This document shows positions 1 to 47,409 of a stretch of 47,409 nt of DNA, piece by piece. Numbering within the stretch: position 1 is the first letter of the stretch; every line of letters begins with the position of its first letter. The position numbers were made by a program, and so were the translations under genes. This DNA comes from Nitrospirota bacterium (GTDB lineage Bacteria; Nitrospirota; Thermodesulfovibrionia; Thermodesulfovibrionales; Dissulfurispiraceae), in contig JAMCVZ010000072.1 of NCBI GenBank assembly GCA_023476565.1, positions 1-47,409 of the forward strand, given 5' to 3'. The notes beneath the pieces were generated by a model, which did no database searches, was not told the origin of the DNA, and saw only the letters and a program-made list of their open reading frames with translations.

Positions 1-174
1 CCCATTTTTCGTCTCTTCCTCTTATCGCTCATTTCATCTTTTCCGGGGTATTCCTTTTTCCTGCACACGTAGAGACCTTTTGTTAATTTCGTACAAGACA
101 AGCAAGTGCTATGCCGAACAGTGTTGGGACGGTTCTATTAAATGAGGAACATGGTAATACAAGGAGAAAATAAT

Positions 175-294
175 ATGGGAAGTGTCCCGAATGGCACAAC
201 ACGCGGCTCATCAGTGGTACGGGATATTGAAGTCGCAGCTCTTTCATTGATATCCTCTGTGTGGTTCTCCCTTCTTGAATTTGTTGTCTTTTGA
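175..294 (+). CDS. possible 39-residue small protein
   Basis: An ATG preceded by AAGGAG at 8-nt spacing opens a 39-codon frame ending in TGA. The product has a hydrophobic C-terminal third and no motif I recognise. The ribosome-binding site is the only positive evidence. The rest of 1-390 holds no other convincing gene. It could be a chance ORF in the leader of the toxin-antitoxin pair. Confidence 0.22.
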   Translation: MGSVPNGTTRGSSVVRDIEVAALSLISSVWFSLLEFVVF

Positions 295-353
295 GTTTTC
301 AGTCGCTTTGAGCCATATCGTTTTTAAAAAAACCTTATACCGTTTCAGTGTGG

Positions 354-359
354 TATAAT
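354..359 (+). promoter_or_regulatory. -10 box of the mntA-hepT promoter
   Basis: A perfect TATAAT hexamer lies 31 nt upstream of the mntA start, in an AT-rich stretch. No good -35 hexamer is visible at 16-18 nt, so this would be a weak or -10-driven promoter. The mntA ribosome-binding site AAGGA follows, 7 nt before its ATG. Confidence 0.4.
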
Positions 360-390
360 TTTTATATTTCGTGAGGCAAAGGATACCATC

Positions 391-699
391 ATGAGCAAGG
401 CTACTGTACAGCTTCCCAAGGACAAAATAACGGAGTTCTGCAAGCGGAACGGTATTCGTAAACTGTCCCTGTTCGGTTCAGTTCTCAAGGGGAGCGCAAA
501 ACCCGACAGTGATGTAGACCTTCTTGTTGAATTCGATCCAAGACATACTCCCGGCCTTTTTGGTCTGACAAATATGGAACTGGAACTTACAAAAATTCTG
601 GGGCGCAAAGTCGATTTAAGAACGCCGGAGGATTTAAGCCGTTACTTCAGAAAAGAGGTCATAAGATCGGCAAAGATACAGTATGAGAAGCGCGGATAG
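391..699 (+). CDS. mntA: MntA-type minimal nucleotidyltransferase antitoxin
   Basis: A 102-aa protein of the minimal nucleotidyltransferase family. The diagnostic GSx10DxD motif is intact: Gly29-Ser30, then Asp41 and Asp43, the metal-binding aspartates. In characterised systems this enzyme transfers AMP from ATP to a tyrosine of the HepT toxin and so neutralises it. Its last 17 bases overlap hepT, the usual antitoxin-first order with translational coupling. The start has a good ribosome-binding site and the length is normal for the family. It is transcribed convergently towards the cobalamin operon and is probably an independent insertion. Confidence 0.9.
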
Positions 700-1054
700 T
701 GTGCGGATGCGACATATGTTCGACGCAGCAAAGGAAGCAGTACTGTTCTCTGAAGGCAAAACACGGCGATCACTTAATTCAGACAGAAAACTTGTACTTG
801 CTCTCACCAAATCCATTGAGATAATCGGAGAGGCTGCATCTAAAATCACGCCGGAAAGCTGCGATTCACTTCCTCAGATTCCTTGGGCAACTATTATCGG
901 TATGAGGAACCGGCTCATTCATGCATATTACGATATCAATCTCGATATACTGTGGAAAACAGTAAAGAAAGATTTGCCGCCATTGATAACCGAACTCCAA
1001 AAGATATTTTCAGTTCACGAAAAAACAAAACGCTACAAGAAGGGAGCGCACTGA
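683..1054 (+). CDS. hepT: HepT-type HEPN ribonuclease toxin
   Basis: A 123-aa all-helical HEPN (DUF86) protein. The RNase/AMPylation motif Rx4HxY is present: Arg75, His80 and Tyr82. Arg and His form the RNase site, and the Tyr is the residue AMPylated by MntA in studied pairs. It overlaps mntA by 17 bp. No residue appears lost, so the pair should be functional. It ends close to the convergent end of cbiF. Confidence 0.9.
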
Positions 1055-1071
1055 GGGCCACATCCCATTTT

Positions 1072-1108
1072 ACTGCTCAGGGTATTACCTTCGGTAATCT
1101 TCAGCAGT
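1072..1108. terminator. palindrome between convergent hepT and cbiF
   Basis: An interrupted palindrome: outer arms ACTGCT/AGCAGT and an inner hairpin ATTACC-TTC-GGTAAT. It lies in the 71-bp gap where hepT and the cobalamin operon converge, so a bidirectional terminator is the natural reading. There is no clear T-run on either side, so termination efficiency is uncertain. Confidence 0.4.
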
Positions 1109-1125
1109 TTAGCTTTTCGGTTCCT

Positions 1126-1881
1126 TTACCCCCGGTATTCGTGCTTGAAGTCCTTGTCATAGAGTTTGGATTCCTTGCCCAGCGATGTCCCGGACGCCCT
1201 TAAGGATTCCCCCACATAGATCAGGGCGGTCTTTTTAACGCCGGCATCCCTTACCAGATCAACAATATCTTTCAATGAGCCGCGTATCACTTTCTGCTGG
1301 GGCCAGGATGCCTTCTCGACGACTATAGCCGGTGTGTCCTCAGGATAGCCCTTTAAGAGCTCGCCCCTGACCTTCTCGATCATTCCCACGCTCAGGAATA
1401 CCACCATCGTTGTCCGGTGCTTCGCAAGCTCCCCCAGGCCTTCAGATTCAGGGACCGGGGTCCTTCCTTCAAGGCGGGTGAAGATAACCGTCTGGCTTAT
1501 TTCGGGGATAGTAAGCTCTTGTCCGAGTATGGCGGCGCCGGCCATTGCAGAGGATACGCCGGGAACGACTTCGTATGCTATGTTGAGCCCCCTGAGCCGC
1601 TCTATCTGCTCGGATATGGCGCTGTAAAAGGCCGTATCTCCTGTATGCAGCCTCACCACAGTCTTGTCTTTGTCCGTATACGCCTTGATGGTCTTTATTA
1701 TTTCGTCCAGGTCCATGCGTGCTGAATCAAACACGTCTGCCCTGATGCCTTTTAAAATTTCAGGGTTGACGAGACTGCCGGCATAAATTACGGCATCGGC
1801 GCTGTCGATAAGTCTTCTGCCCTTAACGGTTATCAATTCGGGGTCCCCAGGCCCCGCCCCTATAAAGTAGACCTTAGACAT
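1126..1881 (-). CDS. cbiF: cobalt-precorrin-4 C11-methyltransferase
   Basis: A SAM-dependent tetrapyrrole methylase of about 251 aa. The N-terminus has the canonical GAGPGDPELITVKG loop, and the VVPGVSS motif characteristic of CbiF/CobM follows mid-protein. It methylates C11 of cobalt-precorrin-4 in anaerobic corrin-ring synthesis. I chose the start at 1881, which places the methylase loop at residue 6. A 12-codon upstream extension would read the 3' end of the preceding gene. The start overlaps the HD-domain gene by 8 bp. It is the last gene of the cobalamin operon. Confidence 0.92.
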   Translation of the reverse strand: MSKVYFIGAGPGDPELITVKGRRLIDSADAVIYAGSLVNPEILKGIRADVFDSARMDLDEIIKTIKAYTDKDKTVVRLHTGDTAFYSAISEQIERLRGLNIAYEVVPGVSSAMAGAAILGQELTIPEISQTVIFTRLEGRTPVPESEGLGELAKHRTTMVVFLSVGMIEKVRGELLKGYPEDTPAIVVEKASWPQQKVIRGSLKDIVDLVRDAGVKKTALIYVGESLRASGTSLGKESKLYDKDFKHEYRG

Positions 1882-2671
1882 GAGTGCCTTCCTCCAACCT
1901 TTCCTGTATATATTCATATAAAAAATCAGCTAATCTTCCAATCTCATCAGTCTGCGGCAGGGTTGCGATAATCTTTCCTATGTAATCATTCTCCAATACG
2001 ATCCTGAGCGAGGCGCCGAAATTCAGATCATACATCCATGACAGTTTTGTCAGCTTGAAATCGTTCAGCGTTTTAAGCATGGTCAGGGGTATGAGCTGTT
2101 TGTTGAGAATACGCTCCAGGACTGCCGGCGAATATCCGGGGACATCGGGCAGGCCGATCCCCACAGCGGACGGCCGCTCGTCATCGCGTTCTTCATAATA
2201 CTCGAAGAATACCCGCCATATGTCCAGCTTGTCCGCATCGCGGATTAATTTCAGGAACAGTATCGCCTCGGTATCGCCGATACCGGGTATTTTGTATGTG
2301 TTATGGAATTTAACCGCCGTGGTGATGATATGGCGCTCTCTTTCAGGGATATTCCGGAGGACCGCATTCTCGGTGAGTACCTGTGCGCCGAGCTCTCCAT
2401 GATTCACCGAACTGCTGTCCCTGAATGTCCTGTACCTGGCATACTGGGGGAATCTCCCGATATCGTGAAAGAGACCTATTGCCTCGGCAATCATCAGCTC
2501 ATCCCGGCTTAACGGCTGCTCAGCGGCTATACGAACGATGTTTTTACATACCTGATGCGTATGGTGCTCTTTGAGCAAGAAGTTTTTCTGATCCTCTTCT
2601 ATAGGAGAATAAAAGGATTTGCAATAACCGGAAAACCATTCTTTAAAGAGATCGAGGTCGCTCTGCTTCAT
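1874..2671 (-). CDS. HD-domain phosphohydrolase in the cobalamin operon
   Basis: A 265-aa cytoplasmic protein with an HD metal-dependent phosphohydrolase domain: His36/His37 in HHTH, His69-Asp70 in the HD pair, His91, and a later Asp in RDADKLD. The substrate is unknown; HD proteins usually cleave phosphomonoesters or nucleotides. It is coupled on both sides, overlapping cbiL by 4 bp and cbiF by 8 bp, so co-translation with corrin-ring methylases is built in. It is not one of the classical cob/cbi enzymes. A role in trimming nucleotide or cobamide phosphates is possible but inferred only from position. Confidence 0.8.
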   Translation of the reverse strand: MKQSDLDLFKEWFSGYCKSFYSPIEEDQKNFLLKEHHTHQVCKNIVRIAAEQPLSRDELMIAEAIGLFHDIGRFPQYARYRTFRDSSSVNHGELGAQVLTENAVLRNIPERERHIITTAVKFHNTYKIPGIGDTEAILFLKLIRDADKLDIWRVFFEYYEERDDERPSAVGIGLPDVPGYSPAVLERILNKQLIPLTMLKTLNDFKLTKLSWMYDLNFGASLRIVLENDYIGKIIATLPQTDEIGRLADFLYEYIQERLEEGTHV

Positions 2672-3429
2672 TTTCTGACAATCACTATCGAGAAGTAGTT
2701 CAGGTCGCTTTCTTTCACTTCCCGTATGTTTCTGATTATCCGTTCATCGCTCATTCCGGCCCTCGATATATATACGGCCTTTTCGGTGAGCCGTGCCACG
2801 TCAAGCGCCTGGATGATCCTGTCGAGAACCTTATGCACCTTCATGAGTACGACGGTATCGAAAGCCTCCAGCACTCCCTTCAGGGAATCTGCATAGGTCG
2901 CAGGGACAATGGCAACCTTCTCGTCAGCAAGACCCAGGGATATTTCAGCCCTGGCAGCCGAGGCATTGATGGAAGATACCCCGGGAATTATCTCAACGGC
3001 GAGGCCGGGATTGAGCTCAAGGAGCCTGTCGTAAAGATAGAAGAACGTGCTGTAAATCGTAGGATCTCCGATGGTTATAAAAGCCATATCAATCCCCCCG
3101 GCAAGTATGCTCATGACGGTTTCAGCCGTCTCATTCCACTTTGCATCCAATTCGCACGAAGCGGAACCGGAGCCCTCTTTTTCTGTGCTCCGGCTTCTAT
3201 GCGCCGGCTTCTGCTTGGTAGTTTTCCTCATGGGGAAATATGCCTCTATGATTTCCTTGCCGTCCAGATCAACCGCTTTTTTTACAATGGACAAGGCAAG
3301 GCTGCTGCCTTCTTCCCTGCCTTTCGGGACGCAAATGCAGGTGACCTCCCTGAGGACCTTGGCTGCCTTGAGTGTCAGCAGTTCGGGATCTCCCGGACCA
3401 ACGCCTATGACGTAAAGAGTTCCCGGCAT
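2668..3429 (-). CDS. cbiL: cobalt-precorrin-2 C20-methyltransferase
   Basis: A 253-aa tetrapyrrole methylase that begins GVGPGDPELLTLKA and contains the GVSSINASAA segment typical of CbiL/CobI. It adds the C20 methyl group to cobalt-sirohydrochlorin. Residues of about 68-95 form a Lys/Arg/Ser-rich insertion between the conserved AYFPM segment and the helix before the ITIGDP motif. The DNA there (3170-3235) carries two copies of a 14-bp unit containing AGAAGCCGG, resembling the 7-bp-period arrays elsewhere in the operon. It starts 1 nt after the cbiET stop and shares ATGA with the HD gene. Confidence 0.9.
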   Translation of the reverse strand: MPGTLYVIGVGPGDPELLTLKAAKVLREVTCICVPKGREEGSSLALSIVKKAVDLDGKEIIEAYFPMRKTTKQKPAHRSRSTEKEGSGSASCELDAKWNETAETVMSILAGGIDMAFITIGDPTIYSTFFYLYDRLLELNPGLAVEIIPGVSSINASAARAEISLGLADEKVAIVPATYADSLKGVLEAFDTVVLMKVHKVLDRIIQALDVARLTEKAVYISRAGMSDERIIRNIREVKESDLNYFSIVIVRK

Positions 3430-3430
3430 C

Positions 3431-4762
3431 TCAGTTCTTTCTCCCTGTAATAATAAAAACCGGATTCAATGCGCTCATGTGCATCCGCCCGTTTACAATT
3501 TTCGACCGTGAAATCGAAACCTGCGAGATCTCAGTGATAAATCCGGCGATCTCAAAGTGATGTACTGCATCGTGCAGAGTTTCTATTGTAGCTGCATTCA
3601 ACACAATAATTCCAGACAGCATTCTTTCTCCGATGCGGCGTACCAGCCCTTCAAGTTGTCCGCCGCTGCCGCCGATGAACACCCTGTCCGGAGCCGGAAG
3701 GCTTTCCAGCGATTCAAGTGCAGGGCCCTCTATAAGTTCAATATTCGGGACATTGAACCGAACTCTGTTTCTCTTGATATTGTCGAGCTGCTCCTTATCC
3801 TTTTCTACGGCAAAAACCCTTAAGGCAGGGCAGAGCCGCGCAGCCTCGATCGATACCGAGCCTGAGCCTGCGCCTATGTCCCAGAGTACGCCGCACCGGG
3901 GGAGCCTTAATTTATGGATAGTAACGGCCCTGGCTTCGTCCTTCGTTATAAGCCCTCTTGAATGTGCAATGTCGTCTTCGGCAAGACCGAAGAAAAAGCC
4001 TGTCTCCGGTCCCCGGCCCTCGGTCTCCGGCTGTTTGGTCTCGTATTGACTGCCGGCTGCCGACTGCGGAATGTCGACACGGGTTTTAATGATGACTACA
4101 TTGGGTTCTGAAAACGACATCCTGGCAATCTCTTCAGGGTTGCCTTCCGTGACTTTCTCTTCAGGATAACCGAGCCTCTCGCATACATACATGGTAAAGG
4201 ATGAAGGATGAAGGAGGAAGGAGGAAGACTGCACAATCTCTTTTGCAATTGCCGCCGGATTATTTTCCCTGTCCGTAAGAATGGCAATCTTATTATGGCT
4301 TTGTAACAGGAAAGGGATATCGGTTATCTCATAGGGCAATCTTCTTCTCTTTTCGGGATCAGGTCCCCCGTGAAGGCTCATCAGGAATGCATCATCCCAA
4401 GCCTCCTTGATTTTTGAGAATGCCACCTGAATGCTCGACAGCTCGGGGAATATTTCAACCGCCCCCTTCCCGAGTTCATTTATTACCCTCCTCCCTATGC
4501 CGGAAAACAGCGGATCGCCTGATGCAAGTAGAACGATGGTTTCCTCCTTATATCTATCGCGCATGTATGCGGTGGTTTCCTCAATATTGCTGAGCACGCG
4601 GACCTTATCCCTGACCGTTTCGAACTCATCATATCTCTCAAAGACCTCGAGAAGCCTCCGGGATGCAAGTATGACATCAGCCCTGTTGATCGCCTCAAGG
4701 GCTTTCTTGTCAAAGGGCTTATAGCCAATGCCGATGATGTATACTTTACTCACTGTTTGCAA
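3431..4762 (-). CDS. cbiET: cobalt-precorrin-6B/7 methyltransferase-decarboxylase CbiE-CbiT fusion
   Basis: A 443-aa fusion equivalent to CobL. CbiE (about 1-210) has the GIGYKP loop and LASGDPLFSGIG. CbiT (about 255-440) has KDEARAVTIHKL and the SAM-binding motif DIGAGSGSVS. It methylates C5 and C15 and decarboxylates the C12 acetate. I keep the TTG start at 4762 because GAGGA lies 8 nt upstream; the GTG at 4753 is an alternative. Two repeat-derived segments are in frame: near residues 178-190 (HPSSF, from 7-bp repeats at 4197-4231) and residues 226-254 in the E-T linker (from 4000-4085). It overlaps cbiD by 17 bp. Confidence 0.9.
   Translation of the reverse strand: MQTVSKVYIIGIGYKPFDKKALEAINRADVILASRRLLEVFERYDEFETVRDKVRVLSNIEETTAYMRDRYKEETIVLLASGDPLFSGIGRRVINELGKGAVEIFPELSSIQVAFSKIKEAWDDAFLMSLHGGPDPEKRRRLPYEITDIPFLLQSHNKIAILTDRENNPAAIAKEIVQSSSFLLHPSSFTMYVCERLGYPEEKVTEGNPEEIARMSFSEPNVVIIKTRVDIPQSAAGSQYETKQPETEGRGPETGFFFGLAEDDIAHSRGLITKDEARAVTIHKLRLPRCGVLWDIGAGSGSVSIEAARLCPALRVFAVEKDKEQLDNIKRNRVRFNVPNIELIEGPALESLESLPAPDRVFIGGSGGQLEGLVRRIGERMLSGIIVLNAATIETLHDAVHHFEIAGFITEISQVSISRSKIVNGRMHMSALNPVFIITGRKN
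4000..4085. repeat. heptamer-period repeat in the CbiE-CbiT linker
   Basis: Runs of 7-bp units (CCGGTCC, CCGGCCC, TCGGTCT, CCGGCTG), followed in inverted sense by GACTGCCGGCTGCCGACTGC. The array is read through in frame as a Gln/Glu/Gly-rich linker between the two catalytic domains. The period and inverted pairing match the other arrays in this window. Confidence 0.6.
4197..4231. repeat. heptamer array inside the cbiE part
   Basis: Four tandem 7-bp units, GGATGAA twice and then GGAGGAA twice. On the coding (minus) strand they are translated in frame as Ser/Leu/His/Pro residues late in the CbiE domain. A related array occurs at 39416-39447, outside any gene. Confidence 0.7.
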
Positions 4763-5864
4763 TTATATCTTCCTCATACGATACAAGGTGGGCAATGATC
4801 GGAATTCCGGGGACGATCCCCCCGGTGTATTTTCTCGCGGCAGAGCAGACTTTTGAAAGGATTGGTGTAATTTGGGCGCCGGATGTTGACCGGATAAGAT
4901 CGAAAATTTCTCTCGCTGTATTGAATTCGTGATCTGCGGTCCCTGATATGTATCCCATGCCCTCCAGGAATTCCATTGCTTTTTTTACATCAATCGCGCC
5001 GTGCCTTACATGGGTCTGCGGTGTCGCCATCCCGATCTTGAGCATCTTTGCCCATTGGGCGCAGAGATGTATTCTCCTGAATCCATGCTTTCCGGCCTCG
5101 AGAAACGAAAATTCAAGGTAGTCTCCCATCATTACGTATGCCTCTTCGGGGAAATTATACTTCCGCATATGCGCCTTTTCGGAGACCCTTCCGGCCGAAA
5201 GCACGAGCTCGTCATGGCCCATTGCCCGTGCGACATCCATGGACGCGGAGATGCTTGCGGTCCACGCTTCGGTAGATATGGGCTTAACAATCCCCGTGGT
5301 GCCGAGGATGGATATCCCGCCGACAATGCCCAGTCTCGGATTCAGGGTTTTTTTGGCTAAAATATCCCCATGGGGCACGGAAATGGTTATTTCAAGGCTA
5401 AGTAACTCGTTGCTGTCTTTAACCGCTTCCATAACCGCCTCTTTTATCATTCTCCTCGGTACTGGATTTATCGCCGCCTCGCCGACCGGCATGGATAATC
5501 CGGGCTTTGTCATAACCCCGACACCTTTTCCGCCCTTTATTGTTAGTGGCTCGTTACTCTCTTTTAAGGTGACTTCCGCCACTATTTCCGCCCCATTGGT
5601 GACGTCGGGGTCATCCCCTGCGTCCTTGATCACAGATGCCCATGCTGCGAGTTTGGAGTTATGAGTTATGAGCTCGGAGTTATTGATCTTAAACTTAACT
5701 CTACTGCCGTCAGGAAAAGGAATCTCAACGGTTTGTACCTTTCCCGAACCCTGAACTTCAAACTCTGAGCTCATTAACTTTAGTGCCGCCGCTTTTGCCG
5801 CTGCCGCAGCGCAGGCCCCGGTCGTATATCCTGAGCGGAGTATTTTCCGTCTGTCTGCTAACAT
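4746..5864 (-). CDS. cbiD: cobalt-precorrin-5B C1-methyltransferase
   Basis: A 372-aa CbiD with the N-terminal GYTTGACAAAAAKAA signature. DPDVTNG and the GGISILGTTGIVKP segment are also present. It methylates C1 in the anaerobic pathway, so it marks the oxygen-independent route. Two short segments look repeat-derived: residues 30-40 (SSEFEVQGSG, DNA 5745-5775) and residues 58-70 (NNSELITHNSK, DNA 5655-5695, units GAGTTAT/GAGCTCG). Both lie in the N-terminal domain between conserved blocks. It overlaps cobO by 7 bp and cbiET by 17 bp. Confidence 0.94.
   Translation of the reverse strand: MLADRRKILRSGYTTGACAAAAAKAAALKLMSSEFEVQGSGKVQTVEIPFPDGSRVKFKINNSELITHNSKLAAWASVIKDAGDDPDVTNGAEIVAEVTLKESNEPLTIKGGKGVGVMTKPGLSMPVGEAAINPVPRRMIKEAVMEAVKDSNELLSLEITISVPHGDILAKKTLNPRLGIVGGISILGTTGIVKPISTEAWTASISASMDVARAMGHDELVLSAGRVSEKAHMRKYNFPEEAYVMMGDYLEFSFLEAGKHGFRRIHLCAQWAKMLKIGMATPQTHVRHGAIDVKKAMEFLEGMGYISGTADHEFNTAREIFDLIRSTSGAQITPILSKVCSAARKYTGGIVPGIPIIAHLVSYEEDIIANSE
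5655..5775. repeat. two heptamer arrays inside cbiD
   Basis: The first array (5655-5695) reads GAGTTAT, GAGTTAT, GAGCTCG, GAGTTAT in succession. The second (5745-5775) has degenerate units CCTGAAC, TTCAAAC, TCTGAGC. Both are translated in frame in CbiD. They are 50-120 bp apart and in opposite sense, the same inverted-pair arrangement as at 6374-6480 and in cbiA. Confidence 0.65.
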
Positions 5865-6373
5865 TCTATTCCTACCCTTGCCTTTACCCCCTTCCTTGCA
5901 TAATGCTTTATTTCCCTCATTTCCGTCACAAGGTCAGCTTTGTCGACAACCCTTTCATCCGCATATCTGCCGGTAAGTATCAGTTCAACCGGTGAGGGCT
6001 TCGCGTCCAGTAAAGCCAAAAGCTCTTCAACGCTAAAAAGATTGTTGTGTGTCGCAACATTTACTTCATCGAGTATTACCACATCATATTCCCCGGATGT
6101 GATTATCTCGCTGACCTCTGCGAATCCTTTTCTCGCAGAATCGATTGCCGCCTTGGGCCTTTTGCCTCTCAAGAAGCCTGTGCCGTATTGCTTAACAGTG
6201 ATTAAATCGGAAAATCTCTCAAGGGCTTTATGCTCGCTGCATCTCCTCTTTTTTATGAACTGCGCAATGAACACCCTGAGCCCCGCGCCCGCAGCCCTCA
6301 ATGCAAGGCCCAGTGCAGCGGTAGTCTTGCCCTTGCAATTGCCGGTGTAAACCTGTATGTATCCTTTACGCAT
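5858..6373 (-). CDS. cobO: cob(I)yrinic acid a,c-diamide adenosyltransferase
   Basis: A 171-aa CobA/CobO/BtuR-family ATP:corrinoid adenosyltransferase. The P-loop GNCKGKTTAALG lies at residues 9-20, with VILDEVN as Walker B and a C-terminal ADLVTEMREIKHYA block. It attaches 5'-deoxyadenosine to cobalt. I chose the ATG at 6373 because it places GYIQVYTGN at the N-terminus as in the family. The 20-codon upstream extension is translated repeat DNA. It overlaps cbiD by 7 bp. Confidence 0.92.
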   Translation of the reverse strand: MRKGYIQVYTGNCKGKTTAALGLALRAAGAGLRVFIAQFIKKRRCSEHKALERFSDLITVKQYGTGFLRGKRPKAAIDSARKGFAEVSEIITSGEYDVVILDEVNVATHNNLFSVEELLALLDAKPSPVELILTGRYADERVVDKADLVTEMREIKHYARKGVKARVGIEC

Positions 6374-6480
6374 AAAAACCGTAATCCGCAAGGCGTGATG
6401 GGTAACGGGTAAAAACAAAAGTGCAAATAACATTTCTCCTGTATCTTTTCACATCACTCATTACGCATTACCCATTACGG
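6374..6480. repeat. inverted pair of heptamer arrays between cbiO and cobO
   Basis: The left part (GTGATGGGTAACGGGT type) and the right part (CACTCAT, TACGCAT, TACCCAT, TACGG) are related heptamer arrays in opposite orientation, about 50 bp apart. The right array carries the cbiO stop codon and encodes its last residues (VMGNA). The whole spacer could fold into a long imperfect hairpin in the mRNA. Confidence 0.7.
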
Positions 6481-7309
6481 CCTTTATGATTTCCCTCCGC
6501 GCTTCACCGACGGTAAGCGGGACTTTCCCGAAAGGGATATTGTCCTCGTGCTTCAGCTTATAGATCAATTCGGCAATCTGGGGAAGCCTGAGCTTTACCT
6601 GCGTCATCTCCTCGGGGGCCGTGAATACATCCTCAGGTGTGCCGCTTCTCATAATGCTGCCTTTGCTCAGGATATAGAGCTTGTGCAGGAAGAGCGGGAC
6701 CATATCGACGCTGTGAGTAGCCATGGCGATGGTTACCCCCCTTTCCTTGTTCAGCCTTGTCAGGAGGTGCATCATCTTGTATTCTCCCATGGGGTCCAAT
6801 CCCGCGGTCGGTTCATCCAGGAGCAGTATTTCATGCCCCATTGCAAGGAGCCCTGCGATGCACACCCTCTTTTTCTGTCCATAGCTCAGGTTGTGGATGG
6901 ATTTTTTTGCAGAACCGTCCATTTCGACGTCCTTGAGCGCATCCTTTATCCTCCGCGCGACTTCCTTCTCAGCGAAGCCCATGTTGATGGGGCCGAAGGC
7001 CACATCCTCGTATACGGTAGGAGCGAAGAGCTGGTCATCCGGGTTCTGAAAGACGAGGCCGACCTTTTTATAAATCTCCTTCGGCGATAATTTCCTGATA
7101 TCCTTTCCGTCAAGCTGAACGCAGCCTTTGAAATCCTTTATCAGGCCGTCCATTATTTTGAGGAGCGTCGTTTTCCCCGATCCGTTCGACCCCAGTATGC
7201 CGATGAATTCCCCCCTTTTTATCTCAAGGTGAATATCGGACAGGGCATGGGTCCCGTCCGGATATTTGAAGGAATCCACTTTGACTGCCAACCTGACTAG
7301 ATGCTCCAT
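6461..7309 (-). CDS. cbiO: cobalt ECF transporter ATPase CbiO
   Basis: A 282-aa ABC ATPase. Walker A GSNGSGKT at residues 40-47, Q-loop in VFQNPDDQLF, signature LSYGQKKR, Walker B LLLDEPTAGLDP and switch His in MATHSVD are all intact. FQNPDDQLF is characteristic of ECF/CbiO ATPases. It energises cobalt import together with CbiQ and CbiM. It overlaps cbiQ by 13 bp. The C-terminal VMGNA and the stop codon lie inside a 7-bp-period array, so the natural terminus appears to have been replaced. Confidence 0.94.
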   Translation of the reverse strand: MEHLVRLAVKVDSFKYPDGTHALSDIHLEIKRGEFIGILGSNGSGKTTLLKIMDGLIKDFKGCVQLDGKDIRKLSPKEIYKKVGLVFQNPDDQLFAPTVYEDVAFGPINMGFAEKEVARRIKDALKDVEMDGSAKKSIHNLSYGQKKRVCIAGLLAMGHEILLLDEPTAGLDPMGEYKMMHLLTRLNKERGVTIAMATHSVDMVPLFLHKLYILSKGSIMRSGTPEDVFTAPEEMTQVKLRLPQIAELIYKLKHEDNIPFGKVPLTVGEARREIIKAVMGNA

Positions 7310-8049
7310 GCAACCCCCATAACGATGAGAAACAGGGTCGAGAAAACAATCTCGGATGCCCTGAAAGGCTTGTGTTTCAGGGCCGGCATATTGCCGTCAT
7401 ATCCCCGCTGGACCATTGACACCGTGACATTCTGGCTCTGCTCAAATGCCTTGAGGGTTAAAGAACCCGCCAGGACGCCGAAGGAGCTTAATCCTCGCCT
7501 GACATTTGAATAACCGAGGCGATTTTTTTGGGCATTGTAAATGACCATTGCATCTTCAAAGAGCACAAAGATATATCTGTATGCAAACATCAATATTTCT
7601 ATAAAACCCCTTGGAACCCTGAGCCATGAAAGGCCGGCCATAAATTCGGTGAATGGCGTGGAGAACCCCAGGACGGCAACGACGGATACGGCGCCTAACA
7701 TTCTGCTTGCTATCTGTAAGCCATCCATGAGTCCATCTTTATGGCCGGCAATCCTGGCGCCCATGATGTTCATAGAGAAGAGAACATCCTCTCCTGAAAA
7801 GAAGAATTTCAGAAGAAGGACTACAGCGGCAATGAACAGGGGTTCCGAAAACCTCAGGATAAAGACCCTTGACGGTATCCTCATCTTGATACAGAAAAAG
7901 AGACAGAGCAACGCCATAAGCAAGGGAAAGGCAAAGCCCTTATAACTTAAGACCATTACGAGAAGGGTCAGGGCGGCAAGGAGCTTCACCCTTGCGTCGA
8001 TCCTTGAAAACAAGTTGTCTTTTTTAAAGTATTCAGAAAATAGTTCCAT
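7297..8049 (-). CDS. cbiQ: cobalt ECF transporter transmembrane subunit CbiQ
   Basis: A 250-aa membrane T-component. It has hydrophobic segments after the first 25 residues and the NVRRGLSSFGVLAGSLTLKAFE region near the C-terminus, where CbiQ proteins carry the coupling helices that contact the ATPase. It begins with MELFSEYFKKDN, preceded by GAGGATTAA. A 68-bp gap separates it from the cbiN-like gene and contains the small inverted repeat CCTGAA...TTCAGG. Confidence 0.92.
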   Translation of the reverse strand: MELFSEYFKKDNLFSRIDARVKLLAALTLLVMVLSYKGFAFPLLMALLCLFFCIKMRIPSRVFILRFSEPLFIAAVVLLLKFFFSGEDVLFSMNIMGARIAGHKDGLMDGLQIASRMLGAVSVVAVLGFSTPFTEFMAGLSWLRVPRGFIEILMFAYRYIFVLFEDAMVIYNAQKNRLGYSNVRRGLSSFGVLAGSLTLKAFEQSQNVTVSMVQRGYDGNMPALKHKPFRASEIVFSTLFLIVMGVAWSI

Positions 8050-8117
8050 TTAATCCTCACGTAAACCTGAAGATGCGCGGACTATGTTCAGGTAGCCCGC
8101 ACATCCTAATAGTAACG

Positions 8118-8444
8118 TTAACCTGTTGTTTTTTGCTTATCCCCGTTGATTCTGGGCGTTTTTTCAACCATAAGTATCCTCCAGTAATAGCCTGCCGCAA
8201 ACCCTCCGATTGTCCCTGCAAGGAGGAATACAAAGAGGAGGAGGTCACCCTGGTCAGTGTTTATTAAGGGCGTCATCGCCTCTCTACCATGCTCTTTTGC
8301 GTATTTTTCGACTACAGACTCATCAACGCCCGGCCATTTCTCAGCGGCGGTAACGAGTGACGAGTAACAAGTGATGAGTAAAAAAATAATTAAAAACATT
8401 ATCCTGTAATTTTGAATTTTGAATCTTGAATCCTGAATTCTCAT
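8118..8444 (-). CDS. cbiN: CbiN-like small subunit of the cobalt transporter
   Basis: A 108-aa protein between cbiM and cbiQ, the normal cbiN position. It has a signal peptide, a short periplasmic stretch (KWPGVDESVVEKYAKEHGR) and one C-terminal transmembrane helix (GDLLLFVFLLAGTIGGF, then GYYWR). This matches CbiN topology, although sequence identity to classical CbiN looks low. The first 33 residues are largely repeat-derived: MRIQDSRFKIQNYR from TTGAATC-type heptamers, and CYSSLVTA with its cleavage site from TAACGAG-type heptamers. Its ATG overlaps the cbiM stop (ATGA). Confidence 0.7.
   Translation of the reverse strand: MRIQDSRFKIQNYRIMFLIIFLLITCYSSLVTAAEKWPGVDESVVEKYAKEHGREAMTPLINTDQGDLLLFVFLLAGTIGGFAAGYYWRILMVEKTPRINGDKQKTTG
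8345..8440. repeat. two heptamer arrays encoding the cbiN-like signal peptide
   Basis: The 8345-8381 array is TAACGAG, TGACGAG, TAACAAG, TGATGAG. The 8409-8440 array is TTGAATT, TTGAATC, TTGAATC, CTGAATT. Both are fully coding on the minus strand and flank a short hydrophobic core. A TTTTGAA-type array also encodes the CbiM N-terminus at 9181-9206. Confidence 0.75.
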
Positions 8445-9205
8445 GCCGCCACCTCCTCCGGTTTTAGTACGCGCATTTTTACAAGCAGGTCAGGCCGCTT
8501 CTTATAGAGAAGGACCACCATGCCTGCAGTCATCGCCCCTTCAAGGATACCCAGAGGCAGTTGTGTCGGGATGAAGGCGATGAGTATTTTCCAGAAAAGG
8601 GGCATAAAGGGAGAGTCTCCTTTTATGCCGGATGCAAGCTCCACCGATGTTGTAATGTATGTTGCCCAGTCAGCAAGCAACCCTGCCATGAAGCCCGCGA
8701 TCGGTATATTTATTTTTATTGCCCGCAATGCCCTGAAAGTCAGGAATCCCGCCAAGGAGCCCATAATGCCCATTGATACTATATCCGCTCCCCATGTGCT
8801 GAGCCCGCCGTGGGCAAGGAAGAGCGCCTGGATAAGCAGGGCCACGGCGGTAATCAGTATGCTGATGGTCGGGCCGAGAAGTATCCCGGACATCCCTGTT
8901 CCGCATGGATGGGAGCAGGTGCCTGCCGTAGGCACGGGTATGGGCATGCACGAAATGATGAATACAACAGCGGCCATCAGTCCGACAAGAGGCTTGAATG
9001 AGAGGTCGGTATTTGAAAGCTTCTTTAACCTATGCAATCCAACAGCGACAAACGGCGCTGCAACGACAAACCACAACGCCGCCCAATTCCACGGCAATAT
9101 CCCCTCCGAGATATGCATGGCATAAGCGTTGCCGGTGAACAAAAAGCATCCAAACAGCACGGGAATAAAGACCTGAATTCTTATTTTTAAATTTTGAATT
9201 TTCAT
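8441..9205 (-). CDS. cbiM: cobalt ECF transporter substrate-binding subunit CbiM
   Basis: A 254-aa membrane protein with a cleavable leader ending NAYA, followed by MHISEGILPWNW. In CbiM/NikM the Met-His N-terminus after processing is a metal ligand. About seven hydrophobic segments follow, plus the conserved PVPTAGTCSHPCGTGM block. A good ribosome-binding site (AGGAGG, 5-nt spacing) supports the start at 9205. The first 11 residues (MKIQNLKIRIQ) derive from a heptamer array. It follows the outer-membrane protein gene by 9 bp. Confidence 0.93.
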   Translation of the reverse strand: MKIQNLKIRIQVFIPVLFGCFLFTGNAYAMHISEGILPWNWAALWFVVAAPFVAVGLHRLKKLSNTDLSFKPLVGLMAAVVFIISCMPIPVPTAGTCSHPCGTGMSGILLGPTISILITAVALLIQALFLAHGGLSTWGADIVSMGIMGSLAGFLTFRALRAIKINIPIAGFMAGLLADWATYITTSVELASGIKGDSPFMPLFWKILIAFIPTQLPLGILEGAMTAGMVVLLYKKRPDLLVKMRVLKPEEVAA

Positions 9206-9214
9206 TTTTGCCTC

Positions 9215-9961
9215 CTAAAACCTGTACGTTAGCCCTGCGAGCAGGGAGTAGTCCGTCTCGGCCTTGTTGAGCCCGGCTTTAACTCCGGCGTCGATATCCA
9301 ACTGTTCATTAAGAGAATAGATAAAACCTCCGAGGATGAACGCAGGATGGGTAGTTGTTTCCTCCCCGGGATTTCTCTCAACACCGATATTTACAACTGC
9401 CTTAAGGTCTTTCGCAACCCCTGTCTCTCCTGCAAGGGAGGCATGCCAGATGTCTTTTCTTTGATTGAGCTTGTTTTCATTCCTTCTATATCCAAGGTTA
9501 AGATGGAATGCCCATGGCTTCATTTCCCTTGTGGTAATGAAATACAGGCCGTATGTTGTCCTTCCGGCGCCCAGTCCTCTTTCATCGTCACCTGTGGGAA
9601 GGGTAATGCCCGGCTTTAATGCAAAACTAAGGCCGTCTTTTTCATAAAAGCGCCATTTCAAATCAATGGACACATCCGAGATCCCGTCATGTCTTGCTGT
9701 GCTCTCTGAATCCCTTATTCTTATATACTGATAGGGGATGCCGAGGACCACATCGATATTGTCTACTATCCCGTAGGTCAGCGCTGTCGCAATATTGGTC
9801 GTGCTCTCTACGATCCCGTTTTCATTTTCATGCCCGTACTCTCCATTAAGTTCGAGCTGACATTTTCCCTTGCCCTGTGTGCCTGTGTCGTCTGTGATAA
9901 GCGGATGGGCTGCAAAAGCCAATCCTGACCACAACAATACAACAATAGTTTTTTTAAACAT
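9215..9961 (-). CDS. outer-membrane beta-barrel protein, candidate cobalt or corrinoid channel
   Basis: A 248-aa precursor with signal peptide MFKKTIVVLLWSGLAFAA, then HPLITDDTGTQGKGKCQLEL, alternating hydrophobic strands and a terminal TYRF. It ends in Phe, as barrel proteins recognised by BamA do. It resembles the Phenol_MetA_deg/transporter family. I took the ATG at 9961 because AGGAG lies just upstream. It is the first gene behind the mid-operon cobalamin riboswitch and directly precedes cbiM. Passage of cobalt through the outer membrane is therefore a reasonable but unproven role. Confidence 0.75.
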   Translation of the reverse strand: MFKKTIVVLLWSGLAFAAHPLITDDTGTQGKGKCQLELNGEYGHENENGIVESTTNIATALTYGIVDNIDVVLGIPYQYIRIRDSESTARHDGISDVSIDLKWRFYEKDGLSFALKPGITLPTGDDERGLGAGRTTYGLYFITTREMKPWAFHLNLGYRRNENKLNQRKDIWHASLAGETGVAKDLKAVVNIGVERNPGEETTTHPAFILGGFIYSLNEQLDIDAGVKAGLNKAETDYSLLAGLTYRF

Positions 9962-9985
9962 CTTTTCTCCTTTCATCGAGGTTTT

Positions 9986-10140
9986 GGGAATGAGAGGTCT
10001 TCCGGCTCAGGGCTCCCTACTCACCCGCCTTCCCATCCGCCTAATGCGAACAGTGGCTATTAACTTGGGGCTTTCGTTCCTTTCACGGCTGCGAGACAGC
10101 AGGGGATTTTCACCCCTTTCCGCTTCTTCATTCCCCGGAT
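9986..10140 (-). promoter_or_regulatory. mid-operon cobalamin riboswitch
   Basis: Read on the minus strand this has the cobalamin aptamer landmarks in order: GGTGAAAATCCCC, the conserved GCCACTG, GGATGGGAAGGCGGG (B12 box) and GAGCCGGAAGACC with its closing stem. It begins about 36 nt after the cbiX-cbiC stop, leaving no room for a clear promoter. It ends about 13 nt before the ribosome-binding site of the outer-membrane protein gene. No T-run hairpin follows, so control of translation, or of read-through from the upstream genes, is the likely mechanism. Confidence 0.92.
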
Positions 10141-10175
10141 TTTTTGCGCTTCACGAATTCTCCGGCTTTGCTATC

Positions 10176-11189
10176 TCATTTCTTATCACCTCCTCCCGCC
10201 ATCTTTAATAACGCATTGACAATCGCCACCGCCACAGGAGTGCCGCCCTTTCTGCTTAAATTCGTAATAAAGGGAAAGCTCTGTGCTGCAAGCATAACCT
10301 TCGACTCGTATGCCTTGACGAACCCGACAGGAACCCCGACGACCAGGGGACTGCTGTGGGCAGCAGATGAAGAGTGGTTGGTATTCTTAAGCACCTCGAT
10401 AGCCTTTAAGAGCGCTGTCGGCGCATTCCCTATGGCTATAATGCCTGTAGTGCTGTCGCTGAGCCCCCTCTCAATGGCTATCTCTGCACGGGTCTTCCCT
10501 GTCTCTCCGGAGGTCCGTATAACGTCTTCATCGGAGATGGCGCAGACGACTTTTCCACCCCACCGCTCAAGCCATCTTTTATTTATCCCTGTTTTCACCA
10601 TCTCGATATCGGTGAGGATCGTTTTCCCTGCCTTGATGGCGTTGAGACCCGTTGTAATGGCATCCCGGTGAAAGACGAGCGTTTTCTTGAATTCAAAGTC
10701 AGCGGTGGCATGGATGACCCGCTTTATTATCGGCCACTGTTCGACAGGTATGGCGCTGAAGTCAGTCTCTTCGGATATTATTTCAAAGCTCCTCTTCTCG
10801 ATGTCCTCCGGAACGAGCTTGTCAGCGCTGTCTATCCTTTCCATCACAATTTGGACCAGCTTTTCGTGAATGCCGATGGGCTCGGTATAGATAAATTTCA
10901 CATCCGGGTAGAGGCCTTCAGCCTCCTTTATCATCCCGGGAATATCTTTTGTCACATGCATTCCCGCGCTTAAGAAAAACGGATGGAGGATTATCTTTTT
11001 CGCCCCGCCCCGGGCGCATTCTTCTATGGCGCCCATGATATCAGGCTCTGCAAACTGCAGGTACGCGACTTTTACGCAATCGCCCGTGCACCCCGCATGA
11101 AGCATGCTGTGCAGCATCTTTCCCATAAGCTCAAGCTTGTTGGCATCTTTTTTCGGGCTGCCGTGCCCGATGAGTATTATGCTCTCCAT
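10176..11189 (-). CDS. cbiXC: sirohydrochlorin cobaltochelatase / cobalt-precorrin-8 methylmutase fusion
   Basis: A 337-aa two-domain protein. Residues 1-125 are a short CbiX: SIILIGHGSPKKD with the catalytic His, and LHPFFLSAGMHVTKDIP with the second. Residues 135-335 are CbiC/CobH: FHRDAITTGLNAIKAG with the catalytic His, IAIGNAPTAL and VGVPVGFVKAYESK. It joins the first committed step (cobalt insertion) to a late step (methyl migration from C11 to C12). It overlaps cbiA as TAATG. Confidence 0.93.
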   Translation of the reverse strand: MESIILIGHGSPKKDANKLELMGKMLHSMLHAGCTGDCVKVAYLQFAEPDIMGAIEECARGGAKKIILHPFFLSAGMHVTKDIPGMIKEAEGLYPDVKFIYTEPIGIHEKLVQIVMERIDSADKLVPEDIEKRSFEIISEETDFSAIPVEQWPIIKRVIHATADFEFKKTLVFHRDAITTGLNAIKAGKTILTDIEMVKTGINKRWLERWGGKVVCAISDEDVIRTSGETGKTRAEIAIERGLSDSTTGIIAIGNAPTALLKAIEVLKNTNHSSSAAHSSPLVVGVPVGFVKAYESKVMLAAQSFPFITNLSRKGGTPVAVAIVNALLKMAGGGDKK

Positions 11190-12700
11190 TACCTCTCCTT
11201 GATAAAGTTTAAAAAATTATCAGCAATGCAGGGATTGCTCCCAAAGTGGATATGGATATAACTTGCAAGAGTCCTCTTTATGCTGTAGCCCTCATCCTGA
11301 AGCTCCTGTCCAGTACTATCAAGTAACGAGTAACACAAAGTTAAAGACCGTGATGCGTAATGCGTGATGCGTGATGCGTCCAAGGACTCGTTGTCTTTAT
11401 CCGTTAACTCATTACCCATTACGCTTGACGCATCACGGTCTTCTATGATTTCCGAATAGTGGAACTCGTGCCCCCTGCATACGCCGCCCTTTCTCCCCGT
11501 GATGCAATCCTCTTTCAGGACGATCTCTCTATAGCCGAGATGCGCTCTTCCCTTCCTCATCTGTGTCTCAAACGGGAATGCCCCGGCCATTCTGAAGAAG
11601 CCGCCCTCGAAATCGTGAATGCCTTGCGACAGATACATCAACCCCCCGCATTCGGCATAGAGCGGCTTGCCGGAGCAGGCCCACTCTCTGACCGACTCGA
11701 GCATCGAGGTATTCCGGGATAACTCATCCGTGTGGAGCTCCGGGTACCCCCCGCCGATGTAGACGGCATCAGCCTCACCGGGAATGCGTTTGTCGGATAG
11801 GGGACTGAATTTGATAATTTCAGCCCCCGCATCCCTGAGCATGTCCAGGTTGTCCTCATAATAGAAGCAAAATGCCTTATCGTAGGCGACGGCAATCCTT
11901 AACAGTCGGCGGTCGGCAGTCGATAATCCGTAGTCTTTATTCCGCCTTTCTTGACTGGAGCGCGGGGACCGGGGACTGTCGACGGTCTCTCTTATCTGCT
12001 CGATATCTATATGCTCTGTAACCGCATCGGCAAGCCTTTCTAAATTCTCTCCGGAGATCGGGTTCTCCTCGGCAGCGATGAGCCCGAGGTGCCTGTGCGG
12101 GATCTCAAAATCCAGGCTTCTCGGCAGGTATCCTAAAACAGGTATATCACGGATGCTGCTTTTAAGTCTTTTATAATGGTTGTCCGAGGCCACGCGGTTG
12201 AAGATAACGCCGGCCCAATTAAGTGACGAGTCTGAAGGCAGTGACGAGTGACAAGTAGCGAGTGACAAGTCTTCTGTGTCTTTTTTATCTTTTAACTCGT
12301 TACTATATTCAATAAATCCCTTCACCACCGCCCCTGCGCTTTCGGCCATGCCGTATGCATCTACAACGAGGATAACGGGCAGCCCGAGCAGGAGGGCCAG
12401 ATGGGCTGTGCTGAAGGCCCCGTCATGCATGCCCATTACCCCCTCGACAACCGCAATGTCAGCGTCCGCGGTATATCTCTGGAAGCAGCCGGTCACATTG
12501 TCCTTTCCGCACATCCAGATATCGAGGTTCCTGGACGGCCTTCCGGTAATGAGCCGGTGAATGCCGGAGTCTATGAAATCAGGCCCTGCCTTGAATGACT
12601 GGACTTCCAGCCCTTTTCTCTTTAACGCCGCAAGCAGGCCGATAGTTACGGTCGTCTTGCCGCAGCCGCTGTGCGTACCGGCTATTATTACGCCATGCAT
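11189..12700 (-). CDS. cbiA: cobyrinate a,c-diamide synthase
   Basis: A 503-aa glutamine-dependent amidase. An N-terminal P-loop domain has GTHSGCGKT at residues 8-16, and a C-terminal class I glutaminase domain has AECGGLMYL with the nucleophilic Cys. It amidates carboxylates a and c of cobyrinate. I use the ATG at 12700, in an overlap with the cobD end. The normal length is near 450-460 aa. The excess lies in three in-frame repeat-derived insertions at residues of about 130-159, 237-267 and 420-460, all outside the catalytic motifs. Confidence 0.93.
   Translation of the reverse strand: MHGVIIAGTHSGCGKTTVTIGLLAALKRKGLEVQSFKAGPDFIDSGIHRLITGRPSRNLDIWMCGKDNVTGCFQRYTADADIAVVEGVMGMHDGAFSTAHLALLLGLPVILVVDAYGMAESAGAVVKGFIEYSNELKDKKDTEDLSLATCHSSLPSDSSLNWAGVIFNRVASDNHYKRLKSSIRDIPVLGYLPRSLDFEIPHRHLGLIAAEENPISGENLERLADAVTEHIDIEQIRETVDSPRSPRSSQERRNKDYGLSTADRRLLRIAVAYDKAFCFYYEDNLDMLRDAGAEIIKFSPLSDKRIPGEADAVYIGGGYPELHTDELSRNTSMLESVREWACSGKPLYAECGGLMYLSQGIHDFEGGFFRMAGAFPFETQMRKGRAHLGYREIVLKEDCITGRKGGVCRGHEFHYSEIIEDRDASSVMGNELTDKDNESLDASRITHYASRSLTLCYSLLDSTGQELQDEGYSIKRTLASYIHIHFGSNPCIADNFLNFIKER
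11343..11442. repeat. in-frame palindromic heptamer element in cbiA (third insertion)
   Basis: Perfect 15-nt inverted arms, AAGACCGTGATGCGT at 11344-11358 and its complement at 11428-11442. The left side continues as GTRATGC heptamers (GTGATGC, GTAATGC, GTGATGC, GTGATGC). The right side has TTAACTC, ATTACCC and ATTACGC units. The element is entirely open in the cbiA frame. Confidence 0.85.
11900..11990. repeat. heptamer arrays in cbiA (second insertion)
   Basis: AGTCGGC, GGTCGGC, AGTCGAT units on one side and GGGGACCGGGGACTGTC on the other, about 40 bp apart. It is read in frame as a Ser/Arg-rich segment (DSPRSPRSSQERR) between the two CbiA domains. Confidence 0.65.
12222..12310. repeat. heptamer arrays in cbiA (first insertion)
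   Basis: A five-unit array AGTGACG, AGTGACA, AGTAGCG, AGTGACA, AGT, with an inverted companion AACTCGTTACT at its far side. It encodes LSLATCHSSLPSDSS plus flanking Asp/Lys residues within the P-loop domain. Confidence 0.75.
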
Positions 12701-13788
12701 AAATTCGCGAGCTCCTGAAGCAAACACATATTATCCTTGTTGGCTTTCACTGCCACCCTGATGAACGTCTCATTAAGGCCTTTGAAATTGGAGCAGTCCC
12801 TTACCATTATTCCTCTATTCCTGAGCGCAGCGACCATTTCCTGTGCGTTATTCAGCTTAATCAAGTAGTAGTTGACCGCGGACGGGAAGTAGTCGATGCC
12901 CAGGAGCCTGAACCCGTCCTCAAGGGTCTTTTTCTCATTTCTTATGACCTTGAAGGTCTCGTCCCTGTATGCGCTGTCATTAAGGGCCGCAATTCCCGCT
13001 GTTTGCGCAAGCGTATTCACTGTCCATGGTTCGCGGTGTTCCTTTATGATATCGAGGAGCGTGAGCGGTATGACGCCGTAACCGATCCTGAGTCCTGAAA
13101 GCGCATAAAACTTTGTCAAGGATCTCAATACGACGAGATAGGGGTTGTTCTCAACCTCCCTGACGATCGAATCTTCGGGCGTGAAATCGATAAACGCCTC
13201 ATCGACGACAAGGTAGCATTTAAGGCTCTTCGCAGCCTCTGCTATTTTCAGCAAATCTTCTCTCTTGAGCAGGCTGCCTGTGGGATTATTGGGATTGCAT
13301 ATAAATGCCATATCGATCGATGTCGTTAATGAGGATTTGTACGATGCCGGAGAGACGCCCCCGGCCATTGCGGAAATAAACTCGCCGGGATCGAGCGCGA
13401 AGCCGTCTTTCTCATAGAGGGGGAAATGAATAATTTTCTTCCGGCTATAGACAGCCCTCTCATATTCGGAAAACGTCGGGGCGGGTATAAGCACCCTTTC
13501 GGGCTTCAGGGCCCGTGCAACGAGATAGATGAGCTCGGTGCTGCCGTTGCCGCAGATGATCGATTGGGGATTTATGATGAGGTCCTTCGCGATCCATAAT
13601 CTGAGCTGCTTTGTGTCGGGGTCCGGATAGTTGCAGAGATATTTCACGGTATCCCTTATCTCCGAGACAACACTTTTGGGGACCCCGAGCGGGTTGATCG
13701 ATGCGCTGAAATCCAGTATTTCGCCTTCATCCACCCCGAGCTTTTCCGCAAGCCTGTATAAGTTCCCGCCATGAGCTTCCCGAATCAT
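12688..13788 (-). CDS. cobD: threonine-phosphate decarboxylase CobD-type aminotransferase-fold enzyme
   Basis: A 366-aa PLP enzyme of the HisC-like fold: EAHGGNLYRLAEKLG N-terminus, DFSASINPLG, CNPNNPTG, VVDEAFIDF, and SLTKFYALSGLRIG containing the PLP lysine. It resembles Salmonella CobD (L-threonine-O-3-phosphate decarboxylase), which makes aminopropanol phosphate for the nucleotide loop. Its position between cbiB and cbiA supports this over histidinol-phosphate aminotransferase. It overlaps cbiB by ATGA and cbiA by 13 bp. Confidence 0.9.
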   Translation of the reverse strand: MIREAHGGNLYRLAEKLGVDEGEILDFSASINPLGVPKSVVSEIRDTVKYLCNYPDPDTKQLRLWIAKDLIINPQSIICGNGSTELIYLVARALKPERVLIPAPTFSEYERAVYSRKKIIHFPLYEKDGFALDPGEFISAMAGGVSPASYKSSLTTSIDMAFICNPNNPTGSLLKREDLLKIAEAAKSLKCYLVVDEAFIDFTPEDSIVREVENNPYLVVLRSLTKFYALSGLRIGYGVIPLTLLDIIKEHREPWTVNTLAQTAGIAALNDSAYRDETFKVIRNEKKTLEDGFRLLGIDYFPSAVNYYLIKLNNAQEMVAALRNRGIMVRDCSNFKGLNETFIRVAVKANKDNMCLLQELANLCMA

Positions 13789-14825
13789 GCCGGCCCCCTC
13801 AGCGATAAAATTAATAATGCAATACTGATTCCTAAAAGAGACGTAATCTTTACTATGCTTATTGCATCTTTGGATGCGATCAGGTAATTATCCGCGCTGC
13901 CCCCTGTTTTTGAATCCCCGATAAAGGGCTTGTTTACCGGAATGCCTCCATAGGTCGACGGCCCCCCCATTCTGATCCCGAGCGCGCCTGCCATGGCGGC
14001 TTCGGGTATGCCGCTGTTGGGGCTTGTATGTTTTCTGCCGTCACGCGCCATAACAGCAAGAGAGGAACGGGTCGCTGCTATAGGATTGCCGCTGCCTGTG
14101 AACAGGGCGAGAAAAAAAACGGAGACCGCAATGAGAAGGCCGGTGATCCGTGCGGGGATGTAGTTCGCGATATCGTCAAGCCGTGCTGCTGCCCACCCGA
14201 AGTATCTGTATGTATCGTTCTTGTAGCCGACCATTGAGTCCAGCGTGTTGATCGCCTTGTATGTCATGGCAAGAGGGAGCCCGCCGGTTGCCAGATAGAA
14301 TACGGGGGCTATAATGCCGTCCGAAAGGTTTTCGGCAAGGGTTTCCGTTGTGGCCCTCAGGATATCCTCATAAGAGAGGTTGTTGGTATCGCGGCCTACT
14401 AGCATGCTCAGCTTATGCCTGGCCTCTTCAATGCTTTTTCCCCTGACCGCCCGGATCACGAGCCGTGCGGAACCGATGAGCTCATGTACCGCGATGGTTG
14501 TTGAGGTCAGATAGATAAGCGCTACTGTCCCGAAGAGCGCTGCGACCGGGTTGGAGAACATGCCCGGCAGCCCGCATATGAGCGCGGTAATGAGAAAGGC
14601 CGGAATGGTGATAAACAGCACCAGGAGACCCCCCGCCAGTTTTTCCCGGGAAGGGGTTTTGAAAAAAGCTCTGAGCATCCTCTCCGTTGCGCTTATGGCG
14701 CTGCCGATAAGCCTTACCGGGTGGGGCAGCCATCGGGGATCGCCTATGGCGAGGTCCACCAGGAACGCAAGTCCCAGTATATAAGGATGGAGAACGCAGG
14801 TTGAGTAAGGGGACGGGAATGTCAT
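13785..14825 (-). CDS. cbiB: adenosylcobinamide-phosphate synthase
   Basis: A 346-aa integral membrane protein, CbiB/CobD family: FLVDLAIGDPRWLPHPVRLIG at the N-terminus, RDTNNLSYEDILRATTETLAENLSDG, and SPNSGIPEAAMAGALG. It joins the aminopropanol (phosphate) arm to adenosylcobyric acid at the membrane. It overlaps cbiP and cobD by ATGA on each side, so the three are translationally coupled. Confidence 0.94.
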   Translation of the reverse strand: MTFPSPYSTCVLHPYILGLAFLVDLAIGDPRWLPHPVRLIGSAISATERMLRAFFKTPSREKLAGGLLVLFITIPAFLITALICGLPGMFSNPVAALFGTVALIYLTSTTIAVHELIGSARLVIRAVRGKSIEEARHKLSMLVGRDTNNLSYEDILRATTETLAENLSDGIIAPVFYLATGGLPLAMTYKAINTLDSMVGYKNDTYRYFGWAAARLDDIANYIPARITGLLIAVSVFFLALFTGSGNPIAATRSSLAVMARDGRKHTSPNSGIPEAAMAGALGIRMGGPSTYGGIPVNKPFIGDSKTGGSADNYLIASKDAISIVKITSLLGISIALLILSLRGPA

Positions 14826-16354
14826 AGCTTTACCTCCCTCTTTACGAAATCCATGTCTACGTTCTCCCTCACCATGCGTGCGAGATTATCGAGCGCCTTC
14901 TCTTTCAAATCGGAATATGAGCAGGAGCTGTCAATGCTGCGCAGCCCTTTTTGCTCCCGGATGTTGTTTAAAACATCCCTTCTGAACAGGTCGTTATCGA
15001 AAAGACCGTGGATATAAGTGCCCCAGCAGTTTCTATTTCGTGAGCCGTCAAGGGTCCCTGAGCTGACGTGATGGGGATCATCCGTCCGTTTCACCCTGAA
15101 GAGACCTGTGTCTCCCCTGGTTTCACCCATATGGATTTCATAGCCTTTAAGGGGCGCTTCAGTGCCGGATTTTCCCTGGGTCATTTCCGCTTCGACCCGG
15201 CATGTTGTTTTTGTTCTCTCGAAAGTTGTCTCTACATTCAGCAGTCCTATGCCGTCAATATCTTTGCAGGAGCTTTCAACACAGTTGGGATCGAAGAGCT
15301 TCTTGCCCAGCATCTGGTACCCGCCGCATACCCCGATTATCTGGATGCCTTTTGCATATGCCCGCTTTATGCTCTCCTCGAGTCCCTGTTCCCTCAGGCT
15401 CATGAGGTCTTTTACGGTGTTTTTCGAGCCGGGGATGATGACAATATCTGCATTCTCAATATCGGCCGGGTTGCTGGAGTAGAGGAGCTCAACGTCAGGC
15501 TCGCAGATAAACGGATCAAAATCGGTGAAATTGGAAATGTATTTCAGCCTGGCGACGACAATCTTTATTGCCCCTGGTTTTGATTTGCCGGGGGGGGCCT
15601 GAGTTTTGAACCGGGGGTTTTTATAGAGTGCAAGACCATCTTCCTCAGGCAGGCCGATATCGTGCACATAGGGCAGTACGCCTATTACCGGCCTGCCGGT
15701 CTTGTGCCCTATCATGTCAAGTCCCGGTCTGAGGATGGCGATGTCCCCCCGGAATTTATTGATGATGAATGCCTTGATATACCTGCTGTCCCTGCCGAGG
15801 AGCTTGATCGTCCCGTAAAGCGAGGCGAAGACCCCTCCCTTATCTATGTCGCCGATAAGGATTACCGGCGCTTGCGCATGTTTTGCAACAGCCATGTTTA
15901 CAATATCCACATCCATGAGATTTATCTCTGCGGGGCTCCCCGCCCCTTCGATCACTATCAGGTCATGCTTCCGGGAAAGCCTTCTGTACGATGCTTTTAC
16001 GGCTTTCCAGGCTTCCTTTCTGTACGCATAATATTCCTGTGCCCTCATGGTATCGTGGACCTTTCCGTGGATGATCACCTGAGAGCCTGTTTCCCCGGAT
16101 ACTTTGAGCAATATGGGATTCATATCTACGGTAGGCTCGACCCGTGCGGCTTCTGCCTGAAGTGCCTGCGCCCTGCCGATTTCCCCGCCTTCGATCGTTA
16201 TAAAGGAGTTCAGGGCCATATTCTGGGACTTGAACGGCGCTACATTTATGCCCATATCCCGGAAAATTCTGCAGAAGGCTGCGGTGACAAGACTTTTGCC
16301 CGCGCCTGAACCTGTCCCCTGTATCATCAATGCCTTAGTCAAAGGGCCTCCCAT
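14822..16354 (-). CDS. cbiP: cobyric acid synthase
   Basis: A CobQ/CbiP-type amidase of about 510 aa: P-loop GTGSGAGKS near the N-terminus, IVIEGAGSPAEINL, DIDKGGVFAS, and a C-terminal glutaminase domain with GVCGGYQMLG. It amidates carboxylates b, d, e and g. Start choice is uncertain: a TTG at 16372, the ATG at 16354 (used here), a TTG at 16342 behind GGGAGG, or a later ATG next to the P-loop are all possible. It overlaps cbiB by ATGA. Confidence 0.93.
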   Translation of the reverse strand: MGGPLTKALMIQGTGSGAGKSLVTAAFCRIFRDMGINVAPFKSQNMALNSFITIEGGEIGRAQALQAEAARVEPTVDMNPILLKVSGETGSQVIIHGKVHDTMRAQEYYAYRKEAWKAVKASYRRLSRKHDLIVIEGAGSPAEINLMDVDIVNMAVAKHAQAPVILIGDIDKGGVFASLYGTIKLLGRDSRYIKAFIINKFRGDIAILRPGLDMIGHKTGRPVIGVLPYVHDIGLPEEDGLALYKNPRFKTQAPPGKSKPGAIKIVVARLKYISNFTDFDPFICEPDVELLYSSNPADIENADIVIIPGSKNTVKDLMSLREQGLEESIKRAYAKGIQIIGVCGGYQMLGKKLFDPNCVESSCKDIDGIGLLNVETTFERTKTTCRVEAEMTQGKSGTEAPLKGYEIHMGETRGDTGLFRVKRTDDPHHVSSGTLDGSRNRNCWGTYIHGLFDNDLFRRDVLNNIREQKGLRSIDSSCSYSDLKEKALDNLARMVRENVDMDFVKREVKL

Positions 16355-16393
16355 CCGCTTTTCTATCTTCAAGGAGCGCTCTTAAATAATATC

Positions 16394-17122
16394 TCACTTT
16401 TTATCTCCGTAATAATCCGGGGTTAAATTCAACCCTTTCACTACCGGGTATTTCTCCCAGAATTCTATGATGTTGACAGAGGCAAAACTCTGCTCTATCC
16501 TGAAGATGTTTTCGAGGGGGATCCCCATAATATGGCAGAGGATTATCCGGTTGATGCCGCCATGTGCGACAATCGCTATGTTTTCGCCGTTATGTCCGGC
16601 CAGTATGCTTTTCAGGGAATTGATGACCCTCTCTTTTACCTCGATGGTGTTCTCCCCGTTTATAGGGCTGTACTTGAGCGGATTGTCCGCCCATGCCTCG
16701 AATTCGACAGGATACTTCTCTTTTATTTCGGTAAACGACATGCCTTCCCATATGCCGAAGCTCCTCTCCCTCAGGTCGGGGGTGACAATGGGCTCCAAAC
16801 CGTAGGGGGCGGCGATTATCTCGGCGCTCTTTACAGCCCTGGTGAGGTTGGAACAGTAGACAGCAGCAAGCGCTTTCCCGGAATCTGCCGGCATCGTATC
16901 GCTGACAGCGGGCTGCTGCGAATCCGTACCGTGGATATCTTTTAAATAGCCCAGGTATTTTGAAGCGGCCGCATGTCTGATCTCTTTGACCAGAAATCCG
17001 GCTGCTCTTGTGATCTGCTCGATTCCCCTTGCGGACAGGGGAACATCAATGCTTCCCTTGTAGCATTTTGTTCCGCTCCCCTCGGTTTCCCCGTGCCGGA
17101 TCAGATAAAGTGTTGTAACCAT
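16394..17122 (-). CDS. cobC: alpha-ribazole phosphatase, histidine phosphatase family
   Basis: A 242-aa phosphoglycerate-mutase-like phosphatase with the RHGET motif (His10 phosphorylated) and AHGG near residue 187. CobC removes the 5'-phosphate of alpha-ribazole-P or adenosylcobalamin-P. It is about 30-40 residues longer than usual. The extra segment at residues 53-82 (YLGYLKDIHGTDSQQ and onwards) separates two conserved blocks and may be another in-frame insertion, though the 7-bp period is not clear. It overlaps cobS by 22 bp. Confidence 0.9.
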   Translation of the reverse strand: MVTTLYLIRHGETEGSGTKCYKGSIDVPLSARGIEQITRAAGFLVKEIRHAAASKYLGYLKDIHGTDSQQPAVSDTMPADSGKALAAVYCSNLTRAVKSAEIIAAPYGLEPIVTPDLRERSFGIWEGMSFTEIKEKYPVEFEAWADNPLKYSPINGENTIEVKERVINSLKSILAGHNGENIAIVAHGGINRIILCHIMGIPLENIFRIEQSFASVNIIEFWEKYPVVKGLNLTPDYYGDKK

Positions 17123-17916
17123 AGTGTAATGACCGCCAAAAATAAAATTTCAGATATTTCACTCAGTGCGCCGAAAACATCTCCGGTAAGCCCCCCGAAC
17201 CTCTTTGCAGAAAACCTTACCGATAAAAAGCTCAATAAGTAAAACAGCGCAAACAGAATGAAAAACAATGTTATACTGCCTTGCCCGTATGCTTTTGATA
17301 AATGCAGTTCGGCAACTGCTATATAAATAAGTAACAGTAATGCGGATGCAAAAGCCACGGTATTTTTTTTGACATTGTTCAGGAATATCCGGCCCAGCCC
17401 GTCCCTTCGAGCGGATATGCCGTGATACATGGCAGGGACCGTGATCCACTTCGAAAATACCGGCATGAGGAACAGCACGGAGGCGCCGGTGAAAATGGAG
17501 TTGTCCAAAAAGAGCCGGTGTATAAAAAGGAATTTCAGGAGGATCGACATGATCAGCGCGAGCACTCCCATTGCGCCTATTGAACTGTCTTTCATTACAG
17601 CGAGCCGCCGCTCCTGATCGGCCTGCGCATTCCCTGTTGCTTTGACCGATAGTGCGTCAGCCATATCAGCAAGCCCGTCCAGATCAAAGCCCCCGCTGCT
17701 GGCTGTCAACAGCAGAAGCACGAGCCCGCTGGTTATATCCGGGGGGAAGACTTTTATCAGCAGCAGGGCGGCAAGAGCGGCAAGCAATCCCTGAAAGGCG
17801 CCGACCAGCGGGAAGAAAGCGGCTGACCTGGCAATATCTCTTTCCGATACCGTGCCGCTTACCCTTATCGGTACTATGGTAAGAAATTGGAATGCAAGGA
17901 GTATATGCTTCATCAT
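17101..17916 (-). CDS. cobS: adenosylcobinamide-GDP ribazoletransferase
   Basis: A cobalamin-5'-phosphate synthase of about 271 aa, integral in the membrane: AFQFLTIVPI at the N-terminus, AAFFPLVGAFQG, and GGFDLDGLADMADAL with the Asp-rich metal site. It couples adenosylcobinamide-GDP with alpha-ribazole(-P). An upstream TTG (17925) and two adjacent ATGs (17916, 17913) are candidate starts; none has a strong ribosome-binding site. It overlaps cobC by 22 bp. Confidence 0.92.
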   Translation of the reverse strand: MMKHILLAFQFLTIVPIRVSGTVSERDIARSAAFFPLVGAFQGLLAALAALLLIKVFPPDITSGLVLLLLTASSGGFDLDGLADMADALSVKATGNAQADQERRLAVMKDSSIGAMGVLALIMSILLKFLFIHRLFLDNSIFTGASVLFLMPVFSKWITVPAMYHGISARRDGLGRIFLNNVKKNTVAFASALLLLIYIAVAELHLSKAYGQGSITLFFILFALFYLLSFLSVRFSAKRFGGLTGDVFGALSEISEILFLAVITLWLQHFI

Positions 17917-17950
17917 TTTAAACAAGTTGTTTATTGTTATTCATCGTGCG

Positions 17951-17998
17951 CTGGGGGCAGTCCCTATTCTACGACTTTGGTAAATAGGGACTGTCCCC
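17951..17998. repeat. REP-like GGGGAC palindrome
   Basis: Inverted arms of about 16 nt with the GGGGRCAGTCCCTATT pattern flank a 14-nt loop in the gap between cobT and cobS. The loop and one arm share AAGTCGTAGAATAGGGACTG with the element at 30656-30722, so this is a dispersed family. It could act as an attenuating hairpin within the operon. Its stem is not built of 7-bp units. Confidence 0.7.
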
Positions 17999-18040
17999 TT
18001 ACTCATACTCAAGTGCGCGTAAATAACCTAATAACCGCTC

Positions 18041-19105
18041 CTAATTGAGTATTTCATTCGAAACCCCGGCCTCTCCGAAAGTCGCCATTTCCTTATAAAT
18101 CTTCAGCCCCGCCTCTATCATGAGCATGGCAAGGGCAGCACCGGTGCCTTCCCCGAGCCTGAGACCCAGATCAAGAATAGGTTTCAGCCCCATTTCGGCA
18201 AGTATTGCCGTGTGCCCTACTTCGACCGAATTGTGCGCGGCAAACATGTAGTCTCTTGTCTTAGGCTCGATGCAATAAGCGATAAGCGCACCGGCTGTGG
18301 AAATAAATCCGTCGATAATCACCGGGATCCTGTTCGAGGCCGCCCCGAGCACCAGTCCCGCGATTCCGCCGATCTCCGCCCCGCCGACCTTTGCGAGCAC
18401 GTCAACCGCGTCGTCGGGATTCGGTTTGTTGAGCTTGATGCCATTCTCGATCACCCTGATCTTTCTCATCAGCGATTCATCGGTGATGCCTGTGCCTTTG
18501 CCGGTCACCTTGGCGACCGGGTTGCCGGTCAGGACCGCTGCAATGGCGCTCGATGGGGTGGTATTGCCGATCCCCATATCTCCGGTCCCGAATATCTTAT
18601 GCCCCTTTTTTGCGTAGCCGTTTGCAATGGTGATCCCCACTTCGATACATTTGATCGCTTCTTTTCCGGTCATGGCAGGGCCTTTGGCGAAATTTCTAGT
18701 CCCCTTCACGACTTTCATTGTATTGATCAATCCGTTAAGCTCTCCGAAATCATAATCGACTCCGATATCCACGACAACGATTTCAGCGCCGGCATGGCGC
18801 GCAAGGACATTTATGCCTGCCCCGCCCCTGATGAAATTAAAGACCATCTGGGGCGTCACCTCCTTAGGGTAAGCCGATACCCCCTCTTCGGTAATTCCGT
18901 GGTCTCCCGCAAAAGTGAAAATGACCTTCTTGTCCAGGAGGGGGCTCCTGTTCTCCGTTATCGCAACAAGTTGCCCCGCAAATTCCTCAAGCCTCCCGAG
19001 ACTTCCCGGGGGCTTTGTAAGGTTGTCCAGATGTTTCTGCGCAATGGCATACCAGCTTTCATCAACCGGTTTGATGTTTTTTAACGTGCTGTTCAGTAAT
19101 TCCAT
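18041..19105 (-). CDS. cobT: nicotinate-nucleotide:dimethylbenzimidazole phosphoribosyltransferase
   Basis: A 354-aa Cob[17 protein letters not shown] near the N-terminus, [32 protein letters not shown], and [15 protein letters not shown] with the catalytic Glu near residue 320. It activates the lower-ligand base as alpha-ribotide. Its neighbours bzaF and bzaCDE imply that the base is 5,6-dimethylbenzimidazole or a relative made on site. AGAGGAGA lies just upstream of the start. Confidence 0.95.
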
Positions 19106-19148
19106 TCTGTTCTCTCCTCTTTCAGTGCAGCAGCCCGCATTGCGCCGT

Positions 19149-19676
19149 CTACTTTATTTTCAAAGGCATACCTGCAACCACGAGATATACCTCATCCGCA
19201 ATGCCTGCAACCCTCTGGTTCAGCTCGCCCGAGATGTCCCGGAATTTCCGCGCCAGGGCATTATCGGGGACAAGGCCCAGCCCCACCTCGTTCGATACAA
19301 TATATACCGAGGCCGCCGTGCATTCGCGGAGAGCTGAGATGAATTCATCGATGGTATCCGTTAATCCCTCTTCGTTGCCGAGCAGCACATTCGAGAGCCA
19401 GAGCGTGAGGCAATCGATAAGGACCACATCATAGCTGCTGCGGATATTTTTGAGCAGGCCGGCTACCTTGAGCGGCTCCTCGAGCGTGCTCCACTCTTCC
19501 GGCCGCTCTTCTTTATGCTTCCTTATCCTCTCCGCCATTTCGCCGTCCAGAGCCTGGGCGGTCGCAATGTACGCCTTGCTGCCGCGCAGGGCGGAAGCAC
19601 TCGAGAGGGCGAAGCTGCTCTTGCCGCTCCGCGCCCCCCCGATAACGAAAATAATCCTGCTGCCTTTGCCCGTCAT
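19149..19676 (-). CDS. cobU: adenosylcobinamide kinase / guanylyltransferase
   Basis: A 175-aa bifunctional CobU/CobP enzyme: P-loop [11 protein letters not shown] at residues 13-23, [10 protein letters not shown], and [14 protein letters not shown]. It phosphorylates adenosylcobinamide and transfers GMP to it. The start codon directly follows the bzaF stop with no gap. A 43-bp spacer with a ribosome-binding site leads to cobT. Confidence 0.94.
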
Positions 19677-20978
19677 TTACTTTTTGTCCGATCCCGCCAT
19701 ATCCTTTTCGAATATGCCTTTCAGTATATCATTTGCGCAGAACCTGCCGCACATGGTGCATGAATGGTCGCTGCCGTTCCCCCTCCTGGTCTTTATTTCC
19801 CGTGCGCGTTCGGCATCAATGCACAGGGAGAACTGGGTATCCCATCTCATGTCACGCCGAGCCTTTGCCATGATTTTATCGGCATTCATGTTCTTGTGTT
19901 TGATCATGTCCCCTACATGCGCGGCAATCCTGGATGCGATGACTCCCTCCCTGACGTCTTCCGGGAACGGCAGTCCGAGATGCTCGGAAGGGGTCACGTA
20001 GCATATAAAATCCGCTCCAAACGACGATGAAAGGGCAGCCCCTATTGCAGCGGTAATATGGTCGTACCCGGGCGCTATATCCGTGGTGATGGGGCCCAGC
20101 ATATAAAAGGGAGATTCGCCGCTCATCCTTTTCTCCATGATGATATTCGCTTCTATCTCGTTGATCGGGATGTGCCCGGGGCCCTCCACCATAGTCTGGC
20201 AGCCCGTCTCCCTGCCGATTTCGGCAAGTTCGCAGTTGATGAGCAGTTCCTGGATCTGCACCCTGTCCGTTGAATCATGGATCGCGCCGGCTCTGAACCC
20301 GTTCCCGAGGCTCAGGACCGTGTCATGTTTCTTCAGTATCGCGGCCACTCTGTCAAAATGCTCGTAAAGGGGGTTCTCTTTATTGTTGTGCTCCATCCAC
20401 GCGACCATGTAAGAGCCGCCCTTTGAGACGAGCCCTCCATAGCGGTAGTGCTGTTTCCTGAGCATCTCGACGGTCTTCCTGTTGATGCCGCAGTGGATCG
20501 CCATGAAAGCAACGCCCTCTTCGCACTGCTTTTCGGTAATCTCGAAGAGAAGCTCGGCAGGCATGTTGACGGCAGCGCCGTATTTCTCTATGGCCATTGC
20601 AAAGGCCTCGTAGAGGGGGACCGTCCCTATGGGCAGGCTTATGGAGTCCATTACCGCCTTCCTGATGCCGGCGATATCGCCGCCCACACTCAAATCCATA
20701 AGCGTATCGGCGCCGTAACGCTCGGCTATCTTCGCTTTTTCCACCTCCATCCGGATGTCGGCAATGTCGGTTGACGTGCCGATAGATGCGTTCACCTTTG
20801 TCCGCAATCCTTTGCCGATACCCACGGTTCTTTGTTTCCTGTTCTTGTTTGCCGGGATCACCAGCTTGCCGGATGCTACATACTCCCTCACAAGCTCGAC
20901 GTTTACCCCCTCATTCTCTCCGACGGTCTTGATCTCCCCGGTAACCTCTCCTCGTGCTGCTCTCTCCAACTGCGTCAT
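19677..20978 (-). CDS. bzaF: 5-hydroxybenzimidazole synthase BzaF (ThiC paralogue)
   Basis: A 433-aa radical SAM enzyme of the ThiC superfamily: GKGLRTKVNASIGTS, MVEGPGHIPINEIEAN, GPITTDIAPGYDHI, and the C-terminal cluster ligands Cys407, Cys410 and Cys414 spaced CxxCx3C. Family ThiC makes HMP-phosphate, and BzaF makes 5-hydroxybenzimidazole from the same substrate, aminoimidazole ribotide. I call BzaF on context: a cobalamin riboswitch controls it, cobU and cobT follow, and bzaC, bzaD and bzaE lie in the next operon. The ATG at 20978 has AAGGAGG at ideal spacing. Confidence 0.85.
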   Translation of the reverse strand: MTQLERAARGEVTGEIKTVGENEGVNVELVREYVASGKLVIPANKNRKQRTVGIGKGLRTKVNASIGTSTDIADIRMEVEKAKIAERYGADTLMDLSVGGDIAGIRKAVMDSISLPIGTVPLYEAFAMAIEKYGAAVNMPAELLFEITEKQCEEGVAFMAIHCGINRKTVEMLRKQHYRYGGLVSKGGSYMVAWMEHNNKENPLYEHFDRVAAILKKHDTVLSLGNGFRAGAIHDSTDRVQIQELLINCELAEIGRETGCQTMVEGPGHIPINEIEANIIMEKRMSGESPFYMLGPITTDIAPGYDHITAAIGAALSSSFGADFICYVTPSEHLGLPFPEDVREGVIASRIAAHVGDMIKHKNMNADKIMAKARRDMRWDTQFSLCIDAERAREIKTRRGNGSDHSCTMCGRFCANDILKGIFEKDMAGSDKK

Positions 20979-20987
20979 TTTATCCTC

Positions 20988-21027
20988 CTTAAAATAAAAA
21001 ATCCCCAAGGCAAAATGCCTTGAGGAT
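20988..21027 (-). terminator. riboswitch terminator upstream of bzaF
   Basis: On the minus strand, ATCCTCAAGGCA-TTT-TGCCTTGGGGAT forms a 12-bp stem (one G-T pair), followed by TTTTTATTTT. It sits between the aptamer and the bzaF ribosome-binding site. It is the OFF-state terminator expected when cobamide binds. Confidence 0.9.
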
Positions 21028-21079
21028 TGCACCCTGTTTCACTTCATCCTCACCTTCTATCCGCGAGAAGGCCTTTGTA

Positions 21080-21150
21080 GTGTCCGGTGTCAGTTTTCAG
21101 TGTCGGTTGATTTTTTTGCTGACCACCGATTACTGATTACCGTTCACTGT
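21080..21150. repeat. inverted heptamer arrays in the bzaF riboswitch leader
   Basis: One side has GGTGTCA, GTTTTCA, GTGTCGG units. The other has CCGATTA, CTGATTA, CCGTTCA, CTG, in opposite sense. They lie between the aptamer and the terminator. The same 70 bp recur almost unchanged at 25937-26008. Confidence 0.8.
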
Positions 21151-21154
21151 CTTT

Positions 21155-21361
21155 CCAGGCAGGTCTTCTGGCTCCCGGTTCATCAACGGAACCCCAAAAA
21201 GTCTGTGACTTTCTGGGGACCCCAACCTACTTGCCGGCCTTCCCATCCGTTTTGGACAGTGGCGATGGCGGCTTTCGTCCCCGGTTACAGCGGCGGGACC
21301 GCTCCCGGTTCGGGCAATTCATGAGCCCTCACGGGATTCCCTATTAAGCTTTGCGCACCTG
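21155..21361 (-). promoter_or_regulatory. cobalamin riboswitch of the bzaF-cobUTSC-cbi operon
   Basis: Minus-strand landmarks: GGTGCGCAAAGCTTAATAGGGAA (5' stem region), GCCACTG, GGATGGGAAGGCCGG (B12 box) and GGGAGCCAGAAGACCTGCC (3' closing stem). It is longer than the sister copy at 26.0 kb because of an extra hairpin stem of about 40 nt (GGGGTCCCCAGAAAGTC...GACTTTTTGGGG). A transcription terminator follows at 20988-21027. Confidence 0.95.
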
Positions 21362-21369
21362 AATACCTT

Positions 21370-21398
21370 ACTATATAACTCATTACTTCATTTGTCAA
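21370..21398 (-). promoter_or_regulatory. sigma70-type promoter of the bzaF operon
   Basis: TTGACA (21393-21398) and TATAGT (21370-21375) with an exact 17-nt spacer on the minus strand. It sits just before the aptamer, giving a predicted start near 21362. Confidence 0.85.
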
Positions 21399-21421
21399 CG
21401 TGTACTTGTAATTATCAAATA

Positions 21422-22930
21422 TTACGCGGGTAATGCCTTTAATATTCCCGCTATTTCCCTCCCGGCTCCCTGAACGAGCGATGTCACCTCCTCCCTGCTG
21501 AGCCGCTCTCCTTTTTCAAGCGCACTCAGGCTGTTTTCAAATAACTCCACCAGCAGACGGTTTGCCCGTGCATATCGTTCCCGGGAGCCGGGCGGTTCTA
21601 TAACACGTCCGCTCCAGATGCCTTCCATGCACGAAAAGAGGATATTGGTTACCTGCCTCATCATATCGGCAAGAGTTGCCACTGCAGGGTTTTTAAAATA
21701 CGCAGTGCCCTCATAGGAAGAGGAGGGCGTATCTATGCGGCCCTCTTTCCTCAGGTGGTGATATGCCTGCGTCCCCTCCAGGATTATCTGGTGATGGTAA
21801 AGCACATTCGCAGTGACCGGGAGGTTCCTGAGCAGGTCGTTCCTCTTCAGGAACTCAAGATTTACACGGATGTCGGCCGGCGAGGAATCAGGCTCGAACA
21901 TGATGAACCCGACATTCGGCTCCACCCCGTGTTTCCGGAGAATGCCCAGCGCCCTCTCATTCTGGGCCACGGTAGTCATTTTATTCATGCGTTTGAGGGA
22001 TTCATCCCTCCCGCTCTCAAGCCCGATGAGGATATGACGGAGGCCGGCTTCTACCAATGCGCCGATAGCTTCATCATGGATGTCATTGACCCTGCCTTCG
22101 ATCCCGAACCTGACATTCCTGGGCTTGAGAAGGGAGGCGATACGCAACGCCCTTTCCTGCCCCCTCTGCCCTGGTCCGAAAAAATTCGGATCGGTAAAAT
22201 AGAAATCACGCGCCCCCCTGTCCGCCATGACGCCGTCAATCTCCTCAATGATATTTTCGGGGCCCCGGCCGCGCCATGAGGGCCCCGGACCATAGAGGGA
22301 ATTGATATAGCAAAAGGTGCATTTCCCGTAGCATCCCCTGCTCCCCAGGAGGTTCACTTCAGGCAGGCGGTACAAGGCCTCAGTGCGCACCGGAAACGGG
22401 AACTCATCGAGATTTTCTGCAGGCCTTTGCTTCAGGCAACTGATGCCGCCTGATTCGTCCCGGACAGCAAGCCCGGGGATACGCGGGGCAGGGCGCCCTG
22501 GTGAGACCGCAGAGGCCAGTCCGGCAAAAGGCATTTCCGGCTCCCCGATGATGATTGAATCAATGGCCCGGCATTGTTTCAATACGCTCTCAAAAGCGAC
22601 GGTCGGGTAAAACCCGTAAGCGGTGATTGCAGGGGACAGGCGTTCACTTTTTGTACGTCTGAGGAAATCGAAGAGGGCATGGTCCTCTTTCCAGTGATAC
22701 ACCATGTGAACACCGAGAATATCGGGCTTTGCAGCGCTTACAGCTTTCCCTATTTCCTCGTAAGAGAGCTTGTCCAAGTAGCTCTCCACGATCTCCACAT
22801 CGTGCCCCTTGCTTTTCAGCATGCCCGCAGCATACCCGGTGAGGAGGCATGAGGAGAGCGGCGTGTTCGCGATATCGTTGCACCGCTCAAGGGTTACGCT
22901 CCGCGGATGCTCCAGTAAAAGTATCTTCAT
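21422..22930 (-). CDS. bzaE: B12-binding radical SAM methylase BzaE
   Basis: A 502-aa class B radical SAM methylase. An N-terminal cobalamin-binding domain covers residues of about 1-150 (SCLLTGYAAGMLKSKGHDVEIVES). The radical SAM cluster motif CYGKCTFC is Cys200, Cys204 and Cys207. In the characterised pathway BzaE makes the last methylation that yields 5,6-dimethylbenzimidazole. I take the ATG at 22930, which shares ATGA with the bzaD stop and has GGAG upstream. It is the last of three genes. The assignment of E versus D rests on gene order and length. Confidence 0.75.
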   Translation of the reverse strand: MKILLLEHPRSVTLERCNDIANTPLSSCLLTGYAAGMLKSKGHDVEIVESYLDKLSYEEIGKAVSAAKPDILGVHMVYHWKEDHALFDFLRRTKSERLSPAITAYGFYPTVAFESVLKQCRAIDSIIIGEPEMPFAGLASAVSPGRPAPRIPGLAVRDESGGISCLKQRPAENLDEFPFPVRTEALYRLPEVNLLGSRGCYGKCTFCYINSLYGPGPSWRGRGPENIIEEIDGVMADRGARDFYFTDPNFFGPGQRGQERALRIASLLKPRNVRFGIEGRVNDIHDEAIGALVEAGLRHILIGLESGRDESLKRMNKMTTVAQNERALGILRKHGVEPNVGFIMFEPDSSPADIRVNLEFLKRNDLLRNLPVTANVLYHHQIILEGTQAYHHLRKEGRIDTPSSSYEGTAYFKNPAVATLADMMRQVTNILFSCMEGIWSGRVIEPPGSRERYARANRLLVELFENSLSALEKGERLSREEVTSLVQGAGREIAGILKALPA

Positions 22931-24249
22931 CGTATCTCCTGCCACATGAATACGTTCCTGTGGAAATGCATTGTTTCGAGCCTGTACCGGAGGGTGTCGA
23001 AAGGCGGCGGATTAAAATAAACAGGATAGAGGAGGTCTGTTCCCTCTGTTATGACTCCCTCTGCCAGGGCCCTCGCTTCGATGCGTGTGCCGGGCAGAAT
23101 GCGGATATTGTTCAGTACGATCGTGCCGAGGTTTCTCTTCCTGCTGTGCAGGTTGTATATCCGTTCCAGCATCCGGACGCTTTTTTCGCAGGTCTCTTCA
23201 GTTTCACCCGGAACGTTTACCATGAAGTGATATACGCTGATCGCATCTGTCCCGGCAACGATGCGTGCCGCCTTCAGGATATCAGGCTCGCTGAGCTTCT
23301 TCCCCAGTGCTTCAAGAGATTCACGGCAGAGGCCGTCAGGGGAAAAGGAAAAGCACTCGCATCCTGCTTTCTCAAAGAGGAGCGCGTTTTTTTCGTTCAG
23401 ATGGTCCTCCCTCATGAAGCCGTCCCATTTGACCTTCAACTTCCTCCGGATGATCTCTTCGCTGATCTCTTCCAGGTGGCCGCAGGGGATATTCAAGACC
23501 GGATCGGTGAAATGGAAACGCCCGATGCCATATTCCTTGTGCAGCATTTCGATCTCATCCACAACCGCCGCAGGGGGACGGCGCCGTACCTTTTTACCCT
23601 GCAGCTTCGGGTACACGCAATAGGCGCAGGTAAAAGGGCAGCCCCGTTTGGTTTCAATACCTATGGCAGGGACATAGGAATTAATATCAAGGTAGCGGGA
23701 GGGATCGAGCAGCTCCCTGTCAGGGGGCCGGTAGTGCGCCATGTCAAATGCGCGCGATGGAGGGGTTATTTTAATCCTGTCGCCCTTCCTCACGCAGAGC
23801 CCTTTTAACGGAGGCGGATTCCCGGGGGAAGAGAGCAGGGCGGGTAATGACAGCTCGGCCTCACCGATGAGACCGTAATGGATTTCAGGCAGTTCCTGCA
23901 TCAATCTCTCCGGGAAGAGGGAAAAACCGGTCCCCCCTGCGATAATCCATGCCCGCGGCATGAGGGCCGCGGTCATGCGCACCGCAACGGAGAAATGGGG
24001 AACCAATGAGGCGGTCTTGTTGCCGAGCGGATCGATATTCCGCAAAGATATGCCGACTGCCCCGGGATGGAAATCCAGGAGCTTCTCTTTCAGCGCGCCG
24101 AAGGGGTCGCTTTCAAGGTTCATGTCTATGATGGCTGTTTCATGGCCGGCCTTGTTCAGGCAGCCGGCAAGTGAGACAATACCGATGGGATAGACCTTTT
24201 CCTGGGAGGCGCCCTCTACAGAGGGGGATTGTATGAGAAGAATACGCAT
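22927..24249 (-). CDS. bzaD: B12-binding radical SAM methylase BzaD
   Basis: A 440-aa class B radical SAM methylase. A cobalamin-binding domain (residues 1-140, YPIGIVSLAGCLNKAGHET) is followed by the cluster motif CPFTCAYC at Cys204, Cys208 and Cys211. BzaD methylates C6 of 5-methoxybenzimidazole in the known pathway. It depends on cobalamin, so the operon makes a part of its own cofactor. It lies 4 bp after bzaC and overlaps bzaE by ATGA. Confidence 0.77.
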   Translation of the reverse strand: MRILLIQSPSVEGASQEKVYPIGIVSLAGCLNKAGHETAIIDMNLESDPFGALKEKLLDFHPGAVGISLRNIDPLGNKTASLVPHFSVAVRMTAALMPRAWIIAGGTGFSLFPERLMQELPEIHYGLIGEAELSLPALLSSPGNPPPLKGLCVRKGDRIKITPPSRAFDMAHYRPPDRELLDPSRYLDINSYVPAIGIETKRGCPFTCAYCVYPKLQGKKVRRRPPAAVVDEIEMLHKEYGIGRFHFTDPVLNIPCGHLEEISEEIIRRKLKVKWDGFMREDHLNEKNALLFEKAGCECFSFSPDGLCRESLEALGKKLSEPDILKAARIVAGTDAISVYHFMVNVPGETEETCEKSVRMLERIYNLHSRKRNLGTIVLNNIRILPGTRIEARALAEGVITEGTDLLYPVYFNPPPFDTLRYRLETMHFHRNVFMWQEIR

Positions 24250-24253
24250 ATCT

Positions 24254-25813
24254 TCACTCCAGCAATATCAAGGCGTAATATTTGACAAAGTCGCTTTTAC
24301 TGTCGAGCGTCCGGAGCGTAAAGCCGGCCCGCCTGACCGTCTCATACACATCGATGCCGGCCCCTTCCATAGACGGCCTGCTGTCTTTGGTGTTGTAGCA
24401 TCTACCGTCAGTAGGACAGGCGGGACAGAGGGAGCACGGGCCTGCCCAGAACGCAAACGCCTTATGGAATCCCAGGGTGAAGGCCTCTCTTTCAGCCTTT
24501 AATACGCGGAGCTGAAATTCTTTTGCCGGCGGCTCCCCTTCCAGCAGGATTGCAGAGATATAATCTTTCATGATTTCCCTTGTCCTTTGGGGAGAAGGGC
24601 TGTGGGGCGGACAATGAGGGCTCCCATACCGGCTGCATCCAAACCGGCAGCGCAGGTCGGTCCAGCCGGGGACATGAATCATATCTATGGGAACAGGTCT
24701 GATATGGCGAAATCCCAGCGCGCGGATCCTGGAAACCAGAACAGCTCCCTTATCGAGATAAAGATGTGATAAGGTTTCTTCACTCTTCGCTGCAATGATA
24801 AGGGCTGTATCTGTTCCGAGGGGGACAGGGCCGGTTGTGCAGAGCTCCAGTCGTGAAAGTTCTTCCATGACCGAGCTATGGGAGAATACCCTTCCATTAT
24901 AGGTGTTGATCAGCATATTCAGATCGAAGAGGGCCGCCTTTTCAGGGCGGTGCTCCAGGAAAAAATCATGAATTATAAGAAACCCGTTTGCCTTCAGGCA
25001 CTCCGCGGCATTGGCAAGAATGTGGGGAAGCTCCTTTTCGGAATAGGCATGAATGATATTGGAGAGAACGACCAGCTCGAACCGTCCCTTGCCCAAAGGC
25101 CACGGGTCCAGGATGTTAGCCGCACAATACGTTATCCTCTCATTCAAATCTTGTCCGCCGATAAACTCCCCGGTATGGTTCAGCACTCCCGGTATATCCA
25201 TGAGTGTAGCCCTCATGGAAGGAAAATGCTCAAGAAATCCCGCTGCTATCGCGCCTGAGCCTGCTCCTGCATCGAGGATTTCCCCTCCTTCAAGGGCATT
25301 GCTGAACATGGGCAGAATCTCCCGGGTCTTTGCCCGTGCGATGCAATCCATGGCGCCGATATATTTACGGATGCGGCGCGCCAGATGTGCGGGCTCTTCC
25401 AGCGCAGGACTGTGGTCGGTTCTGCCCCCGGCCTTAAGGCATTGCTTCAGGCTTTTCCAACGGCTGACGAGGCTTTTTCGCCAGAGTATGGACTCTCCCT
25501 GGTAGTATTTTTTGCCGGCAACGAGATATTCGCTTGAAAGCTGTGTGTTGAAATAATGTCCGCTGTCATTGTGCAGGAGACCCAGCACGCAGAGGGCATG
25601 CAACAGCCGTGCAAGGCCTTGGGGCGCAAGGTCCAGCGCGCATGAAATCTCCTTGGCGGTTTTCCCCTCAGAACCGAGGAACGTAAAGACGCCGGCCTCG
25701 ACCGCTGTAAAGAGCACTTCGGAAAACCAGTATGCAGTAGCCAGATCTTCCAGGTACTGAGGACCGGTATTCTGAGGGTCATACAAAAAAAATGGCAATG
25801 TTTTATCGATCAT
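24254..25813 (-). CDS. bzaC: BzaC-like O-methyltransferase fused to DUF2284
   Basis: A 519-aa fusion. Residues 1-345 are a class I SAM O-methyltransferase of the hydroxyneurosporene/BzaC type: helical dimerisation domain, then motif I ILDAGAGSGAI at 179-189 and HDFF near 282. Residues 350-519 are DUF2284, a cysteine-rich predicted metal-binding domain with CRFGC, CPPH, CSLCPAC and RPSMEGAGIDV. The first part should convert 5-hydroxybenzimidazole to the 5-methoxy form. The second part has no known reaction. The ATG lies in the tail of the riboswitch terminator with no separate ribosome-binding site, so the stem GGGG may serve. Confidence 0.8.
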   Translation of the reverse strand: MIDKTLPFFLYDPQNTGPQYLEDLATAYWFSEVLFTAVEAGVFTFLGSEGKTAKEISCALDLAPQGLARLLHALCVLGLLHNDSGHYFNTQLSSEYLVAGKKYYQGESILWRKSLVSRWKSLKQCLKAGGRTDHSPALEEPAHLARRIRKYIGAMDCIARAKTREILPMFSNALEGGEILDAGAGSGAIAAGFLEHFPSMRATLMDIPGVLNHTGEFIGGQDLNERITYCAANILDPWPLGKGRFELVVLSNIIHAYSEKELPHILANAAECLKANGFLIIHDFFLEHRPEKAALFDLNMLINTYNGRVFSHSSVMEELSRLELCTTGPVPLGTDTALIIAAKSEETLSHLYLDKGAVLVSRIRALGFRHIRPVPIDMIHVPGWTDLRCRFGCSRYGSPHCPPHSPSPQRTREIMKDYISAILLEGEPPAKEFQLRVLKAEREAFTLGFHKAFAFWAGPCSLCPACPTDGRCYNTKDSRPSMEGAGIDVYETVRRAGFTLRTLDSKSDFVKYYALILLE

Positions 25814-25814
25814 A

Positions 25815-25854
25815 AATAAAAATCCCCAGATCAGCCTTAAGCAGACCTGAGGAT
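25815..25854 (-). terminator. riboswitch terminator at the bzaC start
   Basis: On the minus strand, an 11-bp stem ATCCTCAGGTC...GATCTGGGGAT with an 11-nt loop, followed by TTTTTATTT. The bzaC ATG comes directly after the T-run. The 3' arm contains GGGG, about 9-11 nt before the ATG, so the stem could also mask translation initiation. Confidence 0.88.
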
Positions 25855-25936
25855 TGCACCCTGTTTCACTTCATCCCCATATTCACAAAAGACCCGGTCT
25901 TTTGTGCGCCCCACTATCCGCGAGGAGGCCTTTGTA

Positions 25937-26008
25937 GTGTCCGGTGTCAGTTTTCAGTGTCGGTTGATTTTTTTGCTGACCACCGATTACTGATTACCGT
26001 TCACTGTA
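25937..26008. repeat. inverted heptamer arrays in the bzaC riboswitch leader
   Basis: Nearly identical to 21080-21150: the same GGTGTCA/GTTTTCA units and the inverted CCGATTA/CTGATTA units. The copy lies in the same place between aptamer and terminator, so it was carried along in the cassette duplication. Confidence 0.8.
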
Positions 26009-26011
26009 TTT

Positions 26012-26176
26012 CCAGGCAGGTCTTCTGGCTCCCGGTTCGTCCTACTTACCGGCCTTCCCATCCGTTTTGGACAGTGGCGATGGCGGCTTTCGTCCCCGGT
26101 TACAGCGGCGGGACCGCTCCCGGTTCGGGCAACTCATGAGCCCTCACGGGATTCCCTATTAAGCTTTACGCGCCTG
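26012..26176 (-). promoter_or_regulatory. cobalamin riboswitch of the bzaCDE operon
   Basis: A sister copy of the aptamer at 21155-21361, with long identical blocks around GGGAATCCCGTGAGGG, the GCCACTG core, the B12 box and the closing stem. It lacks the extra 40-nt stem. It instead has about 35 nt inserted nearer the terminator (25880-25915, CACAAAAGACCGGGTCTTTTGTG-like hairpin). Confidence 0.95.
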
Positions 26177-26185
26177 ATTGCCTAT

Positions 26186-26214
26186 GTTATATGACTCAAT
26201 GCTCCCTTTGTCAA
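26186..26214 (-). promoter_or_regulatory. sigma70-type promoter of the bzaCDE operon
   Basis: TTGACA (26209-26214) and TATAAC (26186-26191) with a 17-nt spacer, at the same distance from the aptamer as in the bzaF copy. The flanking bases are diverged but the promoter architecture is kept. Confidence 0.85.
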
Positions 26215-26227
26215 CCTGAAGTTTTAA

Positions 26228-26438
26228 TTACCAGCATTCTGCTGCCCAAAGGGGAAGGTCAAAAATCTCACTATGATAAGTCTTTCCAAAAAATGCATCA
26301 AGTGTCCTTAACAAGCTTCAGAAAATAATCCAGGGTGAAGGAAAATGACCTCTCCTTCGAGCTTCCTCTCCCTGAGCAGGTACTCCAGCTCCTCCCTGAA
26401 TATGCCGCAACTGATGAACAGTACGGGTTTTTTGCCAT
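26228..26438 (-). pseudogene. decayed DUF1638-like gene downstream of cooS
   Basis: An ATG 4 nt after the cooS stop opens MAK, then meets a run of six A residues. In the +1 frame the sequence continues KKPVLFISCGIFREELEYLL and then RERKLEGEVIFLHPGLF before a stop at 26308. This resembles the N-terminus of DUF1638 proteins, which occur in corrinoid methyltransferase clusters. One extra A would restore the frame. A third frame stays open to 26228 (LRTLDAFFGKTYH...). It is probably a frameshifted, truncated relic. Confidence 0.5.
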
Positions 26439-26442
26439 GGTA

Positions 26443-28356
26443 TCAATCGAAATTGATTTCCTTTCTTTTAGCCATGATATGCGCCTCGATGTCATCCGCC
26501 GCTTTTACCGGATCATCTTCAAGCAACAATCTCCCCCCTGTCACGTTGACCATTTCCCGGGTCAGGTAATTCACTACAGCGGGGCTGCCGCTGATCATGG
26601 GTTCCGGGGATACATGAGTGAGCAGGCCGAAGGCGAGTGCGGTGAAGATGTCGGCAATCGCCTTTTGCTCCATGTGTTCGGGAACCGACGCTGCCACCGG
26701 CAATTGGCTTGCATCGCAGCCGATGGTCCATGCGAGCGCGGCAACGGTGTCGAGTATCTTTCCCACATCCGTGCACGATCCGTAAGAGACGATGGGAGGG
26801 ACATCGTAAGCCTCGCAGATCGATCTCAGGCGCGGACCGGCATGTTTTATCATCTCTTTTGTCGACATGCCGTTGTTCTGATGGGTGGAGGAGCAGCACC
26901 CTGCGCCGATGACCATGATATCGCGCTTGATAAGCTCCAGGGTCAGATCATGGATCGATGTGCCGCCCTGTCCGTGGCGGACGGTTGTGCAGCCCGCAAC
27001 TGCCACAGCCCCTTTGATGTTGCCTTTCCGCATTTCGGCAATGTAGCTGTTGATATCGTTCCCGAACATCTTGAGTACCGTTTCGGTCGTATATCCGGCA
27101 ATGCATGCGGTCCTGTTTCCGGCAGAGGGCAGGTTGACCGCTCTCCCGGCGCTTTTGCGCGACTTAAAGCTCCTGACGGCAATCTCCAGGACTTTTTCAG
27201 CCTGCTGGTCGGCGGTTTCCGGGTTGAAATCAAGGTTGTCAACTCCGGCGAAGCGGACCACGGGATCGGTGCTGATAAGCGTTGTTCCGTATTTGTCCGC
27301 GTAATTCTTTAACGTCGGGACCGAACAGTTCAAATCCATGAGGAAGACATCGACAATACCTGTAGCGATGAACAACTCCTCCTGTATCCAGTTGCCCAAT
27401 TGGCCGCCGAAGATATGTTTATATTCATCGCGGCCGGAGACGTTCATGAGCTGCTGGCCCTCGCACAGGGAACCGTACAATTTTATCCCTGCGGCGCCTG
27501 CTTTTTTTGCTGCCGCCTGAAATTTTTTGCTGCCGGCCTTCTCCATGATGAGACTTGCGAATACCGGCTGGTGGCCGTTTGCGACAATGTTGACCGTTTC
27601 AGGGTCAAGACATCCGATATTGGCTTCTCCCGGAATGAGCTCAGCAGTGCCCATGATGATGTCCTGTATAACAGTGATACCCCAGAGTGCGGCATACTCA
27701 TTGCTGAGGCCCAGGCGGAGGGCTGTTTTCATCAGATCAACGGGGTCATTGCTCACGTTGGTCATGCATTTCGTCAGGGCCGTAATGATCTCGGAGCCCG
27801 GCCCTCCTGAGTAGATATCCGCTTTCTTCCAGACCTCCTTGCGGCTGTCCAGGGAGAAAAGGTCCATGAGGGTCAGCGGCTGGTGTACGGGTTTGCCGAT
27901 TTCATTCAGAATAAAATCGGCAAAAATAACCGCCAGCTCATTCACCGGCTTTGTATGGTCGATCCCGAGGCCCTGACACATACGTTGAAGCTTGATTTCA
28001 TCCTTTATTTTCAGGGGGGATATCCCCTCTCCGATGGCTTTTAATGTGTTGGCAAGATTCCTGCACTGGTATGTATTCGCCGCAGTCCCGATTATGGCAA
28101 GCTGCAGCAGATTGCGGGCCACGATAACATCTCCGGTCGCACCGCATACGCCTGCCGGCGCCCTGGCGCTGATACGGCAGGGCCCGTCCGAGCATAACTG
28201 GCAGCTCAACCCTTTTTTGCAAAATCCGCACTGGGGCTGCTGGGCCTCGAAACGCTCGAAAACGGTGCTCATGCCCTGAGACAATGCTGCCTGGTGGACC
28301 TCATGGCTCTGGATATCTCGGTGCTTTTGTTTTTGCAGCTTAATGTCTTTTCTCAT
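26443..28356 (-). CDS. cooS: Ni-Fe carbon monoxide dehydrogenase catalytic subunit CooS, divergent
   Basis: A 637-aa CooS. The N-terminal cluster region CGFCKKGLSCQLCSDGPCR is intact. Likely C-cluster ligands are present in GHQPVF (His), GSLCEGQQ, LNCS, GC-TT, GAGCC and YGSCTD. The usual GICCxGNE becomes GSLCEGQQ, and the family's HSDHGRH-type histidine string after GAAA reads NTYQCRN here, so the classical proton-relay histidines seem absent. It would interconvert CO and CO2, or do a related two-electron reaction, in the cytoplasm. No cooC or acsB is in the window. It is the last intact gene of the C1 operon. Confidence 0.88.
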   Translation of the reverse strand: MRKDIKLQKQKHRDIQSHEVHQAALSQGMSTVFERFEAQQPQCGFCKKGLSCQLCSDGPCRISARAPAGVCGATGDVIVARNLLQLAIIGTAANTYQCRNLANTLKAIGEGISPLKIKDEIKLQRMCQGLGIDHTKPVNELAVIFADFILNEIGKPVHQPLTLMDLFSLDSRKEVWKKADIYSGGPGSEIITALTKCMTNVSNDPVDLMKTALRLGLSNEYAALWGITVIQDIIMGTAELIPGEANIGCLDPETVNIVANGHQPVFASLIMEKAGSKKFQAAAKKAGAAGIKLYGSLCEGQQLMNVSGRDEYKHIFGGQLGNWIQEELFIATGIVDVFLMDLNCSVPTLKNYADKYGTTLISTDPVVRFAGVDNLDFNPETADQQAEKVLEIAVRSFKSRKSAGRAVNLPSAGNRTACIAGYTTETVLKMFGNDINSYIAEMRKGNIKGAVAVAGCTTVRHGQGGTSIHDLTLELIKRDIMVIGAGCCSSTHQNNGMSTKEMIKHAGPRLRSICEAYDVPPIVSYGSCTDVGKILDTVAALAWTIGCDASQLPVAASVPEHMEQKAIADIFTALAFGLLTHVSPEPMISGSPAVVNYLTREMVNVTGGRLLLEDDPVKAADDIEAHIMAKRKEINFD

Positions 28357-28433
28357 CGACAGATAACCTCTCCTATTACAGCAAGAGGAGCAGGCCCGCT
28401 CATGCGGGCCCTGCTCACAACAACCTTTTGCTG

Positions 28434-28619
28434 CTAAACTTTTTGCAATTCCGACCTCTTCACTTTAACGCGCTCACCCGAACCCAGGGTTATCCTCACA
28501 ATAGCGCCGGAGTGATATTCCTTCTCCATGCATTCAGCCTCCAAGCCGTTATCGAGCTTTGTATCATTCCCCTCTACTGTGGTAACCGTTTTGCTCTCAC
28601 CCGTGTATTTTACTTTCAT
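28434..28619 (-). CDS. small basic protein between the corrinoid-activating ATPase and cooS
   Basis: A 61-aa protein (MKVKYTGESKTVTT... ending VKVKRSELQKV), predicted all-beta and rich in Lys, Glu and Thr. The ATG at 28619 has GGAG at a good distance. I do not recognise the family. The beta-rich pattern with GSGERVKVK could be an SH3/KOW-like fold. Upstream in-frame codons overlap the ATPase gene in another frame and are not used. Confidence 0.7.
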   Translation of the reverse strand: MKVKYTGESKTVTTVEGNDTKLDNGLEAECMEKEYHSGAIVRITLGSGERVKVKRSELQKV

Positions 28620-28653
28620 GCCTTTTCTCCTTTCTTTCAGGCATAATGGTTTC

Positions 28654-30606
28654 TTATGCGGCCTCCTGGGCCTTTCCCGGTAATATCCCTTTAAGGTGGG
28701 GGAATTCATCGAACATATGCGGGAACTGCATCGCCTCACCGAAGCGGTCATTGAAGTCCTCTTCAAGGGCAAGCTCGACATACTCGACCTTTCGCGCAAT
28801 CTCATTGGCCTCACGCCTCCTGTCTACGTTCAGGAGCGCTATGCGTGCGCCGTCGCCTGCGGCGTTGCCGATGTATTCGACCTTTTTGAGATCGCAGTCG
28901 GGGAACATGCCGATGACCATTGCTTCGACCTTATCGATATGGCTCCCGAAAGCGCCTGCAACTGCCAGGCGGTCGAATTTCCTGATGCCGAGTTTCCGCA
29001 TCATGATGAGGCATCCTGAATAGAGGGCGCCCTTGGCAAGCTGTATGGCGCGAACATCCTTCTGGTTTACGACGATATCCTGATCAATGGATGTCTCGTG
29101 TTTCCAGGCAAGGACATATTCCGTGACCCCCTTGTCCCCTTTTCTCAGGCGCGGTGATTTGAGGTCCATATTGATCTGGCCGTTTTTCCTTAATATGCCG
29201 GCCTTGAACATCTCCGCGATCGCATCGATAATCGCAGAGCCGCAAATGCCCTTTGCCTGCATGTTGGTCTTTCCGTCGCTCCACTCGTCGTTGCCGATAA
29301 CCTTGTATGTTGCTTCCAGTGTCTTCGGATTGATCTTAATCCTCTCGATAGCTCCGGGTGCGGCACGCATCCCGAATTCTATCTGCGCGCCTTCAAGGGC
29401 GGGGCCGGTCGCGCATGAGCATGAGATGAGTTTTTCCTTGTTGCCGAGGACCAGCTCCCCGTTTGTGCCTATGTCGATGAGCAGGGTCATTTCTTTGCGC
29501 TTGTGCGGCTGATCGGCAATCAGGCATCCTACGTTGTCAGCGCCTACAAAGCCGGCCTCGATGGGCATGACGTGAACGTTGCCCGCGGGGAGGATGTGTA
29601 TCCCAAAGCGGTCGGCCTTTACGTCCACGGATTCGTGGAGGGCAGGGGTAAAGGGGGCCACCCCCATATATTCGGGATTGATCCCGAGCAATATATGGTG
29701 CATTGCGGTATTACCCACGAGGGTCATTTCACTGATGTCCTCGGGAGAACAGCCGGCCTTTTTCGCGGCCTGTTTCGCAATGGTGTTGAGCCCCTCGATG
29801 ATGGTCTGCTGAAGCTCCTTAAGACCCGTTCCCTCGTTCATCATGCAGTACGTAATACGGGACATGACATCTTCCCCGTACCGTACCTGCGGGTTCATCA
29901 TCGACTCTGTTGCAAGCACTTCGCCGGTATTGAGATCGGTAAGATATCCCGCGCAGGTCGTAGTGCCGATATCGACAGCAAGGCCGATGCTGGACTCAAC
30001 CTTCCCCGGCTCGACCCTGATGACCTCCCTGCCCTGCCATACCGTTGCCGTTACCTTCCAGTCGCCTTTGCGGATCGCATCGGGCAATTGCTGGAGCACC
30101 CGGTAGTCGATCGAGAGTTTTTTTGCTCCATGCGCTTTGGCAAGGGCTTCTTCAAGCCGCTCGAAGTCGCCCAGCGGATCGTCCAGAGAGGGCAGGGGGA
30201 GTTCGACATAATACTTCCTGACCGCAGGTTTCAGTTTTACTTTGATCTTGCCCGCCGCCTTGCTGACGACCTGCTTGCCGGTGCGGCTCGCCTCGGGAAC
30301 AAACACAAGCACATCGCCGTATATTTTCGTGGAACATGCCAGGCGTATATTCTCCTCGGATTCCTTGCGCTGCAGGACCTTTACCTCTTTTTCATCGAGC
30401 CCGCTGAGATGGCCCATCGAAGAGGTTATATCCTCTTTGGGGAATTTGCCCTCCATAACCTTGACCCTGCATTTGCCGCAGACCAGTTGCTCTCCGCAGA
30501 CCGCCTCTATGCCGACCCCCAGCCTTCGGGCGGCCTCGAGAATAGTCGTGCCTTCAGGAACGAGGCCGCGGCGGCCTGAGGGCTGAAAAATAATCGTGTG
30601 ATCCAT
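28654..30606 (-). CDS. corrinoid protein reductive activator (RACE/RamA-like ASKHA ATPase)
   Basis: A 650-aa protein. An N-terminal [2Fe-2S] ferredoxin domain has Cys37, Cys43, Cys46 and Cys near 91. A linker follows, then a C-terminal ASKHA ATPase domain (DUF4445) with VDIGTTTCAG near 208, LVGNTAMHH, IDIGTNGELVLG and AVAGAFGSH. Such proteins use ATP to reduce Co(II) of corrinoid proteins back to Co(I). The partner is very likely the corrinoid protein encoded just upstream. AGGAGG precedes the start by 11 nt. Confidence 0.92.
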   Translation of the reverse strand: MDHTIIFQPSGRRGLVPEGTTILEAARRLGVGIEAVCGEQLVCGKCRVKVMEGKFPKEDITSSMGHLSGLDEKEVKVLQRKESEENIRLACSTKIYGDVLVFVPEASRTGKQVVSKAAGKIKVKLKPAVRKYYVELPLPSLDDPLGDFERLEEALAKAHGAKKLSIDYRVLQQLPDAIRKGDWKVTATVWQGREVIRVEPGKVESSIGLAVDIGTTTCAGYLTDLNTGEVLATESMMNPQVRYGEDVMSRITYCMMNEGTGLKELQQTIIEGLNTIAKQAAKKAGCSPEDISEMTLVGNTAMHHILLGINPEYMGVAPFTPALHESVDVKADRFGIHILPAGNVHVMPIEAGFVGADNVGCLIADQPHKRKEMTLLIDIGTNGELVLGNKEKLISCSCATGPALEGAQIEFGMRAAPGAIERIKINPKTLEATYKVIGNDEWSDGKTNMQAKGICGSAIIDAIAEMFKAGILRKNGQINMDLKSPRLRKGDKGVTEYVLAWKHETSIDQDIVVNQKDVRAIQLAKGALYSGCLIMMRKLGIRKFDRLAVAGAFGSHIDKVEAMVIGMFPDCDLKKVEYIGNAAGDGARIALLNVDRRREANEIARKVEYVELALEEDFNDRFGEAMQFPHMFDEFPHLKGILPGKAQEAA

Positions 30607-30655
30607 ATGTCTTTAATCCTCCTTTTCCGAAGGTGTTCGTTAACCGTGCTGAGGG

Positions 30656-30722
30656 GCGCTGGGGACTGTCCCCCCTCCCGGAACGGACGAAGTCGTAGAA
30701 TAGGGACTGTCCCCCTCTCCCG
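30656..30722. repeat. REP-like GGGGAC element, second copy
   Basis: Contains GGGGACTGTCCCCCC, then AAGTCGTAGAATAGGGACTG shared with the element at 17951-17998, then CCCCCTCTCCCGG, which repeats the CCCTCCCGGAA found earlier in the same element. It lies in the 140-bp gap between the corrinoid protein and its activator and could make a strong mRNA hairpin. Confidence 0.65.
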
Positions 30723-30746
30723 GAATGAACGGCCTTCGTCTGCCGC

Positions 30747-31418
30747 CTATGCAGCCTTTCCCTTCCTGAGCGTCTCCAGCATTTTCATCGCCTCGCGCAG
30801 TGCGTTCGGAGCGTTGTCCGCAGTTGTATCAGCGCCGTACTCCTCAACCGTCTTCTCGGTGATGGGAGCCCCTCCGATCATTATTTTGACCTTCGGGTTC
30901 TTTTCCTTGATCATCGGGATGAGCTTCTTGATGCCGACCATCGAGGTGGTCATCATGGCCGAGAGCATGACGATGTCCGAATCCGTCTTGAGTTGCTCGT
31001 CCACGAATTTCTGAAGGGGAACGTCCCTGCCGAGGTCGTGCACTGTCCAGCCGGAGGCCTCGAATATCGCCTTGATGATATTTTTGCCGAGGTCGTGCAC
31101 GTCACCCTGCATAACGCCGAGTACCACCTGGCCCTGTGCACCCCCTTCCTTTACTTGAATATGGGGCTTCAGCACATCGAGCGCTGCATACAGCGCCTTT
31201 GCGCAGAGGAGTGTCTCCGGTACGAAATACTCATGGCTGTCGAATTTTTCGCTGACGACTTCCATGCCTCCTGCAAGTCCTTCCATGGTCACGGTGTAAG
31301 CGTCTGCGCCCACTGCGACGGCCTCATCGGCGATCTTCTTGGCTTCAGCGACCTTGTAGTTTATGATCGCATCCTGAAGCCTTTTGATTAATTCCTGCTC
31401 TTTCTCTTTTGTTGCCAT
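30747..31418 (-). CDS. methyltransferase corrinoid protein (MtaC/MtbC family)
   Basis: A 223-aa cobamide-binding protein. An N-terminal four-helix cap covers residues 1-90. A Rossmann B12 domain follows with GDVHDLG, His108 being the lower axial cobalt ligand, then LSAMMTTSM and IGGAPIT. It carries a methyl group between two methyltransferases. It lies between the UroD-family methyltransferase and the reactivation ATPase, a standard three-part layout. AAGGAG precedes the start by 8 nt. Confidence 0.94.
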   Translation of the reverse strand: MATKEKEQELIKRLQDAIINYKVAEAKKIADEAVAVGADAYTVTMEGLAGGMEVVSEKFDSHEYFVPETLLCAKALYAALDVLKPHIQVKEGGAQGQVVLGVMQGDVHDLGKNIIKAIFEASGWTVHDLGRDVPLQKFVDEQLKTDSDIVMLSAMMTTSMVGIKKLIPMIKEKNPKVKIMIGGAPITEKTVEEYGADTTADNAPNALREAMKMLETLRKGKAA

Positions 31419-31449
31419 AGTTATTTCTCCTTATTATCGTCTTGCCTGG

Positions 31450-32520
31450 TTATTTGTACACGCCGTACTTCTTTGCTGCCTCTACGATGCGCCTGGCGTT
31501 GAGCAAAGGCGCGTTCACAGGGTACTCGCAGCCTGTAGCGAGGATGAAGCCCCCGCCTTTCGCGAAGATATCTATCTCTGCCTTGCATTCCTCTTCGACC
31601 TCATCAGGGGTGCCGAGCATGGCAACGGGTCCGGGCGGTATCCAGCCTATTGTGGCGATCTTGCCTCCCCATTTCGCCTTGTGCTCTTCCCAACTGTCCA
31701 CATCATCCGCCACATAGGCGTGGGAAATGGCATGCGGGTTGGCCCACTTCTCGGACATGTCGAAGTAGATGCCGTTGCCGCAATTGTGAAGGCTCACGAG
31801 CGCCCCTGCGTTCCGAACGGTAGTGCATACTTTCTTTATGGATGGTCCCTCGAACTTCTCCCACAGGTTTTTACTCAAAACGCTCTGAGAGGCATACAGG
31901 TGGTCGTAGCAGATCGAATGGGCGCCTGCCTCGATCTGGGCTACGGCATACTCATTAAGCACTTCATCCATAACCCGGAGGGCCGCCTCGACCTCTTCAG
32001 GATACTCCACAAGATCAGTAAAGAAAGCCTCAGGCCCGCGCAGCATGCTCATAACGCCTATAGAGCCGTAGACGAAGCCGACGATCGCATGTGTTTTGCC
32101 GATTACTTTCGACAGGCCGGAAATCGTGTCTATCACGCTTTTCATCCTCTTTGTCTTCCTGGGGTTGATCCGGGCGATTTTCTTGTAGTCTTCTTTCGGG
32201 TTTTTGATGAAAGGGTTGTCGTAATTGGGGTGAGCGGTATCGTAATGCGGGAAGACCATTTCGCACCCAAAATCGGCAGCCTCCACCGACAGGTCCACCA
32301 GCATGACCACGCCGTCATGGCCGATCAGTTCCAATGATTCGAGATGTCCGCGCACCATCATCTCCACGTTGTCGCCTTCCGACCATTCCCCCAATGAGAT
32401 GCCGGCTACCCTGCATGATGCTCCGCATACAAGGGGTGCTGCCGGGACCCTGTCGGGTTCCTTGAACTGCAGGGTGGTTGCCACCCTTTCAAGACTCGTC
32501 ATTTCCTCTTTCCTTGACAT
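31450..32520 (-). CDS. UroD-family corrinoid methyltransferase, copy 2
   Basis: A 356-aa TIM-barrel protein of the uroporphyrinogen decarboxylase/MtaA-MtbA superfamily. The zinc thiolate site is visible: His and Cys in LHNCGN, Cys in LATGCEYP. That signature marks methylcobamide-dependent methyltransferases rather than HemE. It is directly upstream of the corrinoid protein (31 bp), so it probably moves a methyl group to or from it. Whether it is the substrate-facing or acceptor-facing enzyme cannot be told. AGGAGG precedes the start. Confidence 0.88.
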   Translation of the reverse strand: MSRKEEMTSLERVATTLQFKEPDRVPAAPLVCGASCRVAGISLGEWSEGDNVEMMVRGHLESLELIGHDGVVMLVDLSVEAADFGCEMVFPHYDTAHPNYDNPFIKNPKEDYKKIARINPRKTKRMKSVIDTISGLSKVIGKTHAIVGFVYGSIGVMSMLRGPEAFFTDLVEYPEEVEAALRVMDEVLNEYAVAQIEAGAHSICYDHLYASQSVLSKNLWEKFEGPSIKKVCTTVRNAGALVSLHNCGNGIYFDMSEKWANPHAISHAYVADDVDSWEEHKAKWGGKIATIGWIPPGPVAMLGTPDEVEEECKAEIDIFAKGGGFILATGCEYPVNAPLLNARRIVEAAKKYGVYK

Positions 32521-32597
32521 CCTTAAACCTCCTTCTTTTGGTTTAGTGATACGTTGTATTGTGTTTCTGACAATTCGGCAAACGCCCCCCGTCCCCT

Positions 32598-33260
32598 CTA
32601 ATCAACCAGGATCAATCCGTTCCAGACAACCTCCTGCTTCGGAGGTATATCAAAGGGAAGTCCTGCCTTGATGCTTGTTTTAACTACGTCTATACCGACA
32701 CCCTCCATAGACGGCCGCGCCTCGTATGGACGGCGGCACCCTTTTCCAGAGCATGTGCCTACGCATTCGGGGCAGAGCATGCACTCGCCGCCGATGAGTC
32801 CGAGGGCATAATGGAAACCGAGCGCCATTGCTTTCCCTTCCACCTCATTCACCAGTTTGTGCAGCCTGACCGCCGCAAGTCTCACGTTGTTGAAGTCTTC
32901 AGCCGATGACTTCTCCTCTCCTCCCGTCGCTTTCCGCGGTTTGCCCGGCGCAAGGAGAAACTGCAGCGCCTCGTTTTTATCGAAGCTCTCCATCTCTCCG
33001 CTGAGCAGGCTCCGCGTTTGAACGAGAAGGGCCTTCCTGTAACATTTCAGCGCCCTGCTGAACTCCTCCATTGTCGGGACATTCGGAGGGCAGGTCAGGG
33101 TGCGGCCGTAATGGGGGCACAGGGGTATCCGGCACTTGAGCCTTACCCTTTCATCAAGAGCGACCCACCTGGCAGAAAAGGCCCGTGCGCGGTAAGCGCC
33201 CTTTCCAAGGGCAAATTTCTCGAGCTCCCTTATCCTTGCGCTGCCGGCCGTCTTCTTCAT
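32598..33260 (-). CDS. DUF2284 metal-binding protein
   Basis: About 220 aa. Cysteine motifs are CRIPLCPHYGRTLTCPPN near the N-terminal third and CMLCPECVGTCSGKGCRRP towards the end, then ARPSMEGVGIDV. It is the same family as the C-terminal half of BzaC here. Cysteine number and spacing suggest an Fe-S or zinc/corrinoid-linked role; none is proven. I prefer the ATG at 33260, joined as TAATG to the preceding zinc-ribbon stop, over the ATG at 33272. Confidence 0.82.
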   Translation of the reverse strand: MKKTAGSARIRELEKFALGKGAYRARAFSARWVALDERVRLKCRIPLCPHYGRTLTCPPNVPTMEEFSRALKCYRKALLVQTRSLLSGEMESFDKNEALQFLLAPGKPRKATGGEEKSSAEDFNNVRLAAVRLHKLVNEVEGKAMALGFHYALGLIGGECMLCPECVGTCSGKGCRRPYEARPSMEGVGIDVVKTSIKAGLPFDIPPKQEVVWNGLILVD

Positions 33261-33484
33261 TATTTGCCCCATATGTATGTTTTGGGTTTGTACTCGTCGA
33301 CCTTTACCATGTTCTCATTCAGGACTACCTGTTTCTTCTTCCAGCACTTCGGGCACATGTAGCGGGATTTGAACCCCCTGTGCGGGCCTGTGTACCTGAG
33401 CTCCATATGGGCCTTGCACATTTTCGTGCCGCACTCCCGGCAGATGTAATCCGCTCTTCCCCCACATTTGTAACAAGCTTCCAT
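33260..33484 (-). CDS. small zinc-ribbon protein
   Basis: A 74-aa protein: MEACYKCGG, YICRECG, CKAH and YMCPKCWKK, giving two or three pairs of zinc ligands like a B-box or double zinc ribbon. AGGAGG lies 6 nt upstream of the ATG at 33484. It could be a metal-handling or protein-binding adaptor for the operon. No specific family is recognised. Confidence 0.75.
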   Translation of the reverse strand: MEACYKCGGRADYICRECGTKMCKAHMELRYTGPHRGFKSRYMCPKCWKKKQVVLNENMVKVDEYKPKTYIWGK

Positions 33485-33504
33485 GGTTACCTCCTCTTTT
33501 TTCC

Positions 33505-33545
33505 GCAACCCGTTGCGCGTAATGCGTTACGGGTTATGTTGTCAG
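33505..33545. repeat. heptamer array at the end of the VWA gene
   Basis: GCGTAAT, GCGTTAC, GGGTTAT units with an ACCCGTTGCG start. The TAA stop of the VWA gene lies at the array's edge, again placing a gene end in repeat DNA. Confidence 0.6.
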
Positions 33546-36233
33546 CCTTTTGTAAATCAACGGGAGCCTTGCCGGTAAGGTTTCGATGTTGTCGATAAGC
33601 GTGTAATTCGCTTCCCCGTACATGTAAGGGAGATAATCCCTTGCCTTTTTGTCCACGGTTATGCAGAAGGAATTCACTCCCTTCTTCCGGCTTTCCCACA
33701 GGGCCCTCCGGGTATCCTCCACAGCGTAATCAGCATCCCCGTAGTCGATGTCATACGGCCTCCCGTCCGACATGAGGATAAGGAGCCGTATCCGGGAAGA
33801 CTGCTTTGCCAGGATGCTGTTTGCGTGCCTGATTGCAGCGCCCAGCCTGGTCTGCGCAATGGGCCGGATGCTCTCAAAGCGCATCTTGACCTCCCCGCAG
33901 AAGGGCTCGTCGAAATCGCGCACCACGAAAAAATCCACCTTGTCCCGGTAATGCGTGGAAAAGCCGTAAACCGCCCACCGGTCCCCGATGCTCTCGAGCG
34001 CCTCTGCCATGAGGACAAGGCCCTCTCTTTCAATGTCGATTATCCGTTTGCCGGAGGGGAGCACGTCTCCGGTCGAATAGCTCATGTCGACAAGGAATGC
34101 CACCGAGACGTCCCTCAGGTTTTTCTCGCGCCTGACATACACCCTGTCCGACGGAGTAATGCCGGCATGGCGCTCTACGACCGCTTCAATGAGGGCGTCG
34201 AAGTCCAGGTCATCCCCGCGCTCTTCACGGAAAAACCGCTTTATCCTGTCCGGGCGAAGGAGACCGAAATGCCTTCTCAAAAGGCTCACCAGCCCATAGT
34301 TTTCTTTTATGGTCCTGCTGTAAAAGGCCGGTGTGTTTTCGGGCATATCCATTTCCCTCACCCTGCACCAGTCTTTCCTGTAATCATCCAGCCTTCTGTC
34401 CCATTCGTCGTAATAGACCGCCCGCCTGATGCGCCTCTCCGCTTCCATGTCGGCAATAACGCCCTGCACCTGATCGAACAGTTCGCCGAGCTTTTCATCC
34501 TCGTGTATCTGCCACAGCAGCACTTCGGATTCCAGTTCCTCCGATTCTTCTATCCTGTTCAGGGCTGCTCCGACCTGTTCGGGAGCTATTTCGATCTTCC
34601 TCTCATGGAAACGCTCCGTCATATCGAGCACCAGCCCCGACGTCCCGGAACGGGCATTCTCCACCATCTCAAAGTCGAGGATTCCCCTGTAGAAAATCCT
34701 GTCATACGACTCGCCGCTTTCACAGACTGCGGCACGCTGCCCGGACTCAAGGGCAGTGCAGACCTGGATTGCGAGATCGAGGACTTCGCGTGCGGACCGC
34801 TCGGGTGCTTTGACCTTTGAGAGCGCCTCACGGAGCAGACGCATGAGTGTGCTGTCCATATGCCCGGGATCACCGGGTTCCCCGGAAATGCCGTACCCGA
34901 GCAGTTCGAAAACGGATCGATTACGGCTGCCGTTCGATAACCTGAGATAGGAATCCATGAGCAGGCGCCTGTCTTTTTCAAGCCCGGGGTATTGGATGCC
35001 CGACAGATAATCCACACGCTCATCCTCAAGGAATTCAAATATTTTGAAGGCCGGAACGGGATTGCCGAATTGCAACACTCTTTTGATGTCTGCTGTGCCC
35101 AGTGCAAAGGTCCCGAACTGTATGTGGGACAACTCATGGGATAGAGCGCATTTATAAATTTTGAAGTTCAATTCCTGATCGCTGAATACCGTAATTTTCG
35201 AGGGAAGGAATACCCGTATGCCGTCAGTAACCGAAAGGAACCTGCTGAGCCCGGGGAGGTTCTTGTAGAACAGGGAAGACGACCTGATCTGGATCTTTGC
35301 GCCCTGCAGGGCCTCGGCATAGGCGCTGAGCACGGTATGGACTTCTTTCAATTCAAGACCCTTGACGAGCCCCTCCATGGCCCTGAGACTCGTGCCGGTC
35401 TGCAGGGAAAAGAACGAGGTCCCCTTATCTTTCTGAGCGTCGGAGGTCTCAAGCCCCTTTGCCACCCACTCCTCAAGATCGTGCATGGTGAGGCGGCCGA
35501 GAATCTGGGGCGCTGATTTGAAGTACTGGACTGCAAGGTCCACCTTCTTTGACTTACCTGCAGCGGCTCCGGCCGCAAGTAAGCTCTGCGCATTGTAATC
35601 CGCCTTGATGGAGGGGCTTTTCTCTATAAGATAAATGCCGAGCCGCGCCCATCTTTCAAGATCGCAGAGGTCGATTTTCTTTATGACCTCGGGGCTTGCC
35701 TTGAAGTATTCCTTTGCCGCTTTCCAGGACAGCCTCGCGATCTCCTGTCCGAGAGAGGCCCAATTGTTGAACCTACAGGCATCGAGGGTCTCAAGCACAG
35801 GAAGGCTTGCCTTAAAATACTGCAGCGCTGCATCCTGATCGATTCCGGCAAGGCTGCTGCCGTGCTTCAGCCACTGGACGATTATACCGGGCCCTCTGCC
35901 CGAGACATCGGACAGTTTTCTCAGGGCCTCCGCTGCAACGCTCCATTTCGATTTCCCCATCCCGAGGATCGCTTCAAGGACATCGAGGCGGGCTTTATTG
36001 TCCGCAAGGGCAGACAGCAGCGGGGCCCCTGAACGGAGCAGCCATAGTGAGACCGGGCGGTCAAACGGCAGGAAGAAATCGACAACGAGGAGATACGCAT
36101 GTGTCCCGGCGTTGTCGAGCAGCGGTCTGATTTCCCTGAGCGCCTGTTCGATCATATCGCCGGCGCCGGTTTTTTCAGCAAGCTGCTTTCCCAGCTCGAG
36201 CGGTTCCATGCTGTGCCCTGCCGCTGTCTTCAT
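33534..36233 (-). CDS. large VWA-domain protein with an HExxH motif (NorD/CbbO-like)
   Basis: An 899-aa cytoplasmic protein. Residues 1-300 are helical repeats (two FKASP-type units). Residues 366-370 are HELSH and 401-406 FLEDER, the arrangement of a gluzincin-like zinc site. A von Willebrand A domain fills the last 190 residues, with the MIDAS motif DMSYS near 711 and LMSDGRPYD later. With the coupled MoxR ATPase (ATGA overlap) it resembles NorQ-NorD or CbbQ-CbbO activators, which remodel metalloenzymes. The target here is presumably CooS or a corrinoid methyltransferase. Confidence 0.85.
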
Positions 36234-37060
36234 AGTATCGAAGAGACGACCTCCTCAAGCGTTTTCTGGATCTCGGGGTCGTCGGTAATGGGCCGTATCA
36301 GGGCGACAGAGCATGCGCGCCGCGGAGCTACCCCCTTTTTGATCAATACCCCCGCGTAAATCAGAAGGCGCGTGCTGACACCCTCGTCCAGGCCGCGGTC
36401 TTTCAGCCCCCGGATCTTTTCGGCTATCCTCCTCAGGGCAGAGGCCACTTTCGGATCAACCCCGCTCTCATGCATTACGATCTCATTCTCAAGGTCTGCG
36501 GAGGGGTAATCGAAATCAAGGGTTATGAACCTCTGCTTGGTGCTTTGTTTAAGGTCCTTGAGCACTGTCTGGTATCCGGGATTGTATGAGAGGGCAAGCA
36601 TGAAGCTGTCGGTCGCTTCCAGGATCTGGCCCCGCTTCTCCAGGGGGAGGACACGCCGGTCGTCGGTAAGCGGGTGTATCACCACCGTTGTATCTTTTCT
36701 CGCTTCGACTACTTCGTCGAGGTAGCATATGCCGCCGTGCCTTACAGCCAGGGACAGGGGGCCGTCCTGCCAGCGGGTGGTATTGCCGTCTAAGAGATAG
36801 CGGCCGACGAGATCGCTCGCGGTCAGGTCCTCGTGGCAGGCTACTGTTATGAGCGGCAGCCCTATCTTGTATGCCATATAGGAAAGGAACCTGGTTTTGC
36901 CGCAGCCGGTAGGCCCCTTCAGCATCAAGGGCAGCCTGTTCTCATAGGCGATGGTGAACAGTTCGACCTCGTCCTGCACCGGCAGGTAGTACGGCTCGCT
37001 TTCAATCCGGTAATCCTGCATGTTTATCTCGGGTGTCTGTCTCTGTATGGAATCTTTCAT
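36230..37060 (-). CDS. MoxR-family AAA+ ATPase (NorQ/CbbQ-like)
   Basis: A 276-aa AAA+ ATPase. Walker [11 protein letters not shown] lies near residue 47, Walker [12 protein letters not shown] near 112, and the sensor ALSYNPGYQ, typical of CbbQ/NorQ, near 155. It powers its VWA partner encoded immediately downstream. It is separated by 10 bp from the 142-aa gene upstream. GGGGAG precedes the ATG. Confidence 0.9.
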
Positions 37061-37070
37061 ATTCTCCCCT

Positions 37071-37499
37071 TTACTCCCGGTTGTTTGTTTCTGTTCCCCT
37101 TACAAGCCCGAACTTTAAAAGCTGATCTTTCAGCGCGGCTTCCGTTGCGTCTTTAACGGCCTCCGCGGAAAGACCGTAAATTACAGAGTTGATGACCAGC
37201 GTGAACCGGGCCGCCGGGTCCCCGTCACGGCCTTCCACGGTCACGTCTGCGGGAGTGCCGAGGGTATCAGCGTAAAGAAAACCGCCGGCGTGTTCCGCAT
37301 ATGCCTTGATATGGCCGATGTCCTTAGCCCCGCGCGCGAAACATTCCTTTGCTATGGCCGCCATGAGCCCGGCTGAGAATGCACGGAGCTCTCCGGGACC
37401 GACATCCCTTTCCCGGGACACCGTACAGGTAATCGCATAGCTGTTTATGTCCTCATGCGCGGGATTGATCAGCTCTCTTAAATCGACAAGCTTTTTCAT
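37071..37499 (-). CDS. 142-aa protein coupled to a G3E GTPase, unknown function
   Basis: Soluble alpha/beta protein of 142 aa, with [20 protein letters not shown] and [20 protein letters not shown] as its most motif-like parts. I do not recognise the family. Its ATG overlaps the GTPase stop (ATGA). A longer frame on the same strand extends upstream, but that part is a shadow of the GTPase gene. It is probably a partner or substrate adaptor of the GTPase or the MoxR pair. Confidence 0.75.
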
Positions 37500-38116
37500 G
37501 CCTGTATCGTCATCTCCTGCACTGCATTGATAAGGTTTGCCAGGCCCTCGCCGGTCCGTGTCGAGACAGTGATGATCTCTGCGCGCGGGTTGATCCGGTG
37601 GACAGACTGCCGGGCATGTGCTACAGCCTCTTCGGAAGTTATATCGACTTTGCTGAGCGCTATGATATCGGCATCCAGCAGTTGCGTTGTGACAAGCCTT
37701 TTCAGGGTATCGTAGGTCAGCAGTTTCTCCTCCCGCGTGGTATCGAAAAGTACTATGGTCGGTCCGATGCTGATATCTATTCTCCCGGCCGTATTGTCGA
37801 CCACGGTTTTTTTTATTGCATTCGGTACCGCCATGCCTGTAGGCTCGATGATGATGATATCGGGGTTCATGCCTTTTGCAAGGAGCCCAAGGGTCTTGAG
37901 CATATTCCCCGCGACCTGGCAGCAAATGCATCCCCCCCCGATATCCTTGACCGTCAGCCCGTATTCCTGCATCACTTTGCCGTCTACAGGCACCGCGCCG
38001 ACGTCATTAACGAGGATCGCTATCTTCTTCCCCCGCTCAGACAGGCTCTTGCTGAGAGCTATAATGAGCGTTGTTTTTCCCGAGCCGAGATATCCGGCTA
38101 TCTGAACAAGTTTCAT
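37496..38116 (-). CDS. G3E-family GTPase, metallochaperone-like
   Basis: A 206-aa P-loop GTPase of the SIMIBI/G3E class. Walker A is GYLGSGKTT at residues 8-16. The metal motif GGCICC has Cys63, Cys65 and Cys66 (CxCC). EPTGMA and LSKVD follow. It is short, lacking the C-terminal domain of CobW proteins, so it is closer to HypB/UreG or the GTPases of methyltransferase clusters. In a CODH operon without cooC it could deliver nickel, zinc or a corrinoid. This is inferred. Confidence 0.88.
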   Translation of the reverse strand: MKLVQIAGYLGSGKTTLIIALSKSLSERGKKIAILVNDVGAVPVDGKVMQEYGLTVKDIGGGCICCQVAGNMLKTLGLLAKGMNPDIIIIEPTGMAVPNAIKKTVVDNTAGRIDISIGPTIVLFDTTREEKLLTYDTLKRLVTTQLLDADIIALSKVDITSEEAVAHARQSVHRINPRAEIITVSTRTGEGLANLINAVQEMTIQA

Positions 38117-38140
38117 ATGAACCTCTGTCTCTTTTTACGG

Positions 38141-39151
38141 TTATGCGCTTTTCAGGGTAGCAACCAGTGCTTCCATGTTTTCCCCCGGCACTTCGGGCCA
38201 TAAGTCACAGCCGGGCCATACAGCGCTCGCTCCCCCTTTAAGGGATTCCAGAACCGCGGACCCCACGTCTTTGACAGCGCCTTTATGGAGAACTTTTATG
38301 GGATCGAAATTGCCGAGGATAATGGCGCCCGGTCCGAGCTTTTGCCTCGTTTCGGTCAGGCAGTTCTTCTGGTCGACACTGACGGCATCAGCCCCGCACT
38401 CCGCCATGTCCGTAATGATGGCGTTCGTATCGCCGCAGATATGCAGTATGCTGGGACGCGGCATTTCGGAGAGGATCCTGGCAAGGTGCGGCTTTATCAG
38501 GTTCCTGAAGCTCTTGGGGCTCATGACGTCCGACGTCCCGCCCATCTCGCGGAGCGTGAAATAATCCGCTCCGGCATTCTTATAGATTTTGAAGACCCTG
38601 ATTATGAAATCGGAGAGCCTTTCGAGTATGGCATTGGTTTTCTCCGGCTCGAGGAACGATTCCTCGAAGAGCGCGTCGAGCTCTTTTACCTGGCCCGCAA
38701 GGGTGAAGGGCCCGAGCACATAAGTCCCAATGGCGACATCATTGCCCAGTTCCCTGCGGAGCGCTTTTATGGCCCCTGTTACAACAGGGATTCTTCCCGC
38801 GTGCTCCAGGTCGTCCGGAATGCGCACATCGTCAGCCTTCTTGACGGACTTCTCTTTTACGGTCGGATAAAGCAGCCCTTCGACCTCATCATAGAAGTTC
38901 ATCTTTACGCCGAGGGCCTCTGCCTCGACCCCGAGGTCGAAGGGGACTACAGCGCATTCGTAGCCGAACTCGCGATACATGCCTGACGCTGCTTTCGCCA
39001 TCAGTTCGGGGTCCCGGTGAACTCTTGAAAAAATTATTCCGTATTTATCGAGCACCGGCTTGATGACATTTCCCATCCCGCTAAAGATCGGCGGCCGGTC
39101 TACCTTCTCCCTGTTCAGGAACTTTAAAACCCTCTCTCTCGGTGTCGGCAT
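38141..39151 (-). CDS. UroD-family corrinoid methyltransferase, copy 1 (MtaA/MtbA-like)
   Basis: A 336-aa TIM barrel. The zinc ligands are His and Cys in ILHICGDT and Cys in WPGCDLWPEVP, the classic MtaA/MtbA pattern. It is the first gene of the C1 operon. With copy 2, the corrinoid protein and the activator, it forms a possible two-methyltransferase system. No coenzyme M pathway is expected in such a bacterium, so tetrahydrofolate or another acceptor is more likely. AGGAG lies about 9 nt before the start. Confidence 0.87.
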   Translation of the reverse strand: MPTPRERVLKFLNREKVDRPPIFSGMGNVIKPVLDKYGIIFSRVHRDPELMAKAASGMYREFGYECAVVPFDLGVEAEALGVKMNFYDEVEGLLYPTVKEKSVKKADDVRIPDDLEHAGRIPVVTGAIKALRRELGNDVAIGTYVLGPFTLAGQVKELDALFEESFLEPEKTNAILERLSDFIIRVFKIYKNAGADYFTLREMGGTSDVMSPKSFRNLIKPHLARILSEMPRPSILHICGDTNAIITDMAECGADAVSVDQKNCLTETRQKLGPGAIILGNFDPIKVLHKGAVKDVGSAVLESLKGGASAVWPGCDLWPEVPGENMEALVATLKSA

Positions 39152-39442
39152 TTTTTTATACTCTCCTTTTTTTATTGTTTATTGAAGCTGCCCTGCTGTT
39201 TTCCCCTCCGGCATGTGCGCCGGTTCCGGATGAGCGCTGTCAAGCAGGCGCTTTGTTGCTTGATTATGTCACTATTGCTATGGCCGGGAGAATCGGGATT
39301 ATCCTGATTTTAGGGTTTGAAAAGCCTGATTTTTATTTTATTTTAAGGACAAGGATGCAGGTTGAATTAAGAATGAAAGGAAAAAAGAAAATATAACAGA
39401 ACTTATTGTTTTTTCAGCCTTCAACCCTCATCCTTCATCCTT
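39152..39442. other. intergenic region upstream of the C1 operon
   Basis: 291 bp between the divergently placed first C1 gene and the end of the response regulator. It holds an inverted repeat CCGGCATGTGCGCCGG (39208-39223). A minus-strand TTGACA sits near 39240 without a good -10 box. A 7-bp array (CTTCAAC, CCTCATC, CTTCATC) lies at 39416-39447. The promoter of the C1 operon must lie here, but I cannot place it. No gene is convincing. Confidence 0.45.
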
Positions 39443-40090
39443 TTAAAGGGACGTTAATCCCTCGCGGATGGCGTATTTGGTCAATTCGGCCACGCTGTGG
39501 ATGTTGAGCTTGGTCATAATGTTCATGCGATGTGTTTCAATGGTCTTGTTGCTTACATTGAGGCGGGAGGCGATTTCTTTTGTGGTTCTGCCCTCAGCCA
39601 GAAGCTGGAGCACTTCACGCTCCCTGTCCGACAGGAGCGAGAAGACGGAGGATTCCGGCTTCGGCGCATTGCGGATATAATTCTCGATAACAATGCCCGC
39701 TATGCCCGGGCTCAGGTAGATTTTGTTCGCAACCACCGTGCGGATAGCGGTCACCAGCTCCTCAAAAGCGCAATCCTTGAGCAGGTATGCCGATGCCCCT
39801 GCCTTGAGCATTTCAGATACGAAGCGCCTGTCCGAATGCATTGACAATGCAACCACCTTTATATCGGGATGCCCGGCAACGACTTGGCGGGTGGCTTCGA
39901 TGCCGTTCAGGCCGGGCATTGCTATATCCATTATGACCACCTCGGGCCATAGTTGCCCGGCCAGTTGCACGGTCGTCCTGCCGTCCTCGGCCTCTGCAAT
40001 GACTTCTATATCGGGATGCTTTCCAAGTAATGTGCGGAGGCCGTCGCGCACGATTTTATGGTCATCTGCCACAAGGACTTTTATGCTCAC
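39443..40090 (-). CDS. NarL/LuxR-family response regulator
   Basis: A 215-aa regulator. The receiver domain has Asp9-Asp10 and the phospho-acceptor Asp55 in VVIMDIAMPG, with Lys near 105. The C-terminal LuxR helix-turn-helix has LSDREREVLQLLAEGRTTKEIA. It overlaps the histidine kinase by ATGA, so the two are a pair. It would bind DNA as a dimer. The nearby C1 operon, transcribed away from it on the same strand, is a possible target. Confidence 0.93.
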   Translation of the reverse strand: MSIKVLVADDHKIVRDGLRTLLGKHPDIEVIAEAEDGRTTVQLAGQLWPEVVIMDIAMPGLNGIEATRQVVAGHPDIKVVALSMHSDRRFVSEMLKAGASAYLLKDCAFEELVTAIRTVVANKIYLSPGIAGIVIENYIRNAPKPESSVFSLLSDREREVLQLLAEGRTTKEIASRLNVSNKTIETHRMNIMTKLNIHSVAELTKYAIREGLTSL

Positions 40091-42537
40091 TGCTGTTCCT
40101 CTCCCAGCCCTTTGAGCGCAACCGGCGCGGTCAGGACAACCCGTGTTCCGCGGCCGGGCCCGGCATCTATTTCAAAGGCGCCGCCGAAATGTTTCAGCCG
40201 CTCGCGTATGCTGAAGAAGCCGAATGTCCTGGTTTTATCAATGCCCTCGGAATCAAATCCGATGCCGTCGTCTTCGATGGTGATAAGCATTTTGTACCCT
40301 TCTCTCTGGAGGGTTGCCGTCATTTTATGTGCCTGCGCGTGTTTGACAATATTCATGAACAGCTCGCGCACCGCCTGGAACAGAAGCACGCTTACATCCC
40401 TGTCAAGGGGCTTCAATTTCCCATCGTCCTTAAATTCGAAAAAGATGTTATGCTGCGTTTGTATCTGTTCTCCGAGCCACTCTATCGTCGCTTCAAACCC
40501 GAGTTCATAAAGCGTGGGGGGGCTCAATTCGAAGGTCAGGGTTTTTGTGTACCGGATTGTTTTTTCAATAAGCGCCCGGACATCGTCTAAGGATTCGCTG
40601 TAGCGGTACCCGACTGCATCGATGGAGTCGCGGAGCGCCCCCAGCTTGATCTTGGTTATGGCAAGTGTCTGGCCGATATGATCGTGAAGCTCCGTCGCAA
40701 TGCGCCGCCGCTCCCTTTCCTCGGCCAATGACAATTCGGAAGCCAGGGAGTGGAGCTGCTCCTGATTGGCCTTGATCTTTTCCTCTGTCCTCCTGCGCTC
40801 CGTGATATCGCGCTGTATGCTGATGAAATGCGTAACTTTTCCGTGTTCGTCCCGCACGGGGGCGATCTGCCATTCCAGGTTGAACTGAACTCCGTTTTTG
40901 TGGTTGTTTATGGTTTCTATATAAAAGGCCTCGCTTTGCATTTGGGAATTTTCGGATTTGAACAGCTCGGAACGGTCTATTATGGTCCCCTGCTGAATTA
41001 TGGAAGGGTTGTTTATGACTTCCTCGGCTGTGTATCCGGTCATCCTTGTAAAGGCAGGGTTGATAAACACGACCTTGGAGCCCGGAGGATTGAGGCCGGC
41101 TGTTGTAATGACTATCGAATCGTTTGCCTGTTGGATTGCGGATTTGAGGAGCCTCAGCCGCTCCTCCGCCCGTTTTCGTTCGGTTATATTGCTGAAGAAA
41201 GCCAGCGTTGCAGGCCTCCCCATCCAGGTAATCAAGACCGAGTTGATCTCGATCCACTTGGTATTGCCGTCTTTATCAATAATCTTGCATGAGTACACAC
41301 TCGGGAGGTAGTCTCCTTTCAGCCGTTTCAAATGCCTTTCCATTACCATGTCTTTGTCGTCGGGGTGGATAAAATCAATGAAAGGCTTCGAGGTCAGCGC
41401 CTCCTCGGAATGCCCGAGTATTTTCACGGCTTTCGGATTTGCATATTTGAATATACCATCCTGATTGACGACGATACCCTCGCTGGCGTTCTCAACGACA
41501 AGGCGGTATTTCTCTTCGGAGCTCCTCAGCACCTGCTCCACCCATTTGCGCTCAATAATTTCGTGCTGGAGCTCCTCGTTCGTCTTTGTCAGTTGCGCGG
41601 TGCGGACTTTTACCTGCTTTTCGAGGTGTATACGGCACTTCTTCAACTCCTCGACGCTCTGCCTGCGTACGGTAATGTCATAGCCCAGACAGAGGATTTC
41701 CGTCATGTGTCCGTTCTCATCGAAAAGCGCCTTGTTTGTCCACGCGATCCACACCTGTTCCCTGTCTTTGCAGATATGCGCGTGCTCGGTGTTGGAGTAC
41801 CGGGCGGGATGTCTGCCAATATCTCTTAACATCAGTTCCACATTGTGGGCGTATATTTCCGTTTCAGGGATGATCGTGCCCAGGACATTCCTGCCGATTA
41901 TCTCGTCTTCGCTGAAGCCGAAAAATTTTTGGGCGAACCGGTTCAGGAAGATTATAGTGCCGTTCAGGTCCAGGCGCATAATAATGCTGTTGGCGTTTTC
42001 GACCAGTTCCCGGTATTTCGCCTCGCTTTCCTTCAGCGCCTTTCTGGTCTGTTTCTGGTTGGTGATATCCTCAACCGTACAGATCATGCCGCTGAATTTG
42101 CCCCCGTTGATTATGGGAATCAGCCATCCCGATTGATAGGTCTGGCGTCCTGCGGGCGTGATAATGGATACTTCAGAATAATAAACGGGCTGTAAAGTAT
42201 CTTTCGCTTCCTGGTAGTGTTGTATAAAATAGTTTATGGTATTTTCGGGAAAATCCGTAGCCCTGAACCCTATAAGCTTTTGGTGTGTAACGCCTGCGAT
42301 CATCTCCATCGCCTTGTTTACATAGTAAATAACATCATTCTCATCCGCCACCCAGACCCCGCTGGTTATGCCGTCCAGAATGCTCTCGTACAGGACCCTG
42401 TTGCTGAGGTTGTCCTTACGGCTCAGGAGGTATTCCCTGTTCAGGGCCTCCAGTTCCGCAATCCGTTTGCGCAATCCGCTTATTTCATTTAAGAGGTGCT
42501 CGTCAGGACCGGCCTTGGCTTTTGCCCTTGTTTTCAT
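40087..42537 (-). CDS. cytoplasmic multi-PAS histidine kinase (NarX/DegS-type)
   Basis: An 816-aa kinase without transmembrane segments. A short coiled coil (20-45), PAS domains at about 48-165 and 170-290, a coiled coil (295-330), and PAS domains at 335-455 and 460-585 follow one another. Next comes a HisKA_3 domain with the phospho-His in ATELHDHIGQT near 615, and an HATPase domain with NIVKHAQAHK and EDDGIGFD. Soluble PAS sensors often read redox, gas or small ligands; the signal here is unknown. Its partner is the regulator downstream. Confidence 0.93.
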   Translation of the reverse strand: MKTRAKAKAGPDEHLLNEISGLRKRIAELEALNREYLLSRKDNLSNRVLYESILDGITSGVWVADENDVIYYVNKAMEMIAGVTHQKLIGFRATDFPENTINYFIQHYQEAKDTLQPVYYSEVSIITPAGRQTYQSGWLIPIINGGKFSGMICTVEDITNQKQTRKALKESEAKYRELVENANSIIMRLDLNGTIIFLNRFAQKFFGFSEDEIIGRNVLGTIIPETEIYAHNVELMLRDIGRHPARYSNTEHAHICKDREQVWIAWTNKALFDENGHMTEILCLGYDITVRRQSVEELKKCRIHLEKQVKVRTAQLTKTNEELQHEIIERKWVEQVLRSSEEKYRLVVENASEGIVVNQDGIFKYANPKAVKILGHSEEALTSKPFIDFIHPDDKDMVMERHLKRLKGDYLPSVYSCKIIDKDGNTKWIEINSVLITWMGRPATLAFFSNITERKRAEERLRLLKSAIQQANDSIVITTAGLNPPGSKVVFINPAFTRMTGYTAEEVINNPSIIQQGTIIDRSELFKSENSQMQSEAFYIETINNHKNGVQFNLEWQIAPVRDEHGKVTHFISIQRDITERRRTEEKIKANQEQLHSLASELSLAEERERRRIATELHDHIGQTLAITKIKLGALRDSIDAVGYRYSESLDDVRALIEKTIRYTKTLTFELSPPTLYELGFEATIEWLGEQIQTQHNIFFEFKDDGKLKPLDRDVSVLLFQAVRELFMNIVKHAQAHKMTATLQREGYKMLITIEDDGIGFDSEGIDKTRTFGFFSIRERLKHFGGAFEIDAGPGRGTRVVLTAPVALKGLGEEQQ

Positions 42538-42798
42538 GTGTTTACCTCAGTTCAACAACATCAAAGCGCCTTCGTTCCCTGACCTATTCTATCTCTCCGT
42601 AATCCCCTTTTGCAAACTTTGCCCTTTTGCGCAGATTTCGGCATGACCGTGGGGACACCGGAATTCTTTTTGAATGGATGGGTTCACTTTTTGGAGACGC
42701 CCTGAAATGGAATACACCGTACAGTGTTATCTGCACGATGTATGCGCACAATGCTTCGGTGAGAGGGCCGGCAAGGGAGGGGTCGGAACACCCTGCCG

Positions 42799-43005
42799 TT
42801 ATTTTAATCTTCTGCCGCACTTGGGGCAAAAGTCCATTCTCACGACATCCACGGCGCCTGTAGCAGGGCATTCCAGTTCCAGGAATTCGATCTCGAGCAT
42901 CTCTTTGCATACCCAGCATTTTACGATCTTCTCGATGGGTTGTGTCTTTCTGAAATCCTTCCAGAGTTCTTCTGAATCTATTTCACTTATCTTTATGTCT
43001 CCCAT
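42799..43005 (-). CDS. small zinc-ribbon-like protein
   Basis: A 68-aa protein (MGDIKISEIDSEELWKDF...). Ligand pairs are CWVCKE near residue 30 and FCPKCGRR at the end, with another Cys in ELECPATG between them. GGGAG lies 6 nt before the ATG. It is 13 bp downstream of another small gene in the same direction, forming a two-gene unit upstream of the kinase. The 261 bp between it and the kinase hold nothing I can name. Confidence 0.65.
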   Translation of the reverse strand: MGDIKISEIDSEELWKDFRKTQPIEKIVKCWVCKEMLEIEFLELECPATGAVDVVRMDFCPKCGRRLK

Positions 43006-43018
43006 AACCCGCTCCCTT

Positions 43019-43144
43019 CTAGCACCAATTGACTTTTGCTACCAGCCCCCTGACAAGTTCCAGTCTCTCGTGCAGCGAGAGTTTGAAATACAGGGAGCTT
43101 TCCATGAGTATTGATATGATCTCCTTGATTTTTTGCCTTTCCAT
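43019..43144 (-). CDS. 41-residue conserved-looking small protein
   Basis: ATG at 43144 with AAGGAG 6 nt upstream, encoding MERQKIKEIISILMESS and then YFKLSLHERLELVRGLV and a short tail ending in Cys. It is amphipathic and helical and reads as a real protein rather than noise. The stop is 13 bp before the next small gene. No function is recognised. Confidence 0.6.
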   Translation of the reverse strand: MERQKIKEIISILMESSLYFKLSLHERLELVRGLVAKVNWC

Positions 43145-43315
43145 GGCCAACTCCTTCGAGTCCTTTCTTGCCTTAGTTATCGGACAAGAGAAAAAAAGAT
43201 TGAGTGCCCGGATATGCTGGCTTGCAGAAATTTATTGCATAACTCATGCCCGGAGTCTTTGTTATGTAAGTGGTATAAAAACGGGAGTTAATATGCAGTA
43301 TAAAAGAAGTAGTAA

Positions 43316-43328
43316 GTGGACGCGGTGC
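43316..43328. repeat. 13-bp direct repeat flanking mazEF (left copy)
   Basis: GTGGACGCGGTGC occurs here and again, exactly, at 44032-44044. The two copies bracket mazF, mazE and the mazEF promoter. They could mark the ends of an inserted toxin-antitoxin cassette. Chance cannot be excluded. Confidence 0.45.
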
Positions 43329-43392
43329 ATGAATGCAAGCCCGGCACCAGAATTACTTATATTATCCGCTATTATCTTCAAGACAGAAAAGT

Positions 43393-43725
43393 TTAAAAAA
43401 GAAGCGGCTTGAACTTTGCGAGAATTGTTGCAAGAGATGTTGTGGAGGCGCGATCCACAATTTTTATTTTTCGGACCTTCCAGTCAATAGAGCGTATCTG
43501 ATCAGCAAGGGCGACCCCTGAAGTCTGTCTGACACCATCGAGGGCCACCTCAAAAGGATAACCTTTAATCTTCGTAGTGATGGGACAGATGAGACAAAGG
43601 CCGGAAGCCTTATTATAGAGTTCGGGAGACAGAACAACCGCTGGCCTGAAGCCAGCCTGTTCATGCCCCAATGTCGGATCGAAACTCAAAAGGATTATAT
43701 CTCCGCGATCGGGAATCGCTCTCAT
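43393..43725 (-). CDS. mazF: MazF/PemK-family endoribonuclease toxin
   Basis: A 110-aa toxin. The N-terminus is PDRGDIILLSFDPTLGHEQAGFRPAVVLSP, the core SH3-like barrel of MazF, with CPITTKIKGYPFEV and GVALADQIRSIDW further on. It cleaves mRNA at short motifs. The ATG at 43725 overlaps the mazE stop by one base (TGATG). A TTG one codon upstream is less likely. All conserved blocks appear intact. Confidence 0.93.
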   Translation of the reverse strand: MRAIPDRGDIILLSFDPTLGHEQAGFRPAVVLSPELYNKASGLCLICPITTKIKGYPFEVALDGVRQTSGVALADQIRSIDWKVRKIKIVDRASTTSLATILAKFKPLLF

Positions 43726-43967
43726 CAAAGGAGCTCCTTTCCAACAGGACGTCCGAAATCAACTTCATCATGCCGGTTTTTAGGAGTAATCCCTTTAACA
43801 AGCTCTTTTAAGGTATATTCTTTCTTTTGCAAGGGCTTAATGATAACCCCTCCATCAGCTTCGTCAATCTCGACTGTAGAGTCAGCTCCGATCCCGACCT
43901 TCTTGGCAAGGTCTCGGGGTATTCTGACACCAATACTATTGCCCCATTGTGCTGTTTTGGCAATCAT
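43725..43967 (-). CDS. mazE: MazE-family antitoxin (AbrB fold)
   Basis: An 80-aa antitoxin. The AbrB/SpoVT DNA-binding fold (QWGNSIGVRIPRDLAKKVGI) fills the first 45 residues, and an acidic tail that would bind MazF follows. GGGAGG lies 6 nt before the ATG. The palindrome between its promoter boxes is the likely operator for autorepression. Confidence 0.92.
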   Translation of the reverse strand: MIAKTAQWGNSIGVRIPRDLAKKVGIGADSTVEIDEADGGVIIKPLQKKEYTLKELVKGITPKNRHDEVDFGRPVGKELL

Positions 43968-43995
43968 ACCACACCTCCCTTACTGGTCATTCTCA

Positions 43996-44025
43996 ACTAT
44001 AGTATATCCGTGGGATATACGTCAA
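43996..44025 (-). promoter_or_regulatory. mazEF promoter with embedded operator palindrome
   Basis: -35 TTGACG (44020-44025) and -10 TATAGT (43996-44001) with an 18-nt spacer. A perfect palindrome GTATATCC-GTG-GGATATAC (44002-44020) fills the spacer. This is the expected place for MazE binding. Confidence 0.8.
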
Positions 44026-44031
44026 ATCAAG

Positions 44032-44044
44032 GTGGACGCGGTGC
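44032..44044. repeat. 13-bp direct repeat flanking mazEF (right copy)
   Basis: Exact second copy of GTGGACGCGGTGC, just outside the mazEF -35 box. Between here and 44198 one + frame reads SFERGDIHSDKHLMRSRDP and then VVGRTDPREDLKAVLEG to a stop. It looks protein-like but has no start and may be a gene relic. Confidence 0.4.
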
Positions 44045-44256
44045 CGGCAATAATTTCTCCTTTGAAAGAGGCGACATTCATAGTGATAAGCATCTGATGC
44101 GCTCCAGAGATCCTATCGTCGTTGGCAGGACAGATCCCCGTGAAGATTTAAAGGCAGTGCTTGAGGGAGGCGTTGAGAGGTTAAATGGAGTGTTGTGAAC
44201 AGCAAGATGCATCTGATCACATTCCAAGCGCCTCTCTTGCCTTTTCTACTATATCA

Positions 44257-44597
44257 TCCCTTCAAAGAAAGCGTTGAAGCATATCAGGGCGGAGATAAAA
44301 CGTCTGACTGGCAGGACAACCCTTGCGCTGCCGACGGATACAGCTATCCGAAGACTCAATGATGTGGTAAGAGGCTGGGTCGGATATTTTCGCTATGGAC
44401 ACTGTAGCAGCGACATGTCAAAGCTGGAGAGATACTTGGAAGAGAGGGTTCAGATATATCTGAGGAATAAACATGGGAAAAGGGGACGTGGATTTATGGT
44501 CTACCCTTATCACCATCTTTATGACAACCTCGGACTTTATAAGATACCGACAAGTGCGCCGTATAAACAAACTGCGAAAGCCGAAGGAAGAAGATGA
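44257..44597 (+). pseudogene. truncated group II intron maturase (domain X only)
   Basis: The frame opens as IIPSKKALKHIRAEIKRL and continues through LNDVVRGWVGYFRYG to YKIPTSAPYK. This is the maturase-specific domain of group II intron reverse transcriptases. The reverse transcriptase domains (about 300 residues with YADD) are missing upstream. A TTG at 44274 could start translation but is probably not used. It is a 5'-deleted intron remnant. Confidence 0.85.
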
Positions 44598-44601
44598 TTG
44601 G

Positions 44602-44635
44602 AAAGCCGTATTCGGGAAAACTGAACGTACGGTTT
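44602..44635 (+). ncRNA. group II intron domain V
   Basis: A 34-nt hairpin with the catalytic AGC (in AAAGCCGTA), a GGGAAAACT terminal loop region and the CGT bulge before ACGGTTT. This is the standard domain V architecture. It is followed by sequence fitting domain VI. The RNA 5' domains are absent, so the intron should be inactive. Confidence 0.75.
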
Positions 44636-44930
44636 GACGAGGGGGAACTGGCGTAGTAGCACTGAAAGCTGTAAACCGGCAGGTAAGGGGCTTGACTTTG
44701 TTAAACCAGCCTGACCCCATCTTACTCTCATCTCGCTGGAAGCAATAATTAGAACCGTTATCACTTTATGGCAGTGGATAGATGCTCCTTATGAGATGTC
44801 GCCTATGATTGGTGACACAGAGCAAATTGCATTGAGCTTTTCGTAATTGGACAGCATAATGAGCTTGGAGAAAAATGAAAGGGCAACCTGGGTTGAGGGA
44901 AAGGGGATTTACCCATCTAAAACCGCTGTT
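44636..44930. other. intergenic region after the intron remnant
   Basis: Contains the intron's domain VI to about 44690, then an open + frame without a start (SLEAIIRTVITLWQWIDAPY and on to GDTEQIALSFS, stop at 44846). It could be the 3' exon of a gene interrupted by the intron. No promoter or RNA is seen. Confidence 0.35.
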
Positions 44931-45404
44931 TTACGGGGTCGGGTACGATGAATTCAGATTATCTTGGACAGCAGTGAATCTGTCCAATAGATTACCGACA
45001 TAATATTTTGATAGCTCTGATTTGACATAATTGCTGACATCAAAAGTATGCTGCTCCATCTCTACATTGATTATCGCCAACAGATTTAAGGCTCGCTCAT
45101 AACTATCAAGAGGCAACCCTTGTTTGTCTGAGCAGACATAATCTGTCCTTTTCTTTTCACTATTATAAATTTCAATCTGAAAACGGTTAGGCTGTTTATG
45201 ATTAGGGTCATTCGGACAGACAAAGCCCATTTTATCCTGCCGGACATATGAGGCATTATATGCCAAACACTTTTTCTGGCGACTTATAGGGCGGATTACA
45301 CCTTTCATTGCTGACTCTCCGAGGACCAGAAAATAGTTGACCCATTCCAGAAAAGTCAAGTAATCCGCCATTCCAGCGGATTTTTGTGCATGGCTTGTTT
45401 CCAT
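44931..45404 (-). CDS. hypothetical protein
   Basis: Up to 157 aa, possibly starting at the second Met (MADYLTFLEW, 45371). The middle has VCPNDPNHKQPNRFQIEIYN and YVCSDKQGLPLDSYERALNLLA. No family is recognised. No strong ribosome-binding site is visible for either start. It is AT-richer than the cobalamin genes, which fits the degraded, probably acquired right end of the window. Confidence 0.45.
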   Translation of the reverse strand: METSHAQKSAGMADYLTFLEWVNYFLVLGESAMKGVIRPISRQKKCLAYNASYVRQDKMGFVCPNDPNHKQPNRFQIEIYNSEKKRTDYVCSDKQGLPLDSYERALNLLAIINVEMEQHTFDVSNYVKSELSKYYVGNLLDRFTAVQDNLNSSYPTP

Positions 45405-45503
45405 GCATTCAGTTTATTCCGGCAGAGATTTTAACTGTCAGCGGAATGAGGATACAGCGGTTTAAAAATTAAACCCTCCTCTTCTTTTTTTGATGATAGT
45501 ATA

Positions 45504-45770
45504 GTGCCACGCACTGGTCGCTACTATAAAAATTTTATTGAGATAGCCGCAGAAACTACAGCGGCCATTATTTGTCACAGCAAAGGATTTTTCAAGAATA
45601 ATGCTGATAATTTTTTGAGTTACTTAAAAGATTACCGGGCTGACCTGCCAGATAGTCTCATGTCCCTTGCATGGAATTTGTCAAAATTCTTGGCAGGCAA
45701 ACTAATCAATGACGATGTTCAAAAATTTATCCCGATTGAACTACGAGTCTTTTACTGGACATACCAATAA
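45504..45770 (+). CDS. hypothetical protein, possibly 5'-truncated
   Basis: 88 aa from a GTG: RYYKNFIEIAAETTAAIICHS, then KNNADNFLSYLKDYRADLPD, and a C-terminal LAGKLINDDVQKFIPIE. It is helical with a protein-like composition. There is no ribosome-binding site and no ATG in frame, so it may be the 3' part of a longer gene. Function unknown. Confidence 0.35.
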   Translation: MPRTGRYYKNFIEIAAETTAAIICHSKGFFKNNADNFLSYLKDYRADLPDSLMSLAWNLSKFLAGKLINDDVQKFIPIELRVFYWTYQ

Positions 45771-46060
45771 TCTACTGTATTTTTTTAAGACAAAAACAGC
45801 TAACCAGCTACAAAACTTCAAGAATAAAAAAGCATTCTTTCCAGAGCCTCGTCCAGCCTTAGTTGTTTCGAAATAGGGTACTATAATTCAAGAAAGTTGG
45901 AATCCACATTTTGATCCGGAATGAAAAAAACAAAAATGCATTTTTGGTGAAAGTCGAGTATGAGTTGCTGATGTCGAGCACCTGTTCCACGATTCCATCA
46001 GGGTCGAGGTTAGAATCACTGGATAAAACGCTACTACGAGAAACACAACATCACCAAACT
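45771..46060. other. AT-rich intergenic region
   Basis: 290 bp with no convincing gene. Close to the end one + frame reads WIKRYYEKHNITKL then a stop, which might be a transposase tail, but the preceding sequence is broken by stops. The carbamoyltransferase gene ends at its right edge. Confidence 0.3.
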
Positions 46061-47353
46061 TTAAGCATCTTTGCTATCAAGTAGCTCTAAGGTGTAGATC
46101 GAGACAAAATCGCTATCACACACTCCCTGGTATATTTCTCGTAGCACCGAAGTCAATTCAGCTAAGTTTTTAAAACCGTCTCTACGGGCATCATTGTTGT
46201 TGAGGTTGCAGAACCTCTTAACAGTGAAATGAGTTATAGCGACTTTACCAATTTTAATCTCCGAAGCATCAGGCTTGAAAGAATCGGTAGCCCATAATGG
46301 CATGACTTGTTGCAATGGGACGTCAATTCCACCAGGCTTGAATCTAATAGTGGTAGTCTTCCTTCCTTGTTGGAGCCACTTAACAAAATCAGAATACAGT
46401 TGGAATCTGTCCCGAGGAATCAATTCAGTAAAAGGATACTTTTTGTATAAGAATGTTTTCAGCTCTGGGAAACTCTTACGGTCGATAGGCATTTCGTAAC
46501 AATCTGCATTCAACTGGCTAATTGTATAAGCGTCCATTGCTTTTTCCTTTTTTTCTATTAGAAAGTCGCCAACAGCAAGATAATCAAGCTTCAAATAAAC
46601 AAAGGTATCTATAGCGTCTTTTAGGGTTTCTACAATTGGTTCATTAGGGCCATTAAATGAAGTATTAAGAACCAAGGGTACTGACGATAATTTGTCAAAA
46701 CAACTTATCACATTATAAAACTTCTCATTATGTTCTTTCCTAATCATTTGAACTCTGGAAGTTCCGTCAGAATGAATTACTGCGGGAATAAGATGTGACT
46801 TGCTTTTAGCAACTTTGAATGCCGCTGCCATATATGGAGACTCAAATGACGTTTCAAAAAAATCACTGGCTCTTTCGTACAGTACAGAAGGAGCGAACGG
46901 CATAAAATTTTCTCTTCCCTTTATGACGTTTAACTTTTCTCTCACAAAAGCATTGGTTGGATTTGCTAATATACTTCTGTTGCCCAGAGCCCTTGGGCCA
47001 TACTCGCTACGTCCCTGAAACCATGCAACAATCTCATTCCTTGCCAATAGCTCCGCCACACCATTGGGGATATTTCCCTGTTTTTTGACATACAAGAAGG
47101 GATATTCTTTAGTGAGAGTTTCTATAGTAGCGAGGGAAATAATTTCCTCTCCTCCCAAATAAGAGTTAAAAAAATTATTTCGTTGCCATTTCCCGTGGGC
47201 CTTCAAATACCCATAAATTGCATTCCCTAGACATTGACCGTGGTCTCCTGAAGCAGGATGCACAAAGACATTTCTTGCAGATTGTAGGCGGGAGAGAAAA
47301 AGCACCGAAAATGGGAGCACCGAATTGGGGGCGAGCGGTTTCTTTGGAGATCA
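46061..47353 (-). pseudogene. carbamoyltransferase (NodU/CmcH family), N-terminus missing or frameshifted
   Basis: The open frame runs to a stop at 47351-47353. It contains NVFVHPASGDHGQCLGNAIYG, AWFQGRSEYGPRALGNRSIL, RENFMPFAPSVL and LVLNTSFNGPNEPIVET: the YrdC-like C-terminal part of O-carbamoyltransferases. The N-terminal kinase-like domain of about 300 residues should lie upstream, but only 56 bp remain before the window ends. A different frame there reads LDDRGNVIEEYCFYE, so a frameshift is likely. About 120 C-terminal residues are unlike the usual family. Relatives modify antibiotics or surface glycans. Confidence 0.65.
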
Positions 47354-47409
47354 TTTCATAAAAGCAGTACTCTTCTATAACATTTCCTCTGTCATCTAAA
47401 TCACATAAC

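Follow-up and report, generated by a model that had tools for sequence, protein, structure and literature searches.

In a 47,409-nucleotide stretch of Nitrospirota DNA (assembly GCA_023476565.1, contig JAMCVZ010000072.1; hereafter the window), the bzaC gene of a bza operon runs on in frame into DUF2284, the PF10050 family of "predicted metal-binding proteins". What does this domain do on BzaC, and which step of the pathway does it serve?

The 519-residue fusion protein starts at an ATG and is a real, conserved protein. Residues 1-345 form the methyltransferase portion, with Pfam matches to Dimerisation (residues 15-98, E 2.7e-16) and Methyltransf_2 (residues 150-310, E 1.1e-16), while DUF2284 is matched at residues 374-518 with 106 bits against a gathering cut-off of 25. 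The GxGxG SAM motif and the HD pair of BzaC (G183, G185, G187, H282, D283) are invariant in 43 proteins, and the top structural neighbours of the BzaC model were SAM O-methyltransferases (best Z 28.5). Judged by its domains, motifs and operon place, this portion is BzaC, and it is predicted to methylate 5-hydroxybenzimidazole or its riboside; Mathur and colleagues reportedly described BzaC in 2020 as the O-methyltransferase of bza operons. The earlier note had recognized the fusion and placed it at 24254-25300, a span that lies within the gene and covers only the C-terminal two thirds of the ORF. An assembly or frameshift artefact was ruled out, as the fusion is conserved in several phyla, in cultured organisms as well as uncultured ones. 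It is present in a genome of the same genus (80% identity), at every one of the 15 bzaD loci that were sampled from the phylum, and in cultured Bacillota; the nearest relatives are Nitrospirota MAGs.

The gene sits in a bza operon, with bzaD/bzaE and cobT/ThiC-like genes (Table 1). It begins 185 bp downstream of a cobalamin riboswitch and is followed on the minus strand, in order, by bzaD, bzaE, another cobalamin riboswitch, a ThiC-like gene, cobU, cobT and cobS; the gap between bzaC and bzaD is 5 bp. We identified bzaE by synteny and by homology to the third radical SAM position in other bza operons, and no curated BzaE model matched the window's gene. The ThiC-like gene is single-copy in Nitrospirota bza loci. 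The window holds three cobalamin riboswitches in all, each on the minus strand, the third being at 9975-10147. Elsewhere in the window, a group II intron match at 44601-44720 scored 42.3 bits, barely above its gathering threshold of 40, and one open frame at 46061-47320 combines a Carbamoyltransferase C-terminus with an ASCH domain.

Table 1. Features of the window discussed in the text, with the evidence for each assignment.
Feature	Coordinates	Strand	Evidence
bzaC-DUF2284, 519 aa fusion protein	24254..25813	-	ORF, Pfam, conserved in other genomes
DUF2284 domain, residues 350-519, seven conserved cysteines	24257..24766	-	PF10050 E 2.2e-30; AF2 pLDDT 86
BzaC O-methyltransferase part, Dimerisation + Methyltransf_2	24767..25813	-	Pfam; model vs SAM O-methyltransferases
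bzaD, B12-binding radical SAM protein	22927..24249	-	TIGR04385 685 bits, cut-off 450
bzaE, second B12-binding radical SAM protein, proposed DUF2284 partner	21422..22945	-	synteny C-D-E + homology
cobalamin riboswitch upstream of bzaC-D-E	25998..26192	-	RF00174, 107 bits
cobalamin riboswitch upstream of ThiC-like gene	21141..21377	-	RF00174, 93 bits
ThiC-like gene, probable BzaF-type 5-hydroxybenzimidazole synthase	19677..21032	-	BzaF vs ThiC ambiguous here
cobU	19149..19676	-	PF02283
cobT	18041..19105	-	TIGR03160 449 bits
cobS	17101..17925	-	PF02654
standalone DUF2284, 224 aa	32598..33272	-	PF10050 E 9.8e-40
URO-D / MtaA-CmuA-like methyltransferase	31450..32520	-	PF01208; TIGR01463 below cut-off
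corrinoid protein	30747..31418	-	B12-binding + B12-binding_2
RACo-type reductive activator	28654..30606	-	RACo_C_ter, Raco_middle, RACo_linker, Fer2

To ask how widespread the fusion is, we scanned a BzaD alignment against one genome per species (84,980 species), which gave 64 loci. Nearly all of those with a readable bzaC have BzaC-DUF2284, and the fusion accompanies BzaD almost without exception in Nitrospirota, Bacillota, Desulfobacterota and Actinomycetota. Cultured Bacillota that carry it include Desulfosporosinus, Desulfoscipio, Desulfocucumis and Anaerovirgula, and the BzaC of Acetobacterium woodii (operon given in PMC8123684) is likewise fused. DUF2284 is rare in Nitrospirota (8 of 198 genomes); in five of the eight, the domain lies in an ORF of 524-568 aa, four of these ORFs being in bzaD loci and the fifth adjoining bzaE. 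Several irregular frames were also seen. In G940, from the family of the Moorella-type genome G724 discussed below, one frame (L367 / L378:7319-8557) joins a bzaB-like start, a piece of cobT and a BzaC-DUF2284 end, the product of either an assembly error or deletions within a bzaB-cobT-bzaC operon. A frame in G788 (L364 / L379) joins what looks by eye like a diol-dehydratase N-terminus to a bzaC fragment, either a chimera or an assembly error, and proteins of 474-510 aa in G605 and G511 (L227:6018-7550, L237:6181-7605) have DUF2284 at the N-terminus instead.

The DUF2284 part of the fusion contains seven cysteines (C389, C393, C401, C460, C463, C466 and C472), where about ten had been claimed for residues 350-519. 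The first six are invariant in 43 aligned fused proteins and C472 is present in 42 of the 43. They are spaced as C-x3-C-x7-C-P-P and C-x2-C-x2-C-x5-C, followed by RPSMEGxGIDV. PF10050 members are usually standalone proteins of ~180 aa, whereas here the domain is fused to BzaC; the standalone proteins have the same seven-cysteine pattern, and the fusion, which is above the family cut-off, shares both this pattern and the RPSMEGxGIDV motif. Genome-wide there are only two DUF2284 copies, the fusion and one standalone gene in the window, and the motif said to be common to them was seen as RPSMEGAGIDV and RPSMEGVGIDV. With seven near-invariant cysteines in two motifs, binding of an Fe-S cluster is plausible. 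No Fer4-type Pfam match was found among 51 DUF2284 domains; other Pfam matches of family members (zf-A20, DUF5981) were weak and scattered and were judged to be due to chance. In the literature searched, DUF2284 appeared only in tables with no function assigned to it, COG5423 and PF10050 did not appear, and IPR019271 appeared in a tables-only source.

A sequence search with standalone DUF2284 retrieved no relative of solved structure at E values up to 10. Full-length searches with the fusion, by profile and by model, returned O-methyltransferases only, the larger domain filling both lists; thus, a separate AF2 model of the DUF2284 domain was made. Its best PDB neighbour was residues 1-171 of the epoxyqueuosine reductase QueG (Z 7.6, 4.2 A, 133 aligned residues; Foldseek prob 0.96, E 0.04), followed by the reductive dehalogenase NpRdhA (Z 7.3), a BluB-like protein (7.0), nitroreductases and MMACHC (6.7). 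The best neighbours are the cobalamin domains of QueG and reductive dehalogenases, BluB and MMACHC, which have a nitroreductase-like scaffold. In QueG, the clusters are housed in a separate ferredoxin domain. As every Z is below 8 and no sequence link to QueG or nitroreductase-like proteins was found, this modelled likeness is weak and serves as a lead only.

DUF2284 is also found at the C-terminus of larger proteins in the selenoprotein families NF041536 and NF045648 (MbdU), where it follows a SAM-methyltransferase or other domain. The fusion scores 91 and 89 bits against them, below their cut-offs of 575 and 600. These selenoproteins are without the CxxCxxC motif, whereas the window's fusion has no in-frame UGA. 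Four further DUF2284 proteins with a different N-terminal domain (L090:7372-8900, L243:1548-3100, L242:836-2400, L244:6900-8390) have an in-frame TGA in a C-terminal GAxUPSGE motif and are missing CxxCxxC; selenocysteine is likely, as in NF041536 and NF045648.

The earlier note had suggested that the domain might supply electrons to BzaD/BzaE or protect a metal. Each locus was classed by tblastn for the BzaC methyltransferase, DUF2284, BzaD and BzaE; unfused-type BzaC matches in G1074, G964 and G986 lie outside this classification. DUF2284 occurs in cis with BzaE at 71 loci, some of which may share a species, and four of these have no BzaD. Among the classified loci, none has DUF2284 in cis while demonstrably lacking BzaE, L391 ending at a contig edge. 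In the sample from the phylum of Desulfoscipio, bzaE accompanies all 15 fused BzaC genes that have readable context. The four operons without bzaD (L395-L398) all pass directly from bzaC-DUF2284 to bzaE, and BzaD was absent genome-wide from G840 and G146.

The reverse arrangement was also found. L091, L114 and L096 have BzaD, no BzaE and no intact DUF2284; they represent two lineages (L091/L114 and L096), which include Desulfosporosinus, and BzaE was not found elsewhere in genomes G407, G413 and G409. In L091 and L114, the frame behind the bzaC stop still encodes the end of DUF2284, while L096 has lost the middle of the domain and retains a frameshifted tail. At all three, bzaD is intact, with DUF2284 remnants on its BzaC side and bzaE missing on the far side. 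In a BzaC tree, DUF2284-free sequences nest inside fused groups, which indicates that they arose by loss.

By Fisher tests that ignore kinship, DUF2284 is associated with BzaE (p=1e-5) and not with BzaD (p=0.34). From these comparisons of gene content, the domain is coupled to BzaE rather than to BzaD. The suggested electron supply thus fits the data for BzaE and fails for BzaD, since the domain was lost in BzaD-only and kept in BzaE-only lineages. One could still suppose that DUF2284 donates electrons to BzaD and BzaE alike, as both of these B12-dependent radical SAM methylases need low-potential electrons and are encoded in one operon. However, the lineages with BzaD and without BzaE deleted it, BzaE-only operons keep it and the two Fisher results diverge, so we regard such a donor as very unlikely and service to BzaD as disfavoured.

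The number of independent BzaE losses is small. Of the three, two come from MAGs, and one amounts to a single deletion that removed neighbouring pieces. This last one is seen in the Moorella-type genome G724, where the locus (L380) contains bzaA-bzaB-cobT-bzaC only and encodes a BzaC of 364 aa without DUF2284. Neither BzaD nor BzaE was found in this genome. Its sister locus L395 (G840) is 96% identical in DNA through the end of the methyltransferase and then continues into DUF2284 and bzaE, both of which are gone from L380. Because the two are adjacent there, one deletion suffices, and the Moorella-type case alone is no proof of coupling. The gene order of L380 is that given for Moorella thermoacetica (PMC8123684).

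With so few events, it is conceivable that decaying bza operons simply shed several pieces, and that DUF2284 has no special relation to BzaE. We consider chance of this kind quite unlikely: two lineages retain an intact bzaD between the two lost pieces, the four BzaE-only operons retain DUF2284, and a duplicate in G605 retained it after its methyltransferase had decayed. That duplicate belongs to one of two apparent exceptions, G414 and G605, in which BzaE is present and BzaC is unfused. In G605, the SAM motif of a paralogue derived from BzaC (L226:5881-7446) is destroyed, whereas its DUF2284 retains all seven cysteines and falls within the clostridial branch of BzaC. The gene seems to have been duplicated, each copy then losing a different part, so that DUF2284 would be provided in trans. 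The comparable protein of G414 (L388) belongs to a clade found also in G887 and G911, genomes without a BzaD or BzaE ortholog, so that the case for supply in trans is weaker and the origin of the protein less certain. At L376 and L377, in genomes without BzaD, BzaC-derived proteins likewise combine an intact DUF2284 with a methyltransferase that has decayed; they lie beside genes for hydantoinase A/B, a UbiX-like flavoprotein, UbiD and an amino-acid permease.

Could the domain instead aid BzaC itself, in stability, substrate binding or metal protection? Their place on the same chain would suggest so. However, G724, G605, G414 and two Desulfosporosinus have bza operons in which BzaC is free of DUF2284 and keeps intact SAM and catalytic motifs. 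The Moorella-type BzaC shares methyltransferase fold and operon place with the window's BzaC; it differs in having no DUF2284, in a genome without BzaD and BzaE, while its kin at the DNA level have the fusion. Moreover, the BzaC of Moorella thermoacetica has reportedly been reconstituted as an active O-methyltransferase. A helper of BzaC is thus highly improbable, and these sequences make it unlikely that the O-methyltransferase reaction requires DUF2284. For metal protection, we found no specific support.

The standalone DUF2284 gene of the window, reported previously at 32598-33260 in a corrinoid C1 operon, was found there, together with genes for a URO-D/MtaA-like methyltransferase, a corrinoid protein and a RACo, with a somewhat longer frame (Table 1) that has an in-frame ATG at 33260. 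To see whether this neighbourhood recurs, we counted corrinoid neighbours (B12-binding, URO-D or RACo) within six genes of 69 standalone DUF2284 genes from Clostridia, Nitrospirota and other genomes. They were present for 30 of the 69, compared to 2 of 40 regions picked arbitrarily from those genomes (Fisher p=7e-6), and the enrichment that the earlier note had anticipated is therefore real. The genes that recur next to standalone DUF2284 are represented by URO-D/B12-binding fusions, RACo, URO-D, pterin-binding methyltransferases and PocR-type regulators. Only a part of the family shows this link, as over half of the standalone genes have no corrinoid neighbour. RACo and other activating enzymes of corrinoid proteins share operons with DUF2284 and a like need for low-potential electrons (PMC6739815), although RACo is unrelated to DUF2284, which has no Fer2 or ASKHA part. 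Re-reduction of the corrinoid is thermodynamically demanding (PMC6739815). On its other side, at 33260-37060, the standalone gene adjoins genes for an 82-aa cysteine-rich protein, an 899-aa VWA protein and a CbbQ/NorQ-type AAA ATPase, which are conserved next to standalone DUF2284 at further loci of Nitrospirota. Pairs of VWA protein and CbbQ/NorQ-type AAA ATPase often insert or remodel metal cofactors.

5,6-Dimethylbenzimidazole, the lower ligand of vitamin B12, is made by the oxygen-free route from 5-hydroxybenzimidazole by way of 5-methoxy- and 5-methoxy-6-methylbenzimidazole (PMC9405231). In this pathway, the 5-hydroxyl is methylated by BzaC, the 6-methyl group comes from BzaD, and in the last step BzaE converts the methoxy position to methyl, formally ArOCH3 + CH3(+) + 2e- -> ArCH3 + CH3O(-). 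By electron count, this swap takes two electrons beyond the methyl cation of SAM, and BzaE therefore needs reducing power. We know of no explained mechanism for the BzaE reaction, from 5-methoxy-6-methylbenzimidazole to 5,6-dimethylbenzimidazole. A cysteine-rich domain that is kept for the BzaE step and found beside RACo is most readily interpreted as a redox partner. Tentatively, and at a little less than an even chance, we propose that the DUF2284 part of BzaC binds metal, probably as Fe-S, and is a redox accessory serving BzaE and not BzaC's own O-methylation. Its seven cysteines would hold one or more Fe-S clusters that feed electrons to BzaE, perhaps by direct contact, or keep its cobamide reduced, and BzaC would bring substrate and reductant together. 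The standalone proteins may act likewise upstream of RACo, in operons for corrinoid methyltransferases.

The main rival dispenses with electron transfer: DUF2284, holding for instance a structural zinc, would serve in docking or substrate transfer and let BzaC hand the methoxylated benzimidazole to BzaE. It accounts equally well for the co-loss with BzaE and agrees with the tight operon. Against this, standalone copies lie beside RACo and corrinoid methyltransferases, the seven cysteines found across the family suggest more than docking, and BzaD acts between BzaC and BzaE in most operons; we hold this alternative to be doubtful. A more specific form of the redox reading, in our view unlikely, is that DUF2284 is a cobamide reductant domain with Fe-S on a nitroreductase-like scaffold, which would feed BzaE when fused and, as a standalone protein, RACo and the corrinoid methyltransferases of acetogens and their relatives.

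The redox reading names a concrete candidate partner for BzaE, the DUF2284 domain carried on BzaC. Work on DUF2284-free BzaC of the Moorella type would not have exposed such a partner, and BzaE tested with a truncated BzaC may miss it. Furthermore, the operons with BzaE and without BzaD (L395-L398) predict a genetic route from 5-methoxybenzimidazole to cobamides of 5-methylbenzimidazole, which occurs naturally as a lower ligand and is listed as such in PMC8123684. For the "predicted metal-binding" family as a whole, these results provide a functional setting, that of corrinoid one-carbon metabolism.
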